Source: Christiangramia flava JLT2011 (GTDB lineage: Bacteria > Bacteroidota > Bacteroidia > Flavobacteriales > Flavobacteriaceae). From it: DNA of 64,000 bases. A program made the translations under genes and the position numbers. The stretch spans positions 637,001-701,000 of the forward strand of contig NZ_CP016359.1 of assembly GCF_001951155.1 (NCBI RefSeq). The letters run 5' to 3'. This document shows positions 1 through 64,000 of this stretch, one piece after another. Numbering within the stretch: position 1 is the stretch's first letter; the number at the start of each line of letters is the position of its first letter. Below the pieces are notes generated by a model. It was not told the origin of the DNA. It saw only the letters and a program-made list of their open reading frames with translations, and did not search any database.

Positions 1-98
1 TTCTGCCAGGCAGCAACATGCTCTTCAGCGTTGAAATTGGCAGGCCATTCAAATTTCCCAACCGGGAATTTCAGTTTTTCTAGCTCTTGTTCTTCCAT
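1..98 (-). CDS. YfiT/DinB-like protein, N-terminal fragment (cut by window edge)
   Basis: Only the first 32 codons are present, and the rest lies left of the window. The translated start (MEEQELEKLKFPVGKF, then EWPANF) matches the opening of YfiT-type DinB-superfamily proteins, putative metal-dependent bacillithiol-S-transferase-like hydrolases, whose N-terminus carries an L-K-F/Y-P-I/V-G-K-F signature. The call rests on that short signature alone; no metal-binding histidine is visible here. It is read leftward, with its start 60 bp downstream of the end of the prolyl isomerase gene and separated from it by a terminator hairpin, so it is probably transcribed separately. Confidence 0.6.
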   Translation of the reverse strand, partial: MEEQELEKLKFPVGKFEWPANFNAEEHVAAWQ

Positions 99-111
99 AT
101 ATAAAAATAAA

Positions 112-136
112 AAAGCGCCGGGAATACCAGCGCTTT
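112..136 (-). terminator. Rho-independent terminator of the PPIase gene
   Basis: Arms AAAGCGC (112-118) and GCGCTTT (130-136) form a 7-bp stem. On the minus strand the stem is followed by a T-rich run, as expected for an intrinsic terminator 20 bp after the isomerase stop codon. Confidence 0.8.
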
Positions 137-157
137 AAATATCAAATTCTGAAGAAT

Positions 158-1090
158 TTATTTTACGTTCATCAGCTCTACATCAAAAATCAGTACCGCA
201 TTGGGTGGAATAACACCTCCAGCACCTCTTTCACCGTAAGCCAGATCTGAAGGAATGACCAGCCTGGCCTTGTCTCCAACCTGTAACAACTGGATACCTT
301 CGTCCCAACCCGGGATCACATGCCCTACTCCAATGGGAAATTCGAGTGGCTGATTTCTTTTATAAGAAGAATCGAAAACGGTTCCGTCGGCCAGCTGACC
401 TTTATAATGAACCGATACGGTTTTTCCTTTTTCTGCCTGAATTCCGTCGCCTTTCTGGATGATCTTATATCGCAACCCGCTAGCTGTTTTTTCAAAACCG
501 GCAGCAAGTTTCTCAACTTCTGCTTCAGCAGCTTTTTTAGCTTCGGCTTCCCTTTTGGCTTTGGTAGCATGAAAGTCTTTAAAAGCTTCAGCTCCGTCAA
601 AATTTTCCGCAGCTGCACCCTGCCTGATGATTTCCAGTTTTTCGATTTTATCTCCCTGCTGAATTTTATCTACCACATCCTGGCCTTCCACTACATTTCC
701 GAAGACCGTGTGCTTCCCATCCAACCATGGAGTTTCCACGTGAGTGATAAAAAACTGACTTCCATTGGTTCCGGGACCTGCATTAGCCATAGACAATTTT
801 CCGGGTGCATCGTGCTTGAGCTCCGGATGGATCTCATCATCAAATTTATAACCCGGGCCACCGGCTCCGGTTCCGTTCGGGTCACCTCCCTGGATCATGA
901 AATCTGGGATCACCCGGTGAAATTTCAGTCCGTCATAATAAGGCTCTCCCGCTGTTTTAGCCTTGTTCTCTATTTTTCCTTCAGCCAAACCAACGAAATT
1001 CCCCACCGTTCCCGGTGTTTTTTCAAATTCCAGTTCAGCTAAAATTTCGCCTTTCGAAGTATGAAATTTAGCGTATAATCCGTCTTGCAT
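158..1090 (-). CDS. Dual-family peptidyl-prolyl isomerase (cyclophilin-FKBP fusion)
   Basis: This 310-residue protein joins two unrelated prolyl isomerases. Residues about 5-155 are a cyclophilin, with the catalytic [14 protein letters not shown] block (Arg59, Phe64, Gln67), the QFFIT strand (112-116) and the [10 protein letters not shown] loop (122-131). Residues 160-198 are an Ala/Glu/Lys-rich helical linker. Residues about 204-310 are an FKBP domain, with [28 protein letters not shown] and [22 protein letters not shown] all intact. No signal peptide is seen, so it should act in the cytoplasm on proline-limited folding. Fusions of this order are known as FK506- and cyclosporin-binding proteins in Bacteroidota and some protists. 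It has its own TAnnTTTG promoter and terminator, so it is monocistronic. Confidence 0.93.
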
Positions 1091-1112
1091 TGTTGTAGAT
1101 TTTTATGAGTGG

Positions 1113-1120
1113 CAAAGATA
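1113..1120 (-). promoter_or_regulatory. Bacteroidota -7 promoter element (TATCTTTG) for the PPIase gene
   Basis: The minus strand reads TATCTTTG, an exact TAnnTTTG match, 23 bp ahead of the isomerase ATG and inside the 31-bp gap after the upstream gene. Confidence 0.65.
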
Positions 1121-1121
1121 C

Positions 1122-2753
1122 CTAATTTGATCCATAAACTTTTTCCCCATTCAGATAAGTTCTGACGACCTGCGTTTGAGGAACGCTGTCTATGGCAATT
1201 TCCATAATATCGCGATCAAGAATCACGAAATCTGCCAGTTTCCCTGGTTCGATACTGCCCTTTTCATTCTCTTCGAAATTGGAAAAAGCGGCCCAGATGG
1301 TCATGCCTTTTAAAGTTTCTTCCCGGCTCAGCGCTTCTTCGGGCATAAATCCGTTTTCCGGGAACTGCTGGGTGTCCTGGCGGGCAACCGCTGCGTAAAA
1401 CGTTAAAAACGGACTCACTTTTTCAACCGGGAAATCAGTTCCCAGCGCCACCAGTCCCGCCTGGTCTAGTAATTTCTGATAAGCGTAAGCGCCTTTGATC
1501 CTCTTTTCGCCCAATCTATCTTCTGCCCAATACATGTCGCTCGTGGCATGTGTAGGCTGGACAGAGGGAATGATATTCTTGCTGAAATAATGAAAATCTG
1601 CTGAATCGATCACTTGGGAATGTTCCACTCTCCAGCGCCTGTCTGGCGAATCCTTCAGAAGTGAATCATAAGTCTTCAGCACCAGGTAATTTGCCGAATC
1701 TCCAATCGCATGGGTATTCATCTGAAATTCACTTTTTGCCACGCGCTCGGCGATCTTTTTAAATTCGGAAACGGGCGAAAGCAAAGCACCAAAATGCCCG
1801 TGCCTGTCTGAATATTCCTCTTTCAATGCCGCGCCTCGAGAACCAAGAGCACCATCCCCGTAGAATTTTACCGAGCGAACATTCAGGCGGTCGGTTTTAT
1901 AAGGGGCACGATCAAGGTAATAATCAAGGTTTTGCGGGGTATTAGCCACCATGGCATACACCCGCATTTTCAGTTCCCCGGTTTTCTGAAGGCTGTCAAT
2001 AGTTTCGATCACCTGGCGATCCAGACCTGCGTCATCCACGGTGGTTAAACCGTAAGAGAAACAGATCTTTTCAGCAGCAAGTAAGGCTGTTTTTCTTTCC
2101 GAAAAATCAGGTGCTTTCTGGCTTTTTTCGATCAGTTCCATGGGATTATCAATCAGGATCCCGGTAAGTTTCCCCTCTTTTTGTTCAATATCGCCACCTT
2201 CAAAATCGGTTTCCGTGGTAATGCCGGCAAGGTCCAGTGCTGCCTGGTTGGCTAATATCGCGTGGCCGTCGATGCGGGAGATGGCGACGGGAGTATCTGG
2301 AAAGAGCTGGTCCAGGGTATCTTTCACAGGAAATTCCTTGATCTCCCAGTCATTTTGGTCCCAGCCACGACCGGTGATATAATCCAGCTGGTATTTATTC
2401 TGAAATCTCACGATTTTCGTCACAACTTCTGCAAAGCTGCTGGTCCCTGTGAGATCCACGCGGCGTTGTTGTAACCCGAAATTATAGAAATGGGCGTGTG
2501 CATCAATCAGCCCGGGAAAAATGGCTTTTCCGCCGGCATCATACGTGCTATCGGAATCGTATTGTTCTTTCAGGTCTTCAGAAGTTCCCACGGCCAGGAA
2601 TTTCCCGTCTTTCACAACAAAAGCTTCCTGTTTGCTAAAGCTGCTATCAACCGTATAAACCTTTGCATTATAAACCAGTAAATCGGCTTTTTCCTTTGAA
2701 TTGCAGGAAACAAGGAGGAAAGAAAGTAGAAGAATGTAGCTAATTTTATTCAT
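1122..2753 (-). CDS. Amidohydrolase-family lipoprotein (YtcJ-like)
   Basis: The 543-residue protein starts with a lipoprotein signal (LLVSC, lipid-anchored Cys17), so it sits on an envelope membrane. The catalytic part belongs to the amidohydrolase_3 (YtcJ/exoenzyme-regulatory AepA-like) branch: the small beta domain opens at ADLLVYNAKVYTVD, the metal-binding HxH is at His86/His88 (GLIDAHAHF), later ligand blocks are NTHAIGDSAN and EHSQ, and the closing Asp is in GTDFPVE. These enzymes cleave amide or related C-N bonds with one or two metals, and the natural substrate of this subgroup is mostly unknown. It is followed 9 bp upstream on the same strand by the PiT-like gene and may be co-transcribed with it. 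A second, different amidohydrolase lies at 5091. Confidence 0.85.
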   Translation of the reverse strand: MNKISYILLLSFLLVSCNSKEKADLLVYNAKVYTVDSSFSKQEAFVVKDGKFLAVGTSEDLKEQYDSDSTYDAGGKAIFPGLIDAHAHFYNFGLQQRRVDLTGTSSFAEVVTKIVRFQNKYQLDYITGRGWDQNDWEIKEFPVKDTLDQLFPDTPVAISRIDGHAILANQAALDLAGITTETDFEGGDIEQKEGKLTGILIDNPMELIEKSQKAPDFSERKTALLAAEKICFSYGLTTVDDAGLDRQVIETIDSLQKTGELKMRVYAMVANTPQNLDYYLDRAPYKTDRLNVRSVKFYGDGALGSRGAALKEEYSDRHGHFGALLSPVSEFKKIAERVAKSEFQMNTHAIGDSANYLVLKTYDSLLKDSPDRRWRVEHSQVIDSADFHYFSKNIIPSVQPTHATSDMYWAEDRLGEKRIKGAYAYQKLLDQAGLVALGTDFPVEKVSPFLTFYAAVARQDTQQFPENGFMPEEALSREETLKGMTIWAAFSNFEENEKGSIEPGKLADFVILDRDIMEIAIDSVPQTQVVRTYLNGEKVYGSN

Positions 2754-2762
2754 GAAATGTTT

Positions 2763-3893
2763 TTATAAAATGGAAGATAAGGCATTGAGAATCGTATCGC
2801 GAATGGTTTGGTTGGCTGCTGCGGCCAGCGCTACGGAAATGATCAACCCTAAAAAGGCATAGCCAAAATCCCTGGTAATGAGCCTAAAAGCTTTATTACG
2901 ATGTTTTTTGCCCTTTTTCTTACGGGCCAGGCTAATCGCAATTTCCCTACCGCCAATAACACCCAGGAACACCCAGGTTGTACTCATTGGCACGGTGCTG
3001 ATAAAAAGTTTATAGATCAAGAGCAATACATAGGTGAAATCTACAAGTGTGGCGGCGCGAATATCTGAAATTCGGGATTTCTCGCTGACCACTTCCTGAA
3101 TACGGTCGCCACGTAGATAGAATAGCAGGCCTAAGCCCATGAAAATGGTAATGGCAAAAATGATGAATTGCAGGAGGTTTTGCTGGCGAGGCAGGAACAC
3201 TGCAATATTGGCGCCGTCCTGCATCACCCAGACAGCCCAGAGCGTTCCGCTAACGATCCATTGAACGGCGGTCCAGACATTGCTAGCATTGCGGCTTTTA
3301 AAATATTTCCTGATGATATTATAGGAAAAATACCAGACGGCAAAAGACAGGATGAATGCCAGTACGTAACCCGATAAGCTTTTCCCGATCACCGATGTGA
3401 TCCCGGAAGTATCAGCGCTAAATACACTTAAGATGAGGAAAGTAGTAGAAACTGGCATTCTTAAACGAGTAAGGATGAGCAGCACCAATGGGGCGATGAT
3501 CTGAAAGAAACTGAACCGCTCCGGATGTGGATAATCTGAAGTCCCGTCAGGATTCAACAAACGCTGATAGGTTACATCCCCATCAAAATACACCCAGCTG
3601 AATGCCACCGTTGCTACGAAAATGCTTCCCACAAAAAGCCATAAGATCCACCATTTCTTGGCTTTATTACTTTCAATAAAAGTCCCGAGAGACTGAATAC
3701 TGTCATTGGCTACGGTTGCGTAAGCCGCGAAGAAAAAGCCCAGCCACATGGCCCCACGCGGGTAACCGGTCATGATTCCTGCGAGAATGATTCCCACGAT
3801 CACGATGGAAAGGAATGTTTTTTCTTTTACCAGGACGTCAAGGAGGTTCAGGTAGGGTCGGTCGCGGTTAATCCGCCTGAATTTTTTGGCCAT
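2763..3893 (-). CDS. PiT-family-like phosphate permease
   Basis: The 376-residue integral membrane protein has about ten hydrophobic segments. Two inverted-repeat motifs typical of PiT phosphate:cation symporters are visible: an AND...GT block (TVANDSIQSLGTF) in the N-terminal half, and P-V/M-STT blocks (MPVSTTF and VPMSTTW), one in each half. A basic cytoplasmic loop (SLARKKKGKKHRNKAF) separates the last segments. By family knowledge it moves inorganic phosphate; the substrate is inferred and other ions cannot be excluded, because the canonical GAND starts here as VAND. It is close upstream of the amidohydrolase gene on the same strand. The promoter region (3894-4025) is shared with the divergent MEMO-like gene. 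Confidence 0.7.
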   Translation of the reverse strand: MAKKFRRINRDRPYLNLLDVLVKEKTFLSIVIVGIILAGIMTGYPRGAMWLGFFFAAYATVANDSIQSLGTFIESNKAKKWWILWLFVGSIFVATVAFSWVYFDGDVTYQRLLNPDGTSDYPHPERFSFFQIIAPLVLLILTRLRMPVSTTFLILSVFSADTSGITSVIGKSLSGYVLAFILSFAVWYFSYNIIRKYFKSRNASNVWTAVQWIVSGTLWAVWVMQDGANIAVFLPRQQNLLQFIIFAITIFMGLGLLFYLRGDRIQEVVSEKSRISDIRAATLVDFTYVLLLIYKLFISTVPMSTTWVFLGVIGGREIAISLARKKKGKKHRNKAFRLITRDFGYAFLGLIISVALAAAANQTIRDTILNALSSIL

Positions 3894-4025
3894 GTATTTT
3901 AGCTATACAGTTAGGCGACTAAAATATACTTTTTCCCGCTTTTCACCATAATTTAAAAAATGGACAGGACGCGAGATAGTCGAAAATTGCCCAAAAAAGC
4001 CTAATTTAGGGCAAATTACCACTAC

Positions 4026-5081
4026 ATGAATTTCAGGCTTTCGATAGTTTGTTTTTTTATTTTTTCGGTGGTGTTCGCCCAGCAACCGGAAGAAAGAACC
4101 AGGCATTTTCATGATTCCATAGGTTTTGCCAAACACGCCTGGCAAATGGATAGTGTCTACGCCAGAATCGCTTCCGAAGATAAGATGCCCAACCACGAAA
4201 TCTACAAAGCGGTGATCAACCCCCACGATGATTACACCTATGCCGGTGGTTTATATGCCAGGACGCTTTCCGGCATCCAGGCGTCAACCGTCATCCTGGT
4301 GGGCGTTGCACACAGAGCGAAAAATTACGACCTGGCAGACCAACTGATTTTTGGCGATTTTGATAATTGGGAAGCGCCCTACGGAAAAGTAAAAATTTCA
4401 GCCCTAAGGGAGAAGATCCTGAAAAACCTGGATCCAGAAGTCTATATCGTCCATGATTCGATGATGCAACTCGAGCATTCCCTGGAAGCCATAGTGCCGT
4501 TTCTTCAGAAAAAAGACAAGAATGTGGAAATCATTCCCGTTTTGGTACCCTACATGAAATTCAGCGATATGCAGCAATTTTCCGAAGAACTCGCCAGGGC
4601 GACGAAGGAAGTATTAATAACAGAGCAGCTGGAGTTTGGCCAGGATGTCGCCATCGTCATTTCCAACGACGCGATACATTACGGTAGTGAAGATTGGGGC
4701 GGCAGTGACCTGGCGCCTTTTGGGACCGACAGTATTGGCAATGCCAGGGCCCACCAGAAAGATGAAAAGATTATTGAAGAAACCCTAAAAGGAACACTTT
4801 CCGAAGAAAAAATTAAGCAGTTCAACCAGTACACGGTTGATGGAAATAATTATAAACAGTACGATTGGACCTGGTGCGGAAGGTACTCGGTCCCGTTTGG
4901 TTTATTATTTGCTAATAAACTGAACATGATGCTAAACCACCAGAACCTGAATGGCAGCCTGATTGGCTACCGTTCCAGCCTTTACAATGAACATATCCCG
5001 GTCACCGATCTAGGGATGGGAACCACCGCTCCCGCAAAACCAACACATTGGGTCGCTTATCTCGGAATGAGCTACCAGTAA
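4026..5081 (+). CDS. MEMO1-like (AmmeMemoRadiSam protein B) secreted protein
   Basis: This 351-residue protein has a signal peptide (hydrophobic run to FAQ, about residue 19). The core fits the MEMO family, which is related to class III extradiol dioxygenases: the PHDDYTYAGGLYA block (compare PHAGY.YSG), VILVGVAHR, LEHSLEAIVPFLQ, and VISNDAIHYGS with a likely metal-binding His. Cytoplasmic MEMO proteins occur with AMMECR1 and radical-SAM partners, but neither is present here, and the signal peptide suggests an envelope role. It lies 9 bp ahead of an amidohydrolase lipoprotein on the same strand, so the two are probably an operon. The reaction is unknown. Confidence 0.75.
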   Translation: MNFRLSIVCFFIFSVVFAQQPEERTRHFHDSIGFAKHAWQMDSVYARIASEDKMPNHEIYKAVINPHDDYTYAGGLYARTLSGIQASTVILVGVAHRAKNYDLADQLIFGDFDNWEAPYGKVKISALREKILKNLDPEVYIVHDSMMQLEHSLEAIVPFLQKKDKNVEIIPVLVPYMKFSDMQQFSEELARATKEVLITEQLEFGQDVAIVISNDAIHYGSEDWGGSDLAPFGTDSIGNARAHQKDEKIIEETLKGTLSEEKIKQFNQYTVDGNNYKQYDWTWCGRYSVPFGLLFANKLNMMLNHQNLNGSLIGYRSSLYNEHIPVTDLGMGTTAPAKPTHWVAYLGMSYQ

Positions 5082-5090
5082 ACCTGCACT

Positions 5091-6467
5091 ATGAAAAAAC
5101 TACATATTCTACTTCTATTTTCCATCCTTCTGATTTCCTGCGACGATAACAGTCGTGGGGATTATGATTTGCTCATCACCAACGCGAATATCGTGGATGT
5201 GAAGAACAACCAGGTCATCAGGAACCAGATGATCGGGATCAAAGATGATACGATCGCTTACACCGGCCCCATGAGCGGTCGCGACAATTATGACTCTTCG
5301 GAAACGCTGGACGCACAGGGTAAATTCCTCATTCCTGGGTTGTGGGACATGCACGTTCATTTCCGCGGCGGAGAGCAACTTGCAAAAGAAAACAAGGATT
5401 TCCTAAAATTGTTCCTTTCCTACGGAATCACTACCGTTCGGGATGCCGGTGGAGATATTACACCACAGCTCCTGAGCTGGAAAAAAAATATTGAAAGCGG
5501 AAAACTGGAAGGCCCCAGAATTTTCACCTCCGGGCCGAAACTGGATGGGAAAGATCCTGCCTGGGAAGGTTCGATTTCAGTAGTCAGCGACCAGGATGTT
5601 CAGCAAGCTCTGGATTCGCTTCAGGATATGAAGGTAGATTTCGTAAAGATCTACGACGGAAGTATCACTCCTGAAAATTTTTACAAGATCATCCAGGAGG
5701 CTGAAAAACGCGGAATGAAAACCACAGGTCATATGCCGATGGATGCCAATTTCCTTACCGCAGTAGATTACGGTCTCGACGGGAGTGAACATATGTATTA
5801 TATCATCAAAGCCTGCTCCCCGAAAGCTGACAGCCTGAGCAATCTTGGCCTGGGCTACGGAATGATGAACGACCTGGTAGATTCTTATGATGAGAACCTG
5901 GCCAATATGGTCTTTTCGAAACTGAAGGTTCAGAAAACCAGTATTACTCCTACCCTTCATATAGGCAAAGTACTTTCCGGGCTGGCCGATACCGATCATG
6001 GACAGGACAGTACCCTGGAACATATTGGCAGAGGCATCAGGAAGACATACCAGCGCAGGATAGATGCCGCAAAACAGGCAAAAGCCTCTGGCAATACCAT
6101 GCGAAGCAAAGTCCAGGAACTCAGTGAAAAAATGATCGTCCCCATGTTCAATTCCGGAGTAAATATCGTCGCGGGATCAGACTGCGGCGCTTACAACTCC
6201 TTCGTGTATCCCGGCCAATCCCTGCACGCTGAATTAAAAGCCCTGGTTGATGCAGGTCTTACACCTGCCCAGGCTCTGCAAACTTCAGTCATCAACGGAC
6301 CGAAATTCTTCGGTTTGGAAAAAGATTACGGCGCTATCGAAAAAGGAAAAATTGGAGATATCCTGATCCTGAATAAGAATCCGCTGGAAGATATTGAAAA
6401 TACCAGTAGTATCATTTACGTGATCAAAAACGGAGAAACGATGAAACCTCGTGACCTGGCAGACTAG
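5091..6467 (+). CDS. Amidohydrolase-family lipoprotein (imidazolonepropionase-like)
   Basis: The 458-residue protein has a lipobox (ILLISC, Cys17). It shows a full amidohydrolase_1 layout: DLLITNANIVDV beta strand, metal-binding HVH in GLWDMHVHFRGG, a catalytic/bridging Lys in VDFVKIYDG, His in TTGHMP, a later ligand in GSEHMYY, and the Asp in VAGSDCGAYN. The C-terminal AIEKGKIGDILILNKNPLEDI returns to the beta domain. Such enzymes are often annotated as Xaa-Pro or cyclic dipeptide/imidazolone hydrolases; the exact substrate cannot be read from sequence. It is co-directional with the MEMO-like gene 9 bp upstream and ends just before a strong bidirectional terminator. Confidence 0.87.
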   Translation: MKKLHILLLFSILLISCDDNSRGDYDLLITNANIVDVKNNQVIRNQMIGIKDDTIAYTGPMSGRDNYDSSETLDAQGKFLIPGLWDMHVHFRGGEQLAKENKDFLKLFLSYGITTVRDAGGDITPQLLSWKKNIESGKLEGPRIFTSGPKLDGKDPAWEGSISVVSDQDVQQALDSLQDMKVDFVKIYDGSITPENFYKIIQEAEKRGMKTTGHMPMDANFLTAVDYGLDGSEHMYYIIKACSPKADSLSNLGLGYGMMNDLVDSYDENLANMVFSKLKVQKTSITPTLHIGKVLSGLADTDHGQDSTLEHIGRGIRKTYQRRIDAAKQAKASGNTMRSKVQELSEKMIVPMFNSGVNIVAGSDCGAYNSFVYPGQSLHAELKALVDAGLTPAQALQTSVINGPKFFGLEKDYGAIEKGKIGDILILNKNPLEDIENTSSIIYVIKNGETMKPRDLAD

Positions 6468-6472
6468 AAACG

Positions 6473-6504
6473 AAAAAAACCTTCAGTTTTTCTGAAGGTT
6501 TTTT
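6473..6504. terminator. Bidirectional terminator between converging genes
   Basis: The inverted repeat AACCTTCAG / CTGAAGGTT is flanked by A7 on the left and T6 on the right, so it terminates both the + strand amidohydrolase operon and the - strand barrel gene. Confidence 0.9.
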
Positions 6505-6530
6505 GATGCTGTAAACTTCTAATTTCAGAG

Positions 6531-8252
6531 TTAGAAATCGAATTTATAGGTGGCTCCGGCAAGCACCTGCACTCCCTGAACATCATAATCCATCCATTTC
6601 TGATAATTATTGTTCAACAGGTTACTTCCCTTAAGAAATGCTGACAGGCGGTCGTTGAAGCGATAGCCCAGATGAGCATTCACATCAAAATAGCTGTCTA
6701 AGGTCACAGTCATTGGCGCCGAAGCGTCATTCACACTACTATACTGGTCCATTCGCTCGCCCACATAGAATAGATTGGCACCGGTATACCATTTATCAGT
6801 GATCTGATAATCGGCATTCAGGCTGGCCTTCATATTTGGCAAATTCCAGGCTTCGACCTGCTCATCAGTAGAATAATCAAAGAATTCCCCGCTTAGACCT
6901 AAACGGAAATCATTGTTTACATCCACGTTGATTTCGGCAAAAAATGACAGGGTTTTCACATCGTCATACACCACTCCAAAGCTGTTGCCATAAGTATAAT
7001 CTTCCGCCGCAAGCGAAGAAGCATCATAATTTCTTCGGAAAAGTGGCTTATTGAATTCTGAATTATAGCTGGCTCTCAGGTTGTAGGAGAATGCGTTGCT
7101 CAGCTTCCCTTTACCGCCCAAATATCCGTTGTATTCATTATCAGTAGGCATGATATCCAGCGTTGGTGACACATATGGGTTTTCCTGAAACAGGTCGTAA
7201 TAGCTGTTCTGGTTCAGCCCACCTTCCAGACCGGCATAAGCGGTGAAATAATCGCCAGCGAGTCGGTAACTCGCGGTAACCGCTGGATACAGGTAAAAGC
7301 TGTTATCGCTATTTTTCGTGTCCATTCCGTATACAAAAGAAACTCCCAGATTGATGCTCAAATCATCGCGTAAAATCAGTAAACTGGGAGTCGCAGAAAA
7401 ATTCAGATAGGTATATTCATCACCGGGACTGGTAAAATACCCATCCTCAAAACTTCCGTTCAGGATATCGGCTCCGAGATCGATCGAGATCAGCTCTTCT
7501 GCAATTTCCAGCTCCAGATCAGTATTAGCTGTAAAACGCAGTTCGGAAGTAGCGTAGCTATCGCCGGTATAACGCAATTTCGCATCTGCCGATTTAAAGA
7601 AGGAGTCATACAAATCTATTTCGCCGCCTAAATAGGCTGAAAAAAGACTGTGGCCGGGATCGATCGCCAGTAATTGTGATTCGCTTAAACCGTTGTTTTC
7701 GGGAAGCCCATACCAGTTAAAAAGCTGGTGTTCGCCGCCAACTTCGGTCATCCACGAATAATCGCGATCCCGCATATTGTAACTCAAATTGAGCTCGGTA
7801 TCATAGAATTTATTTTCGAGTTCCACGCCGTCAATGCCGCCCTGAGATGAATTGTGGTTCATGAATATCCCAAAATTGCTGCCGCGATCTATCTCGAGAT
7901 TCGAGTAGAATTCGGCCAGGACATTCGAATAATTTCCGAAGCCAAGCGTGGCATAATTATCATACACTTTTGGTGGATGTTCGCGTTCAACGACCGTGGC
8001 ACGTCCCTTTGCCGGAGTAAAAGTCGAAGCCACAGGCACCGAAAATATGGAATATTTCACCGGTTTTTTCTGAAGCGTGACCGAGTCACTGCGAGTAGGA
8101 GTTTCACGAATCTTGTTCGCATCTTTTACTGATGGCGTATACGGTTTGACCACTGTTACGGTCTCGCTGCCTATTGGATCCTGCGCGTAAAGAACTCCGC
8201 CGCAGATAGAAATGAATAGTAGGAGACTTTTCCTGATTGCTTTTGATCGCAT
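6531..8252 (-). CDS. TonB-dependent-receptor-like outer membrane beta-barrel protein
   Basis: The 573-residue protein has a signal peptide ending near YAQ (about residue 24). It is almost entirely alternating aromatic/polar beta strands (TLGFGNYSNVLAEFYS, LNLSYNMRDRDYSWMTEV, and others) and ends in a C-terminal aromatic strand (ATYKFDF), typical for BamA-inserted barrels. The N-terminal VTVVKPYTPSVKDANKI segment resembles a short TonB-box-like lead, but no complete plug domain is visible. It follows the 1006-residue TPR gene on the same strand with a 28-bp gap. This TPR/barrel pair recurs in Flavobacteriaceae, so the TPR protein probably supports the barrel. The ligand is unknown. Confidence 0.75.
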   Translation of the reverse strand: MRSKAIRKSLLLFISICGGVLYAQDPIGSETVTVVKPYTPSVKDANKIRETPTRSDSVTLQKKPVKYSIFSVPVASTFTPAKGRATVVEREHPPKVYDNYATLGFGNYSNVLAEFYSNLEIDRGSNFGIFMNHNSSQGGIDGVELENKFYDTELNLSYNMRDRDYSWMTEVGGEHQLFNWYGLPENNGLSESQLLAIDPGHSLFSAYLGGEIDLYDSFFKSADAKLRYTGDSYATSELRFTANTDLELEIAEELISIDLGADILNGSFEDGYFTSPGDEYTYLNFSATPSLLILRDDLSINLGVSFVYGMDTKNSDNSFYLYPAVTASYRLAGDYFTAYAGLEGGLNQNSYYDLFQENPYVSPTLDIMPTDNEYNGYLGGKGKLSNAFSYNLRASYNSEFNKPLFRRNYDASSLAAEDYTYGNSFGVVYDDVKTLSFFAEINVDVNNDFRLGLSGEFFDYSTDEQVEAWNLPNMKASLNADYQITDKWYTGANLFYVGERMDQYSSVNDASAPMTVTLDSYFDVNAHLGYRFNDRLSAFLKGSNLLNNNYQKWMDYDVQGVQVLAGATYKFDF

Positions 8253-8280
8253 ATAGCTAAGAATCTAGTTGAGATTAAGT

Positions 8281-11200
8281 TTAGTTATTTGTTTCTACGG
8301 AAGAATTGGTCTTCGCTTCCTGGGTTTTGATTCGGGCCTGTTCTGCTTTCGCTTCGGCTACCACTTCCGGGTATTTCTGGAAGTTCTTGATCACGTTATC
8401 CAAAATATAAGTGGCCTGGTATGCGTCATCGAGCGCATAGAAATTCTTGGCCATCAGGACCAGTCCTTTCGCTCCCCAGAGCTTATAACCTGAAAAATCT
8501 TTTGCCAGGATCTGAACTGCTGCATTGGAAGCTTCATAATTGCGGTCCTTATTTTTGAAATAAGCATCGTAATACAGTGCTTCTGCCGCCAGTTCCCCTT
8601 TGGCCGTTTTCTGAACTTCCTTATAAGCCGAACGTGCCTTGCTTTCATTACCCGACTGGATTGCCGCTCTTGCCACCATCACCCGCGCATCATTTTTAGC
8701 CGCTTCTTCGGAAGCAGGGTTACTCAATACCTTCTCGGCATATTGATTGGCTTTCGCAAAATTGCCGGTTTCGTAATACGATTTCATCAAATTTGATTGA
8801 GCAAAAACCACATTTTGATCATTATCGGCCTGCTTTTCAAGTTTTTCCAGCAATGGCAAGGCTTCAGCATAATTCTTCTTCTCTAGGTATATTTCTGAAA
8901 GTCTGGCCAGCGACTGCTCACTGAACTCATTTTTCGGTTTGGTGGTCACATATTTATAATGTGGAATTGATTTATCCACTTTTCCGTCGCGGTAATACAA
9001 CTGCGCCAGGTAGAAATTGGCATTAATGGAATGTATTCCATTCGGGAAATCCCGTACATATTTTTCAAAATTCGAAATTGCCTGCGCCGTATTGTCGTTC
9101 AAATATTGATTTTCCGCAGCCTCGTAAGTCGTGTTATCCAGGTCGGCATCGCTCACTTCCACAAAATCGATATTTCGAACCCAGCTTGCATACTCATCGG
9201 TACGACCAAGATCCACGTACACATTTCTCGCGGTGGAAACTGCCTGCTTGGCTTCCGGAGTATTTGGATATTCAGCTACTACTTTTCTTAAACGTTCCAA
9301 GGCTTTATTTCCCTCGTTCCCGTTATAATAGATCAATCCCTGTCTCAACATGGCCTTTGGTACCAAAGCACTTTCCGGCACATCGCGAATCAACCTGTTA
9401 TAAGCCTGGATCGCCTGGGAAGTATTATTGTTCGCCACATAGGTGTTTCCCAGTTCGAACATCGCATCATCACGGTAAGAAGATCTTGGGTAGCGGTTTA
9501 GGAAGCTGTTCAGCTCTTCGATTTTGGTATCGTTCCTGCCCACAAATCCGTAGCTGATCGCCTTCTGAAAGGCTGCATAATCACCATTCGTCACCCCGTT
9601 GTCGATCGCCCTTTGGTAAGTTTCCATCGCCGGCCAGTACTGGCTGTTCACAAAATAGGTATCTCCCAAACGCAATAGTGCATCATTCTTTTTAGAGCCC
9701 TGAGCCTCTGCGCTGGAAGAATAAGATTTGAAATAATCAATGGCTTTTGCGTAATCATTCTTTTTGAAATACGCGTAACCAATATTGTAATCGAGGTCTT
9801 TATATTCATCGGTTCCTTTAGCAGCAGTCATTCCACGGAATTCCCGGTAGCCAAGGATCGCATCCTCCATACGGTTTACGTTGTATTCGCTTTCCGCCTT
9901 CCAGAAAGTTGCTTTGGCAGTAATTACCTGGTCCCGAGGTTCGCTCAAGGCCTTGTCAAAATTCTTGATCGCATCGTAATAATTTCCCTGCTCGTATAAT
10001 TCCAGTCCGTAATAATAAGCCACTTTCTGGTAAGCTTGTTTATCGCTGAAATTTCGGTTATTCTCCAGTAACCTCATCGCCTCTTCATAATTCTTGGAAG
10101 TGATGAAAGAATCGATTAATAAACTCTCCATTTCCTGGCGATGTTCAGATTCAGGATACTTATTGATATAGGTCATCAAAACCTGCGACGGACTCTCGTA
10201 CGAGTTCCCGATCTCATAACTCAGCTTGGCATAATTCAGCAAAGCATCCTGTTGAATTTTCACATCAAATTCCATTTCGCTGGCATTTTTAAAAGCATTC
10301 AGCGCCTGTTGCTTCTGGTCCAGGTTCAGGTAAGATTGAGCCAGGTGATAATAGGCATTTTGAGCGATCGCGTTTTGCCCGTCTATGATCTTGTTGAATT
10401 CATTGATCGCGGCTTCAAAATCGCCCTGCTTGTAATAAGCATATCCAAGCTGGTAATAATCGGTATTGTTCCATTTTCCGCGCATGCCGCCATATTCTTT
10501 TAAATACGGAATGGCCTGGTCATATTGTCCTAAATTGAAATAGCTTTCCCCGATGATCTTGTTCAGTTGGGATTTTTCCTGCGGATTGGACTTCGGAAGA
10601 TTCTCCAGTCCCTGATCGATCGCTTTTTGGAAATTTCCTAGCTTGAAATTCATATCTGCCTGGAAATAGGAAAGGTCTTCAGAATAACGCTGATTTCCTT
10701 TCACTTCTTCAAAGTATTCATTCGCCGATTCATAATCGTCGCCTTCGTAAGCGATGTAGCCTAAATAATATTTTGCCTGCGCTCCATACTCTTTGGAATC
10801 ACGAACCTTATTGAAATAAGTTTCCGCCTTTTCCTTATCATTCGAACGGAAATAAGCATACCCGTTATTGAAGTAGAAGCGTTCACGGTCCTTTCGGCTC
10901 ATTGCCTTTTCGTCCACGCGGTCGTACCATCTCCGTGCAAGCGGATATTTTCCGGTTTTAAAATAATAATCGGCCACATCTAAATAAGCCGAATTGGTCT
11001 TGGTGCTGGTAGGATAACGGGTCACAAAATCTTCCATCAGGTCATCGGCCCCGGGCTGGTTCAGCCTTACTGCAGCATTGGCGATGTAATATGCACAGTC
11101 GCCTTTGATCTTTTCGTCTTCGGTATTGTCTTTCACCTTATCAAAAAGGTTCTGGGCAGCGAGGAACTGCTCATTATTGTACAATTCCAGCGCCCGGTTG

Positions 11201-11301
11201 AAGTCGACCAGCTCATGGGTATAAGCCGCCGATTGCTGTGCCAGTGCGGTAAACGAAAGAGAAATAAAAAAGACCAGCAGGTAAGCTTTCTTAATTGTCA
11301 T
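8281..11301 (-). CDS. Large periplasmic TPR-repeat protein
   Basis: The 1006-residue protein has a signal peptide (hydrophobic run to ALAQQ, about residue 22), followed by tetratricopeptide repeats along its whole length. Many 34-residue units are recognisable from the A-x-x-Y/F...G-x-Y/F-x-x-A pattern, for example YQLGYAYYKQGDFEAAINEFNKII, YYLGYIAYEGDDYESANEYFEEV and ALLRLGDTYFVNSQYWPAMETYQ. No enzyme domain is seen. TPR solenoids bind other proteins; the adjacent barrel gene is the natural partner. It has its own leader region (11302-11460) shared with the divergent ftsE. Confidence 0.88.
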   Translation of the reverse strand: MTIKKAYLLVFFISLSFTALAQQSAAYTHELVDFNRALELYNNEQFLAAQNLFDKVKDNTEDEKIKGDCAYYIANAAVRLNQPGADDLMEDFVTRYPTSTKTNSAYLDVADYYFKTGKYPLARRWYDRVDEKAMSRKDRERFYFNNGYAYFRSNDKEKAETYFNKVRDSKEYGAQAKYYLGYIAYEGDDYESANEYFEEVKGNQRYSEDLSYFQADMNFKLGNFQKAIDQGLENLPKSNPQEKSQLNKIIGESYFNLGQYDQAIPYLKEYGGMRGKWNNTDYYQLGYAYYKQGDFEAAINEFNKIIDGQNAIAQNAYYHLAQSYLNLDQKQQALNAFKNASEMEFDVKIQQDALLNYAKLSYEIGNSYESPSQVLMTYINKYPESEHRQEMESLLIDSFITSKNYEEAMRLLENNRNFSDKQAYQKVAYYYGLELYEQGNYYDAIKNFDKALSEPRDQVITAKATFWKAESEYNVNRMEDAILGYREFRGMTAAKGTDEYKDLDYNIGYAYFKKNDYAKAIDYFKSYSSSAEAQGSKKNDALLRLGDTYFVNSQYWPAMETYQRAIDNGVTNGDYAAFQKAISYGFVGRNDTKIEELNSFLNRYPRSSYRDDAMFELGNTYVANNNTSQAIQAYNRLIRDVPESALVPKAMLRQGLIYYNGNEGNKALERLRKVVAEYPNTPEAKQAVSTARNVYVDLGRTDEYASWVRNIDFVEVSDADLDNTTYEAAENQYLNDNTAQAISNFEKYVRDFPNGIHSINANFYLAQLYYRDGKVDKSIPHYKYVTTKPKNEFSEQSLARLSEIYLEKKNYAEALPLLEKLEKQADNDQNVVFAQSNLMKSYYETGNFAKANQYAEKVLSNPASEEAAKNDARVMVARAAIQSGNESKARSAYKEVQKTAKGELAAEALYYDAYFKNKDRNYEASNAAVQILAKDFSGYKLWGAKGLVLMAKNFYALDDAYQATYILDNVIKNFQKYPEVVAEAKAEQARIKTQEAKTNSSVETNN

Positions 11302-11417
11302 TTATTGCGTTTTAGATTGGAATTCAAAGATAAATTAATGCGCTAACCTATAACGTGCATTAAGTTCTATAATTATGTTAACGAAGAAAAAAGTGTGCCA
11401 GGCATTTTTGAAATCTG

Positions 11418-11425
11418 TATTTTTG
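11418..11425 (+). promoter_or_regulatory. Bacteroidota -7 promoter element (TATTTTTG) for ftsE
   Basis: An exact TAnnTTTG match 36 bp ahead of the ftsE start. No convincing -33 TTTG was found at normal spacing. Confidence 0.45.
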
Positions 11426-11460
11426 AAAATACCTTTACAATCCTAATCCAAAAATAATTC

Positions 11461-12144
11461 ATGTCTCAACCTGTCCTGGAATTAAAGAACGCGGCGATCT
11501 ACCAGCGTGAAAGTCTGATCTTATCTGAAGTTGATGTTACCGTAAATAAAGGTGATTTTGTATACCTTATCGGGAAGACGGGAACCGGGAAAAGCAGTTT
11601 CATGAAAACACTGTATGGCGACCTGCCGCTGAAAGAAGGAGAGGGCCATATTGTGGATTATAACCTCAGAACTTTAAAGGAAAAAGACATCCCGTTCTTA
11701 CGTCGAAAATTGGGCGTGGTCTTCCAGGATTTTAAATTGCTCACAGACCGTACGGTGAAAGACAACCTGCTTTTTGTGCTGAAAGCTACCGGCTGGAAGA
11801 ACAAAAGCGAGATGGATCATCGTATAGACGAGGTGCTGGACAAGGTTGGAATGAAAACCAAAGGTTTCAAATATCCTTACCAGCTTTCTGGTGGGGAACA
11901 GCAGCGTGTGGCCATAGCCCGCGCTCTACTGAACAAACCCGAACTCATTCTGGCTGATGAGCCTACCGGAAACCTAGATCCCCAAACTTCCGTGGAAGTG
12001 ATGGAAGTGTTGCAGGAGATCAGTAAAAACGGAAATACCATTCTCATGGCCACCCATGATTACGCCCTGTTGCTGAAATACCCTTCAAAAACCCTGAAAT
12101 GTGACGGGCAACGAGTATTTGAAGTCGTACAGAAATCGGTTTAA
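11461..12144 (+). CDS. ftsE: Cell-division ABC ATPase FtsE
   Basis: The 227-residue ABC ATPase has Walker A GKTGTGKS (38-45), Q-loop FQDFKLL, signature LSGGEQQR (142-149), Walker B LILADEP (162-168) followed by TGNLDP, and the switch His in MATHD. Length and sequence ([45 protein letters not shown]) are characteristic of FtsE, which with the membrane protein FtsX couples peptidoglycan hydrolase activation to division. No ftsX lies next to it here; in Bacteroidota it is commonly elsewhere. Other MacB/LolD-type ATPases are the main alternative, but the K-L-L-x-D-R-T-V block favours FtsE. Confidence 0.88.
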
Positions 12145-12219
12145 TAGCATACTGCCCTGCCGGTTTCTATGGCGGGAAACTTTCTTTTTCCTAAATTGTG
12201 ATCATCATCTACTGAATTT

Positions 12220-12966
12220 ATGGAAATACTGGGAATAGACATCGGAGGTTCGAGCCTGAAAGGCGGACTGGTTAACATTAAAACCGGAGAAATTAACGGT
12301 GATACCCATCGCATCACTACCCCCAATTCCCGTAAACCCGAAGATATTGCTCAAAGCGTGGATGAAATGCTCGATCATTTCAATTATTCGGGATTGGTAG
12401 GCTGCGGTTTCCCAAGCATCATCAAGAATGGGGTGTGCAAGCATCCCGGCAATCTTCATGCAGACTGGGTGGGAGTTTCCGTAGATAAATTATTCCAGGA
12501 AGTCACCGGCCAGGCATTTACCATGCTCAACGATGCCGATGCCGCCGGAATTGCGGAAATGAGATTTGGTGCCGGGCAAAATGAAAAAGGCCTCGTGGTT
12601 ACGATTACCGTGGGAACGGGCCTCGGAAGTGGCGCTTACCTCAATGGCGAGCTCATTCCGAATTTCGAACTGGGACAGATCCCCTACAAGGAATTCATCA
12701 AAATTGAAGACTGGGCGGCTTCCTCCATCAAGACTTCACAGAATCTCAGTTACGAGGAATGGGGAAAAAGGTTTGATACGTTTCTCAACTACATCCAGCG
12801 AATTATTTGTCCCGATCTCCTTATCATTGGCGGCGGAATTTCAAACGACTGGGACAAATTCGTACATTTTCTCAACCAGGACGTGCGAATGATCCCGGCA
12901 AAACTTCGGAATGATTCCGGAATTATCGGCGCTGCTGTAGCGGCTGCCGAAAAAGTGGAATATTGA
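12220..12966 (+). CDS. ppgK: Polyphosphate glucokinase (ROK family)
   Basis: The 248-residue sugar kinase has the phosphate-1 loop GIDIGGSSLKGG (4-15), substrate block LNDADAAG, phosphate-2 loop VTVGTGLGSG, and adenosine-type block LIIGGGISNDW. It lacks the ROK zinc CxCGxxGC motif, as do strictly polyphosphate-dependent glucokinases, and the length fits PPGK (about 250). It would phosphorylate glucose with polyphosphate (possibly also ATP) to glucose-6-phosphate in the cytoplasm. It is 75 bp after ftsE on the same strand; whether it shares that transcript is unclear. Confidence 0.9.
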   Translation: MEILGIDIGGSSLKGGLVNIKTGEINGDTHRITTPNSRKPEDIAQSVDEMLDHFNYSGLVGCGFPSIIKNGVCKHPGNLHADWVGVSVDKLFQEVTGQAFTMLNDADAAGIAEMRFGAGQNEKGLVVTITVGTGLGSGAYLNGELIPNFELGQIPYKEFIKIEDWAASSIKTSQNLSYEEWGKRFDTFLNYIQRIICPDLLIIGGGISNDWDKFVHFLNQDVRMIPAKLRNDSGIIGAAVAAAEKVEY

Positions 12967-13186
12967 TAGATAGTACCAAAAAACGTGAACGGCCTGTGAT
13001 ATTTGAATTCCAGTGCTGATATTCTTGCTTTCGAAAGGATTTTAAATTGTCTTCCTGAAGTATGGCCTATTTTCAGGAATCTTTTTTTTGTTCATCTTTT
13101 ACTATCTCCGGAAATGGAAGCTAGTGTACTTTTAAAGAAGATGACTTTATTTTGAACATTTCAGCTGTGGATTCGGTAATTATTGT

Positions 13187-13684
13187 ATGAATAAATGTGT
13201 AAAAATTTTATTGCTTTTCCTGCTCCTCTCCAGCTGTTCCGTATTCAATAGAAAGCGATCGGTTTGTTTGAATGTGGTTGGATTACCTTCTGAAATAACC
13301 ATCGAAAAGGAGAAGATTCAAAATCGGTCCCAAAACGGATGGCTGGAAGGTCTCGTTTTAAACCGGGAAGATTCGCTTCCGCTAGAAAATGCATCCATTA
13401 AAATTATTCAAGAAGAAGCGCTTTTGTACCAGCAAGCAACCGATTCGCTTGGAAGGTTTCAATTGGAAATTCCAGCGGGCACCTATCAAATTACAGTGTA
13501 TAGAGACTTTTTCAGAATTGTAAAAGACAGCCTGCTTGTACTTGCCGGGCAAAAAATTCTAATCAGTGCATACCTTGGAAATGAAGATTTGGATATCTTC
13601 TACGAAACCCGCTCAGCCGGTTTATTGAAGAAGCAAATCAAACTGCAAAACCAGAAACGAAAAACACACTATTTCAGCAACTGA
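13187..13684 (+). CDS. Lipoprotein with carboxypeptidase-regulatory-like domain
   Basis: The 165-residue protein has a lipobox (LLSSC, Cys17). Residues about 50-125 (GWLEGLVLNREDSLPLENASIKI, then DSLGRFQLEIPAGTYQITVY) form a CarboxypepD_reg-like immunoglobulin-type fold, the domain that precedes TonB-type receptors. Here it stands alone on a lipid anchor. It is isolated, with 220 bp of noncoding sequence before it in which no clear element was found. No enzymatic residues are visible and the function is unknown. Confidence 0.65.
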   Translation: MNKCVKILLLFLLLSSCSVFNRKRSVCLNVVGLPSEITIEKEKIQNRSQNGWLEGLVLNREDSLPLENASIKIIQEEALLYQQATDSLGRFQLEIPAGTYQITVYRDFFRIVKDSLLVLAGQKILISAYLGNEDLDIFYETRSAGLLKKQIKLQNQKRKTHYFSN

Positions 13685-13780
13685 TTTTCAGAAATTGTTA
13701 TTCAGGATCAAGGCTACTTTAAGCTATTTCCGCTTCCAGGAAGGAAGAAAAATCTTTTAAATCGATTCCAAAACGAATTC

Positions 13781-14023
13781 CTAAGTGGTTTCCGGTTTTC
13801 TCTTGTTGATGAAAAGATAGTAAAAATTAACAGCCAGAATTGCCACGTTGGTGATAATGACCGGCCAGGAGCCCAATAATATTCCGTAGGCGATAAAAAA
13901 GCTGCAACCTACGCTGTTCACGTAACGCAGGGTGATGATGTTGCGCATAAAGAAAGAGATCATCACAAAAAACGAGGCGAGGTAGCCAATCCATTCAGTC
14001 AGAGTAATTCCTACAAATTCCAT
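13781..14023 (-). CDS. YgjV-like small inner-membrane protein
   Basis: The 80-residue protein has three hydrophobic segments (EWIGYLASFFVMISFFM, SVGCSFFIAYGILLG, PVIITNVAILAVNFYYLF) and a basic tail (NKRKPETT). The L-R-x-x-N-S-x-G-C-x-x-F-x-x-Y-G pattern is shared with YgjV-type proteins, sometimes misannotated as uroporphyrinogen decarboxylase. It is too short for a transporter of known type. It sits downstream of typA but beyond the typA terminator, so it likely has its own promoter. Confidence 0.7.
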   Translation of the reverse strand: MEFVGITLTEWIGYLASFFVMISFFMRNIITLRYVNSVGCSFFIAYGILLGSWPVIITNVAILAVNFYYLFINKRKPETT

Positions 14024-14038
14024 TCGGTAAAAATCATT

Positions 14039-14063
14039 AAAAAGCCCGCCCGAAGGCAGGCTT
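14039..14063 (-). terminator. Terminator of typA
   Basis: The hairpin GCCCGCC/GGCAGGC with a CGAA loop, read on the minus strand, is followed by TTTTT. It lies 23 bp after the typA stop codon. Confidence 0.85.
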
Positions 14064-14085
14064 AGTCAGTATTATTTCAACAATG

Positions 14086-15888
14086 TTAGATCGCTTTGGA
14101 TCTTTTTCTTTCGTTCTCTGTCAATAAAACCTTTCTTAGTCTCAGGTGGTTTGGAGTAACTTCCACATACTCATCTTTCTGAATATATTCCAAAGCTTCT
14201 TCCAGAGAAAACTTGATCGCCGGAACGATCTTCGCTTTTTCATCGGCTCCTGAAGAACGTACGTTCGAAAGTTTTTTCGTTTTCGTGATATTCACCACCA
14301 TATCATCCTGGCGTGAGTTCTCACCGATAACCTGCCCTTCGTAAATATCCTCTCCCGGATCCACGAAGAATCTTCCACGGTCCTGAAGTTTATCGATAGA
14401 ATAAGGAATTGCCTTACCTTTTTCCATAGAAACCAAAGAACCATTCTGGCGCTCCGGAATTCCACCTTTGATTGGCTGGTATTCTTTATATCGGTGAGCC
14501 ATGATCGCTTCACCGGCAGTAGCCGTAAGCAACTGGTTTCTCAAACCAATGATTCCTCTTGAAGGAATGATGAACTGGATATTCATACGATCACCGCGAG
14601 CTTCCATACTCAACATCTCCCCTTTTCTCATGGTCACCATTTCCACGGCCTTACCAGAAACATCTTCCGGAAGATCGATCGTAAGCTCTTCAACCGGCTC
14701 ACATTTCACTCCGTCAATTTCCTTAATGATCACCTGAGGCTGACCGATCTGCAATTCATAACCTTCACGACGCATAGTTTCGATCAAAACAGATAAATGC
14801 AGTACCCCACGGCCATAAACCATGAATTTATCGGCGCTATCGGTTTCCTCCACTCTAAGAGCCAGGTTTTTCTCCAATTCCTTGATCAAACGTTCCTTTA
14901 TGTGACGGGAAGTCACGAATTTTCCGTCTTTTCCGAAGAAAGGAGAATCGTTAATCGTGAAAAGCATACTCATCGTAGGCTCATCGATCGCGATGGTCTT
15001 CAATCCTTCAGGGTTTTCGATATCGGCCACAGTATCACCAATTTCGAATCCTTCCAGACCAACGATCGCACAGATATCACCGGCTTCCACCTGCTCAACC
15101 TTACGGCGACCAAGACCTTCAAAAATATGTAGTTCTTTAATTTTAGATTTCTTGATGCTACCATCACGTTTCACCAAAGAAACCTGCTGGTTTTCCTTAA
15201 GGATACCTCTTTGCAGTCTACCAATCGCGATACGACCGGTAAAAGAAGAGAAATCCAGGGAAGTGATCAACATCTGCGGTGTTCCGTCTTTAGAAACTTT
15301 TGGCTCAGGGATGTGTTCCAAAACCATATCCAGAAGCGGCTCAATATTTTCAGTCTGATCCTGCCAGTCTTCGCTCATCCAGTTGTTTTTTGCCGAACCA
15401 TAAACGGTTGGGAAATCCAGCTGCCACTCTTCTGCACCCAGTTCGAACATGAGGTCAAAAACCTTTTCATGAACCTCGTCTGGAGTACAGTTTTCCTTAT
15501 CAACTTTATTGATCACCACACATGGCTTCAATCCAAGATCGATCGCCTTCTGCAATACGAAACGCGTTTGAGGCATAGGCCCTTCAAAAGCATCAACCAA
15601 AAGAAGCACACCATCTGCCATATTCAATACACGCTCTACCTCACCACCAAAATCGGCGTGACCAGGAGTATCGATAATATTGATCTTCGTGTCTTTATAC
15701 GTAACCGAAACGTTCTTGGAAGTAATGGTAATACCTCTTTCGCGTTCCAGGTCATTGTTATCAAGAATAAGTTCTCCGGTACTTTCGTTATCGCGGAAAA
15801 GCTGACAGTGGTACATAATCTTATCAACCAGGGTAGTTTTCCCGTGGTCAACGTGTGCAATAATTGCGATGTTTCTAATAGATGACAT
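14086..15888 (-). CDS. typA: Ribosome-associated GTPase TypA/BipA
   Basis: I chose the start at MSSIRNIAIIAHVDHGKTT (600 residues), because the usual family N-terminus begins there; an in-frame ATG 24 bp further upstream exists. The GTPase motifs are G1 AHVDHGKT, G2 RERGITI, G3 DTPGHADF and G4 NKVDKE, followed by translation-factor beta barrels and the BipA C-terminal domain (RGIIGLRNQLLTATAGEAIM, KGKAIPYSIDKLQDRG). It binds the ribosomal factor site and supports 50S assembly and growth in cold or stress. It is monocistronic, with its own terminator. Confidence 0.97.
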   Translation of the reverse strand: MSSIRNIAIIAHVDHGKTTLVDKIMYHCQLFRDNESTGELILDNNDLERERGITITSKNVSVTYKDTKINIIDTPGHADFGGEVERVLNMADGVLLLVDAFEGPMPQTRFVLQKAIDLGLKPCVVINKVDKENCTPDEVHEKVFDLMFELGAEEWQLDFPTVYGSAKNNWMSEDWQDQTENIEPLLDMVLEHIPEPKVSKDGTPQMLITSLDFSSFTGRIAIGRLQRGILKENQQVSLVKRDGSIKKSKIKELHIFEGLGRRKVEQVEAGDICAIVGLEGFEIGDTVADIENPEGLKTIAIDEPTMSMLFTINDSPFFGKDGKFVTSRHIKERLIKELEKNLALRVEETDSADKFMVYGRGVLHLSVLIETMRREGYELQIGQPQVIIKEIDGVKCEPVEELTIDLPEDVSGKAVEMVTMRKGEMLSMEARGDRMNIQFIIPSRGIIGLRNQLLTATAGEAIMAHRYKEYQPIKGGIPERQNGSLVSMEKGKAIPYSIDKLQDRGRFFVDPGEDIYEGQVIGENSRQDDMVVNITKTKKLSNVRSSGADEKAKIVPAIKFSLEEALEYIQKDEYVEVTPNHLRLRKVLLTENERKRSKAI

Positions 15889-15976
15889 ATAGCCCATTTT
15901 TTCAGGCTGCAAATGTACAGCTATTTTTTGCTATTCCATCTATTTCTGAAATTATATTTAATCAATTGATTTAAAA

Positions 15977-16144
15977 CTACTTAAGATTTAAAATTTTCAG
16001 AAAGAAGAGTACCAGATAGACCACCGCAGCCAAAAGCAGGACATAAATCTGCCAGCCAATGCCCGCGCGCCAGTATAGAAATAGCGCTAAAGCAATGACC
16101 ATGAAGAAACTAACCAGGTAAAAAGAAGCCTTATTACTGCTCAT
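15977..16144 (-). CDS. Small two-TM membrane protein downstream of DinB
   Basis: The 55-residue start at MSSNKASF is preferred over a longer upstream in-frame ATG, because it overlaps the end of the DinB gene by 11 bp, as in translationally coupled pairs. The longer version would add unrelated sequence. Two hydrophobic helices (FYLVSFFMVIALALFLYW and IYVLLLAAVVYLVLFFL) flank a short loop. No family is recognised and the role is unknown. Confidence 0.5.
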   Translation of the reverse strand: MSSNKASFYLVSFFMVIALALFLYWRAGIGWQIYVLLLAAVVYLVLFFLKILNLK

Positions 16145-16619
16145 CTGCCGAAGGCCCGTAGGATGATGGCACCGAAATATCCAACAACCTGAAATATACC
16201 CCCAGCTGAGCACGATGGTGCGGGAACTGGTTCATCACAACCGTTTGCAAAGTTTGCAGCTTGGGCATTTCAAAAACAGTCTCCTCACCCTTGGTCATTT
16301 TCCAGGTTTTAGAATATTCCTCATCGGGTTTTTCCAAAGCTTTCTCGGCGGCAGCCGCATTGTCTTTCAGATCAGCTACGATCTCTGAAACAGTCTTTTT
16401 ATTAGGAGCTTCGTAACCGGTAAGATCCCATTCGCCGGCTTCCATCGTTCCGGTGATCCACCCTGGAATTTCCGCAAGATGATTGGCCAGTTGTTGCATG
16501 CTCATCGATTTTTCATGCGGTTTCCAGCTCATTTTGTCTTCTGGAATTCGTTTCAGGAATTTTTCGGTCAAAGCTACTTCCTGTTTCAGCTGCGGAATTA
16601 AAAACTCTTGGATTTTCAT
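16134..16619 (-). CDS. DinB-family protein
   Basis: The 161-residue four-helix-bundle protein of the DinB/YfiT superfamily has metal-ligand histidines in the expected places: ANHLAEIP (about residue 47) and FPHHRAQLGVYFRLL near the C-terminus, the hallmark H-x-x-x-H region. Members are metal-dependent thiol transferases or hydrolases acting on bacillithiol or similar cofactors; the substrate here is unknown. It is read from its own start and overlaps a small membrane protein gene at its 3' end. Confidence 0.85.
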   Translation of the reverse strand: MKIQEFLIPQLKQEVALTEKFLKRIPEDKMSWKPHEKSMSMQQLANHLAEIPGWITGTMEAGEWDLTGYEAPNKKTVSEIVADLKDNAAAAEKALEKPDEEYSKTWKMTKGEETVFEMPKLQTLQTVVMNQFPHHRAQLGVYFRLLDISVPSSYGPSADEQ

Positions 16620-16709
16620 GACTGATGAGATTTGTTGATTCTAAGACCTAAGTTACGGAAATTGCCAGAATCGGGCTCCTGAAAAAATCATTTTCAGAAG
16701 CCGATTAAT

Positions 16710-16717
16710 TATCTTTG
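16710..16717 (+). promoter_or_regulatory. Bacteroidota -7 promoter element (TATCTTTG) for kdsA
   Basis: An exact TAnnTTTG match 16 bp ahead of the kdsA ATG. Initiation about 7 bp downstream would give a very short 5' leader. Confidence 0.65.
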
Positions 16718-16733
16718 CTCACAAATTGAGTAT

Positions 16734-17552
16734 ATGAAACTTTCCAAAATTCCGAAGATCAAACACCAAAACAGCGATAATTTCTTTTTGTTATGTGGCC
16801 CCTGCGCCATTGAAGGTGAAGATATGGCGATGCGAATTGCTGAACGTGTGGTCGAAATTACCCATAAACTGGAAATTCCTTATGTTTTCAAAGGTTCCTT
16901 CAAAAAGGCTAATCGCAGCCGCATCGATAGTTTTACCGGGATCGGAGATGAAAAAGCCCTGAAAATCCTTCGGAAGGTTTCTGAAACTTTTGATATTCCA
17001 ACAGTGACTGATATTCATGAGATCAGCGACGCTCAACTCGCTGCGGAATATGTGGATGTCCTGCAGATCCCGGCATTCCTGGTGCGCCAGACCGACCTGG
17101 TTGTCGCGGCAGCAGAAACGGGAAAAGTCGTCAATCTGAAAAAAGGACAATTCATGAGTCCGGAAAGTATGAAACATGCCGTCACGAAGGTAACTGATTG
17201 CCAGAACGAGCAGGTGATGGTAACCGATCGTGGCACCATGTTCGGCTATCAGGATCTTATAGTGGATTTCCGCGGGATCCCTACCATGAGAGAATTCGCG
17301 CCAGTGGTACTTGATGTGACCCATTCCCTGCAACAGCCTAACCAGAGCAGCGGGGTAACCGGCGGCAGACCAGATATGATCGAAACCATAGCCCGCGCTG
17401 GTGTGGTAAACCATGTAGATGGTCTCTTTATTGAAACCCATTTCGATCCTGCCAATGCTAAAAGTGACGGTGCCAATATGCTGGATCTCTCGCATTTGGA
17501 AAAACTCCTAAGCAATCTCACAGCGATCAGGAAAACGATCAAAAGCCTTTAA
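16734..17552 (+). CDS. kdsA: 3-deoxy-8-phosphooctulonate synthase (KDO-8-P synthase)
   Basis: The 272-residue enzyme condenses phosphoenolpyruvate with arabinose-5-phosphate, the first committed step of KDO for lipopolysaccharide. Visible family blocks are LLCGPCAIEGED (15-30), FKGSFKKANRSR, GLxxL-type barrel strands, QIPAFLVRQTDL, NLKKGQFMSPE, VMVTDRGTMFGY, DVTHSLQQP and FIETHFDPANAKSDG. Cys24 in the GPCAIE loop is the residue that marks metal-dependent (class II) enzymes, whereas E. coli-type enzymes have Asn; His and Asp/Glu ligands in THS and ETHFDP fit this. It is monocistronic with promoter and terminator. Confidence 0.96.
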   Translation: MKLSKIPKIKHQNSDNFFLLCGPCAIEGEDMAMRIAERVVEITHKLEIPYVFKGSFKKANRSRIDSFTGIGDEKALKILRKVSETFDIPTVTDIHEISDAQLAAEYVDVLQIPAFLVRQTDLVVAAAETGKVVNLKKGQFMSPESMKHAVTKVTDCQNEQVMVTDRGTMFGYQDLIVDFRGIPTMREFAPVVLDVTHSLQQPNQSSGVTGGRPDMIETIARAGVVNHVDGLFIETHFDPANAKSDGANMLDLSHLEKLLSNLTAIRKTIKSL

Positions 17553-17559
17553 AATACAG

Positions 17560-17582
17560 CTCTCCTTCGGGAGAGTTTTTTC
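17560..17582 (+). terminator. Terminator of kdsA
   Basis: The hairpin CTCTCC-TTCG-GGAGAG is followed by TTTTTT, 8 bp after the kdsA stop. Confidence 0.92.
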
Positions 17583-17680
17583 TTTCCTAACGTTTAGCTC
17601 CAAATACTAATTTTTAATTAAAAGCCATGTGGTTGCCGTAAATCTGTGCTAACTTAAAAAAGACAGCTTTATTCAAACAC

Positions 17681-18823
17681 ATGAGAACAACTACTACTTG
17701 TCTTCAGAAAATAAGCCTGTTCCTTTTATGCATCCTACCGCTGGGTGAACTGGAAGCGCAGGAAAAGCCAAAAATAAATGTTGGCGGAGCCCTAAGATTC
17801 AACTACAACCTTTCTTCCTGGAAGGAAGGCCAGAAAAACCGCGGCGGTGATTTTGGTTATGACATGTTCCGGGTCAATTTTGATGCTTCCTGGAAAGATG
17901 TTTACCTAAACGCCGAATACCGGATTTATTCTGAAGCCTTTGGGGGCGGCTTTTTAAAACAGGGCTGGATGGGTTACCGCTTCAGCGAAACCGATGAAAT
18001 TCAGCTGGGGTTGCACCAGGTTCCTTTTGGCATTCAGCAATACAATTCTCATAACTGGTTTTTCAATATCACCTATTATATGGGGCTGGAAGACGACCAC
18101 GACATGGGCGTGAAGTTCCTCCATGTAGGAGAAAACTTCGAATATAACCTGGCTTTTTATAAAAATTCCGAAGAATTACAATTCGGCGGAACGACTGAAT
18201 CTTCGTCTTCGCGATATGCCTACGACGTGGTAGGGCGCAACAAAGAGGTGAACCAAATCAACGGAAAACTGGTCTACAAATTTGGAGAAACCTTTGAACA
18301 GCGTCTCGGCGCATCCCTTCAGTTTGGAGGATTGTATAACCTGGACACAGAAGAAACCGGTTCACACTATGGGCTGGCTGCTCATTACGAGGTCAATTAT
18401 CAACGCTGGAACCTGAAATTACAGGCTATCAAAGCCGGCCATGATCCAAAAAACGCTCCGGGAACAAGCGACCAAGTAATCCAGATGGGTGCTTACGGCG
18501 TGCCTTACGAGGTAGCCGCAAATTTCAAGGTCTATACTGCGGCAATCTCCAGAAATGTTCCGGTAAGCTGGGGACCTGTATCCAACCTGCAATTCTATAA
18601 TGATTTTGGGTATATGGATAAGGAACCGCAAAGTTTCGAAGATTCTTTTATGAACGTTACCGGTGTCCTGGTGACAGCGGGGCATCTTTATACTTATATT
18701 GACTATGCTGCGGGTTACAATCATTCCTGGCTAGGCGGAAATTTCGTAGACGATTTCGCGGCCGGCGACCCCAATGCGAAATGGGAAGCCCGATTCAATA
18801 TCAATATTGGCTATTATTTCTAA
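17681..18823 (+). CDS. Outer-membrane porin-like beta-barrel
   Basis: The 380-residue protein has a signal peptide ending near LEAQ (about residue 27). The mature part is strands of a porin (INVGGALRFNYNLSSW, FRVNFDASWKDVYLNAEYRIYSEAFG, LGLHQVPFGIQQ) and ends with an aromatic C-terminal strand (ARFNINIGYYF). It resembles phosphate-selective/OprP-like and other general porins, without a specific family signature I can name. It lies 16 bp upstream of a BCCT transporter and in the same direction, which suggests it opens the outer membrane for the same solute. Confidence 0.75.
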   Translation: MRTTTTCLQKISLFLLCILPLGELEAQEKPKINVGGALRFNYNLSSWKEGQKNRGGDFGYDMFRVNFDASWKDVYLNAEYRIYSEAFGGGFLKQGWMGYRFSETDEIQLGLHQVPFGIQQYNSHNWFFNITYYMGLEDDHDMGVKFLHVGENFEYNLAFYKNSEELQFGGTTESSSSRYAYDVVGRNKEVNQINGKLVYKFGETFEQRLGASLQFGGLYNLDTEETGSHYGLAAHYEVNYQRWNLKLQAIKAGHDPKNAPGTSDQVIQMGAYGVPYEVAANFKVYTAAISRNVPVSWGPVSNLQFYNDFGYMDKEPQSFEDSFMNVTGVLVTAGHLYTYIDYAAGYNHSWLGGNFVDDFAAGDPNAKWEARFNINIGYYF

Positions 18824-18839
18824 TCTGAAAAATTAAACT

Positions 18840-20468
18840 ATGGCAGAAAAAATTACCAGAAGCGATGAAAAGAAATCTATTTTCGGTCTCGAGGTAAACG
18901 GCCCGGTGTTCTTTACCTCGGCGATCATCATCGTTGCAAGTATCGTTCTCACACTGATCTTTAAAGAAAGTGCAGAAAGTTTTTTTAGCGATCTCCAGAC
19001 CGGGGTCGCCAATAATGCCGACTGGTTCTATATCCTGGCGGTGAACGTCTTCCTGGTTTTCCTGATCTTCCTGGCGTTTAGTCGCTTCGGAAATCTTCGG
19101 ATCGGCGGACAAAAAGCCAAACCGGAATTCAAAACACTTTCCTGGTTCGCGATGCTTTTCAGTGCGGGAATGGGAATAGGCCTGCTCTTTTTCGGTGTAG
19201 GTGAACCGGTGATGCATTTTAACAGTCCGCCTATGGCAGAAGCCGGTACCGCAGCAGCCGCGGAAGAAGCCATGAATTTCACCTTTTTGCACTGGGGATT
19301 ACACCCCTGGGCAGTCTATGCACTCGTGGGGCTGGCACTCTCCTATTTTACCTATTCTCGAGGTTTGCCACTCACCATACGTTCTATTTTCTACCCATTT
19401 CTTGGAGATCGCATCTACGGAAGGACCGGTGACATCATCGATATTTTTGCAGTGCTGGCGACTTTGTTCGGCCTGGCGACTTCGCTGGGTTTTGGTGTGC
19501 AGCAGATCGCTTCCGGTCTTAACCATGTTTTCGGGCTGGCAGACGGGATCATCACACAAATTTTACTCATTGCCGGGATTACCCTTATCGCGACCACTTC
19601 CGTAGTTCTGGGAGTAGACAAAGGCGTCAAGGTGCTTAGTGAATGGAACATGCGAATTGCCGTAGTCCTGCTGCTTCTCGCACTGGTATTGGGTCCAACG
19701 CTTTTCATTTTTAGATCGTTTATCGAAAACACGGGGAGCTACCTGTATAATTTTCTTCACCTTGCAACCTGGAGCGAAACCTTTACCGGCTCCTCCTGGC
19801 AAAATGACTGGACAGTATTCTACTGGGGCTGGTGGATTGGATGGTCTCCCTTCGTGGGAATGTTCATCGCGAGAATTTCCAAAGGAAGAACGATTAGAGA
19901 ATTTATTTTAGGAGTACTGCTCGTACCATCGCTGGTAACTTTTTTCTGGATGTCGGCTTTTGGAAGCGCGGCGATAGAACAGGTTATGGGCGGGAATGAT
20001 GCGCTCACCACGGCGATCGATAATGACATCGCTACGGCGCTGTTTGTTTTCTTCCAGGATTATCCTCTAACCACAGTGATCAATATCGTTGCCGTTCTGC
20101 TCATCGCCGGTTTCTTTATCACTTCTTCTGATTCAGGTTCGCTGGTGATAGACAGTTTGACTTCCGGCGGAAAGATAGATGCCCCGGTGGGCCAGCGTAT
20201 TTTCTGGGCACTCACAGAAGGCGCGGTGGCTGCAACCTTACTGCTTGGCGGGGGGCTTCAGGCCTTACAAACCGCTACGATCGTGACCGGTTTGCCATTT
20301 GCCATTATCCTACTCATCATGTGCTATTCCCTGTATAAAGGCCTGCGGGAAGACCTGCGGAAACTGGATGAAAAGAAAGATCAGAAACAGATGGAAAATT
20401 ATGAAGAGATCGTCCAGGAGATCGTCAAAAAAAGAAATTTGAAGACCACTAATACCGAAAAGCAATGA
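18840..20468 (+). CDS. BCCT-family betaine/carnitine/choline transporter
   Basis: The 542-residue protein has 12 membrane segments and BCCT signature blocks: FSAGMGIGLLFFGVGEPV, HWGLHPWAVYALVGLALSYF, and the Trp-rich WGWWIGWSPFVGMFIARISKGRTIREF of segment 8. Family members import quaternary amines with Na+ or H+ for osmoprotection. Residues MGIG near segment 3 fit Na+-coupled betaine carriers, but the exact substrate is inferred. The C-terminal tail (from about 500) is long, charged and helical, the region used for osmosensing in some homologues. It overlaps the next gene by 4 bp (ATGA). Confidence 0.93.
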   Translation: MAEKITRSDEKKSIFGLEVNGPVFFTSAIIIVASIVLTLIFKESAESFFSDLQTGVANNADWFYILAVNVFLVFLIFLAFSRFGNLRIGGQKAKPEFKTLSWFAMLFSAGMGIGLLFFGVGEPVMHFNSPPMAEAGTAAAAEEAMNFTFLHWGLHPWAVYALVGLALSYFTYSRGLPLTIRSIFYPFLGDRIYGRTGDIIDIFAVLATLFGLATSLGFGVQQIASGLNHVFGLADGIITQILLIAGITLIATTSVVLGVDKGVKVLSEWNMRIAVVLLLLALVLGPTLFIFRSFIENTGSYLYNFLHLATWSETFTGSSWQNDWTVFYWGWWIGWSPFVGMFIARISKGRTIREFILGVLLVPSLVTFFWMSAFGSAAIEQVMGGNDALTTAIDNDIATALFVFFQDYPLTTVINIVAVLLIAGFFITSSDSGSLVIDSLTSGGKIDAPVGQRIFWALTEGAVAATLLLGGGLQALQTATIVTGLPFAIILLIMCYSLYKGLREDLRKLDEKKDQKQMENYEEIVQEIVKKRNLKTTNTEKQ

Positions 20469-21319
20469 AAAACATCAAAAACGTACTGGTCGCTTTAGAT
20501 TTATCAGAAATAGACACGAAATTGATCGAATATGCCTCTTTTTTAGCGGAAAAACTCTCGCTGGAAAAAGTTTATTTTGTTCACAACATCAAGAAATATG
20601 AAATTTCAGAACTCTTTGCCGAGCAGCTGAAGGACATAAACCTGGACGGGCTGATCACCGAAGAAATTGAAGACAAACTGAAAAACCATTTTTCGGCCAC
20701 TTCAGAAACCGAAATCCTGATCTCTGAAGATCATTATACCGAATCACTCATTAATTATGTCGCCAACAAGTACCTTATTGACCTGCTCATCGTTGGGAAT
20801 AAGGACCATCAAACCGGTACCGGCGTGATTCCAGACAAACTCCTTCGGCTTATGAAATGTGATATTCTGGCAATACCTAAAAATGCTTCGGAAAAACTCG
20901 AAAACATCTGGATCGGGACCGATTTTTCAAAAGAATCGCGAAAAAGTTTACAGCTTGGACGTTTTCTGAAAGACAAACTGCAGGCCCAGCTTACGGCCGC
21001 TCACGTCTTCAATGTGCCCATTCAGTTTTCGCCTTATCTGGACAAAGAAGAAATGCTTCCGAAGATCGAAAAACACACCCGGGAAAAGTTCAGCAAATTC
21101 CTGAGCAAAAACAACGAAGACCTGATGGAAACCCGTATAATTCGCGGACGAGACAGCAGCGTTTCGACCAGGTTACTGGAAGAATCCATGAAAAATGAGG
21201 CCGATTTGCTGGTGGTAAGTGACAAAGGCGGGAACATCTTTTCCAGTTTACTGGTTGGAAGTGTGACTGATGAACTTTTTGACAGCGACCTTCCGCTTCC
21301 CCTCTGGGTTTGTAAATAA
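20465..21319 (+). CDS. Tandem universal stress protein (UspA)
   Basis: The 284-residue protein contains two Usp folds. The first (residues 1-145) starts at IKNVLVALDLSEIDTKLIEYAS and has DLLIVGNKD; the second (about 146-284) starts at NIWIGTDFSKESRKSLQLG and ends DLLVVSDKGGN...SSLLVGSVTDEL, close to the nucleotide-binding G-x2-G-x9-G-S/T loop. It overlaps the BCCT gene by 4 bp, so translation is coupled. Usp proteins fused to or paired with transporters often regulate them, so control of the betaine carrier is a reasonable inference. Confidence 0.88.
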   Translation: MKNIKNVLVALDLSEIDTKLIEYASFLAEKLSLEKVYFVHNIKKYEISELFAEQLKDINLDGLITEEIEDKLKNHFSATSETEILISEDHYTESLINYVANKYLIDLLIVGNKDHQTGTGVIPDKLLRLMKCDILAIPKNASEKLENIWIGTDFSKESRKSLQLGRFLKDKLQAQLTAAHVFNVPIQFSPYLDKEEMLPKIEKHTREKFSKFLSKNNEDLMETRIIRGRDSSVSTRLLEESMKNEADLLVVSDKGGNIFSSLLVGSVTDELFDSDLPLPLWVCK

Positions 21320-21438
21320 TTCAAAAATTCTGGCAGAAATAAGTCGATTTCATAATAATTTTTAATCGCAACAGTTAAAATGCTGGAAAGCCGTTAAATA
21401 GTTGTAGTTTTAGGAATCATCAACCTATACCATTCGTT

Positions 21439-23367
21439 ATGAAAAAATTGACTTACCTGGCGTTGGCAGGACTGCTAACAGCCGCCGTATCCTGTAATGA
21501 TCAACCCGAAGAAGATCAGGGCAGGGAAATAGGCAAATTACATCTGTCAAAGAGCCATTTAAAACCCGGTGACCAGGTGGAAATTGCTTACCAGCGAGAT
21601 GGAGATTCCTCCGAGGCGCCTAAAGCCTATGCCTACTATCTTGTAGGCTCCAATTACTATCCAGTTGATATTGAGCTGAAAGATTCTTCTGCCAAATGGA
21701 TGGGAAAATTGCAAATTCCAGATAGTGTTCAGGCTGTAAGCTTCCATTTCAAGAGGGGCGAAAAATGGGAATCCAACGATAAAAAAGGCTACGTCGTCGC
21801 ACTGGAAGATGAGGAAAATCAACCGGTTGCCGGCGCCCACGCAAGCATGGGATTCTTTTACGCCTCCCAGGGAGAACGCTATAATATCAAGAATGATTCA
21901 GCCGTTGCCATGATCTCCAAACAAATGGAAAGCGATGAAGATTTTCTGAACCAAAATGATGCCCGCTACGGATACCTGCTCAACAACGAAAATTCAGAAA
22001 AAGGGCAAAAATTTACCGAGTCCAGAATTGCCTATTATGAAAGTAAGGATTCTCTTCAGGCTGAAGATTACAGCAAACTTGCCACGTTTTACCGAATGCA
22101 CAACGAGCGATCCAAATCAGATTCTATCACGCAACTGGGCATCAAAAATTTTCCGAAGAGCGACCTGGCAAAAAGCGATTATCAGGACAAATTCTACAAA
22201 ACAAAAGGTATTGCCAACCGCGAAAAAATCCTGGCCGAATTCAATGAAAAAGTTGGAGCGAAAGACAGGACCTATGAATTCATGACGTATTACCTCGCAC
22301 GCGATTATGCCGCAGACAAGAACTATGAAAAATTCTACTCTTATGCTGATTCTATCGAAAACCGGCAATTGCGCGCCTCACTTTATAACGCTGTCGCATG
22401 GGACCTGGTGACGCAGGATAAAGATCTTGAACAGGCAGCGGAAATTTCAGAAAAATCGGTAGCTCTTTTGAAAAAGGTCAAAGATGACCCGAAGGAAAAG
22501 TCAGAATCTTATACCAAAAGTCAGTTTGAAGACGATCTGGATTACAACACCCGCATGTTCCAGGATACCCATGCTTTTGCGGAGTTCAAACTGGGTAACA
22601 AGGAGAAAGCCCTGGAAATTATGGAAGAGGCCTATACCGATCAGATTTCCGGTGAGATGACTGAGCGTTATATACAGTTCCTGATCGCGAACGAGAACTA
22701 TGAAAAGGCGCAGGAAAAAGCCGAAGAAATCCTGGCTCAGAATCGCGGAACCGAAAAGATTAAGGAGTATTTAAAGGAATCTTATATCCAAAATGAAGGA
22801 TCTGAAGCAGATTTTGATACTTACCTGGCTGGGATCGAGGATCGGGCAAATGAAAACGCCAAGGAAGAACTGGTGGACCAAATGCTGGATGAAGAAGCTC
22901 CTGCTTTCACGATGAAAGACCTGGAAGGCAACGAGATCACCCTGGCCGATCTAAAAGGAAAAACCGTTATCCTGGATTTTTGGGCAACCTGGTGCGGACC
23001 TTGCAAGCGCTCCTTTCCCGGTATGAAGATGGCCGTGGAACAATATGGAAATGACGAAAATGTAGAGTTCCTGTTCGTAGATACTTTTGAAGATATGCCC
23101 GACCGAAAGGATAAGTTAAGCGATTTCATTTCTGAAAATGACTATCCGTTCCATGTGGTGATAGACCAGAAGACGAGCGAGACCAGTAACAAGTATAAGA
23201 CGGCCAGTGACTACGCCATTACCGGCATACCTACCAAGGTTATTATTGGACCCGATGGAAAAATGAAATTTAAATTGGTGGGTTATAATGGCAACAACGA
23301 CCAGCTGCTTCAGGAGATCGGTATGATGATCGAACTGTTAGAAGAACCAGTTTCCCCACAAGCCTGA
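21439..23367 (+). CDS. TlpA-like thioredoxin lipoprotein with TPR-like middle
   Basis: The 642-residue lipoprotein (AAVSC, Cys19) has an N-terminal beta-rich domain (about 30-140), a helical repeat-like middle (150-490) with TPR-type spacing, and a C-terminal TlpA/ResA thioredoxin domain (about 495-640). The active site is WCGPC (Cys519 and Cys522), with cis-Pro in GIPTK (about 598). It should reduce or exchange disulfides at the envelope. Bacteroidota carry many such multi-domain TlpA lipoproteins, often for cytochrome or surface-protein maturation. It is monocistronic, with a clear terminator. Confidence 0.88.
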   Translation: MKKLTYLALAGLLTAAVSCNDQPEEDQGREIGKLHLSKSHLKPGDQVEIAYQRDGDSSEAPKAYAYYLVGSNYYPVDIELKDSSAKWMGKLQIPDSVQAVSFHFKRGEKWESNDKKGYVVALEDEENQPVAGAHASMGFFYASQGERYNIKNDSAVAMISKQMESDEDFLNQNDARYGYLLNNENSEKGQKFTESRIAYYESKDSLQAEDYSKLATFYRMHNERSKSDSITQLGIKNFPKSDLAKSDYQDKFYKTKGIANREKILAEFNEKVGAKDRTYEFMTYYLARDYAADKNYEKFYSYADSIENRQLRASLYNAVAWDLVTQDKDLEQAAEISEKSVALLKKVKDDPKEKSESYTKSQFEDDLDYNTRMFQDTHAFAEFKLGNKEKALEIMEEAYTDQISGEMTERYIQFLIANENYEKAQEKAEEILAQNRGTEKIKEYLKESYIQNEGSEADFDTYLAGIEDRANENAKEELVDQMLDEEAPAFTMKDLEGNEITLADLKGKTVILDFWATWCGPCKRSFPGMKMAVEQYGNDENVEFLFVDTFEDMPDRKDKLSDFISENDYPFHVVIDQKTSETSNKYKTASDYAITGIPTKVIIGPDGKMKFKLVGYNGNNDQLLQEIGMMIELLEEPVSPQA

Positions 23368-23388
23368 TTTCCTGCTGAAATAAAAGAA

Positions 23389-23416
23389 GCCCTCTCTACC
23401 GGAGGGCTTTTTTTTT
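23389..23416 (+). terminator. Terminator of the TlpA-like gene
   Basis: The stem GCCCTC/GAGGGC is followed by nine T residues, 21 bp after the stop. Confidence 0.92.
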
Positions 23417-23459
23417 AAAAATTTTGAAAAGGTGGAAGTAAAATTCAAATAAATTTATT

Positions 23460-23478
23460 TACTTTGTTTTTCAAAGTA
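23460..23478 (+). promoter_or_regulatory. Operator 1: TACTTTG-N5-CAAAGTA
   Basis: A perfect 7-bp inverted repeat with 5-bp spacer, 7 bp ahead of the start of the membrane protein at 23486. The same repeat recurs at 24458-24476. It is probably the binding site of the winged-helix protein encoded at 24125. The left arm resembles a -7 promoter element, so binding would block initiation. Confidence 0.7.
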
Positions 23479-23485
23479 CTTTAAA

Positions 23486-24124
23486 ATGAATAACGAAAAG
23501 TATCTGCAGGACATTTCAGAGATCAAAAAAATGATGAATCGCTCATCCCGATTCATTTCCCTGAGTGGGCTTTCCGGAGTATTCGCTGGGATCTATGCGA
23601 TCATTGGAGCCCTTATTGCCCAATATATTCTGAAAAATTATAAATTTTCCAGCGTTTCCAGTTATGAAACAATTGATCATCCTATCGATTCAGACCTCAC
23701 GACCTTGCTGGTATTGGTAGCGATTGGGGTCATGGTTCTGGCCATTTTGACGGCGGTGATCCTTACGACGCGGAAAGCCAGGAAAAACAATCAAAAGATC
23801 TGGGATGCGACGAGCAGGCGACTGCTCTTCAACTTTTTTGTGCCACTGGCCGCCGGCGGATTTTTCTGCCTGGTTCTGCTTCAGCAGGGAATCGTTGGAC
23901 TTATCGCCCCGGCAATGCTGATATTTTACGGAATTTCCCTGATGAATGCCAGCAAGTATACTTTTGGCGATCTTCAGAATTTAGGCCTGGCAGATATGAT
24001 TTTGGGTATCATTGCTACCCAGTTTGTGGGATATGGATTGTATTTTTGGGCTCTCGGTTTCGGAATCCTTCATATCGTCTACGGAATTTGGATGTACCGA
24101 AAATACGAAGCGAAAGCCGCGTAA
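23486..24124 (+). CDS. Multi-pass membrane protein, partner of winged-helix regulator
   Basis: The 212-residue protein has a soluble N-terminus (NNEKYLQDISEIKKMMNRSSRF) and about six hydrophobic segments, and ends in a basic tail (MYRKYEAKAA). No catalytic motif is seen. Its stop is directly followed by the ATG of the winged-helix gene (24125), so the two are co-translated. In Bacteroidota this membrane protein/winged-helix arrangement recurs, suggesting that the membrane protein senses or modulates the regulator; this is inference. Confidence 0.65.
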   Translation: MNNEKYLQDISEIKKMMNRSSRFISLSGLSGVFAGIYAIIGALIAQYILKNYKFSSVSSYETIDHPIDSDLTTLLVLVAIGVMVLAILTAVILTTRKARKNNQKIWDATSRRLLFNFFVPLAAGGFFCLVLLQQGIVGLIAPAMLIFYGISLMNASKYTFGDLQNLGLADMILGIIATQFVGYGLYFWALGFGILHIVYGIWMYRKYEAKAA

Positions 24125-24442
24125 ATGAAGAATATCATCAGCAATATCAATAAAGCATTCGACCACCGCATCAGGTTGGGGATTATGAGCGTGCTTATGG
24201 TTAACGAATTTGCCGACTTTAAAACACTGAAGGAATTGCTCGGAGCGACAGATGGGAATATTGCCAGTCATACGAAGGCTTTGGAAAAAAAGAATTACAT
24301 ACAGGTAGAAAAATCGTTCATCAACCGTAAGCCCAATACCCGTTACCTGGCTACGGAAAAAGGCAAGAAAGCTTTCCAGGAACACCTGGAAGCCCTGGAG
24401 AAATTGCTCAGCGCACCAAAAGATCTGGAGAACAAGAACTAA
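24125..24442 (+). CDS. Winged-helix transcriptional regulator
   Basis: The 105-residue protein is a single winged-helix domain of the PF13601-like group: AFDHRIRLGIMSVLMVNEFADFKTLKELLGATDGNIASHTKALEKKNYIQVEKSFINRKPNTRYLATEKG. It contains the recognition helix (TDGNIASHTKALEKK) and the wing (KSFINRKPNTRYLAT). It likely dimerises through the C-terminal helix and represses its own operon. Two identical-spacing palindromes (23460-23478 and 24458-24476) bracket the pair of genes and lie at the promoters of this operon and of the operon that follows. Confidence 0.87.
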   Translation: MKNIISNINKAFDHRIRLGIMSVLMVNEFADFKTLKELLGATDGNIASHTKALEKKNYIQVEKSFINRKPNTRYLATEKGKKAFQEHLEALEKLLSAPKDLENKN

Positions 24443-24457
24443 ATTTTTTTAATTATT

Positions 24458-24476
24458 TACTTTGAATTTCAAAGTA
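24458..24476 (+). promoter_or_regulatory. Operator 2: TACTTTG-N5-CAAAGTA
   Basis: The same 7-bp arms and 5-bp spacer as operator 1, 31 bp ahead of the next operon (24507). It suggests that the winged-helix protein also controls the membrane-protein operon. Confidence 0.7.
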
Positions 24477-24506
24477 CTTCAAATTAAACTGAAATAAAAA
24501 GAAACT

Positions 24507-24716
24507 ATGAAAATATCCATACTATTAAAACTGATAGCGGTTGGGGTTTTCCAACTTTTCATCCTTTGGTTTTTGATCTACGTGTCACTCGCGTCGTACT
24601 GGGAATTTCCATCCGCGCAAACGCTCACCATACTAACAGGTGCCATTTTCCTGGTAGGAATCTACATCCTACTCCCCTATTTCAAGCATCATTCAATATT
24701 AAACAGACAATTATGA
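24507..24716 (+). CDS. Small membrane protein (69 residues)
   Basis: Two hydrophobic helices (ILLKLIAVGVFQLFILWFLIYVSLA and LTILTGAIFLVGIYILLPYF) and a short basic tail. No family is recognised. It is the first gene after operator 2, and its stop overlaps the start of the next small membrane gene by 4 bp, so it begins the operon that runs to 29224. Confidence 0.6.
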   Translation: MKISILLKLIAVGVFQLFILWFLIYVSLASYWEFPSAQTLTILTGAIFLVGIYILLPYFKHHSILNRQL

Positions 24717-24997
24717 AAACTCTTAGACTACCTTTATTACTAACCGCAGCTGCTGGAATCCTGCTAATTCCGCTAATCGCGATGCAATTCACTTCAGAAG
24801 TCGACTGGAAAAGCAGTGATTTCGTGATCATGGGAATCCTTCTTTTCGGTACGGCACTCATCATTGAACTGGCGCTTCGGAAATTCTCGAGCACTAAAAG
24901 CCGCATTATTGCATGCGGGATCATCCTGTTCGCCCTCTTTCTAATCTGGGCAGAGCTTGCAGTTGGAATATTCGGAACGCCTTTCGCCGGGAGCTAA
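24713..24997 (+). CDS. Small membrane protein (94 residues)
   Basis: The start at 24713 (MKTLRLPLLLTAAAG) overlaps the preceding stop by 4 bp (ATGA) and gives a sensible membrane protein; the open frame continues upstream but over the previous gene. Three hydrophobic segments (LLLTAAAGILLIPLIAM, FVIMGILLFGTALIIELAL, IIACGIILFALFLIWAELAVGIFG). The function is unknown. Confidence 0.6.
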   Translation: MKTLRLPLLLTAAAGILLIPLIAMQFTSEVDWKSSDFVIMGILLFGTALIIELALRKFSSTKSRIIACGIILFALFLIWAELAVGIFGTPFAGS

Positions 24998-25009
24998 ACA
25001 CGCCTGATC

Positions 25010-25309
25010 ATGCATATTCATCTTTCAAACATCTGGAGCAGGTTGATGGCCTTGGTGCTACTCAGTGTTGGTATTTTAAACATAATCCGCGGAAATGATG
25101 TGGCACTCGGGATCCTGTTCATGTGCCTTTCGATCATATTCTTTCCGGTAACCAGCATCGTACTTCGGGACCTGTTTGCTATACAGATCCCGAATTTTGT
25201 CAAAATCGCCTTAGCCTTTTTGCTCCTTTGGATTTGCTTTCATTACGGTGCCTTAGCCGAAGGTTATTATCCGGAAATACCATTTATCTCATCCAATCAA
25301 ACATTATGA
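25010..25309 (+). CDS. Small membrane protein (99 residues)
   Basis: Three hydrophobic segments (LMALVLLSVGILNII, VALGILFMCLSIIFFPVTSIVL, IALAFLLLWICFHYGALA). No recognised domain. It overlaps the start of the MpaB-like gene by 4 bp, within the operon controlled by operator 2. Confidence 0.6.
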   Translation: MHIHLSNIWSRLMALVLLSVGILNIIRGNDVALGILFMCLSIIFFPVTSIVLRDLFAIQIPNFVKIALAFLLLWICFHYGALAEGYYPEIPFISSNQTL

Positions 25310-26079
25310 AAAAAGAACTTTTTGTAGCCGAAGATTCCATCGTTCGTGAAATCTGGGGAAAAAGCGATACCATCCTGTTCATATTTGCAGGAGCTTCAGC
25401 TGAATTTGCACTGAATAAAGCCGTAGACTGGCTGTATTTTACGGGAAGACTTCCGAAAGATCCGCTTGGCCGACTTTTTTCCACCGTAGATTATGCACGT
25501 CAAATTGTTTTTTCCGATAAAGAAACAGCCCTGCGTGCCATTGAAAATATGAATCGCATCCACGCCTCCGTAGGGCAGCAACGCGGCAGCCATATCCCGC
25601 AGTGGGCTTACCGGGACGTACTTTTTATGCTCATTGACTATTCGATCAAAGCCTACGAATTGCTGGAAAGACCACTGGAAATTTCTGAAAAAAAGGAAGT
25701 TTTCAAAGTTTTCTGGGAAGTAGGCCTGCGAATGGGAATCCAGGAACTCCCGGTCAATTTTGAATATTATCAAACATCCAGGAGCCTTCATCTTCAGCAG
25801 CATTTGCTGCGCGGAGAATTCACAGATGATTTGTACCGGCAGTACCGCAAACATTTAGGCTGGACACGCTACCGGATGCTGCTGGAAACTCAAATTCTCA
25901 TCCTTCCGGAAGTGGTAAGAAAGCAGCTGGGACTTCGGAAATTTTCAATCCTGAGCCTGTTCCTATTCGCTTACAAATTCAGCAGAAATTTTCACCTGGA
26001 CGAATTTCTGAAGGCTATGATCCTGCCTTCCGATTATAAAAAAGAGATCCGCGCGCTTGACCGCATCAGTACTCATTAA
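25306..26079 (+). CDS. MpaB/DUF2236-type oxygenase-like protein
   Basis: I place the start at 25306 (MKKELFVAEDSIVREIWG, 257 residues), because it overlaps the previous stop by ATGA; the open frame extends further upstream only over the neighbouring gene. It fits the ER-bound oxygenase MpaB/B'/latex-clearing-protein superfamily (DUF2236): an IVREIWGK...ILFIFAGASAEFALNKAV opening, then RLFSTVDYARQIVFS, IHASVG, WAYRDVLFMLIDYSIKAYELL. Family members bind heme with a histidine. Here the usual N-terminal G-x-x-R/A-x-L-L block is degenerate, so activity is uncertain. It lies inside a membrane-protein operon. Confidence 0.6.
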   Translation: MKKELFVAEDSIVREIWGKSDTILFIFAGASAEFALNKAVDWLYFTGRLPKDPLGRLFSTVDYARQIVFSDKETALRAIENMNRIHASVGQQRGSHIPQWAYRDVLFMLIDYSIKAYELLERPLEISEKKEVFKVFWEVGLRMGIQELPVNFEYYQTSRSLHLQQHLLRGEFTDDLYRQYRKHLGWTRYRMLLETQILILPEVVRKQLGLRKFSILSLFLFAYKFSRNFHLDEFLKAMILPSDYKKEIRALDRISTH

Positions 26080-26097
26080 CCATCAAAATCAACAATT

Positions 26098-27474
26098 ATG
26101 AACGATTTCAATCAAAAACCGAATGGAAACCGCTTTGTTCACTGGCTCAAGAATTCTATTACCGCGAGGATGTTCGTGGTGGGCATGCTTACGCTCATTC
26201 TCATGATCCCGCTGTTCATGGTACAGGACCTCATCAGGGAACGCGCGGCACGACAGCAGGAAGTCGTGGGGGAGATCAGCGATAAATGGGGTGAAGAACT
26301 CACTGTTTTTGGACCTGTTCTGAAGATCCCTTATCGCAGTTTCCGCGAAAAACAGATCATTAATGCCAATAAAGACACTTCGGTGGAGAGCGTGGCAGAG
26401 ATTCATTATTTATATGTATTTCCTGAAGAACTGAAAATCGATTCCAAAGTTGATCCACAGCTCAAAAAACGCGGAATCTATCAAACCGCGGTGTATACCA
26501 GTCATACCATCCTTTCCGGGAATTTTCAACTGCCTGAAGTTTCAGAAGAAGATATTCCGCAGGAGCATATATTATGGGAAAAGGCGCGGGTGATATTTGA
26601 AACTTCCAATTTGAAAGGGGTAAATGACCAGTTACAGATCAAATTTAATGGGAAAGATTATGAATTTACTTCGCGCTACCAGCAATCTGGAAAATCTCCG
26701 GCCAATCGCCAACTGCATTTGATGGAAAGTCCGGTGCTGGCTGAAACCAAGCTTACTTCAGAAAAAGCGCTGGAGTTCCGGATGGAACTTTCGGTGAACG
26801 GCAGCAACGAGATCGCTTTTGTTCCGGTTGGAAAAACCACGGAAGCACATATACAGTCGAACTGGAAAACCAGCAGTTTCACTGGAAATTTCCTTCCGTA
26901 TAATGAAGACAAGCTGAGCGAGGAAGGTTTTGCCGCCAAATGGAAGATCCTGGATATCAATCGGCCATTTCCGCAGGAGTTCAACAAAACTCTACCCGAT
27001 CTTACCGAATATGCCTTCGGGGTGAATTTCATGGTTCCGGTAGATGAATACCAGAAAAGCGAACGGGCTACGAAATACGGATTCCTGGTAATAGGTCTCA
27101 CATTTTTGCTATTTTTCCTGATCCAGACATTAAGTAAAATCCCGATTCATCCGTTCCAGTATTTAATGATCGGCCTGGGACTCGTGATGTTCTACACCTT
27201 ACTGATTTCCATTTCTGAACATAGCAGTTTCCTGAAAGCTTACCTTATTGCGGGAATTTCTGTGATCCTGATGATCAGCCTTTACTCCAAAAGTATCCTG
27301 CAAACCTGGAAATTCCCAATTTTCATTGGTATTTCCCTGCTAGCCCTCTATTCGTTCATTTACGTGATCATTCAGCTGGAGAGTTATGCCCTGCTGGTTG
27401 GCAGCATTGGCCTGTTCTGTATCCTTGCAGGTGTGATGTATGTGTCGAGAAAAATTGACTGGAATAATTATTAA
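26098..27474 (+). CDS. creD: CreD-like inner-membrane protein
   Basis: The 458-residue protein has a transmembrane helix near residues 25-45 (RMFVVGMLTLILMIPLFMVQDLI), then the CreD block LIRERAARQQEVVGEISDKWGEELTVFGPVLKIPYR, a large periplasmic domain (about 50-330), and a C-terminal run of five to six helices. CreD is the envelope protein of the CreBC regulon in proteobacteria, where it affects beta-lactam and colicin tolerance; its biochemical role is unknown. Here it is embedded in the winged-helix-controlled operon, with no CreBC nearby. Confidence 0.9.
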   Translation: MNDFNQKPNGNRFVHWLKNSITARMFVVGMLTLILMIPLFMVQDLIRERAARQQEVVGEISDKWGEELTVFGPVLKIPYRSFREKQIINANKDTSVESVAEIHYLYVFPEELKIDSKVDPQLKKRGIYQTAVYTSHTILSGNFQLPEVSEEDIPQEHILWEKARVIFETSNLKGVNDQLQIKFNGKDYEFTSRYQQSGKSPANRQLHLMESPVLAETKLTSEKALEFRMELSVNGSNEIAFVPVGKTTEAHIQSNWKTSSFTGNFLPYNEDKLSEEGFAAKWKILDINRPFPQEFNKTLPDLTEYAFGVNFMVPVDEYQKSERATKYGFLVIGLTFLLFFLIQTLSKIPIHPFQYLMIGLGLVMFYTLLISISEHSSFLKAYLIAGISVILMISLYSKSILQTWKFPIFIGISLLALYSFIYVIIQLESYALLVGSIGLFCILAGVMYVSRKIDWNNY

Positions 27475-27476
27475 AA

Positions 27477-28199
27477 ATGAATATTCTAAGCAGTTTTGAG
27501 CAATTCCATGGCGATATCAGAAGAAATAAATGGATGCGGTTTTTCACCACTTTTCTTCGGATAGCCCTGGCCTATGCATTTTTGATGGCCGGTCTCACAA
27601 AGGTTATTGGAGAGCGATTTACCTCGCTCTCCAATAACCACCCGATGGGGCATTACCTGGAGGCACTTTATCACACGGGTTTTTACTACACCTTTATTGG
27701 TGTGGCGCAAATGCTCGCCGGCCTGTTGCTCCTGGTCCCCCGCACGGCATTGCTTGGAGCCATACTTTATTTCCCGATCATTCTGAATATCTGTATTCTT
27801 TCTTACGCGGTAAGATTTGAAGGTTCTGTGCTCACCACTCCGCTAATGGTTTTGGCAAATTTATACCTGATCTGCTGGGATTTTCATCGTTGGAAGTATG
27901 TGCTTCCGCATAGACCCACAACTATAAAAGCTGCCTTTCCCGAAATCTACAGCCAAACGAATCGATTTCCTTTCAAATTTCTGACTATGATTTTGGTGAC
28001 TTTAGTGATCGTGGTAGGACTAATTTTTACCATGAGCCAAAAAGCGAATATGCCGAGAAATTCTTTTCCGGAATGCCTAACGCAATGCCCTGACAGCAGT
28101 AATCCGGAGGCCTGTAAATCTTTTTGTGAGTGCATCCACGAAAATGGCAATTCTCTCGAGAACTGCCTGGAAGCATACGGAACCAAATTTTCCAAATAA
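27477..28199 (+). CDS. DoxX-like membrane protein with Cys-rich tail
   Basis: The 240-residue protein has DoxX-type segments (LRIALAYAFLMAGLTKVIGERF, FYYTFIGVAQMLAGLLLLVPRTALLGAILYFPIILNI) and a final helix near residue 165-185. After it comes a short segment with six cysteines (PECLTQCPDSSNPEACKS then FCECIHENGNSLENCLE) that should lie outside the membrane. It starts 2 bp after creD, so it is co-translated. The Cys cluster could form disulfides or bind metal; this is inference. No enzyme assignment is made. Confidence 0.65.
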   Translation: MNILSSFEQFHGDIRRNKWMRFFTTFLRIALAYAFLMAGLTKVIGERFTSLSNNHPMGHYLEALYHTGFYYTFIGVAQMLAGLLLLVPRTALLGAILYFPIILNICILSYAVRFEGSVLTTPLMVLANLYLICWDFHRWKYVLPHRPTTIKAAFPEIYSQTNRFPFKFLTMILVTLVIVVGLIFTMSQKANMPRNSFPECLTQCPDSSNPEACKSFCECIHENGNSLENCLEAYGTKFSK

Positions 28200-28200
28200 C

Positions 28201-28842
28201 ATGAACGTATATACTTATCTCAACCGTCATAAAACACTGCTTCTGGCCGGAAGTTGCTGTTGCTTCCTGGTGCTTTTCCGCTTTGTTATTAGCCTGGAAT
28301 ATTATTATTTTTTCCTGATCTGGAATTTATTTTTGGCAGGAATCCCTTTTTTGCTTTCAGAGTTTATAAGCAAAACCGAAAATTTCATGGCAACAGGTAT
28401 ACTGGGCATGCTGTGGCTGCTGTTCCTCCCGAACAGTTTTTATGTGGTGACAAACCTGATCCATCTGCAAAATTCCAATCGGCCCTATTTTGATGTTTTC
28501 ATAATTGGCAGTTTCGCAGTACTCTGCTGCTGGCTTGGTTTCAAATCGATACAACATATGGAACAAAAATTTGAAATACTGATTCCCAAAACTATAAGCT
28601 GGCTTATAAAAATTGGTGTGCTGTTTCTCTGTTCCTTCGGAATTTACCTCGGAAGATTTTTACGGTACAATTCCTGGAATCTTCTGAGCGATCCTTACAA
28701 TCTTTTGGAGGACTGTTTCAGTTTCTTAAGATTTCCTGTTCGCCATCTCGAAGTCTGGCTGTTCACTTTAATTTTCGGGCTGATGCTTACCGGTCTTTAT
28801 TATATTTATCTGCACCTAAACCCAAAAAATGCCTCTGAATAG
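28201..28842 (+). CDS. DUF1361 membrane protein
   Basis: The start at 28201 (MNVYTYLNRHK, 213 residues) begins 1 bp after the previous stop; a longer frame upstream only overlaps that gene. Six or seven hydrophobic segments and DUF1361 hallmarks are seen: LLFLPNSFYVVTNLIHL, IIGSFAVLCCWLGFKSI and GIYLGRFLRYNSWNLL. The function of the family is not established. It overlaps the following DUF2809 gene by 14 bp. Confidence 0.8.
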   Translation: MNVYTYLNRHKTLLLAGSCCCFLVLFRFVISLEYYYFFLIWNLFLAGIPFLLSEFISKTENFMATGILGMLWLLFLPNSFYVVTNLIHLQNSNRPYFDVFIIGSFAVLCCWLGFKSIQHMEQKFEILIPKTISWLIKIGVLFLCSFGIYLGRFLRYNSWNLLSDPYNLLEDCFSFLRFPVRHLEVWLFTLIFGLMLTGLYYIYLHLNPKNASE

Positions 28843-29224
28843 AAAGTCTAAAAAAACCTATTTTGCAGCTTGTATGGTACTGCTGATCATCGAAATTTTT
28901 ATTGCAGTTTGGGTACGAGATAAGTTTGTAAGACCATATTTAGGTGATTTCCTGGTGGTGATCCTGATCTATACTTTTTTGATGATGATCAGCAGGATTT
29001 CAGTTGTAAAAGGCTTATTCGCAGTATTGCTTTTTTCGTTTGCTGTTGAATTTTTCCAATTGATCAATATCGTCAAAGTACTGCAATACCAACCACCGAA
29101 GATCGTCATGATCATCCTCGGAAGCAGCTTTTCTGCCTGGGATCTGCTGGCTTATTTTCTTGGAATTGTCTTTACGGGATTGCTGGAATTTTTATTTTCC
29201 AGAAATGGTTTTGGCAGAATTTGA
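28829..29224 (+). CDS. DUF2809 membrane protein
   Basis: The 131-residue protein has four hydrophobic segments and the DUF2809 blocks VRPYLGDFLVVILIYTF, SFAVEFFQLI and SSFSAWDLLAYFLGI. The function is unknown. It is the last gene of the operon from 24507 and overlaps tail to tail with the S9 peptidase gene on the other strand by 33 bp, with no separate terminator visible. Confidence 0.85.
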   Translation: MPLNRKSKKTYFAACMVLLIIEIFIAVWVRDKFVRPYLGDFLVVILIYTFLMMISRISVVKGLFAVLLFSFAVEFFQLINIVKVLQYQPPKIVMIILGSSFSAWDLLAYFLGIVFTGLLEFLFSRNGFGRI

Positions 29225-31180
29225 ATCTGTATGCTTTTCAAAAAACTGATCAGACATCTCTAAAATATATCCCATGCTTTTACTGTCTTCCAGACTATGA
29301 CCAACATTCTCAATTATTCTCAATTCCACATCTTTATTGTTCGCTTTCAAAGCCTCTTCCATATTTTCAGCCTGGCTCAGTGAAACAGTTTTGTCAAAGC
29401 GTCCATGAATAATTAACATTGGCGCATTAAGTTTTGAAGCATAATTAATTGGTGAAATTTCTTTTAGATATTTATTATTCTTATCTCCAAGAGCGGTATT
29501 CCAGAAATCATATCCGAAACGAATATCTTCCTGTTTCATTTCTTTCATGGCCAATTTTAGATCTGTAGGCGCTGAAAGTATCACAGCACTATTGAAGATT
29601 CCGGGGTAACGAATCAAACTCATATAAGCCGCATAGCCGCCATAACTATGACCAAAAATAAACACATTTGACGCATCGATCTGGTAACTGGAAATAGCCG
29701 CTTTTGTTCCATCTATGATATCATCTATCATCACACTGTCCAATCCCCCTACTCCTGCTTCTAAAAATTTCTTCCCAAAACCTATAGAACCGCGAAAATT
29801 AACCCTTAGGGTAACATAACCTCTATTCGCAAAATATTGAGAGAATCCATCCAGATTAAAATAATCGCGTGCCCAAGGCCAAACATGAGGTATCACTACT
29901 AGTGAAACAGGCTTTCCCTTCGCATAATCATCTGGTAAATTGATATAACCAGAAACCTGAACAGAGTCTCTTGTTTTGAAAACAAATGGTCTTACAGAGG
30001 TTAAGTTATATTTGCTTAGCTCCTCGTTCATTACTGCCATTACTGTGTAAGAAGAATCTTTTGTTTTTAGTACACAAATATTTCCAGGCCTTCTTTCGCT
30101 CCATTGATGTACCAAAAAAGTTTCCCGACTATCATCTACACCAATAAAATCATGGAAATAGGCGCTGTATTTATTAAGCAAAATAGTATGTGCTTTCTCA
30201 TAATTAGCATCAAACCATTTATAACTTGGAGTCATTGCTTCAAACCTTAATCCCGCAAGCGATTGTGTGTCGTCATTGAAAAATAGATTCAAGTCATTTC
30301 CGTAAAAGTTACCAACATCATACGTTGCATCTTTCATGATTGTATCAATGACCACTCGTTTCTGAAGATCATACTTGATCAGAATTCTTTTATCTGAATC
30401 TATAGTAGAATTGAGATAAACAACATTCTCATCATAACCAAATTCTTCCAAGCTCAATTCCCTATTCATGATACTTTTGCCTTTAGTATCCATGCTGTAA
30501 TGTTTGGAATTGATCTGAAATTTTACCGGTTGCATTTCATCATAATGGTAATCCTTTTGAAAATACTCAAACCCTTCCTCTGTTAGTTTTGCTCCAAGGC
30601 GAACACGGCCTTTTGGTCCAATAAACCAGGTATTCATGTCATTATCTCTACCATTGGCAACAACTGTACGTTCACCAGTAAAGAGATTCAATGTTTCAAC
30701 ATTAGAATAGCCATAAAAATCATGAGCCTCAATCAATATCTCATCTTCCTTCTCGGGCAATAGATGCAGAATTTCTGTAAAGCGAATTTTTTTACTGAAA
30801 TTACTGCTGCTATTCTCATAATCAATATTACCGGCTAACATCCTCATATTAGAGCCGTCCTTATCGATCACATAAATTCTTCCGTATGTTTCAAAAATAA
30901 GGGTGTTTGTATTGAGCCAATTCAGATTATAAATTTTTTTATCACTCAACGGAATAGTCTCCAGAACAACATAATCATCGATATCTATAACCCGCAACTT
31001 AAAGCTATTATTATTCTCAAAGATTTCAGCATATAGTTTCCCGTCTTGAGATATACAGAATTCCGATTTGAGATTTTTTTCGAAGAAGAGATCAGCGGGA
31101 ATTTTATTGGATACTGAATCTTTTTGCGCGAATAAAATATTGGTGCTCAAAATGAGCAGTGCCAGTAAATATTTGACCAT
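29192..31180 (-). CDS. S9 family (prolyl-oligopeptidase-type) secreted peptidase
   Basis: The 662-residue protein has a signal peptide (to LFAQ, about residue 18). Residues 20-390 form a beta-propeller-like N-terminal domain, and about 400-650 the alpha/beta hydrolase catalytic domain: nucleophile Ser in GHSYGGYAAY, acidic residue in IIHGRFDKTV and catalytic His in ENVGHSLED. LPDDYAKGKPVSLVVIPHVWPWARDYF supplies the oxyanion region. It should cut short peptides in the periplasm. The base composition is slightly more AT-rich than its neighbours, and it lies between an EEP hydrolase gene and the convergent DUF2809 gene. Confidence 0.9.
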   Translation of the reverse strand: MVKYLLALLILSTNILFAQKDSVSNKIPADLFFEKNLKSEFCISQDGKLYAEIFENNNSFKLRVIDIDDYVVLETIPLSDKKIYNLNWLNTNTLIFETYGRIYVIDKDGSNMRMLAGNIDYENSSSNFSKKIRFTEILHLLPEKEDEILIEAHDFYGYSNVETLNLFTGERTVVANGRDNDMNTWFIGPKGRVRLGAKLTEEGFEYFQKDYHYDEMQPVKFQINSKHYSMDTKGKSIMNRELSLEEFGYDENVVYLNSTIDSDKRILIKYDLQKRVVIDTIMKDATYDVGNFYGNDLNLFFNDDTQSLAGLRFEAMTPSYKWFDANYEKAHTILLNKYSAYFHDFIGVDDSRETFLVHQWSERRPGNICVLKTKDSSYTVMAVMNEELSKYNLTSVRPFVFKTRDSVQVSGYINLPDDYAKGKPVSLVVIPHVWPWARDYFNLDGFSQYFANRGYVTLRVNFRGSIGFGKKFLEAGVGGLDSVMIDDIIDGTKAAISSYQIDASNVFIFGHSYGGYAAYMSLIRYPGIFNSAVILSAPTDLKLAMKEMKQEDIRFGYDFWNTALGDKNNKYLKEISPINYASKLNAPMLIIHGRFDKTVSLSQAENMEEALKANNKDVELRIIENVGHSLEDSKSMGYILEMSDQFFEKHTDSNSAKTISGK

Positions 31181-31196
31181 AAGATTTAAATATGGC

Positions 31197-31204
31197 CAAA
31201 TATA
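31197..31204 (-). promoter_or_regulatory. Bacteroidota -7 promoter element (TATATTTG) for the S9 peptidase
   Basis: The minus strand reads TATATTTG, a TAnnTTTG match, 17 bp ahead of the peptidase ATG. Confidence 0.55.
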
Positions 31205-31249
31205 GGAATTTGAAACAATTACCCGAAACTAACTCACAGGGCTAAAAAA

Positions 31250-32086
31250 TCATATTTTCGAAATGATCATCACCGGAAAATGATCAGATGGATACAGCTT
31301 CATTTTGGAATCACTGAGCACACCGTATTTCTCGATCTGGACTTGATCATTTACAAAGATGTAATCGATTCGCCTGGTCACTGCTTCTTCAAAATTGAAT
31401 CCGTTAAAAGTACCGTCAGATCCGTAAGATACTGTTTTAGCGATTTCCTTGGAATCACCTAAAGTCTTCTTGATAAGCTGAATTCCTTCTGAATCTGGTT
31501 CGAGGTTGAAATCTCCTGAAAGAAATACCGGAAGATCTTCCGTATTGATCGCTGAAATTTTATCCAGGATCAGTTGTGCACTGTTCGTTCTGGCTTCCAC
31601 TCCAATATGATCGAAATGGGTATTGAAATACCAGAATTTTTTACCTGTTTCAGTTTCTTCAAAAAGGCCATAGGTGCAGATTCTTGGCAAGGCCGCATCC
31701 CAGCCGGTGGAAACTTTTTCAGGAGTTTGAGATAACCAGAATGTTCCCGACTCCAGAACTTTATATTGATCGGCTTTGTAGAAAATTGCCGAGTATTCTC
31801 CCTGTTCCTTACCATCTTCACGGCCCACTCCTATATAATCATAGCCGTTCAGTGAATCTTTAAAATGATCCATCTGTACTTTTAATGCTTCCTGAACCCC
31901 GAACAGATCCGGCTCATAGAATTTCAGCTGATTGGTGATAAATTCCTGGCGCTTCGACCAGCTGTTCTCACCATCATTTTCATTAGCATATTTGATATTA
32001 TAGGTCATCAATTTTACCTCCTGCCCCAGCATGGAACCGGTGATCAGGATCGCTAAAATTAATATGAGTTTATTCAAAACCTTCAT
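31250..32086 (-). CDS. Secreted endonuclease/exonuclease/phosphatase-family protein
   Basis: The start is set at MKVLNKLILILAILITGSML (278 residues), because it directly begins a signal peptide; an ATG 8 codons upstream is possible. EEP-fold catalytic blocks are all present: LMTYNIKYAN, FGVQEAL (metal Glu), FNTHFDHIGVEAR, FLSGDFNLEPDS, RRIDYIFVN and PSDHFPVMI (catalytic His). The family includes DNases, sphingomyelinases and sugar phosphatases, and the substrate here is unknown. It overlaps the end of the upstream dehydrogenase gene by 17 bp. Confidence 0.9.
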   Translation of the reverse strand: MKVLNKLILILAILITGSMLGQEVKLMTYNIKYANENDGENSWSKRQEFITNQLKFYEPDLFGVQEALKVQMDHFKDSLNGYDYIGVGREDGKEQGEYSAIFYKADQYKVLESGTFWLSQTPEKVSTGWDAALPRICTYGLFEETETGKKFWYFNTHFDHIGVEARTNSAQLILDKISAINTEDLPVFLSGDFNLEPDSEGIQLIKKTLGDSKEIAKTVSYGSDGTFNGFNFEEAVTRRIDYIFVNDQVQIEKYGVLSDSKMKLYPSDHFPVMIISKI

Positions 32087-33299
32087 GTTCGTGGATTTTA
32101 CCTTGTACATAATCTTCTAAGTATTCAAATCTTGAGGTTAGTTTCCCGTTTTGCGTCATACGCGCACGCTCCAGAATTCCGTTTTCATCATCATTAAAAA
32201 AGGCTGGAATGACAGATTTCAGGAACATTTGCCCAAAACCTTCACTGGCATCTTTTGGCAGTTCACACGGCAGGTTATCTACTGCCATCACCGCGATCGC
32301 ATTTTCATTACGGAAATCACATTCTGCCTCTGTCTGTGAATCGTAGCCGTAAAATGGCTCTGCGATGGTGGACGGCCGAATGGTTGAAGCTACCGGACCG
32401 GCAATATCGCAGGAAATGTCAGTTACATATTTTATTCTGAAGTCTTTGCTTTTTGCTTCCTCCGGTGTAAAAAATACCGGCGCGCCCTGCCCGTAGAAAT
32501 GTCCCGCAATAAAAACGTCGCTCACTTTGGCAAATTTGAAAAAGTCGGATACATAATTTTCCGGATGCTTGTAAAATTCTTCACGCGAACCTGTAGTACC
32601 ATCTACTCTTTTACCGTAATCCAACACATCGATAAGGCAATAAACAGGCTCATCAAAATCCTTTTCCAGGTATTCGGTTACCTCAACTTTTCGCACGTTC
32701 ATATGGTCGAGAATCTCTTTTGCTCCATGAGCCACTTTACCACTTCCGGTCAAAACGAACTTATAATTTGGCAACTGAATTTTATCCAATTCTGATAGCA
32801 TGGCATCAAGGTCTGGCAGACTTTCGGCTTTTGGCAGGTTAAATAGATTTTCTTTTATCCCAATTAGCCTGATGCCATTATAGGCACCTACCAGCCCGGC
32901 ATACCGACCGAAACCGATGAGCCTGGCAGACTTCTCGTCGGTGATCACTTCATGATCATATAATTCGATATTCTTTGCCAGGATTTCTCGCAACAGATCA
33001 CGATTATAAGGCTGTTTTTTAATGGTATGAGAAAAGAAGAAATACTTTTTATCTGGAATGAGTGCCGGTAACGGAACTTCCTTGACACCAATCATGACAT
33101 CGGCACCTGACACATCTTCCAGTACCTGAAAACCTTCTTTTTCATAATCGGCATCTGTAAATACCCGAATATCAGATTTCTCCACAATGAACTGTGCTTC
33201 AGGAAATTTCGTGGCTGCTTTTTTAAGCATCTTTGGTGAAAATACGACGCGACGGTCTGGTGGAGTCTTTCGCTCTTTGATAAGGGCAAATGTGATCAT
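32070..33299 (-). CDS. Alanine dehydrogenase/saccharopine dehydrogenase-like NAD(P)-dependent enzyme
   Basis: The start is at MITFALIKERKTPPDRRVVFSP (409 residues); the longer frame adds 25 residues without family similarity. The N-terminal half has the AlaDH/PNT substrate domain (KERKTPPDRR, GVKEVPLPALIPDKKYFFFSHT). The C-terminal half has a nucleotide-binding GSGKVAHGAKEILDHM Rossmann-type loop and closes with DNLPCELPKDASEGFG, the block seen in lysine-forming saccharopine dehydrogenases. The lysine-linked role is inferred; the presence of DNLP...AS...G supports it over alanine dehydrogenase. The EEP gene follows with a 17-bp overlap. Confidence 0.75.
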   Translation of the reverse strand: MITFALIKERKTPPDRRVVFSPKMLKKAATKFPEAQFIVEKSDIRVFTDADYEKEGFQVLEDVSGADVMIGVKEVPLPALIPDKKYFFFSHTIKKQPYNRDLLREILAKNIELYDHEVITDEKSARLIGFGRYAGLVGAYNGIRLIGIKENLFNLPKAESLPDLDAMLSELDKIQLPNYKFVLTGSGKVAHGAKEILDHMNVRKVEVTEYLEKDFDEPVYCLIDVLDYGKRVDGTTGSREEFYKHPENYVSDFFKFAKVSDVFIAGHFYGQGAPVFFTPEEAKSKDFRIKYVTDISCDIAGPVASTIRPSTIAEPFYGYDSQTEAECDFRNENAIAVMAVDNLPCELPKDASEGFGQMFLKSVIPAFFNDDENGILERARMTQNGKLTSRFEYLEDYVQGKIHEHEGFE

Positions 33300-33672
33300 A
33301 CTCTGGTATAGGTTTTGTTCAATTATGAAGTGTCTCAAAGATATGAATTTAAATCTGTATCTTTGCTGGCCCAACCGGAATCTCTGGTTGGTATTCTTTG
33401 AAAATCTGGAGTTTTGAACAGGATTTTTCTGCTAACAGGCAGGCTGAAAATTTTAGTTTCTAATCCTGTTTAAAAATTTTGCGTTAGGGATAGCAGCGGA
33501 AATTCTTTAAAGGTATTGCGAGCGAAGGCGAGAAATTACACAGTAATTTTGAGCTAAAGCGAAAAATCATCTTTAAAGATTGAAGCGAATAGCCCGCCGC
33601 GACGGCGATAGCCGGAGCGGAACGCCCGCATAATTATAATTATAGCGGCAAAGAAGATGTTCATTATTTTAT
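33300..33672. repeat. Noncoding region ahead of ssrA with flavobacterial repeat-like element
   Basis: No gene is seen. A TATCTTTG promoter element lies at 33356-33363 (+), followed by a CCAACC/GGTTGG hairpin. From about 33480 the sequence opens with GCGTTAGGGAT and later holds several GC-rich repeats; within it lie the inverted repeat AAATTAC-ACA-GTAATTT and two CTTTAAAG palindromes about 65 bp apart. Elements beginning GTTAGGGAT recur in flavobacterial intergenic DNA, so I take this as a dispersed repeat; its role is unknown. Confidence 0.4.
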
Positions 33673-34070
33673 GGGGTCGACTTGGTTTTGACAGCGAGTC
33701 TAATTGAGTTGTAAGCACGTCGAGCGCTGGGATATAGCTCGTAAATCTCATATTTCACACTTTTTAAACGGCGAGAATAACTACGCCTTGGCTGCGTAAC
33801 CGAATCATAGTAGGTTTTGCTTAGTCTCTACAAGGTAGAGAGCCAAGATGTCTCGCGGGAGCCTTGATTTACGGCGCCCGCACCAGAGGCACCGATAAAG
33901 TAAATATAGGGAGCTCAGGGCCTTGATGAGTTTCTGAAATTTAATGGAGGATACGTGTAGAGTTGGTGGTTTTCGGCCGGCTTTGCATCGACAATCAAAT
34001 GAAAACTAAACGTGTAGAAAGCTTCTGAATTGCTTGTTTGGACGAGGGTTCGAACCCCTCCGACTCCACT
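33673..34070 (+). ncRNA. ssrA: Transfer-messenger RNA (tmRNA)
   Basis: The 5' end GGGGTCGACTTGGTTTTGAC and 3' end GGGTTCGAACCCCTCCGACTCCA pair to make the tRNA-like acceptor and T arms. The tag frame at 33770-33799 reads GENNYALAA followed by TAA, the Bacteroidota tag. Together with SmpB it rescues stalled ribosomes and marks the truncated protein for proteolysis. CCA is not fully encoded at the 3' end (CCACT), and the last base or two is uncertain. A terminator follows. An integrase gene begins 238 bp downstream, so this 3' end is also the insertion site of the island. Confidence 0.97.
34041..34070 (+). other. Probable attachment site (tmRNA T-arm/3' end)
   Basis: The T-arm and acceptor sequence of ssrA is a classic target of tyrosine recombinases, and one is encoded directly downstream. 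The gene is intact at this side, so the element brought or preserved the 3' end. No second copy of the T-arm sequence was seen in the window, so the other attachment site is beyond 64000 or lost. Confidence 0.5.
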
Positions 34071-34091
34071 TTTTGAGTATCAATCTCAATC

Positions 34092-34127
34092 AAAAACCCC
34101 GAAATCCCAGGATTTACGGGGTTTTTC
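34092..34127 (+). terminator. Terminator after ssrA
   Basis: AAAAACCCCG...CGGGGTTTTT hairpin with T-run, 22 bp after the tmRNA. Confidence 0.9.
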
Positions 34128-34168
34128 ATTTTTAAGGATGTCTTTTAATATCAAATAATTGCACAATT

Positions 34169-34215
34169 TTGGTGACCAATCCGGTTACCAATTTTTTCCA
34201 ACAAAATTGGTAACC
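34169..34215. promoter_or_regulatory. TTGGTnACC repeat cluster ahead of the integrase
   Basis: Three related sites: the palindrome TTGGTGACCAA (34169-34179), then a perfect 13-bp inverted repeat GGTTACCAATTTT / AAAATTGGTAACC (34183-34195 and 34203-34215) with a 7-bp spacer. The position between the attachment site and int fits recombinase arm-type sites or an operator of int. Confidence 0.55.
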
Positions 34216-34307
34216 AGAACCACCCAAAACCCCTTAATTTCAATTCTTTACAAAATATTAAAGTTTCATTTCGTATATCATTTTTCACTACTTTAAGTGC
34301 CAATTTT

Positions 34308-35579
34308 ATGACCAAAAATATGAGCACTTCTTACCAACTTAGTTTTTACCTTCGAAAAAGCAGAAGCAACAAATCTTCTGAGAGTGATATTTACGTAAGA
34401 ATATCGGTAGATAATAAGCGATCTGCCATGACTATTAACCGCAAAGTGGATCCCAGGAAATGGCATTCGAAATCTGAAAAAATGCTGGGAAAAAGCCCTG
34501 AAGCGATAGAATTGAATAATTATATCAATGTAATTAAGAATAGAATCAAGAATATACACCAGGAACTCATTGAAAAGAAAAAATCTATTTCTTCAAAAAG
34601 CATACTTGATGAATTTAAAGGAGTAAATAAAAAGAAGCCTAAAATGACCCTGGAGGTATTTAATGAGCATAATGAACAAATGGATCGGCTTTCTGGTAAA
34701 AGCATCTCCAAAAGCACCGCAAAGCGATACTGGACCTGTTATAACCATGTAGAGCAATTCATAAATGAAGAATTGAAAGCTCCAGATTACCCGATGAATG
34801 ATATCAACCACCAGTTTATCACCAAATTCGAGTATTTTCTTAAGACTAAAAGAGAATGTAACCATAACTCTGCCCTGAAGTATGTAAACAATTTCAAAAA
34901 GATCATTCGAATCGCCCTGGCTAACCAGTGGATGGATCGTGATCCTTTCTATAATTATAAAGTGCAGTTTGAAACGGTGGAACGGGAATTTTTAAATGAA
35001 GAGGAAGTACAGAAGCTAATCAATAAAGATCTTCACCTGGATAGGCTAAAACTGGTGAGGGACATGTTTGTGTTTAGCTGTTATACCGGATTGGCATATT
35101 CTGACGTTAAAAAATTGAGCCGTGCAGATATTACCAAAGGCATAGACGGCGGGAAATGGATTCGAATTAAAAGAACCAAAACCAAATCGCTGAGCAGCAT
35201 CCCTCTCCTACCCGTTGCCGAAGAAATTCTGAATCGTTATAAAGACCACCCGGAAGTTAAAGACGGGAAGTATGTCTTGCCAGTTTTAAGCAACCAGAAA
35301 TCCAACGCCTTTTTAAAAGAGATTGCGGCACTATGTGGCATAAAGAAACCGCTAACCACTCACCTGGCCCGTCACACTTTTGCCACAACCATAACTCTTA
35401 CTAATGGTGTCCCAATAGAATCTGTAAGTAAGATGCTGGGCCACCAGGATCTTAGAACCACCCAGCATTATGCTAAAATCGTGGACCGGAAGATTAGTGA
35501 TGATATGAAGATGTTGAAACTTAAATTGGCGAGAAAAGAAGCTAAGAATCCTTCTTTCAAAAAAAATAGAAAGAAATAA
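34308..35579 (+). CDS. Tyrosine recombinase/integrase (IntDOT-like)
   Basis: The 423-residue protein has an arm-binding N-domain (about 5-95, SYQLSFYLRKSRSNKSSESDIYVRISVDNKR), a SAM-like core-binding domain (about 115-215) and a catalytic domain (about 225-405). Catalytic residues are HLARHTFATT (H-x-x-R), GHQDLRTTQHYAK (His and nucleophile Tyr), and a Lys in the beta-hairpin KRTKTKS. The usual first Arg (TGLR) reads TGLAYSDV, as in IntDOT-type enzymes of Bacteroidota, which lack it. It is located next to ssrA and should integrate and excise the island there. Confidence 0.93.
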   Translation: MTKNMSTSYQLSFYLRKSRSNKSSESDIYVRISVDNKRSAMTINRKVDPRKWHSKSEKMLGKSPEAIELNNYINVIKNRIKNIHQELIEKKKSISSKSILDEFKGVNKKKPKMTLEVFNEHNEQMDRLSGKSISKSTAKRYWTCYNHVEQFINEELKAPDYPMNDINHQFITKFEYFLKTKRECNHNSALKYVNNFKKIIRIALANQWMDRDPFYNYKVQFETVEREFLNEEEVQKLINKDLHLDRLKLVRDMFVFSCYTGLAYSDVKKLSRADITKGIDGGKWIRIKRTKTKSLSSIPLLPVAEEILNRYKDHPEVKDGKYVLPVLSNQKSNAFLKEIAALCGIKKPLTTHLARHTFATTITLTNGVPIESVSKMLGHQDLRTTQHYAKIVDRKISDDMKMLKLKLARKEAKNPSFKKNRKK

Positions 35580-35635
35580 AATTCTAATCTTTCATTATAA
35601 GGTTTTAACTAACATTATAGGTTAGCTTATTTTCT

Positions 35636-36183
35636 TTAAAAGTTATTTTGAATCCATCTTAATTTTGACATATTTTCGAACTCCATTCTCATAATGCATT
35701 CGTCTTCCCTTACATGATTATTCAAAATTATTTCAGAAAATCCACAACCTCCAGAACTTTTTGCTTTTTTTAAGATACTAACGAGTGGGTAGAATGTATG
35801 TTTATAATTCCCTGCCCTGTACAATTCCTCTTCAAATCTAAGGCTTTCTTAGTATCACATATTATCAACGCACCAGTCCCTTCACTAAATCTTTTTGCAG
35901 ATTCTAATCGTCCCGTGAAACTAGTTATTTTATTTCTTTTGCTAATTCGTTCACAGGACCTAAACAAGATCGGTCTTGTTGTTGGTAAATAGTTTTTTAA
36001 TACAATATCCCATACGTCGAAGAATGCTTTCCTTTTTTCTTCAGGCCCAGTAAGAATCCAATTAGAAATAAATGTTATAGTTTGTTCAGCTATCTTAGCA
36101 TCTTTCTGTAAAATTTCAATTAGATTTTGAGCTATTTCACTCTTTTGATTTTTAGATAATCTATATTGAAATTGAAACTTCAT
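35636..36183 (-). pseudogene. ADP-ribosyltransferase-like gene broken by one frameshift
   Basis: Two minus-strand frames join into one protein if a single base is restored near 35833-35838: the 5' part ends ...IICDTKKALDL and the 3' part continues FEEELYRAGNYKHTFYPLVS. The merged product of about 180 residues has LPTTRPILFRSCER (R), KITSFTGRLESAKRFS (S-x-T/S) and a VREDECIMR block (E-x-E), the pattern of arginine-specific R-S-E ADP-ribosyltransferases. The family call is from motif pattern only. A sequencing error or real decay cannot be told apart. It lies next to probable defence genes. Confidence 0.45.
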
Positions 36184-36259
36184 ATTTTATTCTGTGATTC
36201 TATAATTAACCTTTTTCTGTAATATCCTTTTAAATGATTAACCATTGTTTTCCAGCTTA

Positions 36260-38308
36260 TTATTTAACCAATCTTAACTGAGACGAAATTTTTTCATCAA
36301 TCAAATCGGAATATTCATCTTCAAATTTGGTTTTAACTGATTTGTCTTTAATGTTTAGTTTATTTGAAAGATATCCTAATTTGCGTTTGTTCTGTTCAAT
36401 TAATTCAGACCATTCCATCACATAAACTTCAATGTTTTTCTCGGTTTTCACATCATATAAATAAGGCTTATCTGGAAAATTCGCTCTCCTGGATTTAACT
36501 TGAGATTTAGCATATTTAGTAAGTTTCGATGAAATCAATAATAGCTTGTATTTAACTTTTTCATTAGGTAAGGCAGAATGTTGTTCAATTGTAAAAGCGT
36601 ATTCATCGATTTGATTTAATTCTTTTTTACTTATAGAACATTTTGGAGCCTTTAATTCTACCACCATTATTTCTTTTACGTTAGAATCAGTTATTTTTTC
36701 ATTGAAAAAAAATAAATCTGTAATATCATTTAATCCTCGATCGTCTAATTCAATCAAATTATCGTCCTCTTCTGTAGGTTCATAATTGAAAAACTTTGTT
36801 CTTAATTCTTCTAGAATATTTCCTATTTTTTTATCCGACCATAATTGAGGAATCCCATTATAATTTTCTCCAAAAAGCCACAATTCATTTTCTACTATTT
36901 TATGAAGTTGACTTCGTTCTTTTAAATGTTTTGAGATCCCACCATAGGTCAATTCATGAAGAAAATCAAGAAATTCGGATTTCTGTGCTACTACACTAGC
37001 AAAGTGCACAACATCTTCGAGATCAGTTTTTTCCAGTAGATTATGGAACTTTTCCAAATTTTCATCTGATAGTTTCAAAAGTTTTTTAAATATATATTCG
37101 ATATTACCATTTGATATAGCTTTGTCTAATAAGGGATATAAGAAATTCCGAATTTTGTCATCTCTCTGGATTAATCTATGCTCATCTTCCAACAGGTATG
37201 CAACTTTCTTGAATAGTACTTCTTGAGATTTAGATGCTGGTTGACTATTATCTTGATAGGGATAATATTTATCTCTTTCTAGGCTATTTAAGAATTTTTC
37301 AAATCTTTTGTTTTTAGCTTTAAAGAAATGGTTGATGGCTTCTTTAATTGTATTTTTGAGATTTTTTATTTCTGTTTCGCCAAGTGTTTCAATATCCAAA
37401 TTCCTGAACAAATCTGTATTAAGCATTGCCGATTCAATATATATAAACCAAGTACCTAGATCAGGCGTATACCAATCCGAAGAATATGTGTATTCATGCG
37501 CTACACTTTTTAAACCTGCATTATCAGTTTGAAAAAACACTTTTACTTTTTTAAGTGATGATTTAATATTGTAGAAGTAAAAATTAAGTTGATGGGTTTT
37601 ACCCTTTTTATCAGTGTAATTTATTGTCTTTTTCGATGGTTTACCAATAACGAACTGTTCTCTTCTGAGTATGTGTCCATTGATAATAAAGTTTACAGTG
37701 TTGTGGAATATTTCGTATGGGTAGTGTTCGAAAATTGCTTGACTAATATTTTGCTGAAGGAAGTTTTCGTGTATTCTATTCCTTTTTGCAATATTTTCTT
37801 GCTTATTATGATGTAATTGTTCAATTATTACTTTGTAATAAGGGTTTTGTTTCGTTTCAAGATACTCGTAATCAACCTTAAATTCAGTTTCCTGTAATTG
37901 TGCATCATTAAAATCTAAGGTATCAATACTGAATTTCGTTTTGGAAAATTGTTTTTTTTCACTATCAAATCCGATAGTTTCAATATGCATTAACTCTCCA
38001 ATTTGAAGAGCGCTAAACCTACCTATTCCTTGTCCACTGGCTTTTACAGTTGTTCCTATTTCTAAAACTCTATTATCGAATTCGTTAAAAGGAACTCCAT
38101 AACCATCATCTTTAATTTCAATCCTCTTTATTGGTGACTTAATATTTGCTTCATTTACGTATTCAAGGTTGATTTCAATATTTTTTGAGTCAGCTTGAAT
38201 CGAATTATTTATTAGCTCACGAAATGCTTGAAATGTATCTTTATACTTTGTTAGAAGTTCTTTTATAACCCTGGTATTTGTAGTTATTTTTTTGGTTGTT
38301 GATTTCAT
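36260..38308 (-). CDS. GHKL ATPase fused to a C-terminal nuclease-like domain (candidate defence protein)
   Basis: This is a 682-residue protein. Residues about 15-130 are a Hsp90/MORC-type ATP-binding fold: FRELINNSIQADS (N box), IEIKDDGYGVP (G1) and ASGQGIGRFSALQIGE (G2). A long middle follows. Near residues 555-600 there is an Asp (DITDLFFF) and VVELKAP, a D...ExK arrangement like PD-(D/E)xK nucleases or Shedu/MORC-linked domains, with basic residues after it. GHKL-nuclease fusions are found in anti-phage systems; that role is inferred from architecture and the neighbourhood (island, P-loop ATPase, RM system). A similar name would be ATP-binding protein of unknown function. Confidence 0.65.
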   Translation of the reverse strand: MKSTTKKITTNTRVIKELLTKYKDTFQAFRELINNSIQADSKNIEINLEYVNEANIKSPIKRIEIKDDGYGVPFNEFDNRVLEIGTTVKASGQGIGRFSALQIGELMHIETIGFDSEKKQFSKTKFSIDTLDFNDAQLQETEFKVDYEYLETKQNPYYKVIIEQLHHNKQENIAKRNRIHENFLQQNISQAIFEHYPYEIFHNTVNFIINGHILRREQFVIGKPSKKTINYTDKKGKTHQLNFYFYNIKSSLKKVKVFFQTDNAGLKSVAHEYTYSSDWYTPDLGTWFIYIESAMLNTDLFRNLDIETLGETEIKNLKNTIKEAINHFFKAKNKRFEKFLNSLERDKYYPYQDNSQPASKSQEVLFKKVAYLLEDEHRLIQRDDKIRNFLYPLLDKAISNGNIEYIFKKLLKLSDENLEKFHNLLEKTDLEDVVHFASVVAQKSEFLDFLHELTYGGISKHLKERSQLHKIVENELWLFGENYNGIPQLWSDKKIGNILEELRTKFFNYEPTEEDDNLIELDDRGLNDITDLFFFNEKITDSNVKEIMVVELKAPKCSISKKELNQIDEYAFTIEQHSALPNEKVKYKLLLISSKLTKYAKSQVKSRRANFPDKPYLYDVKTEKNIEVYVMEWSELIEQNKRKLGYLSNKLNIKDKSVKTKFEDEYSDLIDEKISSQLRLVK

Positions 38309-38464
38309 TTTTACGAGGTTAGTAAGATTGAAGTAAGGTTATAATAAGTTTCGGGCCGAGAAACGTAGACTTGTAAGCTCAACTATTTTCTTTCTTGATT
38401 TTAAAATTAAATTTTTCAACAATTTCCGTTATTGGGATGAATTGCTGTAGTTATTAATATTTTT

Positions 38465-39913
38465 TCAATACACTTTCATCCTAAATTTCCTAGTAAATCC
38501 AAAATGAACAATCATTTTTTGGTTATGGTTAAAAGGTAGGTCGTCGTCTTTGTATTTGAAAAACCATCTTTTAGATTCGCTTAAAGTGCCTATTAAACCA
38601 AAATTAAAAAGTACTTCCAGTATATCTTCATGATTTTTATTGTTACTTTGTAAGTAGTTTACAATTTTGGAGTCATTCTCAAATTCATTTCTAATCTCAT
38701 CAAATGTTAATACTCCTTCATTTAACTTAATAAATGCTTGTGAAGCCTCCTGCCAAATTGGAAGGTGACTTTGGATTTCATCTCTAAATTCTCTGAAAAA
38801 CCATTCTGAAAATTCGACTTCAGCTTTTTTTACTGTCTTGAAATCTAACTTACCTTTGGGATTTTGCCTTTTACAATATTTCATGAATTTGATGATATCA
38901 CGAGGTCTTTCAAAAGTTCTGTTGTAAATAAACTCCCAAAGACTATTTATTTTTCTAGGTATATTTCTATCATTATTGATAGTTATTTGCTCCCAAGCTT
39001 TTTCAGGATACTTTACATTTATAGAAGCATTTATTCGAGCATTTATTAAATCATATAAAGAATAACTAGCATAAAACTCTTTGGTCCATTTTAAATTTAT
39101 GATATAATCATCGAGTTTATTTAAATCATTATCTTCAAGATTATTAAATATATCAGATCTCAGTGCTAAAACTGGTCTTATATTTAGATTATCCTTTAAA
39201 TCTAAAAATGTATTTTCAACTGCTCTAAATAGAGATAATAATAAAAGATTAAGATTTTTATCATTAGCTGAGTAACCTTCATCCAACTCATCGAATAAAA
39301 GAAAGAAATAACAATCTGATGTAGTGTCTTTAATCAACTTCATTAAAATTTCAGATGCTTTTTGGTAGTGAACACTAGTCATCACTTCATCTGAGGAACC
39401 TATTTTATTTTCATATCCTAACCATTTAGTAATAATTGATACTTTATTTTCATTTGATTTTAAATTTTTTAATGTTTCTGTAAAACCTAAATCAGATGGA
39501 AAGTTTATTTTATAAAATTGCTGTAATTTATTTACAGATTCGCATGAAATGATACTATTATCTTTAATTATTAATTTTCCTAATTCAGTCAGAATTAAAA
39601 AAGTCCAAATTGGAACAAATTGAGATTTGTTTCCTAATGATCTATCTTTTAATTCTCTAATTGTTTGTATAGGGAAATTTCTTAAAGATAAATATTTTAC
39701 AAATGAATTGTATTCTGAGGAAGCTTCATTAGCTATTTGCTCTATAATTGCAGTTTTACCAGTGCCTTTTCTTCCTATAATATATCTATACTCACCATTT
39801 TTAATTCCTTCATATTCAGGGATTTTAACAAAGTATTTTTTTAATTGGCGATCACCCTTAGCTTCATCTGGACCCCAATTTACTTTCTGAAAATCATTTT
39901 CAAATATTACCAT
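38465..39913 (-). CDS. P-loop ATPase, Sll1717-like (candidate defence ATPase)
   Basis: The 482-residue protein has Walker A GRKGTGKT (47-54) in YRYIIGRKGTGKTAIIEQIA and Walker B FFLLFDELDEGY (about residues 205-216), with further helical regions and a probable winged-helix-like C-terminus. The pattern fits the P-loop ATPase Sll1717 family (STAND/KAP-like), often found in mobile islands and sometimes next to effector genes. It is 156 bp from the GHKL gene on the same strand, possibly one defence unit. No nuclease domain is seen in it. Confidence 0.7.
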   Translation of the reverse strand: MVIFENDFQKVNWGPDEAKGDRQLKKYFVKIPEYEGIKNGEYRYIIGRKGTGKTAIIEQIANEASSEYNSFVKYLSLRNFPIQTIRELKDRSLGNKSQFVPIWTFLILTELGKLIIKDNSIISCESVNKLQQFYKINFPSDLGFTETLKNLKSNENKVSIITKWLGYENKIGSSDEVMTSVHYQKASEILMKLIKDTTSDCYFFLLFDELDEGYSANDKNLNLLLLSLFRAVENTFLDLKDNLNIRPVLALRSDIFNNLEDNDLNKLDDYIINLKWTKEFYASYSLYDLINARINASINVKYPEKAWEQITINNDRNIPRKINSLWEFIYNRTFERPRDIIKFMKYCKRQNPKGKLDFKTVKKAEVEFSEWFFREFRDEIQSHLPIWQEASQAFIKLNEGVLTFDEIRNEFENDSKIVNYLQSNNKNHEDILEVLFNFGLIGTLSESKRWFFKYKDDDLPFNHNQKMIVHFGFTRKFRMKVY

Positions 39914-40066
39914 AGTTTTATATTAACGAAATAAGTTATATACTCGGCAATATAACTCTTATATCTAAAAAATAACAAGGCTAATGAAGATGATCATCTT
40001 TTGGTGATTTAAAATGAATAGAATGTATTAATTAAAAAGGGGCAGAAAAGAAGTAGCTGGAGAAAT

Positions 40067-40321
40067 TTAATTTTCTAAGTCACTTAATGGAAAAGTAAAA
40101 TTATATAGTTCCATTGGATGAATACCTAAGCCTTTTGCAATAGGCAAAAGTGTAGTAATTTTGGGTTCATTTTCATCTGCCAGAACTCTATAAACTGCTT
40201 TAGTTTCAATATTTCCAATAGAAGCAATAGTTACGATATCCCGATCGCTTTCATCGATCAATTTTCTGAGATGCTCACTAAACTTTTTTCGATATGATGT
40301 TTGCCATTCCTTCACCAGCAC
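40067..40321 (-). CDS. XRE-type HTH regulator
   Basis: The 84-residue protein is one Cro/C1-type helix-turn-helix: FSEHLRKLIDESDRDIVTIASIGNIETKAVYRVLADENEPKITTLLPIAKGLGIHPMELY. It is divergent to the sigma/dCas12f operon. The 436-bp interval carries the palindrome TGTCAA-GT-TTGACA (40350-40363) 29 bp from its start and a promoter-like TATATTTG (40401-40408) facing the other way. It may control itself and, indirectly, the sigma module; this is inference. Confidence 0.75.
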   Translation of the reverse strand: MLVKEWQTSYRKKFSEHLRKLIDESDRDIVTIASIGNIETKAVYRVLADENEPKITTLLPIAKGLGIHPMELYNFTFPLSDLEN

Positions 40322-40756
40322 AATATCAAATCTAACAGTCGAAAAAAATTGTCAAGTTTGACACAATTAGAAAATAATTATTATATTTACCTCATATTAA
40401 TATATTTGCGAAACTTCTTAAAGTAAAATATTAGAAGCATTTCGCTTTGAATCTCGATCTAAAAACTGGTAATTTTTGTGCAACGAGATGATAAGCATAA
40501 TGCTCACGACCCGGGCGTGGGCTTGCTTGTTGTTGCACGGTATACCAGTACCTTAGATCGGCAAGTTGAGACTCCACGCCTTTTTACTTGTAGAAAAAGC
40601 GCATTTCTTCTCAACCTTTTTTCAAGGCTTTCTTCTTTTAAAAAATTTTAGAACTCGCATAGCTATTTAGTTATGTCCACTCCTGGATTTGACATTATAG
40701 CCGCAGCTTCACTCCCTACATGAAGCCTAAATTCTAACATTCTAAAGTTATCTGTT
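40322..40756 (+). promoter_or_regulatory. Control region and structured leader of the sigma/dCas12f operon
   Basis: It contains the palindrome TGTCAA-GT-TTGACA (40350-40363), a TATATTTG -7 element (40401-40408, +), and a large imperfect inverted repeat. The arms are CGATCTAA...ACTGGTA...GTGCAAC (40457-40486) and GTTGCAC...TACCAGT...TTAGATCG (40534-40562), with an inner CACGACCCGGGCGTG (40507-40521). A third hairpin, GCTTCA...TGAAGC, lies near 40710. If transcribed from 40401, the sigma gene would have a leader of about 340 nt. No gene was found in it. Confidence 0.5.
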
Positions 40757-41527
40757 ATGCGGGACGATAATTTCCATTTACTAAAACAGGGACATCCAGA
40801 TTCCCTGGTCAATATTCATGCACAATATAGTAGTCGGATATTTTGGATCGGTAAGCGACTCATCAGAGATGAATTTGTTATAGAAAACCTGGTCCAGGAT
40901 TGCTTTTTAAAGTTATGGGAGCATCGGGATACTATACAGTCGGCAGATCATATCTTATTTTTCCTGCGCTTCGTGATGAAACGTGAATGTATTTCCTATT
41001 ACACCAGGCCCAGGAATAAATTTTATCGGCAGCTGGGTCACCTAGAGAATTATGATAACCACCAGGATTATTTTGCCGGTCATGATGCTTTAGAAGAGTC
41101 GGAAATCATAAAAGAACATGATCAGCAGGAAAATGACCTTAAAAGGTTAAAAGAAGCATTGCACCTAATTGATCCTGCTCAAAAACAAGTGATAGAGCTG
41201 TGTTTAAAATATGGATTCCAGTATAAAATTATAGCTGGTATTATGGGAACGAGTACAACAGAAATTTATCACGATGTTCGAAAAGCGATCCAGTTACTTA
41301 AAGCCATACTGAACGAGGATAAAACAATCTTAGAAACTACTACTAATGCCTCAGAAGCAATCAATGTAGACCAACGAAAGGTATTCGAACTGCGTTGTAA
41401 AAAGCAATATTCCTTTCCAGAGATTGCTGATGAGTTGAATCTCACTCAAAAGGAAGTTCATGCGGCTTTTACTGCTGCATATAAAGTGATGCAGGAAAAA
41501 AATGATAGAGAATTAGAATCAGCCTGA
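40757..41527 (+). CDS. ECF-type RNA polymerase sigma factor with extra C-terminal sigma4-like domain
   Basis: The 256-residue protein. Sigma2 spans about 10-85, with the ECF block VIENLVQDCFLKLWEHRDTI (41-60) and FLRFVMKRECISYY. Sigma4 spans about 128-186 (LKEALHLIDPAQKQVIELCLKYGFQYKIIAGIMGTS). A second sigma4-like HTH follows at about 201-246 (VDQRKVFELRCKKQYSFPEIADELNLTQKEVHAAF). Normal ECF sigmas end after one sigma4 at 170-200 residues. Its stop is followed after one base by the dCas12f gene, so the two are co-translated. No FecR-like anti-sigma gene is present. I infer recruitment by the dCas12f-RNA complex. Confidence 0.85.
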   Translation: MRDDNFHLLKQGHPDSLVNIHAQYSSRIFWIGKRLIRDEFVIENLVQDCFLKLWEHRDTIQSADHILFFLRFVMKRECISYYTRPRNKFYRQLGHLENYDNHQDYFAGHDALEESEIIKEHDQQENDLKRLKEALHLIDPAQKQVIELCLKYGFQYKIIAGIMGTSTTEIYHDVRKAIQLLKAILNEDKTILETTTNASEAINVDQRKVFELRCKKQYSFPEIADELNLTQKEVHAAFTAAYKVMQEKNDRELESA

Positions 41528-41528
41528 G

Positions 41529-42626
41529 ATGAAAAAGCGAACCATGAAACTTACCAGGAAGATCCAGTTACTGGTCGATCTTCCAACCAAGGAAGAACGA
41601 AAGGAAGCTCTCGATTTGCTATACCAATGGCAGAACCGGGCGTATCGAGCAGCTAATCACATGGTGACTCATCTATATGTCCAGGAAATGATCAAAGATT
41701 TTCTGTATCTCTCTGAAGGAGTGAAATACAAAATAGCCGACGAGAAAAAAGATGAACTAGGAATTTTAACCGGTTCGCGTATTAACACCATCTACCGGGT
41801 GGTTTCCAACCGGTTTAAAGGCGAATTACCCACCAATATCCTGACAAATCTTAAAAGCAGTTTATATAGCTCTTTCAACCGGAATAAGCTTGAATACTGG
41901 AAAGGAGAACGATCTTTAAAGAACTTCAAAAGAGATATGGCTTTTCCGTTTGATACTGAAGGTATGAGTAAAATGATTTACGACGAAGAGAAAAAAGCCT
42001 TCTGTTTCCGGTTATTTAAAATGCCGCTTAAAACTTATTTAGGAAAAGACTTTACCGATAAAAAGATTTTATTGGAAAGGGTGATCAAGGGGGAAGTAAA
42101 ATTATGCTCCTCACATATCAAACTGAAGGATGGGAAGATCTTCTGGCTCCCGGTATTTGAGATCGAAAAAGAAAATCACCAACTAAAACCAAACGTGGTT
42201 GCCGAAGCTACCTTGTCTTTAGAACACCCAATCGTAGTGAAGACCGTTAGGGCGAAGTTGACGATCGGCTCAAGAGAAGAATTTCTATACAGGAGACTTG
42301 CCATTCAGGCCGCATGCAAAAGAGCGCAGAAAGGCGCTACTTATACCCGGGGTGGTCACGGAAAAGCCAGAAAAACCAAGGCTATGGCCAAATTTCAAGA
42401 TAGGGAAAGAAACTACGTAAACAACCGCATCCATGTCTATACCAGGAAGCTTATTGATTTTTGCATCCGCCACCAGGCCGGAACATTGATACTATTAAAC
42501 CAGGAAGCAAAAATCGGGATTGCAAAAAATGAAGAGTTTTTGCTGCGAAACTGGAGTTATTATGACCTTATGACAAAAATCAAATACAAGGCAGAGAAGG
42601 TTGGTATTGAATTAATAATAGACTAA
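41529..42626 (+). CDS. Nuclease-dead Cas12f/TnpB-like protein (dCas12f)
   Basis: The 365-residue protein has an N-terminal recognition half (about 1-210) and a RuvC-like C-terminal half. Clear TnpB/Cas12f blocks: RNYVNNRIHVYTRKLIDFC (295-313), AGTLILLNQE (317-326), and FLLRNWSYYDLMTKIKYKAEKVGIEL (337-362). Against TnpB GIDLGI..P..V, the segment EATLSLEHPIVV has Thr228 where the RuvC-I Asp sits. In RuvC-II, Leu323 replaces the catalytic Glu. It ends where the zinc finger and RuvC-III Asp should follow, so all three catalytic acids are gone. A guide-like RNA follows directly. It should bind DNA without cutting, positioning the co-encoded sigma factor. Confidence 0.85.
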   Translation: MKKRTMKLTRKIQLLVDLPTKEERKEALDLLYQWQNRAYRAANHMVTHLYVQEMIKDFLYLSEGVKYKIADEKKDELGILTGSRINTIYRVVSNRFKGELPTNILTNLKSSLYSSFNRNKLEYWKGERSLKNFKRDMAFPFDTEGMSKMIYDEEKKAFCFRLFKMPLKTYLGKDFTDKKILLERVIKGEVKLCSSHIKLKDGKIFWLPVFEIEKENHQLKPNVVAEATLSLEHPIVVKTVRAKLTIGSREEFLYRRLAIQAACKRAQKGATYTRGGHGKARKTKAMAKFQDRERNYVNNRIHVYTRKLIDFCIRHQAGTLILLNQEAKIGIAKNEEFLLRNWSYYDLMTKIKYKAEKVGIELIID

Positions 42627-42639
42627 AGTTTAGTTTCGA

Positions 42640-42757
42640 GGGTGCCTGTACACCCGTAAGGTGAGGTCAGTGACACTCACTAAATGCTTCGGCATTTACA
42701 GCGCGTGGGCTCACTAAAGTATTAGTAGGAATGATGTTTTCCTATATTCTGAAAAGG
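42640..42757 (+). ncRNA. Candidate guide RNA of the dCas12f module
   Basis: It starts 14 bp after the dCas12f stop. Hairpins: GGGTG/CACCC (42640-42655), GTGAG...CTCAC (42661-42680), and the perfect TAAATGC-TTCG-GCATTTA (42681-42698) with a UUCG tetraloop, as in Cas12f tracrRNAs. Then come GCGCGTGGGCTCACT and GTAGGAATGATGT (42725-42737). From memory, the last resembles the 3' end of Cas12f repeats (GAAGGAATGCAAC). The guide would then begin near 42738 (TTTCCTATATTCTG...). The exact ends and guide are unproven, and an alternative hairpin (ATGATGTTTTC...GAAAA...CATCAT) overlaps the guide. Confidence 0.6.
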
Positions 42758-42879
42758 TCATCATACTGTATTAGCCCGATGAGTATTAACACTAATTAAC
42801 ATTAAGTAACACAGGTTAACGCTTATTCGGCAATGAAATTATTTGTTTTAGTGCATTATTAATCACTAATCTTTTATTT
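42758..42879 (+). promoter_or_regulatory. Spacer between guide RNA and peptide gene, with TTAAC repeats
   Basis: The stretch 42783-42820 repeats TTAAC/GTAAC five times (ATTAACACTAATTAACATTA followed by AGTAACACAGGTTAAC). The rest is AT-rich with no exact TAnnTTTG. It is a possible regulator-binding or RNA-polymerase loading region ahead of the peptide gene. Confidence 0.3.
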
Positions 42880-43143
42880 ATGAAAAAGTTCTCATTACTT
42901 TTTGCATTTGGATTAATGTCTATTAGGGCATTTGCTTCTAACGATTAAGCCAGAACGGAATTCTCAACAATGGAGACCGAAACTATTGAAACATCTATAG
43001 AGACCTCTGACGATGAGACAGCGAATGCTGCCCTTCGAGCAGAGATTATCGTAAACTGCGAGGATGGATCATCTTACACTGTTAGCTGTGATAGCTGTAG
43101 TACTTCCCAACTAATTGGAATTGCCATGGCTCTATGTGCCTAA
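42880..43143 (+). pseudogene. Small secreted Cys-rich peptide gene with in-frame stop
   Basis: The ATG at 42880 gives a signal-peptide-like MKKFSLLFAFGLMSIRAFASND, then TAA at 42946-42948. The same frame continues without another stop to TAA at 43141 (88 codons in all, counting both stops). After the stop it encodes an acidic linker and a Cys-containing end (CEDGSSYTVSCDSCSTSQLIG). Continuity of the frame and of plausible sequence on both sides suggests one nonsense change (for example from CAA or GAA). It is small and unrecognised; it sits ahead of the GLPGLI and receptor genes and may be their substrate or partner. Confidence 0.5.
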
Positions 43144-43152
43144 CCAAAACAG

Positions 43153-43183
43153 CCTATCTCTCATTTTTGAGAGGAAGGTTTTT
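43153..43183 (+). terminator. Hairpin/terminator after peptide gene
   Basis: CCT...CTCTCA-TTTT-TGAGAG...AGG followed by TTTTT, 10 bp after the peptide frame ends and 20 bp before the GLPGLI start. It may attenuate read-through. Confidence 0.6.
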
Positions 43184-43203
43184 ATTACTCTAAAACTTTT
43201 AAA

Positions 43204-43998
43204 ATGAGATTTTTATTATTTTTTTTCTTCATAACCTTCATTAGTCTCTCTCAAGCACAGGAAAAGGGAATAGTTTATTATGGACATATTGAAAGTCCAG
43301 GAAAAGGTGGACCCGTAGGACTGGATTTTAATGCTTACCTGGTATTTAATAAAGAAGCATCCTATTATGTTACGGCAAAAGACTCGCTAGAGAATCAGTC
43401 AGAACTAGAAGAGAAAAAGATTAAAGAAGTAAATGGGACCAAACAAATTTACTTAGGCAAGCATACTCTTGCCCAGGGAAAGCAAGTGTATTACAATCGT
43501 AAAAAGGATAGCCTTTGGTGGAATAAAAAATATAAAGAACCAGTATATGGACGGGAGAAGCGAACAAAAATCGATTGGGTTTTAGGTTCAGAAACAAAAT
43601 CTTTTGGAGGACTCACGTGTCATAAAGCTACCGGTTCATTTCGGGGTAAAAATTATACTGCCTGGTACACCGATGCTATCCCCCTACCCTATGGCCCGTG
43701 GAAATTACAAGGCTTACCAGGACTGATTCTTGAAGCCTATGATGATGACAAAGAAATGTACATGTATTTTAAATCTGTAGAATATCCAACAGATAGAGAA
43801 TTAAGTGTAGGCCCGTTAGAAAAACCCAGAGATGATAAAGAATATCCATGGTTGTCAATTGACGAGTACAAACAGACACTGGAGAAGCTAGCTGAAAGAA
43901 GTAAAACAAAGGCGATACTGATTGCAAAGCAAATGGGTGGCGATGTGACGGTCAATCCTGGCGGAGTTGAGACTCTAAGCGTTGAGCTTTTTGACTAA
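43204..43998 (+). CDS. GLPGLI family secreted protein
   Basis: The 264-residue protein has a signal peptide (to SQAQ, about residue 19) and the hallmark LQGLPGLILEAYDDD (about 173-187), in the TIGR01200/GLPGLI family. Family members are widespread in Bacteroidota near TonB-type receptors; the function is not established. It is preceded by a hairpin and followed by a terminator-like hairpin and the receptor gene in the same direction. Confidence 0.9.
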   Translation: MRFLLFFFFITFISLSQAQEKGIVYYGHIESPGKGGPVGLDFNAYLVFNKEASYYVTAKDSLENQSELEEKKIKEVNGTKQIYLGKHTLAQGKQVYYNRKKDSLWWNKKYKEPVYGREKRTKIDWVLGSETKSFGGLTCHKATGSFRGKNYTAWYTDAIPLPYGPWKLQGLPGLILEAYDDDKEMYMYFKSVEYPTDRELSVGPLEKPRDDKEYPWLSIDEYKQTLEKLAERSKTKAILIAKQMGGDVTVNPGGVETLSVELFD

Positions 43999-44023
43999 AT
44001 AGATCGCTTACTATTACTATTCC

Positions 44024-44047
44024 AACCCCATTCATAATGGGGTTTTA
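44024..44047 (+). terminator. Hairpin with T-run between GLPGLI gene and receptor
   Basis: AACCCCATT/AATGGGGTT with TTTT after it. It lies 26 bp after the GLPGLI stop, so read-through to the receptor may be limited. Confidence 0.7.
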
Positions 44048-44059
44048 GTTTATCCCTGT

Positions 44060-46663
44060 ATGATGAGAATCTTTCTACTATTTTTTATGATATCAGCATG
44101 TAATTATGCTCAAGAAATTCGCATCACAGGTACTTCTTACGATAAGCAGTCCAAACCTCTTGAAACTGTTTTGGTGCAGGTGAGAAATTTGCAGAACGAG
44201 GTATTAGATTATACGTACACCAATGATTCCGGAAATTTCGAATTGCTGTTTAATAGTGATGATAATCCTATAATAATAGAGGCTTCCAGTCTGGGATATA
44301 CATCCCAAAAAAGAGAACTACATATCGAAAAGGAATTAGTCATACATGATATTGACTTCATCCTCGAGGAAAAAACAGAGTTTCTAAAGGAGGTACTTGT
44401 GGAAGGTCATCAAAAAATCAGAATTAGTTCTGACACTACCTTTATTCGTGTTTCACAATACACCACGGATAATGAGCAAACAGTGGAAGACATCCTAAAA
44501 AGATTACCTGGAATTGAGGTTTTAGAAGACGGAAGTATCAAGGCACATGGAAAACCAATTGAAAGCTTATTAATAGAAGGCGAGAATTTACTTGATGATA
44601 ATTACAAGGTTTTATCCAAAAACCTGGACGCCAAGACTCTGGAAGAAGTACAGATTTTAGATAACTACGAAGAGAATCCCATATTTAAACAGTTATCAAA
44701 TTCAGAAAAAGTCGCTTTAAACCTAAAGCTCAAAGACGAGTACAACTATGTTCTATTTGGAAATGTTTCCGGAGGATATGGCCTTAAAGATCGCTATGAA
44801 GCAGCTATGACTCTGGGGCTATTAAGAAAGAAAATAAAATTTCTGGAGTTTAGTAATTTTAATAATATCGGAGATAAAGGATCGCGATTATTGCAAAGCG
44901 AGCAAACAATCATTGATCTATCTCAAATGTTTCAGAAAATCGAAAAAAAGCCTTTTACAATATTTTCTATTGACCAGCAAGAAGAAGATGTTTTCAATTC
45001 CAGAAGTGTTTTTAATAACTCCATGCTCCACTCCCTAGGAGCATCTACCAAATTCAATGAGAAATTAACCTTAAGGGGTGATGTCAATATAATAGCAGAT
45101 AAAACTAGTCAGGACTACCAGGCTTTGACTGAATATTTTACAGGCAACAGTCGTTCTTCATTTTTTGAAACCAGTACTTACGCGAATAAAAACAGGATTG
45201 CTTCCTCAGAAATTGAATTTAAATTTTCTCCAGATGCGAAAAATTACTTTAGCAATACGGTTAGTTATTACTCAAATCCTCACGAAGCATCTAATTCGAT
45301 AATTTTAAGCGATCAGGAAATTTCTCAGAATAATGAAATTACATCGGAAACTTTTTATAATCATTTAGAGCACTCCTATTTATTATCAAAAACAAGTGGT
45401 CTGTATAACTACCTTTATTTTGGTTATGGGAACTCTAATGAAATAGCGCAAATAATTTATCCAGGTTTGCGTGATCTATTTCCGGTTCAGGAGAATTCCT
45501 TTTATCAAAAAGTTGGAAATAGATTTACTTATTATGGCCTTCAGAGTACCCTAATTTCAAAATACAACAAGTGGGAAAACGACTTACAATTACAGGTCCA
45601 TAATGAAACGGAGTCAGCTAATAGCAGGCTCTTTACGGAAACTCAACCAAATTTTGAAGGCTATAGTAACAATTTAGAGATCAATGATTCTTTTATAGGG
45701 TTCAGTAATTCTTTAAAATATAAATTGAAGAATGATAGTTATTTGAAAGGTAGTTTGGCTTTAAAAGAGCGTTGGTTTAATAATAAGAACTATTTGTTAA
45801 ATAATAGCAACTTCACTTTCAGGCATAAACTTAAGCAGTATGGGGTTATTCGATTAAGTTATACTTACAAAGAAGAATTACCAGGGCTGAAATTTTTGTT
45901 ACCTGCATATGCCATAACTTCTTATCAAAGTTTTAATAGCGGATCGGACGAAATCACCAAATTGAAAAATTCAATTTTTTCTCTAAACTACAGCCTGTAT
46001 AATGATCTTAAAGGATTTTCCATAAATAGCTCTCTTTTGCATACGGTAATCCATGACGGTTACGCATCGAATACTTTTGCAAACGAAAATTTTATTTTTA
46101 ATAGTCTGCTGCCTACCTCCAAAGGACATACCACTCTTGCCAATTTAGCATTTACTAATTATTTCAGCACCCTTCAGCTGGCAACTAATTCAGATACTAA
46201 TCAAAGTTTTATCAGATCCCCCCTATTTTTAGATCAAACCGAAGAATTAAGTCTTAAGAATTATTCGGGTACTTATTCCTTTTCTGTCAGCTCTTACTTT
46301 GATAAATGGCTAAATTTTTCAAGCGGAGTTCAATACCGATTTTCCAAGTCGGAAGTAGGCCCCAACTCCAACGAATTCACCACTACCAAAGTATTTGCAG
46401 ATTTTGAAACGAAATTGGGTCAGTCACTTAAGGTCAATCTTAATAATGAATTTTACTTTCAAAATAATGAAGAATACTTTTTTTCAAATGCCGAAATACT
46501 TTTCGAGCCGAAGGAAAAAAGATGGTCTGCAAGCCTTACTTTAAATAACCTGTTGGATGAAAAGGAATATTTGATACAACGAATCAGTTCTTTTAAATCC
46601 TACCAAAGGAGAATTAATCTAGTTCCAGCATATGCTCTGTTAAAGTTGAAGTACAGATTTTAA
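44060..46663 (+). CDS. TonB-dependent-receptor-like outer membrane protein
   Basis: The 867-residue protein has a signal peptide (to NYAQ, about residue 17), a CarboxypepD_reg-like domain (about 20-110: IRITGTSYDKQSKPLETVLVQV, GNFELLF, ASSLGYTSQKREL), a plug-like segment (about 115-235, EQTVEDILKRLPGIEVLEDGSIKAHGKPIESLLIEGE), and a barrel (from about 240) ending in a C-terminal aromatic strand (ALLKLKYRF). This layout belongs to the TonB-type/CarboxypepD-containing barrels that pair with GLPGLI proteins. The substrate is unknown. It ends 1 bp before the convergent response regulator gene. Confidence 0.82.
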   Translation: MMRIFLLFFMISACNYAQEIRITGTSYDKQSKPLETVLVQVRNLQNEVLDYTYTNDSGNFELLFNSDDNPIIIEASSLGYTSQKRELHIEKELVIHDIDFILEEKTEFLKEVLVEGHQKIRISSDTTFIRVSQYTTDNEQTVEDILKRLPGIEVLEDGSIKAHGKPIESLLIEGENLLDDNYKVLSKNLDAKTLEEVQILDNYEENPIFKQLSNSEKVALNLKLKDEYNYVLFGNVSGGYGLKDRYEAAMTLGLLRKKIKFLEFSNFNNIGDKGSRLLQSEQTIIDLSQMFQKIEKKPFTIFSIDQQEEDVFNSRSVFNNSMLHSLGASTKFNEKLTLRGDVNIIADKTSQDYQALTEYFTGNSRSSFFETSTYANKNRIASSEIEFKFSPDAKNYFSNTVSYYSNPHEASNSIILSDQEISQNNEITSETFYNHLEHSYLLSKTSGLYNYLYFGYGNSNEIAQIIYPGLRDLFPVQENSFYQKVGNRFTYYGLQSTLISKYNKWENDLQLQVHNETESANSRLFTETQPNFEGYSNNLEINDSFIGFSNSLKYKLKNDSYLKGSLALKERWFNNKNYLLNNSNFTFRHKLKQYGVIRLSYTYKEELPGLKFLLPAYAITSYQSFNSGSDEITKLKNSIFSLNYSLYNDLKGFSINSSLLHTVIHDGYASNTFANENFIFNSLLPTSKGHTTLANLAFTNYFSTLQLATNSDTNQSFIRSPLFLDQTEELSLKNYSGTYSFSVSSYFDKWLNFSSGVQYRFSKSEVGPNSNEFTTTKVFADFETKLGQSLKVNLNNEFYFQNNEEYFFSNAEILFEPKEKRWSASLTLNNLLDEKEYLIQRISSFKSYQRRINLVPAYALLKLKYRF

Positions 46664-46664
46664 T

Positions 46665-47345
46665 TTAAACCGTCAATTTATAACCGACCCCTCTTACATT
46701 AAGAATCTTTACCTCTTTATCCTTAATCAACAATTTCCTGAGTTTACTGATAAAGACATCCATACTTCTCGAAGCATAAAAATCATTATTCGGCCACATT
46801 AAATCTAAAACCGTATCCCGTTCGACTATCTTATTTTTATTCTCTGTTAACAATAAAAGCAACTGATTTTCTCGTCCTGATAGGGTTACAACCTTTTCAT
46901 TTTTATATTGTAAGGTTTGATTTTTCGGATTGAACTGGTATTGCCCCAATTGCAATCTATCTTCGGTTTTGATGGAGCGATTATAATTCATAAGATTTTT
47001 AACTCTAACAATGAGTTCTTCGATACTAAAAGGCTTCTTGAGGTAATCGTTGCCACCTGATTCGAACCCCGTTACCACATCTTGTGGCTGAGACTTAGCA
47101 GTAAGAAAGATGATGGGTGTTTTTTGGTCATTCTTCCTTATCTCTTTTGCTAAAGTAAGCCCATCCTTTACGGGCATCATAATATCTGTTACAATAATAT
47201 CAATAGAGTTTGCTTCATATATCCGCAATGCTTCATTTCCATCGCGAGAATGAAACACAATGAAATCTCTAGTTTCCAGACTTTCCTTAATAATCTGGGC
47301 CAGGGTGATCTCATCTTCCACTAATAAAAGTCTCGTTTTATTCAT
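46665..47345 (-). CDS. OmpR-family response regulator
   Basis: The 226-residue protein has a receiver domain (about 3-118) with acidic pocket Glu10/Asp11, phospho-Asp54 (VTDIMMPVKDG), Thr/Lys switch residues in FLTAKSQ and YLKKPF, and a winged-helix OmpR output domain (about 130-226: SGRENQLLLLLTE...VLDLMWPNNDFYASRSMDVFISKLRKLL...VRGVGYKL). It overlaps the kinase gene by 8 bp. The pair resembles RprXY of Bacteroidota. The receptor gene is convergent, so it is a plausible but unproven target. Confidence 0.92.
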   Translation of the reverse strand: MNKTRLLLVEDEITLAQIIKESLETRDFIVFHSRDGNEALRIYEANSIDIIVTDIMMPVKDGLTLAKEIRKNDQKTPIIFLTAKSQPQDVVTGFESGGNDYLKKPFSIEELIVRVKNLMNYNRSIKTEDRLQLGQYQFNPKNQTLQYKNEKVVTLSGRENQLLLLLTENKNKIVERDTVLDLMWPNNDFYASRSMDVFISKLRKLLIKDKEVKILNVRGVGYKLTV

Positions 47346-48708
47346 TAGGTACAGAGATAATAAATGATGTGGAATTGTTTTTTAAAATTACTTCAGCTGT
47401 TCCACCATGTTTTTCCGCTATCTTTTTTACATAATAAAGCCCCACTCCATAACCCTTTACATTATGTAAATTCCCTTGGGGAACACGATAGAATTTATCG
47501 AAAATTTTCTCGGACTGATTTTTCGTCAAATGACCAGGTTCGTCAATAACTTGAAGGGTTAAAGACTCACCATTATCAATTAAAATTTCAATTTTATCAC
47601 CTCCGTATTTTACAGCATTATCGATAAGTGCACCGAGGCAGTTTCCCAAATGAAAAGGTTCAATATATGCTTCGCTTTTAGAATCTTTAGAAATATTTAA
47701 AAGAATTGCTTTTTTTTGGGCGTTCATTTTATAATTGTCTATGATTTCTGCAGCCCAATTATGAATATTTACCTGTCGCTTTTCAAGAATCCAATTTTCA
47801 GTTTTTAAAAGAGCGGTATCCATAAGCTGATCTACCATAGTCTCCAGTTTTTTTAATTGTTGATCAGAATAGTCAAGATATCTATTTGTCTTTTCGATAT
47901 CATTATTGGTATTAAAATATCGTATACTCTCTAAAGCTGCCCCAATCGTGGATATAGGTGTTTTAAATTCATGGGTGATATTGCTGATTAAGTCATCTTT
48001 GATTTCTGAAAGTTGCTTTTGTTGCTTGATAACCCATTGCATATAAAATAAAGCAAATAGGATACAAACCATCAACAGTAAAGAAATTACTATACTGAAA
48101 AGACTTTTTTTCAAAATTATTATAATAGCGTTCGGAAATAACAATTCAATACTTTCCCGTGATTTCAAATAGGTAGATTTGCCTTGCACCGTAAAATCCC
48201 CAGAAGTAAAATTTTCAGTCCTAGAACTCGCATAAATTGAATCATTCTTAAGGTGATTCAACTTATAGGAAATATCATAATTTTTCCTATCCAGTTCCGA
48301 ATTTAATAAGCCTTTTAATTTTGTAAAATTGATAGAATCTTCATTGATGGATATATAAATATCCCTAATATTATTTAACATTTTGAGACTATCAGAAGCC
48401 TTAGGGATCGAAGCAGAGCTTAAACTATCACCGTTAATTTTATCGATAATTTGTCTATTCTGACCTTTAATTGTGATTTTTTCAGAATTGAAATCTCCTG
48501 CGTTGTTGACCCTTAATGAAACAGAATTGTCTTTTGCGAAATCTATGAAGTAATTATCAATAGCAACATCCAGGGCTTTTTGAATATCACTTTTAAATTC
48601 CATAGTGTTTTTCTGATACTCTGTATAACTCCAAATAATTTGAATCCCTATTATGGCAACTATAACAACGCTTAGAAGGTATGGGATTCGATTATACAGC
48701 TTTTTCAT
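47338..48708 (-). CDS. Membrane sensor histidine kinase
   Basis: The 456-residue protein has TM1 at about 10-28 (YLLSVVIVAIIGIQIIWSY) and TM2 at about 205-225 (SIVISLLLMVCILFALFYMQW), with a periplasmic sensor region of about 175 residues between. The H box is ISNITHEFKTPIST. The catalytic ATPase domain carries LIDNAVKYGGD (N), DEPG (G1 region) and GYGVGLYYVKKIAEKHGG (G2). It is translated before and overlaps the response regulator. The sensed signal is unknown. Confidence 0.92.
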   Translation of the reverse strand: MKKLYNRIPYLLSVVIVAIIGIQIIWSYTEYQKNTMEFKSDIQKALDVAIDNYFIDFAKDNSVSLRVNNAGDFNSEKITIKGQNRQIIDKINGDSLSSASIPKASDSLKMLNNIRDIYISINEDSINFTKLKGLLNSELDRKNYDISYKLNHLKNDSIYASSRTENFTSGDFTVQGKSTYLKSRESIELLFPNAIIIILKKSLFSIVISLLLMVCILFALFYMQWVIKQQKQLSEIKDDLISNITHEFKTPISTIGAALESIRYFNTNNDIEKTNRYLDYSDQQLKKLETMVDQLMDTALLKTENWILEKRQVNIHNWAAEIIDNYKMNAQKKAILLNISKDSKSEAYIEPFHLGNCLGALIDNAVKYGGDKIEILIDNGESLTLQVIDEPGHLTKNQSEKIFDKFYRVPQGNLHNVKGYGVGLYYVKKIAEKHGGTAEVILKNNSTSFIISVPNE

Positions 48709-49363
48709 CGCAGGGGAAGATAAGAAATTCTCAAATTAGGTAATTGCTACCCCTAAGTTTGTGTATAACATCATTCAAGGAAAAGCACTTCCTTTAAAAA
48801 TTCTGAATACCCTCAAGATTCGTATCCTCATTTGCCAGTTCAATATAGATCGTAAACGATTATTAACTCGGGATTTTAATTAAACTTCACTGATTCAATT
48901 TCCCATTATTTAGGACAAACAGAGACAATATTAAATGCATACCTCACCCTCAAAGGAACTTTGCCAGGATAAATGCCCACTCTCCACCATTCCAAATATT
49001 CTGATTTTAGCCCGCTACTAATTCGCTTAAATTTTCTTTTTAAATTCTAAGTGCATAGAATGCTTTCCTTTTTTCTACATAAAAAATACCAGGATATAGA
49101 AGGTAGTCGGGCTTAAAGTGAAAGATAAATCTTAAAATAGAGGGCACGTGTATACTCGCAGAGCGCGGTCTAAAAATAAACTCACTGAATGTATTGGAGC
49201 ATAAACAGAAACATGGGTTCACCTATTTAGTTAATTCAGTTACCACTTGGATACAAAACAATGATGTTTTATCAATTCGCGATTCGCGAATTGCGAATTG
49301 CGAATTGGCTTCTGACATGTTCGGCTGGAGCTCAAAATAAAAATTAAAGCTTATGAACCTGAG
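48709..49363. repeat. Noncoding stretch with dispersed hairpin repeat and heptamer repeat
   Basis: No gene is seen. It holds copy 1 of a repeat (49045-49115) whose twin is at 51540-51607: both share TTCTAA, GCTTTCCTTTTT and the 19-mer AAATACCAGGATATAGAAG. In copy 1 this is enclosed by AGCCCGCTAC / GTAGTCGGGCT arms. At 49273-49308 lies a 7-bp repeat, AATTCGC inverted then GAATTGC repeated. Confidence 0.6.
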
Positions 49364-50347
49364 CTAAGCATGAAATTTTTGCAATTGCTTTAAACGATAC
49401 TGATAATCCTGTATGTAATTTCTCTTAGTGGATTCCTCTAAAAAGGAAGCTTCAGATAATCGAATAATTTCTTCCGAATTATCCAGCATGGTTTCCATAA
49501 TCTGGTTCAGTTGTTTAGGCTTTAATTCAACCTGCTCTGCCAGAATCTTGAATTGTCCTGCAACAGTTGTTTGAGCCATCTTTTTAGGAATAAGTCCTCC
49601 ATTCAGAGCAAATTCACTATCATCCACATGAATTCGGGTGTTGAGTAAATCATAGGCTGGGCTTAGCCGATGATCCCCCATGGGAGTTTCCAGGATAGCG
49701 AAATTTTTTAAATGGGCATCACCATTTGAAAAGAGGTAATTAAATACGAGCAGCTTAAATAGTTTTGGAGTTTCTATACGATAGGCCGGGAGAAATTTTT
49801 TCATTAGATGAAATAAGTCCAGATAATTTCCTTCGTATTTATAATGTTCACCGTGAGTCTGAGGAGTTTTGCCGGCAAGGCTTGCAAAATCCTCCTTAGC
49901 TTTCTTCGAGCCGTCAGGATTTACATCAAATCGTTTGGTTATATATGCTGGAGCTTCATTTTTAAAAAATATAAGCGCATTTTCGGCAGTTTCAATATTA
50001 TATACCTGCCGGGCGATCTGCATAGTTAGATGCTCATTGGCGGGCATTTGATCACGCCTCTTCCCTGCATGGGGAATCGGTTTAAGGATATAGGTCCCCT
50101 GTTCCCTTTCTTTGATAAGACGAAGCTTATTTTTCTCTAGGAGAACGGAAAATTTTTCCTGTACTCCTGATATAGAGATGCGTCTTTGATTCTCTTCAAA
50201 AAGTTCATCGGTTTGCTGGTTCGAGTTCGGTGCATCATAGGGTAGCAAATGAGAAACCTTGCGACCATCAAATACACGATTTAGACATGTCCTGTTGTAA
50301 GTCTGATATCCTTCTGCCAAGGTTCCAGGGCAATGGTCTATTTTCAT
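49364..50347 (-). CDS. HipA/HipT-type kinase toxin
   Basis: The 327-residue protein lacks the N-terminal HipA subdomain, which is encoded separately upstream (50349), as in HipBST systems. The Gly-rich loop has RRISISGVQEK with the SIS pair (58-60), ATP/Mg residues are NGDAHLKN (208-215, catalytic Asp210) and SPAYDLL (Asp233). By family knowledge HipT phosphorylates tryptophanyl-tRNA synthetase and HipA glutamyl-tRNA synthetase; the target here is unknown. The order is HTH antitoxin, small N-domain protein, kinase, with gaps of 7 and 1 bp. Confidence 0.88.
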   Translation of the reverse strand: MKIDHCPGTLAEGYQTYNRTCLNRVFDGRKVSHLLPYDAPNSNQQTDELFEENQRRISISGVQEKFSVLLEKNKLRLIKEREQGTYILKPIPHAGKRRDQMPANEHLTMQIARQVYNIETAENALIFFKNEAPAYITKRFDVNPDGSKKAKEDFASLAGKTPQTHGEHYKYEGNYLDLFHLMKKFLPAYRIETPKLFKLLVFNYLFSNGDAHLKNFAILETPMGDHRLSPAYDLLNTRIHVDDSEFALNGGLIPKKMAQTTVAGQFKILAEQVELKPKQLNQIMETMLDNSEEIIRLSEASFLEESTKRNYIQDYQYRLKQLQKFHA

Positions 50348-50348
50348 T

Positions 50349-50675
50349 CTAGTCCTTTATTTTTTTTACAGTGACCGCCCCAACTGTATCATAACGAGCA
50401 GTGGTTATAAGGATACCAAAATAATCATTTGAATCTAATCTATTGGCCTTACATACTGTTTGGCGATTGGTCCCTTCTGGAAGCATATTATAAAAGAAAG
50501 GGAATAGAAAGTCCGATTGATATTCCGGTTGGGATCTGGGCAGTGTAAGACTTATGGAAGGATTTCCCGGATCTGCCAACCATGTATCGAGATACCGGAA
50601 GCTAAAGCTTCCATCATTATGCTGTTCCAAAATTCCAGCTTCTTTCCCTTTATAGAGTACCTTGGCTTGTCGCAT
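50349..50675 (-). CDS. HipS-like protein (HipA N-subdomain 1)
   Basis: The 108-residue protein is the N-terminal HipA subdomain as a stand-alone protein: YKGKEAGILEQHNDGSFSFRYLDTWL, PSISLTLPRSQPEYQS, LFPFFYNMLPEGTNRQTVCKANRLDSNDYFGILI. In HipBST systems, this small protein is the antitoxin. It is 1 bp ahead of the kinase gene on the same strand. Confidence 0.85.
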   Translation of the reverse strand: MRQAKVLYKGKEAGILEQHNDGSFSFRYLDTWLADPGNPSISLTLPRSQPEYQSDFLFPFFYNMLPEGTNRQTVCKANRLDSNDYFGILITTARYDTVGAVTVKKIKD

Positions 50676-50682
50676 TTAAAAC

Positions 50683-50892
50683 TTAAATTTTTTTAACCTG
50701 CAATGTGATTTCTAAGCCCAGAATATCTGTTATCTTCTGTAAGGATTCGAGGGTAGGATTGGCCTGCCCAGTCTCGATTTTATATAATGTATTGATCCCG
50801 ATATTGGCCATATCAGCTAATTGTTTCTGGGTGATGCGCATATGATCGCGCCGATCTTGAATTATTTGACCAATCTGTTGGATCGCTGTCAT
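50683..50892 (-). CDS. HipB-like HTH protein
   Basis: The 69-residue Cro/C1-type HTH protein: IGQIIQDRRDHMRITQKQLADMANIGINTLYKIETGQANPTLESLQKITDILGLEI. It heads the hip operon. Three near-identical palindromes (50922-50935, 50983-50996, 51044-51057), each CACA-n6-TGTG, lie directly upstream and are its probable operators. Confidence 0.88.
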   Translation of the reverse strand: MTAIQQIGQIIQDRRDHMRITQKQLADMANIGINTLYKIETGQANPTLESLQKITDILGLEITLQVKKI

Positions 50893-50921
50893 AAATATTT
50901 TATTATTTTTCTCTTTGAACC

Positions 50922-51057
50922 CACATTATACTGTGAAATATAATTACAAATTTAAAAACAAAATCAAAAATACATTAATTTCCACACTTTAATGTGAATT
51001 ACATTGTATTTTTATTCAAATCATATAATTCCCGGTTAAAAATCACACTATACTGTG
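50922..51057 (-). promoter_or_regulatory. Three operators of the hip operon spaced by 61 bp
   Basis: CACATTATACTGTG (50922-50935), CACACTTTAATGTG (50983-50996) and CACACTATACTGTG (51044-51057), all palindromic. Start-to-start spacing is exactly 61 bp twice, near six helical turns, so bound dimers would lie on one face of the DNA. Confidence 0.8.
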
Positions 51058-51859
51058 ATTTTGAAGAGATTTATTAATTTCATTTTCGATTCAATTGCAT
51101 ATAACGCTGGCCTAAAAAATTGATTAATAGCATACTATTTTCCCTTACTTACTTTTCTTAGCGATACATATTGAATATCCGCTCAGCCCATTTCCGCTTC
51201 ATTGCGCGAAAGCTGCATTCCGGGAAAAACGCTTCTCTCAAAAGATCTTGAACACCTTTAAAAACTTCGATTTCCATAAATGCTAACCCGAAGAAAAATC
51301 GAAACGCATCATTTCAGATCGAAGATTTTCAAAGAAGTTCGCTGGTTCCGGATTCCAATCGTGTCATCCTAAGCAAGGATTTGAAGATACAATAGAGGGT
51401 TATGAAAATTAATCCTTATAGGGATATTCGTCGATAATGTAGATCCGGTTTTAAATTGTTTCTATCGTTAATCTGAACATCTTGCAGTAGTATTCTGTTT
51501 TTAGCCAACTCTTATATTCTCATCTTTCCATTTCTCAACTTCTAATCGCCCGGTAGGCTTTCCTTTTTCTATATGCGAAATACCAGGATATAGAAGTTAG
51601 CCGGGCTGCATAAGCCGGTCGGTTGCACCCTCCCTTTTATAATCCCTCTCTAATTCTATATCCTGAAACGGTACCTGCATCAAAAAAGGAATAAGCATAC
51701 GGCTCTGTAAGAAGTAAATCAAATAAGAATATCATGAGATCACTTAGTAGAAACATATCTGCAATCAGAAGAAAAAATCAAAAAGGAAAAGCTCCGGATA
51801 TAAAAAGTAAATCAATTTTTATTAATCAGGTCTGTCTACAGGCCATAATACTAAACGTT
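51058..51859. repeat. Noncoding region upstream of ssb, with hairpin repeat copy 2
   Basis: No convincing gene is seen; an in-frame ATG at 51734 would extend the SSB with an unrelated basic segment. Copy 2 of the dispersed repeat lies at 51540-51607, enclosed by CCCGG/CCGGG, with TTCTATAT/ATATAGAA inside. Short palindromes are frequent. It is a possible control or replication/transfer region of the element. Confidence 0.45.
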
Positions 51860-52219
51860 ATGAGTACTATCAGAAACAAAGTTCAATTAATCGGAAATGT
51901 GGGAAATGCTCCCGAAGTTAGAAATCTAGAAAATGGCAAAATAGTAGCTTCCTTCTCCATTGCTACCAACGAATTCTTTAAAAACTCGCAAGGCGAGAAA
52001 GTCCAAAATACCCAGTGGCACAATATCGTAGCCTGGGGTAAAACTGCCGAGATCGTAGAACAATACGTAGGCAAAGGAAAAGAAATTGCTATTGAGGGAA
52101 AATTAACCTCTCGATCCTACGAGACTACCGAAGGGGAAAAAAAATATGTTACCGAAATAGTAGCCAATGAAATTCTTCTTTTAGGAAATGCGGGTTCTAA
52201 GAATGAACCAGGATCTTAA
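51860..52219 (+). CDS. ssb: Single-stranded DNA-binding protein
   Basis: The start is at MSTIRNKVQLIGNVG (119 residues), since family sequence begins there. OB-fold blocks: VQLIGNVGNAPEVR, IVASFSIATNEF, NTQWHNIVAWGKTAEIVEQYVGKGKEIAIEGKL and YVTEIVANEILLL. It lacks the long acidic tail of chromosomal SSBs. It lies in the mobilisation block, so it probably serves the element during transfer. Confidence 0.92.
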   Translation: MSTIRNKVQLIGNVGNAPEVRNLENGKIVASFSIATNEFFKNSQGEKVQNTQWHNIVAWGKTAEIVEQYVGKGKEIAIEGKLTSRSYETTEGEKKYVTEIVANEILLLGNAGSKNEPGS

Positions 52220-52223
52220 AAAG

Positions 52224-52257
52224 ATAGAGGGCGGTGACTGCTCGTTACGCCCTCTAT
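52224..52257 (+). terminator. Hairpin after ssb
   Basis: Perfect 10-bp stem ATAGAGGGCG/CGCCCTCTAT, 5 bp after the ssb stop. Few T residues follow, so it may be an attenuator rather than a strong terminator. Confidence 0.55.
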
Positions 52258-52288
52258 TTAACTTCTAAACAATTGACATCTAAAAATT

Positions 52289-52744
52289 ATGTTTATGAAA
52301 ACTAAAGTTAATGAAATATCCATAAGATATCAGGGGAATTTTAAAATCAATCAGGCTCCGAAAATTACTTCCTCTGAGAGCGCCGCTACTATCCTGTTTA
52401 ATAACTGGGATAAAGACCAGATCGGACTGCAGGAATGTTTTAAAGTCATCTTGCTGAACAATGCCAATAAAGTAAAAGGCATCTATGAGGTTTCCAAAGG
52501 CGGAATCACCGGGACCCTGGTCGACATTCGTATTTTGTTTGCTGTTATACTCAAAAGCTTAACGGTTTCTGTCATACTTGGTCATAACCACCCATCAGGA
52601 ACACTTCGTCCAAGTACAGCAGACCAGAAAATCACTCAAAAAATTCAAACTGCCTGCCAGTATTTTGATATCAAACTCCTCGATCACCTGATTTTAACCC
52701 CGGATGGAGACTACTATTCCTTTGCTGATGAAGGAATGCTATGA
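52289..52744 (+). CDS. RadC-like JAB-domain protein
   Basis: The 151-residue protein has the JAMM/RadC block GHNHPSGTLRPSTAD (98-112), with zinc ligands His99, His101 and Asp112, and upstream Glu49 (GLQECF). It is the short form common on mobile elements, lacking the N-terminal HhH of chromosomal RadC. ATG at 52289 or at 52295 are both possible. Its role is unknown; it is often annotated as a DNA repair protein without evidence. Confidence 0.9.
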   Translation: MFMKTKVNEISIRYQGNFKINQAPKITSSESAATILFNNWDKDQIGLQECFKVILLNNANKVKGIYEVSKGGITGTLVDIRILFAVILKSLTVSVILGHNHPSGTLRPSTADQKITQKIQTACQYFDIKLLDHLILTPDGDYYSFADEGML

Positions 52745-52765
52745 TCCTTTTTTGTCCCTTACTTT

Positions 52766-52795
52766 AAAAGGTGGTCTTAATAGATCACCTTTTTT
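52766..52795 (+). terminator. Terminator after radC-like gene
   Basis: AAAAGGTGGTC/GATCACCTTTTTT hairpin with T-run, 22 bp after the stop. Confidence 0.88.
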
Positions 52796-53327
52796 CTTTT
52801 TATATTTTTTATGACTCCTCTGAGGCAATCAATTTTTGATCACTTTCTGTCCGAAAAATTTGAAAATCTGCTATCGCGAAATTTTAAAATTGACACAAAA
52901 GGAGATTTTTAGTTCAAATCGATCCAATTGGCACCAGATCCTATGAAAATTTCAGTTGACTGGAACAGGCTGAAATACTAACTTAAAGTGGTGACTTTCT
53001 GAAAGGTATAGCTTCAGAAATCCGGGTGATTTGATCTTCCTTTTAGCATACCCAAAAAATGATACATGGATTTTTTAAATCTTAAAAAAAGCAGTTGGTG
53101 CAAACCAACTTGTCTAAAAATTTTGTCCCGCAGGCGGGACGAAATCGAAGAGCAAGACGGTAACACGCGAGGCGGTGTTATACGATTGATGGAATTCTGA
53201 AAGCCCCATGGTATAAGGCTTTTCGAATTAGTGAAATGGCGATGATATCCACCCTAGTGGATACACCTCTCTAAAAAGACCAGTAAAATCAAGCAAGCTA
53301 TAACCAGTATTTATAAAAATAGTATCC
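52796..53327 (+). other. Noncoding region with candidate origin of transfer
   Basis: No gene is seen. Near its right end lie GTCCCGC-AG-GCGGGAC (53125-53140) and TAACAC-GCGAGGCG-GTGTTA (53161-53180), two strong hairpins 20 bp apart and 150-200 bp upstream of the mobilisation genes. The arrangement fits an oriT with hairpins near the nick site, but the nick sequence cannot be identified. Confidence 0.4.
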
Positions 53328-53855
53328 ATGACCGTGAAATCAAGACTTCAGCTATCCTTAAAAACTGCAGAACGGTTTCGGGATTTCTCTAAGAAAAATA
53401 ACAGCAATCAATCGGAAACTTTGGACCTGATGCTGGACTTTTTTGAGAAAAATAACCTCTCCCCTTTTGAAACTCTGGTGCCTTCCAAAGTAAGTCTGGA
53501 ACAGCTCATTAAAAAAAGGATCGATGCCGTGATAGCCATCCTTAAAAATATTGAAAAGACTCAAACCAAACCCGGACTGCTCATGTTGAATTTACTCTTA
53601 GAAGAACGTTCCATTTCCAAACCTGCAAAAATGGAAAAGAAAAAGATGCCCCCTGCTGAAGATAAAACCCAGCAACAATTGGCATTGGAAATCTCACGAC
53701 TGGAGGATGTTCTGAAATCCACCTTGAAAGATTTGGAATACCTACTGGAACATGTGGAAGTAAAGGGGAACGCATTCGGCTCAGATTACCTGAAACTAAA
53801 TATCCCACGGACAGAATTCGAGCAATTCAAAGTGGCTCTAAAACGAAGAACCTAA
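53328..53855 (+). CDS. BfmA/BtgA-family mobilisation protein
   Basis: The 175-residue protein has a ribbon/helix-like N-terminus (VKSRLQLSLKTAERFRDFSKKNNSNQSETLDLMLDFFEKNNL), a helical middle and a coiled-coil-like C-terminus (QQLALEISRLEDVLKSTLKDLEYLLE). It matches accessory mobilisation proteins of Bacteroidota elements, which bind oriT and assist the relaxase. It is followed after 12 bp by the relaxase gene. Confidence 0.82.
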   Translation: MTVKSRLQLSLKTAERFRDFSKKNNSNQSETLDLMLDFFEKNNLSPFETLVPSKVSLEQLIKKRIDAVIAILKNIEKTQTKPGLLMLNLLLEERSISKPAKMEKKKMPPAEDKTQQQLALEISRLEDVLKSTLKDLEYLLEHVEVKGNAFGSDYLKLNIPRTEFEQFKVALKRRT

Positions 53856-53867
53856 GAAGAATATTAC

Positions 53868-54893
53868 ATGTATATCACCATCACTCCTCAGAAACTAGGT
53901 GGGGCTTTTTCCCAAAGCGCAGGTGATTTCGTGAATTACCTGGAAAAGGAAAACCAGGGAAAGGATCCGCTGGATAAAGAATATTTTTTTAATCAGTATG
54001 AGGATAAAATTAAGCCCTACCAAGTTATTAAGGAGATCGATGGAAACACGGCCAAGTTAAAACTCAAAGAGCCCAAGTATTACTCCATCACCATCAACCC
54101 CAGCCAGTACGAATTAAAACATATTCACAACAACCCGGAAAAACTTCGTGCTTTTGTCCGGGAAGCCATGAAAGAATATGCCAGCTCCTTCCATCGGGAA
54201 ATCAATGGCAAACCTATCAATGTGGATGATATTAAATATTTCGCCAAACTGGAACATGAGCGGACCTATAAAAGTAATGATATAGCCATTCGGGAAAATA
54301 AGCCCTACAGCAATCAAATAGCGCACTTAAAAAATGAGCTTCGGAAAGTGGAGCGCGGTGAAGTCCTCGGAAATGCTTTGCAAATTGAAAAGGACATCCG
54401 AAAACTGGTCCGGGAGGCTCCCTATAAAATTCGTGGACAGGTAGTGGAACCGGGCATGAAGAAAGAAGGCTCCCAGAGCCACATCCATATCATTGTTAGT
54501 CGAAAAGACGCATCTAATTCGTATAGCCTTTCCCCGGGTAGCAAATACAAAGCTTCAGAAGTGAAAATGCATGGTAAAATGGTCAAGAGGGGTTTTGAGC
54601 GGGACCGGTTTATTCAAAATTCTGAAAAAGCGTTTGACAGGCTATTTCAGTATAACCGAAACTATGTGGAAAGCTATGCGGCCAAGAAAATGCTTACAAA
54701 AGATCCCAAACAGTACTTTCTATCCTTAGGCAAACTCGGTATCAATGAGAAAAAGATTGCTTTTAAAATGATCCGTCAAACAGGACTACAACTTCCTGTA
54801 TTACATCTCCCTCAAAATAAAGTGGGCTTTGCTTACAAACAACTCAAAAAAATCATCGAAGCTAGCGTCAAGGCAAGCTCTATTGGTTATTAA
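53868..54893 (+). CDS. MobB-type (DUF5712) relaxase/mobilisation protein
   Basis: The 341-residue protein has MobB family blocks near the N-terminus (MYITITPQKLGGAFSQSAGDFVNYLEKEN), EYFFNQYEDKI, SITINPSQYELKHI, an internal coiled helix, and the His cluster SHIHIIVSRKD (about residues 204-214), the likely metal site of the relaxase. It should nick oriT and lead the strand. It lies between BfmA and the coupling ATPase, as in other Bacteroidota mobilisable elements. Confidence 0.8.
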   Translation: MYITITPQKLGGAFSQSAGDFVNYLEKENQGKDPLDKEYFFNQYEDKIKPYQVIKEIDGNTAKLKLKEPKYYSITINPSQYELKHIHNNPEKLRAFVREAMKEYASSFHREINGKPINVDDIKYFAKLEHERTYKSNDIAIRENKPYSNQIAHLKNELRKVERGEVLGNALQIEKDIRKLVREAPYKIRGQVVEPGMKKEGSQSHIHIIVSRKDASNSYSLSPGSKYKASEVKMHGKMVKRGFERDRFIQNSEKAFDRLFQYNRNYVESYAAKKMLTKDPKQYFLSLGKLGINEKKIAFKMIRQTGLQLPVLHLPQNKVGFAYKQLKKIIEASVKASSIGY

Positions 54894-54904
54894 ACTTATG
54901 TATT

Positions 54905-56509
54905 ATGAATGCTAATTTATTGTTGATCCTGTTTTTAAATGCTGCCATGGGTGGCCTATTTTACTATAGCTTGAAAAACACCTCCTGGGGTTTTATCATC
55001 AACTTTCTATTTATCTTTTTGCTGATTTTTATCAGCTTTCCTTCAGGTATTCATTTTGATCTATTCGGAGTGCTGGCTATTCGATACTTTATTCCCCTTA
55101 TAGCCATGAATGTCTTACTAAATGAATGGCTACTCAAAATGGAGAAGGATAAATCAACCAGGCAATATACCTTCCGCATGCCGCTATCATCCGGCTCCGT
55201 CAAAATCAAAGATGTCCGCCGCGGGATCTCCATCATTGGAGCGGCAGGTAGTGGAAAAACAGAAAGTGTTGTGGCTCAGTTTCTAAAATACTTTAGCCAG
55301 CGAACTTTTTGTGGAATTATCCATGACTATAAGAACTTTGAACTCTCCAGGATTGCCTATCCTCTATTCAAGGAAAGTAACATGCCTTTCTACCTTATTT
55401 CCTTTGACAGGATCTACCATAAAGTGAATCCTATAGCCCCTCGCTATATGCAGGATGAAGAGAGCGTCAATGAGATTTCTCGGGTATTACTGGAAAATCT
55501 ACTAGAGAAGAAAGAAAGTAGTTCTTCGGGGAGTTCCAAGTTTTTTAACGATGCCGCGGAAGGAATTATCGGAGGCCTGATATGGAAGCTTAAAACCGAT
55601 CATCCCGGCTATTGTACCCTGCCTCATCTCATTGCATTATTTCAACAATTAACAACTTATGAATTAGCAGAGTTTCTAAGTTCAAACCTTAATTCCCGGG
55701 CGATGGCCAATGCCTTTATAAATGGCGTGGATTCTGAAAAACAGACCGCCTCGGTAAAAAGTACACTCTCTAATGCGTTCAAAAAAATAAGTACGCAGCG
55801 AATCTTTATGGCGTTGTCCGATGATAAGATTCCTTTAGACATCAATAATGCGAATAATCCGGGAGTAATCTCTGTGGTAAACAATCCTAAATTTGAATCG
55901 GCCTACTCTCCTATTGTAGCAACCATTATTCACAGTATTACCAAACAGATGAGTGTACATGACCGGCTTGGATCTTTTATCCTCATGGAGGAAGCCTCCA
56001 CGATCCGTTTACTCAACATGCATCGTATACCTGCTACTCTTAGAAGCTATAATATAGCTACTGTGTACGTTATTCAGGATAAAATACAGAATGATATTCT
56101 CTATGGCAGAGAGGCAGGAAAAGCGATCCTAAGCAATTTATCCTATCAGTTTTTTGGAAAGGTGAATGACCCCGATACCGCGAAATACTACGAGAGTTTC
56201 TTTGAGATCGTCAAGCGAAAAAGTATCAGTGTTAGCAAAAGTGATAACCTAAATTTCGATACCCGCACCACCAAAAGTGAACGGGAAGTCGCTAAAATCA
56301 GGGCCGATGTTTTCTTCCGATTGAAACCTGGGGAGTTCGTAAGTTTCGCCGATGGAAAAGACCGGAAGGTGAAATTTTCATCCCCGAACTGGTCAAAAGA
56401 ATTACCCGTTCCAAAGCATGAATTTTCATCAAAAGATATGGAGCTGAATTTTCAGAAAATTTATAGGGAGGCAAAGGCGATTTATAAATCTGAAAGCATT
56501 AAGAAATGA
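54905..56509 (+). CDS. VirD4/TraG-type coupling ATPase
   Basis: The 534-residue protein has N-terminal membrane helices (about 3-70), Walker A GAAGSGKT (112-119) and Walker B FILMEEAST. Other coupling-protein blocks are IHDYKNFELSR and YNIATVYVIQDKIQ. It hands the relaxase-DNA complex to a conjugation channel. The stop overlaps the next start by 4 bp. Confidence 0.85.
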   Translation: MNANLLLILFLNAAMGGLFYYSLKNTSWGFIINFLFIFLLIFISFPSGIHFDLFGVLAIRYFIPLIAMNVLLNEWLLKMEKDKSTRQYTFRMPLSSGSVKIKDVRRGISIIGAAGSGKTESVVAQFLKYFSQRTFCGIIHDYKNFELSRIAYPLFKESNMPFYLISFDRIYHKVNPIAPRYMQDEESVNEISRVLLENLLEKKESSSSGSSKFFNDAAEGIIGGLIWKLKTDHPGYCTLPHLIALFQQLTTYELAEFLSSNLNSRAMANAFINGVDSEKQTASVKSTLSNAFKKISTQRIFMALSDDKIPLDINNANNPGVISVVNNPKFESAYSPIVATIIHSITKQMSVHDRLGSFILMEEASTIRLLNMHRIPATLRSYNIATVYVIQDKIQNDILYGREAGKAILSNLSYQFFGKVNDPDTAKYYESFFEIVKRKSISVSKSDNLNFDTRTTKSEREVAKIRADVFFRLKPGEFVSFADGKDRKVKFSSPNWSKELPVPKHEFSSKDMELNFQKIYREAKAIYKSESIKK

Positions 56510-57186
56510 AACCAGTCAATTATATACTTCATCTAAATGGAGTTTTAAGGAAATTTTATAAGGATGATAGGATATCGCCTTCACATCGCAGTTTATACCT
56601 GGCATTCTTTGAGCTTTGGAATCAGAAACACTTTCCGAAAACAATTATGATAAACAGTAAACAAGTGATGGCAATAGCCAAAATACGCTCCAGGACTACT
56701 TATCACAAACTGCTTCAGGAACTTAAATTGTGGGGGTATTTGCAATACCATCCTTCCACTAGTCCCAAAAATGGATCACTTGTGGAAATGTTCAGATTTG
56801 ATACTCCAATTATTCAAAAAATGGACAGGATTAGTTCAGAAACTGAACAACTACCTGTTCAAAAAATGGTCTCTTTTAATAAACATATTAATAAACGGAT
56901 ATTAAACTCTTTTAAACAATCCTGTCCAGAAAATGAACAAGTAGTTATAACTTATTTTAAATCTGAAAAAAGAGGTTCTTTGGAAGCTAGAAAATTTTAC
57001 AATTTTTACGAATCCATAGGCTGGAAATTGAATGGAAAAAATCCGATCACTAATTGGAAAGCCTGTGCTCAAAACTGGATGATTAAAGCGGATGAAATAA
57101 AAAATGATCAAAATTCTAAGGCACTGTCCCAAATTAAGGACAGGTTCCAGTCTGGTAGAAATAAGAATTATGGAGAGCCGTTGTAA
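56506..57186 (+). CDS. Winged-helix-like protein of mobilisation operon
   Basis: The 226-residue protein has a helix-turn-helix-like block (INSKQVMAIAKIRSRTTYHKLLQELKLWGYLQYHPS, about 48-83) and a C-terminal helical block (ARKFYNFYESIGWKLNGKNPITNWKACAQNWMIKADEIK) like that of phage replication/DnaD-type or primase-linked proteins. It overlaps the coupling ATPase by 4 bp, so it is part of the same operon. A role in replication or control of the element is inferred. Confidence 0.6.
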   Translation: MKPVNYILHLNGVLRKFYKDDRISPSHRSLYLAFFELWNQKHFPKTIMINSKQVMAIAKIRSRTTYHKLLQELKLWGYLQYHPSTSPKNGSLVEMFRFDTPIIQKMDRISSETEQLPVQKMVSFNKHINKRILNSFKQSCPENEQVVITYFKSEKRGSLEARKFYNFYESIGWKLNGKNPITNWKACAQNWMIKADEIKNDQNSKALSQIKDRFQSGRNKNYGEPL

Positions 57187-57218
57187 AAATGTCCTAATTA
57201 CTTTTTATCTATAAATGA

Positions 57219-58115
57219 TTAACTCATATTATAGGACTCCTCAATTAAAGGTTTTACCTTTTCAAGATCGGTAAGAGTTTTAATGGTTACTTCAGTATCA
57301 CCAGTGCCGTAATGACCAATTTCTGAAACATCACGGATTTTCACTCCGCTTATATCAATAGATTGAAAATCTACTTTTAAATAAAGAAGGATTTCCTTTT
57401 TCTTGGTTCTGATCTCCGTGCAAACAAAATTCTTAATCCTGGAATATGCGTGGTAATATTTAAGTTCCTTCTTTAGAACATCATCCCCCAAGGAGGTAAT
57501 AAAATCCTCTAGCGCTTCGTATAACTCTATAAGATCTTCTGATGCTGCATTAATAGCATCATCCATATTTCTGTATTTGGTCACACCTTCACCTGCAGCT
57601 TTATACTTTTCCTGCTTTTGAGATGTTCCAGCAAGTTCAAAAATCACACTATGTCCTTCAAAATACCGGTACCGTACTAACTCAATATTTCTATTTATTT
57701 GGCCGATAGCGTAATCATCATATCTGGTAAAATCCTTTGCTATACATAATAGTCTGGGGTTAGTCCAATCCACATCTGTTTTCTTGCCTAACTTTTTCAT
57801 GCAAAGCATTTCAAAATTAGCCTGATGATCCATTAGCCAATCCAGATAAAAAAGTCCCTGATTAATTACGTTCTCCTTACTATCTAACTTGTATTCTATA
57901 ATAACGGGACAGTTATTTTCATCTATTCCCAGACTATCAATTTTACCCTTATGTTTGATTCCGGTGTAATATTCAGATGCAAGAAAACGCACTCCAAAGA
58001 AAATATCCAGATTGGCTTCGCACAGCTTTTGAATTTCTCTTTCTAATTTAAAATCTACTGGAGCTTTTGCCTCTGCTCTTACACCATTAACACTGTATAA
58101 ACGTATATCTGCCAT
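57219..58115 (-). CDS. DUF5655-type nuclease-like protein
   Basis: The 298-residue protein. The N-terminal half (about 20-135) has a restriction-endonuclease-like pattern: HKGKIDSLGIDENNCPVIIEYKLDSKENVINQGLFYLDWL, with Asp and Glu-x-Lys as possible catalytic D/ExK residues. The C-terminal domain (about 195-295) fits DUF5655 (LIELYEALEDFITSLGDDVLKKELKYYHAYSRIKNFVC). Such proteins are found near DNA-modification genes. The reaction is unknown. It is convergent with the mobilisation operon and divergent from the type III modification genes. Confidence 0.75.
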   Translation of the reverse strand: MADIRLYSVNGVRAEAKAPVDFKLEREIQKLCEANLDIFFGVRFLASEYYTGIKHKGKIDSLGIDENNCPVIIEYKLDSKENVINQGLFYLDWLMDHQANFEMLCMKKLGKKTDVDWTNPRLLCIAKDFTRYDDYAIGQINRNIELVRYRYFEGHSVIFELAGTSQKQEKYKAAGEGVTKYRNMDDAINAASEDLIELYEALEDFITSLGDDVLKKELKYYHAYSRIKNFVCTEIRTKKKEILLYLKVDFQSIDISGVKIRDVSEIGHYGTGDTEVTIKTLTDLEKVKPLIEESYNMS

Positions 58116-58492
58116 ACCTTATAATTTCTAATTGTAAATGAAAATTCAGGCATCGTGATTTTACCCTGAATCTAAATAAGGCTTAAAAAAGCCTAGCCAA
58201 AAAATGTTTGGATGATAAAATAGATCACTTAGAAATATCTTATTCTGGAAGTAGGGTTCCGGAAGGTAAATATATTGAAATGAACCTTAATTAAGAAAAA
58301 ACCTACATTTAGCTTATCTTCTAACCTTTTCTGCTTTTTTTTCTAGTTGTTTATTCATTACTATGTAACAGATTTACATCTATATAAATAGAATTGCAGA
58401 AGTCCTAAATTAACCTTAAAATTGTGTGAATTGGAATGCCCTACCCTACCCGGCATTTCTGGAATATAATCCTGTACTAATCAACCTGCTAT
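58116..58492. other. Divergent control region ahead of the type III RM genes
   Basis: Small hairpins AGGCTT-AAAA-AAGCCT (about 58172), ATGTAA-CAGA-TTACAT near 58364 and AATGCC...GGCATT near 58436. No exact TAnnTTTG was found and no gene is seen. The promoters of both flanking genes must lie here. Confidence 0.4.
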
Positions 58493-60394
58493 ATGAGCCT
58501 GGAAAAACTTGACCTTGCATCTCCTGATCTTGTAAATGAAAATATTGAAAAAATTGCCGCTTTATTTCCGAACTGCGTAACTGAAAGCAGCAAAGGCAAG
58601 GCCATAGATTTCGATCTCCTCAAACAGGAATTAAGTGATTCTGTTGTGGAAGGCAATAAAGAAAGATATCGTTTAGAATGGCCTGGAAAAAGAGAGGCTA
58701 TCGTAACTGCAAATTTACCTACCACAAAAACCTTACGACCAGTAAGGGAAGATTCTGTTGACTTTGACAATACTGAGAATCTCTACATAGAAGGGGATAA
58801 TCTCGAAGTTCTTAAACTTCTCCAGGAAAGCTATTTGAATAAAATCAAAATGATCTACATAGATCCTCCTTACAACACTGGGAAAGATTTTATTTATAAA
58901 GACAATTTCAGCAAAGATGAAGAAAAAGAACTTCTAGAGAGCGGCCAAACAGATGAATATAAAAATCGATTAATAACTAATCCGGACACTGCTGGACGTT
59001 ATCACTCTGATTGGCTTAGCATGATGTATTCTAGATTGAAATTAGCTAGAAACCTTCTTACTCAGGATGGAGCTGTATTTGTTTCAATTGATGAAAACGA
59101 AAATCACAATCTTCGTAAAATCTGTGATGAAATTTTTGGAGAAAGAAATTTTGTGGCTGAATTAATTTGGCAAAAGAAAACAGGTTCTTCTGATGCTAAG
59201 AATATCGCTACCATAACGGAATATGTAATTATTTACTCAAAAGAAATTACTTCTCTTGCCTTCAACCAAGATGAAGATGCCCATGATAATGCTCGTTACA
59301 AATATAAAGATGAGTACTACGAGGAAAGAGGGCCTTTTTACTATGACAATCTTGATAGAGGAACGCTTGGTTATCATGAATCTCTTGACTATGGCATACC
59401 TACTCCAAACGGTGGGTTAGCATTTCCAAATGGAAGAACTAAGAAATTAAATGATGGTTGGAGATGGAAATGGGGTAAAAAGAAATTGGAGTGGGGATTA
59501 AACAATGGCTTTATTGAGGTTCAAGAATCCTCTTCAAAAGACTGTGGTTGGGGAGTTTATTATAAAATCTATTTGAATGTGGATAATGAAGGAAACCCAA
59601 AGAAAAGAAGTTCCCCATACAAAAATATCATTCAGGGAATTCTAAATACTCATGCTTCTAATGAAGCAAAGGACCTATTTAATAGAACAGGAATATTCTC
59701 TAATCCAAAACCCACGAATTTGATATATAATCTTCTAAAAATCGGTTCAAACGAGAACGACATACTACTTGATTTCTTTTCAGGATCTGCATCTTCTGCA
59801 CAAGCAGTTTTAAAAGCAAATTCAGAGGACAATTTCCGGAGAAAATATATTCAGGTTCAAATTCCTGAACCAACTGATGATAAAAGTGACGCATTTAAAG
59901 AAGGTTATAATAGTATCTGCGAAATAGGCAAAGAGCGTATTCGTAGAGCAGCCAAAAAAATTAAAGAGGAAACAAAAGCAGATATTGACTATGGATTTAG
60001 AGTCTACCGCCTGGATGAAAGCAATATGCAGGATGTCTACTATAAACCTCAAGAATATGACCAGGGACAATTGGATGCTTTTGCAGATAATGTAAAACCA
60101 GACAGAACTTCAGATGATCTTCTTGCCCAGGTAATGATCGACTGGGGACTACCACTTTCTTTAAAGATCGAACGTATAGATATTAAAGGGAAAGAAGTAT
60201 TCAAGGTGGCCGAAAACTCACTTTATGCCTGCTTTGATAAAGGTATCGATGAAGAGTTTGCTAAGGAAATAGCTAATGATTCACCACTTAGAATAGTTTT
60301 TAAGGATAGTGGATTTAAAAATGATACGGCCAAAACCAATGTAAAGCAACTGCTTAAACAGTTGAGTCCAGAAACTGAAATGAAAGTGATTTAA
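58493..60394 (+). CDS. mod: Type III restriction-modification methyltransferase (Mod)
   Basis: The 633-residue beta-class N6-adenine methyltransferase has motif IV DPPYNTGKDF (124-133) before motif I LDFFSGSASSAQ (about residues 424-435), the order seen in Mod subunits, and the target-recognition region between them. It contains IYIDPPYN, VFVSIDENE, and a C-terminal helical part. It is followed 1 bp later by res, so translation is coupled. It should recognise and methylate the site and direct Res. Confidence 0.95.
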   Translation: MSLEKLDLASPDLVNENIEKIAALFPNCVTESSKGKAIDFDLLKQELSDSVVEGNKERYRLEWPGKREAIVTANLPTTKTLRPVREDSVDFDNTENLYIEGDNLEVLKLLQESYLNKIKMIYIDPPYNTGKDFIYKDNFSKDEEKELLESGQTDEYKNRLITNPDTAGRYHSDWLSMMYSRLKLARNLLTQDGAVFVSIDENENHNLRKICDEIFGERNFVAELIWQKKTGSSDAKNIATITEYVIIYSKEITSLAFNQDEDAHDNARYKYKDEYYEERGPFYYDNLDRGTLGYHESLDYGIPTPNGGLAFPNGRTKKLNDGWRWKWGKKKLEWGLNNGFIEVQESSSKDCGWGVYYKIYLNVDNEGNPKKRSSPYKNIIQGILNTHASNEAKDLFNRTGIFSNPKPTNLIYNLLKIGSNENDILLDFFSGSASSAQAVLKANSEDNFRRKYIQVQIPEPTDDKSDAFKEGYNSICEIGKERIRRAAKKIKEETKADIDYGFRVYRLDESNMQDVYYKPQEYDQGQLDAFADNVKPDRTSDDLLAQVMIDWGLPLSLKIERIDIKGKEVFKVAENSLYACFDKGIDEEFAKEIANDSPLRIVFKDSGFKNDTAKTNVKQLLKQLSPETEMKVI

Positions 60395-60395
60395 G

Positions 60396-63300
60396 ATGAA
60401 GTTACAATTTAAAGAACAGGATTTTCAGGTTCAGGCAGTTGAAGCAGTAGTAGAATGCTTTCAGGGTCAGCCTTTAAAAACAAATCGCTTTACTTTAGAA
60501 AGAAGTAAGGATATTCTAAAAAAGGCAAAATTAGCAGCAGCTGGAGGCACCCAAACTTCAGTATTTGAAGGAGAAGTTCTGGAAGATATCGGGTACCGAA
60601 ATAGTCATGTGGCTATTTCAGAAAATCAGGTTCTAAAGAACATTCAAAAGGTTCAGAAAGAAAATGATCTTCACGAAAGCCAGAAGATTGAGCGACCTAA
60701 AGGAGTAAAACTTGGCTACAACCTAACCATTGAGATGGAGACAGGTACTGGTAAGACCTACACTTACATTCGTACCATGTATGAACTTCACAAAAAGTAT
60801 GGTTGGAGTAAATTTATAGTGATCGTTCCTAGTATAGCTATCCGTGAAGGAGTCTACAAATCATTCGAGGTAACTCAGGAACATTTTCAGGAGCTTTATG
60901 GTCATAAGATCAACCCTTTTATATATAATTCCAGTCAACCCCAGGACATAGAGAATTTTGCTTCAGATAGCAGGATTAGTGTTATGATCATTAATACTCA
61001 GGCCTTTAATGCCAGAGGAAAAGATGCCAGGAGGATTTACCAGGAGTTGGATCAATTTGGTACCAGAAAGCCTATTGAGATCATATCTCAGACGAATCCT
61101 ATCCTTATAATAGATGAACCCCAATCTGTAGATGGTAAGAAAACGCTGGAAAGTATGCAGGATTTTAATCCTTTGTTTACTATCCGTTATTCTGCTACTC
61201 ATAAAGTAGAATATAATAAGATCTATCGCTTAGATGCTTTGGATGCTTATAACCGACGTTTGGTAAAGAAAATTCAGGTTAAGGGGATTAATTTAAAAGG
61301 CTCTACAGGAACTTCAGGGTATCTGTACCTGGAACAGATTAGCTTAAGTACCTCTAAACCACCTTATGCTGTAATTGAATTTGAGAAGAGAACTACTTCT
61401 GGCTCTATTAAAAAAGAAAGAAGAAAGGTTGAAGAAGGTTTCAATTTATATGAGCATTCCGGTAATATGCCAGCCTATAAAAACCAGACCATCACAGAGA
61501 TCAATGGTTATCTCAATAAGATAGTAGTTGGAGGCAAGGATATTTACCCAGGAGACATTCTGAATGATAAGGATGAAAATGCCTTTAGGAGAGTACAGAT
61601 TCGGGAATGTATCATGTCCCATTTACAGAAGGAAAAGCAACTGTATCAAAAAGGAATTAAGGTATTATCCCTGTTCTTTATAGATACGGTAGAAAAATAT
61701 AGGGTGTATGATGAAGATGGCGAACAGGCTCTAGGAGAATACGCCAGGATTTTTGAAGAAGAATATAATAAGGTACGGAGTGAGTTTCTCGACCTTTTCC
61801 AACAGGATTATAACGATTATTTAAGGGATACCGATCCTTCTAAAATTCATAAAGGCTATATGTCAACCAAGTATGAAGAATACCTTCAGCGTGATGATGC
61901 AGATGAAGTTCACCAGGGATATTTCTCTATTGATAAAAAGAACAGGCTAACAGATCCCAAGGTAAAGAGAGGTTCAGAAGATTCAGATGATATTAGTGCT
62001 TATGATCTTATCATGAAGGATAAGGAGAGACTTTTAAGTTTTGAAGAACCTACTCGATTCATATTCTCCCACTCTGCTTTAAAAGAAGGTTGGGATAATC
62101 CTAATGTGTTCCAAATTTGTGCCCTTAAAAATCCAGAAAGCGGCAGTCTTACAAGACGTAGACAGGAAGTAGGGCGTGGAATGCGTTTAAGTGTGAATAA
62201 AAATGGTACTCGCCTGGATTATGACATGGTTGGAGACCAGGTTCATGAGATCAATAAGTTAACGGTAATTGCTTCGGAAAGCTACGAAGCCTTCGCCAAA
62301 GGATTGCAAAAAGAAATTGCCGACACTCTTAAAGACAGACCTCAAAAAGCAGAAGTTAAATTCTTTACCGGAAAACTAGTCTCCAATGAAAAAGAAGAAG
62401 AGCATCGAATTACTGAGGTGGAGGCTAAACACTTAAATAAAATTTTATTTGCGGAAGGGATTATTGATATAGATGATAAAATTACCGAGGAAGGCCGTGA
62501 AAGAATTGAAAAAGAAGAAGTACCGGTCCCAGATCAGTTAAAACCATATAAAGAAGCAGTCAACAAATTATTGAAAACTGTTTACACCGGGGAAGAATTC
62601 AAACCTGAGGATGAAAGAAAAACCGTCGTTCTAAATCCCAATAAGAATTTCAGCAAAAAAGAGTTTCAGGAGCTTTGGGAAAAGATTAATCTCAAAACCA
62701 TATATGAGGTTCAATTTGATACCGAAAAACTTATAGAAGATAGTAAGATCAAGATTAATGCTCAGCTTAATATCGGCGATAGAATCTACGAGGTAAAAAC
62801 TGGTGAACTACAGGATGGCACCAAAAAAGAAATGGAGGAAGGCAATCTTGTAAAAGAATCCAACAGGGAATATCTAAAATTGAAGAATGATCTTTACACT
62901 CATACATTATACGACATTGTAGGGGAAATAGAAGTCCATTCCAATCTTACCAGAAGAACCATAGTAGAAATTTTAAAATCTATTAAAGAAGAAAAATTCC
63001 TGCTACTTAGAAAAAACCCTGAAGAATTTATCTCGAAATGTAGCAAGCTTATCAATGAGGTAAAAGCCAGTTTGATAATCAACAATATCATCTACCATAA
63101 AACTGATGAAAGGCACGATGCTAAAACTGTATTTACTAATGACAAGTCGGCCTTAAGGGATTCTGAGCTTCTACAAAAGCATATTTACGACTTCCTTACT
63201 ACAGACTCTAAAATAGAATCCAGATTTGCTCAGGCTCTTGAAAACAGCACTGAGGTAGTGGTTTATGCCAAACTCCCTAAAAGCTTTTCCATCTCCACGC

Positions 63301-63551
63301 CTGTAGCGAATTACAGTCCAGACTGGGCAATAGTTTTTGATGAAGATAAAGTGAAGCAAATTTATTTTGTTGCAGAAACCAAAGGATCTGACTCAGACCA
63401 GGATCTTAGAGAAATAGAGAAACTTAAGATTCACTGTGCTACAGAACATTTCAAGGAAATAAGTGGCGACCAGGTGAAATTTGAAAAAATAAGCAGCTAC
63501 GAAAAGCTTATGGAGATTGTTCAATTAAAACATGAGAATGAAGTTAATTGA
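60396..63551 (+). CDS. res: Type III restriction enzyme (Res subunit)
   Basis: The 1051-residue protein. SF2 helicase: Walker A METGTGKT (114-121), DEPQ box (ILIIDEPQS, about 237-245), YSATHK (motif III) and RRRQEVGRGMR (motif VI). The nuclease domain near the C-terminus has PDWAIVFDEDKVKQIYFVAETKG, a PD...ExK pattern. It cuts unmethylated DNA as a Mod2Res2-type complex. It overlaps the start of a PLD-like helicase gene by 20 or 14 bp. Confidence 0.95.
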   Translation: MKLQFKEQDFQVQAVEAVVECFQGQPLKTNRFTLERSKDILKKAKLAAAGGTQTSVFEGEVLEDIGYRNSHVAISENQVLKNIQKVQKENDLHESQKIERPKGVKLGYNLTIEMETGTGKTYTYIRTMYELHKKYGWSKFIVIVPSIAIREGVYKSFEVTQEHFQELYGHKINPFIYNSSQPQDIENFASDSRISVMIINTQAFNARGKDARRIYQELDQFGTRKPIEIISQTNPILIIDEPQSVDGKKTLESMQDFNPLFTIRYSATHKVEYNKIYRLDALDAYNRRLVKKIQVKGINLKGSTGTSGYLYLEQISLSTSKPPYAVIEFEKRTTSGSIKKERRKVEEGFNLYEHSGNMPAYKNQTITEINGYLNKIVVGGKDIYPGDILNDKDENAFRRVQIRECIMSHLQKEKQLYQKGIKVLSLFFIDTVEKYRVYDEDGEQALGEYARIFEEEYNKVRSEFLDLFQQDYNDYLRDTDPSKIHKGYMSTKYEEYLQRDDADEVHQGYFSIDKKNRLTDPKVKRGSEDSDDISAYDLIMKDKERLLSFEEPTRFIFSHSALKEGWDNPNVFQICALKNPESGSLTRRRQEVGRGMRLSVNKNGTRLDYDMVGDQVHEINKLTVIASESYEAFAKGLQKEIADTLKDRPQKAEVKFFTGKLVSNEKEEEHRITEVEAKHLNKILFAEGIIDIDDKITEEGRERIEKEEVPVPDQLKPYKEAVNKLLKTVYTGEEFKPEDERKTVVLNPNKNFSKKEFQELWEKINLKTIYEVQFDTEKLIEDSKIKINAQLNIGDRIYEVKTGELQDGTKKEMEEGNLVKESNREYLKLKNDLYTHTLYDIVGEIEVHSNLTRRTIVEILKSIKEEKFLLLRKNPEEFISKCSKLINEVKASLIINNIIYHKTDERHDAKTVFTNDKSALRDSELLQKHIYDFLTTDSKIESRFAQALENSTEVVVYAKLPKSFSISTPVANYSPDWAIVFDEDKVKQIYFVAETKGSDSDQDLREIEKLKIHCATEHFKEISGDQVKFEKISSYEKLMEIVQLKHENEVN

Positions 63552-64000
63552 TAATGTAAATTCTCATTTAGGCGACGATCTAAAACAAACCCTTAAAAAA
63601 GGAAGTAAGCTAAGTATAGCTGCTGCATCTTTTTCTATCTATGCGTTCGAGGCCTTAAAAAAGGAACTTGTTAAGATCGAAGATTTACGATTCATTTTTA
63701 CCTCGCCTACCTTTATTGAAGAGCATTTCCAAAAAGATAGTAGAAAGTTCTATATCCCTCATATCGTAAAGGAATCTGAACTTTGTGGTGGAGATTTTGA
63801 GCTTAGGCTTATGAACCAGCTAAACCAAAGGGCTATTGCAAAGGAATGTTCAAAATGGGTTCAGGAAAAAGTTACTTTCAAATCAAATAAACATAGCAAC
63901 CAGCAGCTAAATGGAATGATTCATCTTAAGAACAAAGAAGATGAAGAATTCTCTTATATCAATGTAAATAGTTTCACAACTTCAGATTTAGGTATTACCA
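63532..64000 (+). CDS. PLD-domain/SNF2-type helicase, N-terminal part (cut by window edge)
   Basis: The frame starts at 63532 (MRMKLIDN) or 63538 and is open to the window end (156 codons). The sequence (LSIAASFSIYAFEALKKEL, RFIFTSPTFIEEHF) is that of the phospholipase-D-like N-terminal domain of DEAD/SNF2 helicases that accompany type III systems in Bacteroidota. The helicase motifs would be beyond the window, so the call rests on this N-domain and on the operon position. Confidence 0.65.
   Translation, partial: MRMKLIDNVNSHLGDDLKQTLKKGSKLSIAAASFSIYAFEALKKELVKIEDLRFIFTSPTFIEEHFQKDSRKFYIPHIVKESELCGGDFELRLMNQLNQRAIAKECSKWVQEKVTFKSNKHSNQQLNGMIHLKNKEDEEFSYINVNSFTTSDLGIT

Follow-up and report, generated by a model that had tools for sequence, protein, structure and literature searches.

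The window, that is, the whole stretch of 64,000 nucleotides of Christiangramia flava JLT2011 DNA that was analyzed, carries a sigma factor gene, a gene for a truncated, nuclease-dead Cas12f homologue (dCas12f) and a guide RNA whose guide is similar in sequence to a strand of a conserved leader RNA, the strand common to both of the leader's alternative structures. Sequence shows the parts of this operon and how they are linked, the loss of the active site, where the leader stands and which structures it can form, and a likeness of about 16 nt between guide and leader. The operon is predicted, with confidence evenly balanced, to bring RNA polymerase to the leader DNA and to start transcription there. 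More tentatively, and with doubt prevailing, we propose that the sigma factor, directed by RNA, circumvents an attenuator with a guide that nearly duplicates the leader's switch strand, and that one guide would thereby address a whole regulon, overriding termination at every copy of the leader and activating its own operon. The natural targets of dCas12f-sigma systems decide the purpose of RNA-guided transcription, and a guide resembling a strand of a widespread attenuator would answer this directly, with nutrient import at the surface and self-activation. Rfam 15 has no entry for the leader, which is itself an RNA switch.

The ECF-type sigma factor (256 aa; 40757–41527, + strand) was recognized from its ORF, Pfam and TIGR models and a PDB match. 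Pfam regions 2 and 4 were present, TIGR02985 and TIGR02937 also matched, and region 4 had two matching stretches, the second region-4-like stretch scoring best at residues 203–242. One base separated this ORF from that of dCas12f (365 aa; 41529–42626, + strand), which was identified by profile and PDB comparison, and the arrangement of a sigma gene, one base and a Cas12f/TnpB-type gene was thus as the earlier note had described it. dCas12f matched no Pfam family; its match to the NF040570 model (guided_TnpB; E 2.9e-14) was under that model's cut-off, and the match to Cas12f2 was weak. A search with one genome per species gave 95 encoded relatives; 80 of them were retained and, with the window, made a comparison set of 81 loci. 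The sigma gene lay upstream of dCas12f in every one of them, with a 1-bp gap in 65, and homologues with the two genes unlinked, named in the note as evidence against a joint module, did not occur in the set.

Both proteins had solved relatives. dCas12f matched the PDB entries 9n9c, 9n9m, 9n9o and 9n9q, entitled "Nuclease-deactivated Cas12f", over residues 1–364 (E 1.4e-181), and the sigma factor matched 9n9q_C, "RpoE", over residues 4–256 (E 1.8e-70). A solved dCas12f was 72% identical to the window protein. The PDB chain aligned without difference to the genome-coded protein of Allomuricauda taeanensis JCM 17757 (locus L008), so its deactivation is natural. The whole-length homology of both proteins, the gene order, the loss of RuvC residues and a guide RNA 3′ of dCas12f were common to the dCas12f-RpoE systems and the window, which differs from them in species and in guide, the window guide resembling a leader RNA's switch strand. 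Judged by sequence, the module is a member of this known kind, as the note had proposed in calling the locus a member of a dead Cas12f and ECF sigma family. Hoffmann, Wiegand, Sternberg and others are said to have described exapted Cas12f homologues acting in RNA-guided transcription in a bioRxiv preprint of 2025. A 2025 preprint on dCas12f-sigma pairs reportedly gives a target with a 5′-G adjacent motif and a start site fixed by its distance from the R-loop. Among the matches listed by a literature search of sources other than bioRxiv, there was no paper on dCas12f-sigma and, by title and abstract start, none on the leader RNA. As far as this literature goes, the link between guide and attenuator is undescribed.

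The RuvC site was lost throughout the family. The comparison used 79 full-length sequences, with L028 and L080 dropped from the 81 for their broken frames. At residue 228, the position of the RuvC-I Asp, serine was found in 75, threonine in 3 and cysteine in 1, and never aspartate; Thr228 of the window protein was correctly reported as the replacement. The nuclease Cas12f 9nzo matched residues 84–362 (E 1.3e-42). In the HMMER alignment, its RuvC-II Glu faced Asn324, with a gap at Leu323, and none of the 79 sequences had Glu at 323 or 324. By this alignment the RuvC-II Glu is lost, as had been claimed, and the residue opposite it is Asn324, not Leu323. A Glu at position 326 was kept in 72 of the 79, off the catalytic Glu in this alignment of sequences rather than superposed structures. 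The end of dCas12f faced residue ∼414 of the 506 of 9nzo, and the zinc finger and RuvC-III, which we take to lie beyond that residue, are missing, in agreement with the reported truncation. An active RuvC site after proper alignment, another finding that would have spoken against the note, did not emerge from the 9nzo alignment or the 79 sequences.

CRISPR-Cas12f nucleases belong to the same protein family, as the 9nzo match indicates, whereas the window dCas12f is without catalytic residues and C-terminal part, and stands in a genome without Cas1 and with no array nearby. Cas1 was absent from the whole genome (the control profile was positive in 9 of 14 genomes), and so was a Y1 transposase (Y1_Tnp; control positive in 5 of 14). 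The interval 36000–48000 held no CRISPR array, only a single two-copy 20-nt repeat. These searches bear out the note's statement that no array, Cas1 or TnpA is nearby. The module thus has neither the active RuvC and the adaptation genes or array of a CRISPR-Cas12f immune system nor the TnpA Y1 partner of an IS200/IS605 TnpB element. We know of no sigma partner of TldR, whereas the window dCas12f is linked to one. TldR are RNA-guided, nuclease-dead TnpB-like regulators, one regulated gene being flagellin, and share with the window the use of nuclease-dead TnpB/Cas12 kin for gene control (PMC13418256).

Downstream of dCas12f, a guide RNA scaffold (GAGGGTGCCTGTACACCCG...GGCATTTACAGC) with three stems was found at 42638–42702 (+ strand), followed by the predicted 16-nt guide GCGTGGGCTCACTAAA at 42703–42718 (+ strand). 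The scaffold consensus, GAGGGTGC.TGTA.ACCC...ACTCACTAAAT...TATACAAC, lay 3′ of dCas12f in 80 of the 81 loci and was missing in L028. Two-sided changes occurred in 5 of 16 consensus pairs (45 units); the folding of the window scaffold by itself was not unusual (z -1.6). The border, taken from 77 loci, follows ..ACAAC, in the window version ..ACAGC, with its last base at 42702, and the guide length was taken from the leader identity profile described below. An RNA 3′ of dCas12f had been foreseen in the note, and the 80 loci confirm it; its extension to 42757 did not stand, the scaffold ending at 42702 and the guide starting at 42703. A guide at the downstream repeat-like end (GGAATGATG|TTTTCCTATATTC...) was dropped because the relatives fixed the border between scaffold and guide; that candidate matched only its own locus and one 3-mismatch site within a HAD-like gene.

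Readable guides numbered 88 units from 77 loci, with L028, L035, L065 and L080 giving none. Leader-like guides, defined by at least 7/9 matches to GCGTGGGCT (chance about 0.3% per guide), made up 68 of the 88 units and occurred in 67 of the 77 loci, spread over many genera. The other 10 loci carried only unrelated sequences at the guide position, so that this position holds a variable guide and not scaffold. The search pattern ended the guide of L013 a few bases too soon, and this guide was scored as not leader-like. Nine loci had the scaffold at least twice within 1 kb, and L025 had a second copy 5 kb off. In L011, a second, partial repeat carried the guide GTGTGGGATTACTTATT, close to the leader of the same locus, GTGTGGGCTCACTTATT; this guide was left out of the 88. 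Chryseobacterium-type guides had an extra G and a T run after 7–11 matching bases. Three guides were also followed to possible sites elsewhere. That of the solved protein's locus, TTGTGGGATATA..., had no second match at 3 mismatches. For the Echinicola guide AAAAATCCGATCTAA, near matches were little in excess of those for the reversed pattern (160 vs 139), and for the Paenimyroides guide a near match at L056 5968 was followed by a first ORF of at least 100 aa only at 7016; both candidate target sets were set aside.

The leader RNA (40439–40588, + strand) lies ahead of the sigma gene, and its covariation indicates two mutually exclusive structures. Upstream of it stands TATATTTG, a TANNTTTG box (40401–40408, + strand), presumably the Bacteroidota -7 motif. 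Of 81 distinct leaders, 66 had such a box at -60 to -10; among 5000 windows drawn at random from the same loci, the share was 3.5%. The inner antiterminator helix has the 5′ arm GCTCACG (40502–40508, + strand) as partner of the switch strand GGCGTGGGCTTGCTTG (40514–40529, + strand), which serves both as antiterminator 3′ arm and as terminator 5′ arm. The intrinsic terminator is completed by the 3′ arm CAAGTTGAGACTCCACGCC (40562–40580, + strand) and a T tract (40581–40585, + strand). By its resemblance to the guide, a DNA target is predicted from 40515 on the + strand, with G40514 as the adjacent base, 106 nt downstream of the TANNTTTG box. The core GCGTGGGCT had two occurrences in the window, against 0.18 expected: one within the gRNA, the other at 40515, 5′ of the sigma gene.

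In 67 copies, the antiterminator hairpin had 99.3% of cells paired, and 15 of its 30 pairs showed changes on both sides; none of 500 shuffles was as good, and slid versions reached at most 42.6%. The competing terminator was 93.4% paired, with two-sided changes in 9 of 19 pairs, a score attained in 0 of 500 controls, and at most 58.8% in slid versions. Each pairing figure is somewhat biased toward its own structure, since the antiterminator guided the fitting of the alignment and the fold of the window supplied the terminator. In three leaders (L005, L011, and L102), the three strands changed in concert, from CACG/CGTG/CACG to CACA/TGTG/CACA, and G-U pairs were consistent with the sense strand. 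The leader shares with attenuator leader RNAs, the terminator/antiterminator switches, its two exclusive structures and a terminator with a T tract, and differs from them in that no Rfam family overlaps it and that the strand common to both structures is the guide-like one. Against Rfam 15, the interval 40439–40588 gave no match at the gathering score, and at E up to 5 there were three weak matches in 40300–43210, none overlapping the leader. Rfam Flavo-1 was discarded as an identity for the leader, its match sitting elsewhere, at 33476–33603.

A leader stood ahead of the sigma gene, roughly 1 kb and at most 1.5 kb 5′ of dCas12f, in 51 of the 81 loci, 39 of them found by pattern and 12 by a covariance model built from 34 copies. 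The other 30 were without a leader close upstream of the sigma gene, although in L018 the DNA was too short to tell, and in L047 and L056 a leader lay 3.5–4.4 kb upstream. At the level of whole genomes, leaders were detected in 36 of the 37 dCas12f genomes tried; the genome of L017 has a leader-like guide, yet no leader at E 1e-10. Among 30 leader loci of dCas12f genomes, the following gene was the module sigma gene in 15, SusC in 7, another sigma gene in 1 and neither in 7. The window genome itself had two further strong copies. That at 3447793 precedes an intact SusC-SusD-M16 peptidase operon, and that at 1081141 precedes an incomplete SusC split into two frames, 3′ of which SusD- and M16-like ORFs were seen by eye. 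A fourth match, at 1219153 (E 1e-15), lies ahead of a hypothetical gene; together with the weak matches L146–L152, none of which is ahead of SusC, it may belong to another leader subclass. A small divergent HTH-like gene is located upstream of the window leader (40067–40321, - strand; weak Pfam match, E 0.049). Small divergent genes adjoin both SusC leaders as well, one with HTH_3 (E 5.7e-13) and the other without a family.

In a family sample of 149 genomes (leader at E 1e-6, dCas12f at E 1e-60), the leader was detected in 33 and dCas12f in 8, all 8 within the 33. The leader was thus present in 8/8 dCas12f genomes vs 25/141 others (Fisher p 2.8e-6), a test of co-occurrence that partly restates linkage, since in 6 of the 8 a leader adjoins the module itself; in G080 and G117 the leader was found only elsewhere. 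Its presence in 25 genomes without detected dCas12f implies that the leader has another function. One locus each was sampled from 22 of these 25, and it preceded SusC in 12 and an ECF sigma gene in 1. All 13 were among the 15 loci with E <1e-20, the weaker 7 giving none. We therefore regard the leader as a switch in its own right, in most cases of SusC, and one to which the dCas12f guide is similar.

Of the 68 leader-like guides, 31 were compared with leaders of the same genome, the best leader being picked on positions 1–17. The 19 guides that lacked an early T run had identities of 0.74–1.0 at positions 1–16, except for 0.47 at position 11, and of at most 0.47 past position 16, a drop that suggests a guide length of about 16 nt. 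In the 12 guides with a T run, positions 1–10 were at 0.83 or above. Individual matches extended over 18 nt in L031 and 14 nt in L015. Guides tracked neither the leader of their own locus (permutation p 0.71 and 0.34) nor, at p 0.057, the leaders of the same genome, and the argument thus rests on a shared core and not on locus-specific coevolution. The fit of the window guide was modest, with 11/16 to its own leader and 13/17 to that at 1081141, and its near matches in its own genome were not in excess (8 vs 6 for the reversed pattern). The base before the match in the window leader is G; for Chryseobacterium-type guides, with their extra G, the adjacent base would be C.

Under the proposed mechanism, the guide would pair with the leader DNA on its template strand, at 40515–40530 and next to G40514, and in the same way at the two SusC leaders. 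The sigma factor would recruit RNA polymerase and transcription would start downstream of the R-loop. This R-loop would cover 40515–40530, the terminator 5′ arm, so an RNA started downstream of about 40530 would be without that arm and no attenuation at 40581–40585 would be expected. Otherwise, a leader with a TANNTTTG box would give mostly terminated transcripts until some signal favours the antiterminator. The outcome would be RNA-guided self-activation and the activation of SusC-SusD-M16 operons. In this model, escape from attenuation would require no exact start distance.

The module could instead be an RNA-guided activator with its true targets elsewhere, the leader-like guide being a relic or one of several. 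The unrelated guides that are the only ones in 10 of 77 loci would suit such an activator, as would the two or more scaffolds within 1 kb in nine loci, the distant second copy in L025, the imperfect match of the window guide to its leaders and the non-significant tracking. The retention of a leader-like guide in 67 of 77 loci across many genera and the leaders in 36 of 37 dCas12f genomes tried weigh the other way, and we consider it unlikely, while giving it real weight. A serious rival, and one that modelled duplex energies fit, is pairing at the RNA level, although we rate it as somewhat less probable still: the gRNA 3′ end would pair in trans with the terminator 3′ arm and block termination, with dCas12f-sigma as carrier. 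Guide-leader identity stops about where the terminator arm stops, and duplexes of 16 guides with the 3′ arm were predicted at -11.6 to -19.6 kcal/mol, near the value of the leader's own arm. Of 18 deviations at paired positions, 8 retained pairing, in favour of this reading, while 10 broke it and speak against it, as do the 20 of the 88 guides that are unlike the leader. The relatives, moreover, are kin of DNA-guided Cas12f, and pure antitermination would presumably need no linked sigma factor.

A repressive role is also conceivable, in which leader-bound dCas12f would be a roadblock halting RNA polymerase from the TANNTTTG promoter, so that the module would repress the SusC operons and itself. 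A conserved promoter-like box stands 106 nt upstream of the target, and RNA-guided dead TnpB regulators (TldR) exist (PMC13418256). A pure repressor needs no sigma factor, whereas one is linked in 81/81 loci and its solved relative is in dCas12f's PDB entry; we judge this role improbable, slightly more so than RNA-level pairing. That an ordinary ECF sigma gene merely adjoins the decaying remains of a TnpB gene, the two sharing no function, is hardly credible: the lack of a Pfam family for dCas12f would fit decay, but 79 of 81 frames are full length, the gene order is constant and the spacing mostly so, and the RNA is conserved and the relatives have solved structures. Guided activation at the leader DNA was retained as the preferred reading.

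The module is included in an integrated element of 33.7 kb, consistent with the mobile island that the note had placed here. The element was delimited from a tyrosine integrase gene (34308–35579, + strand) adjoining the tmRNA gene (33673–34071, + strand), from a 16-bp direct repeat and from gene content. The tmRNA gene is the attachment site, with the repeat at its 3′ end (34055–34070); the repeat recurs at 67744, outside the window. The element genes comprise a coupling protein, DUF5712, HipA_C and RadC, of which DUF5712 is probably relaxase-like, to judge by its position.

Nine of the sigma-dCas12f loci in the genomes of relatives (L019, L020, L021, L024, L029, L030, L047, L056, and L057) carried at least two copies of the guide RNA scaffold in the 1 kb that follows dCas12f, with four in L056, and the guides differed among the scaffold copies in several of the nine. 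At another such locus, L011, the stretch 11103–11300 held two guides separated by a repeat-like hairpin, ATATGAAAGAGGCATATACAAC, an arrangement that resembles what might be left of a CRISPR array reduced to two units. Behind the guide RNA of the window, a short ORF (ATGAAAAAG..., 42880–42948) followed immediately, then GLPGLI and a large CarboxypepD_reg-type protein.

The window sigma factor (40757–41527) had a second region-4-like stretch (residues ∼203–242), C-terminal to the usual region 4, and its alignment to the solved RpoE of PDB entry 9n9q spanned both.

The genes behind copies of the leader, the conserved RNA with two exclusive structures, included ordinary ECF sigma genes at L120 (453–977) and L144 (1783–2313); dCas12f was not detected in the L144 genome. 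After a strong leader copy in the C. flava genome itself (L093, near position 1081141), the SusC gene was incomplete and broken into two frames.

Elsewhere in the window, a Flavo-1 RNA (RF01705, 45.4 bits) lay at 33476–33603, immediately 5′ of the tmRNA.
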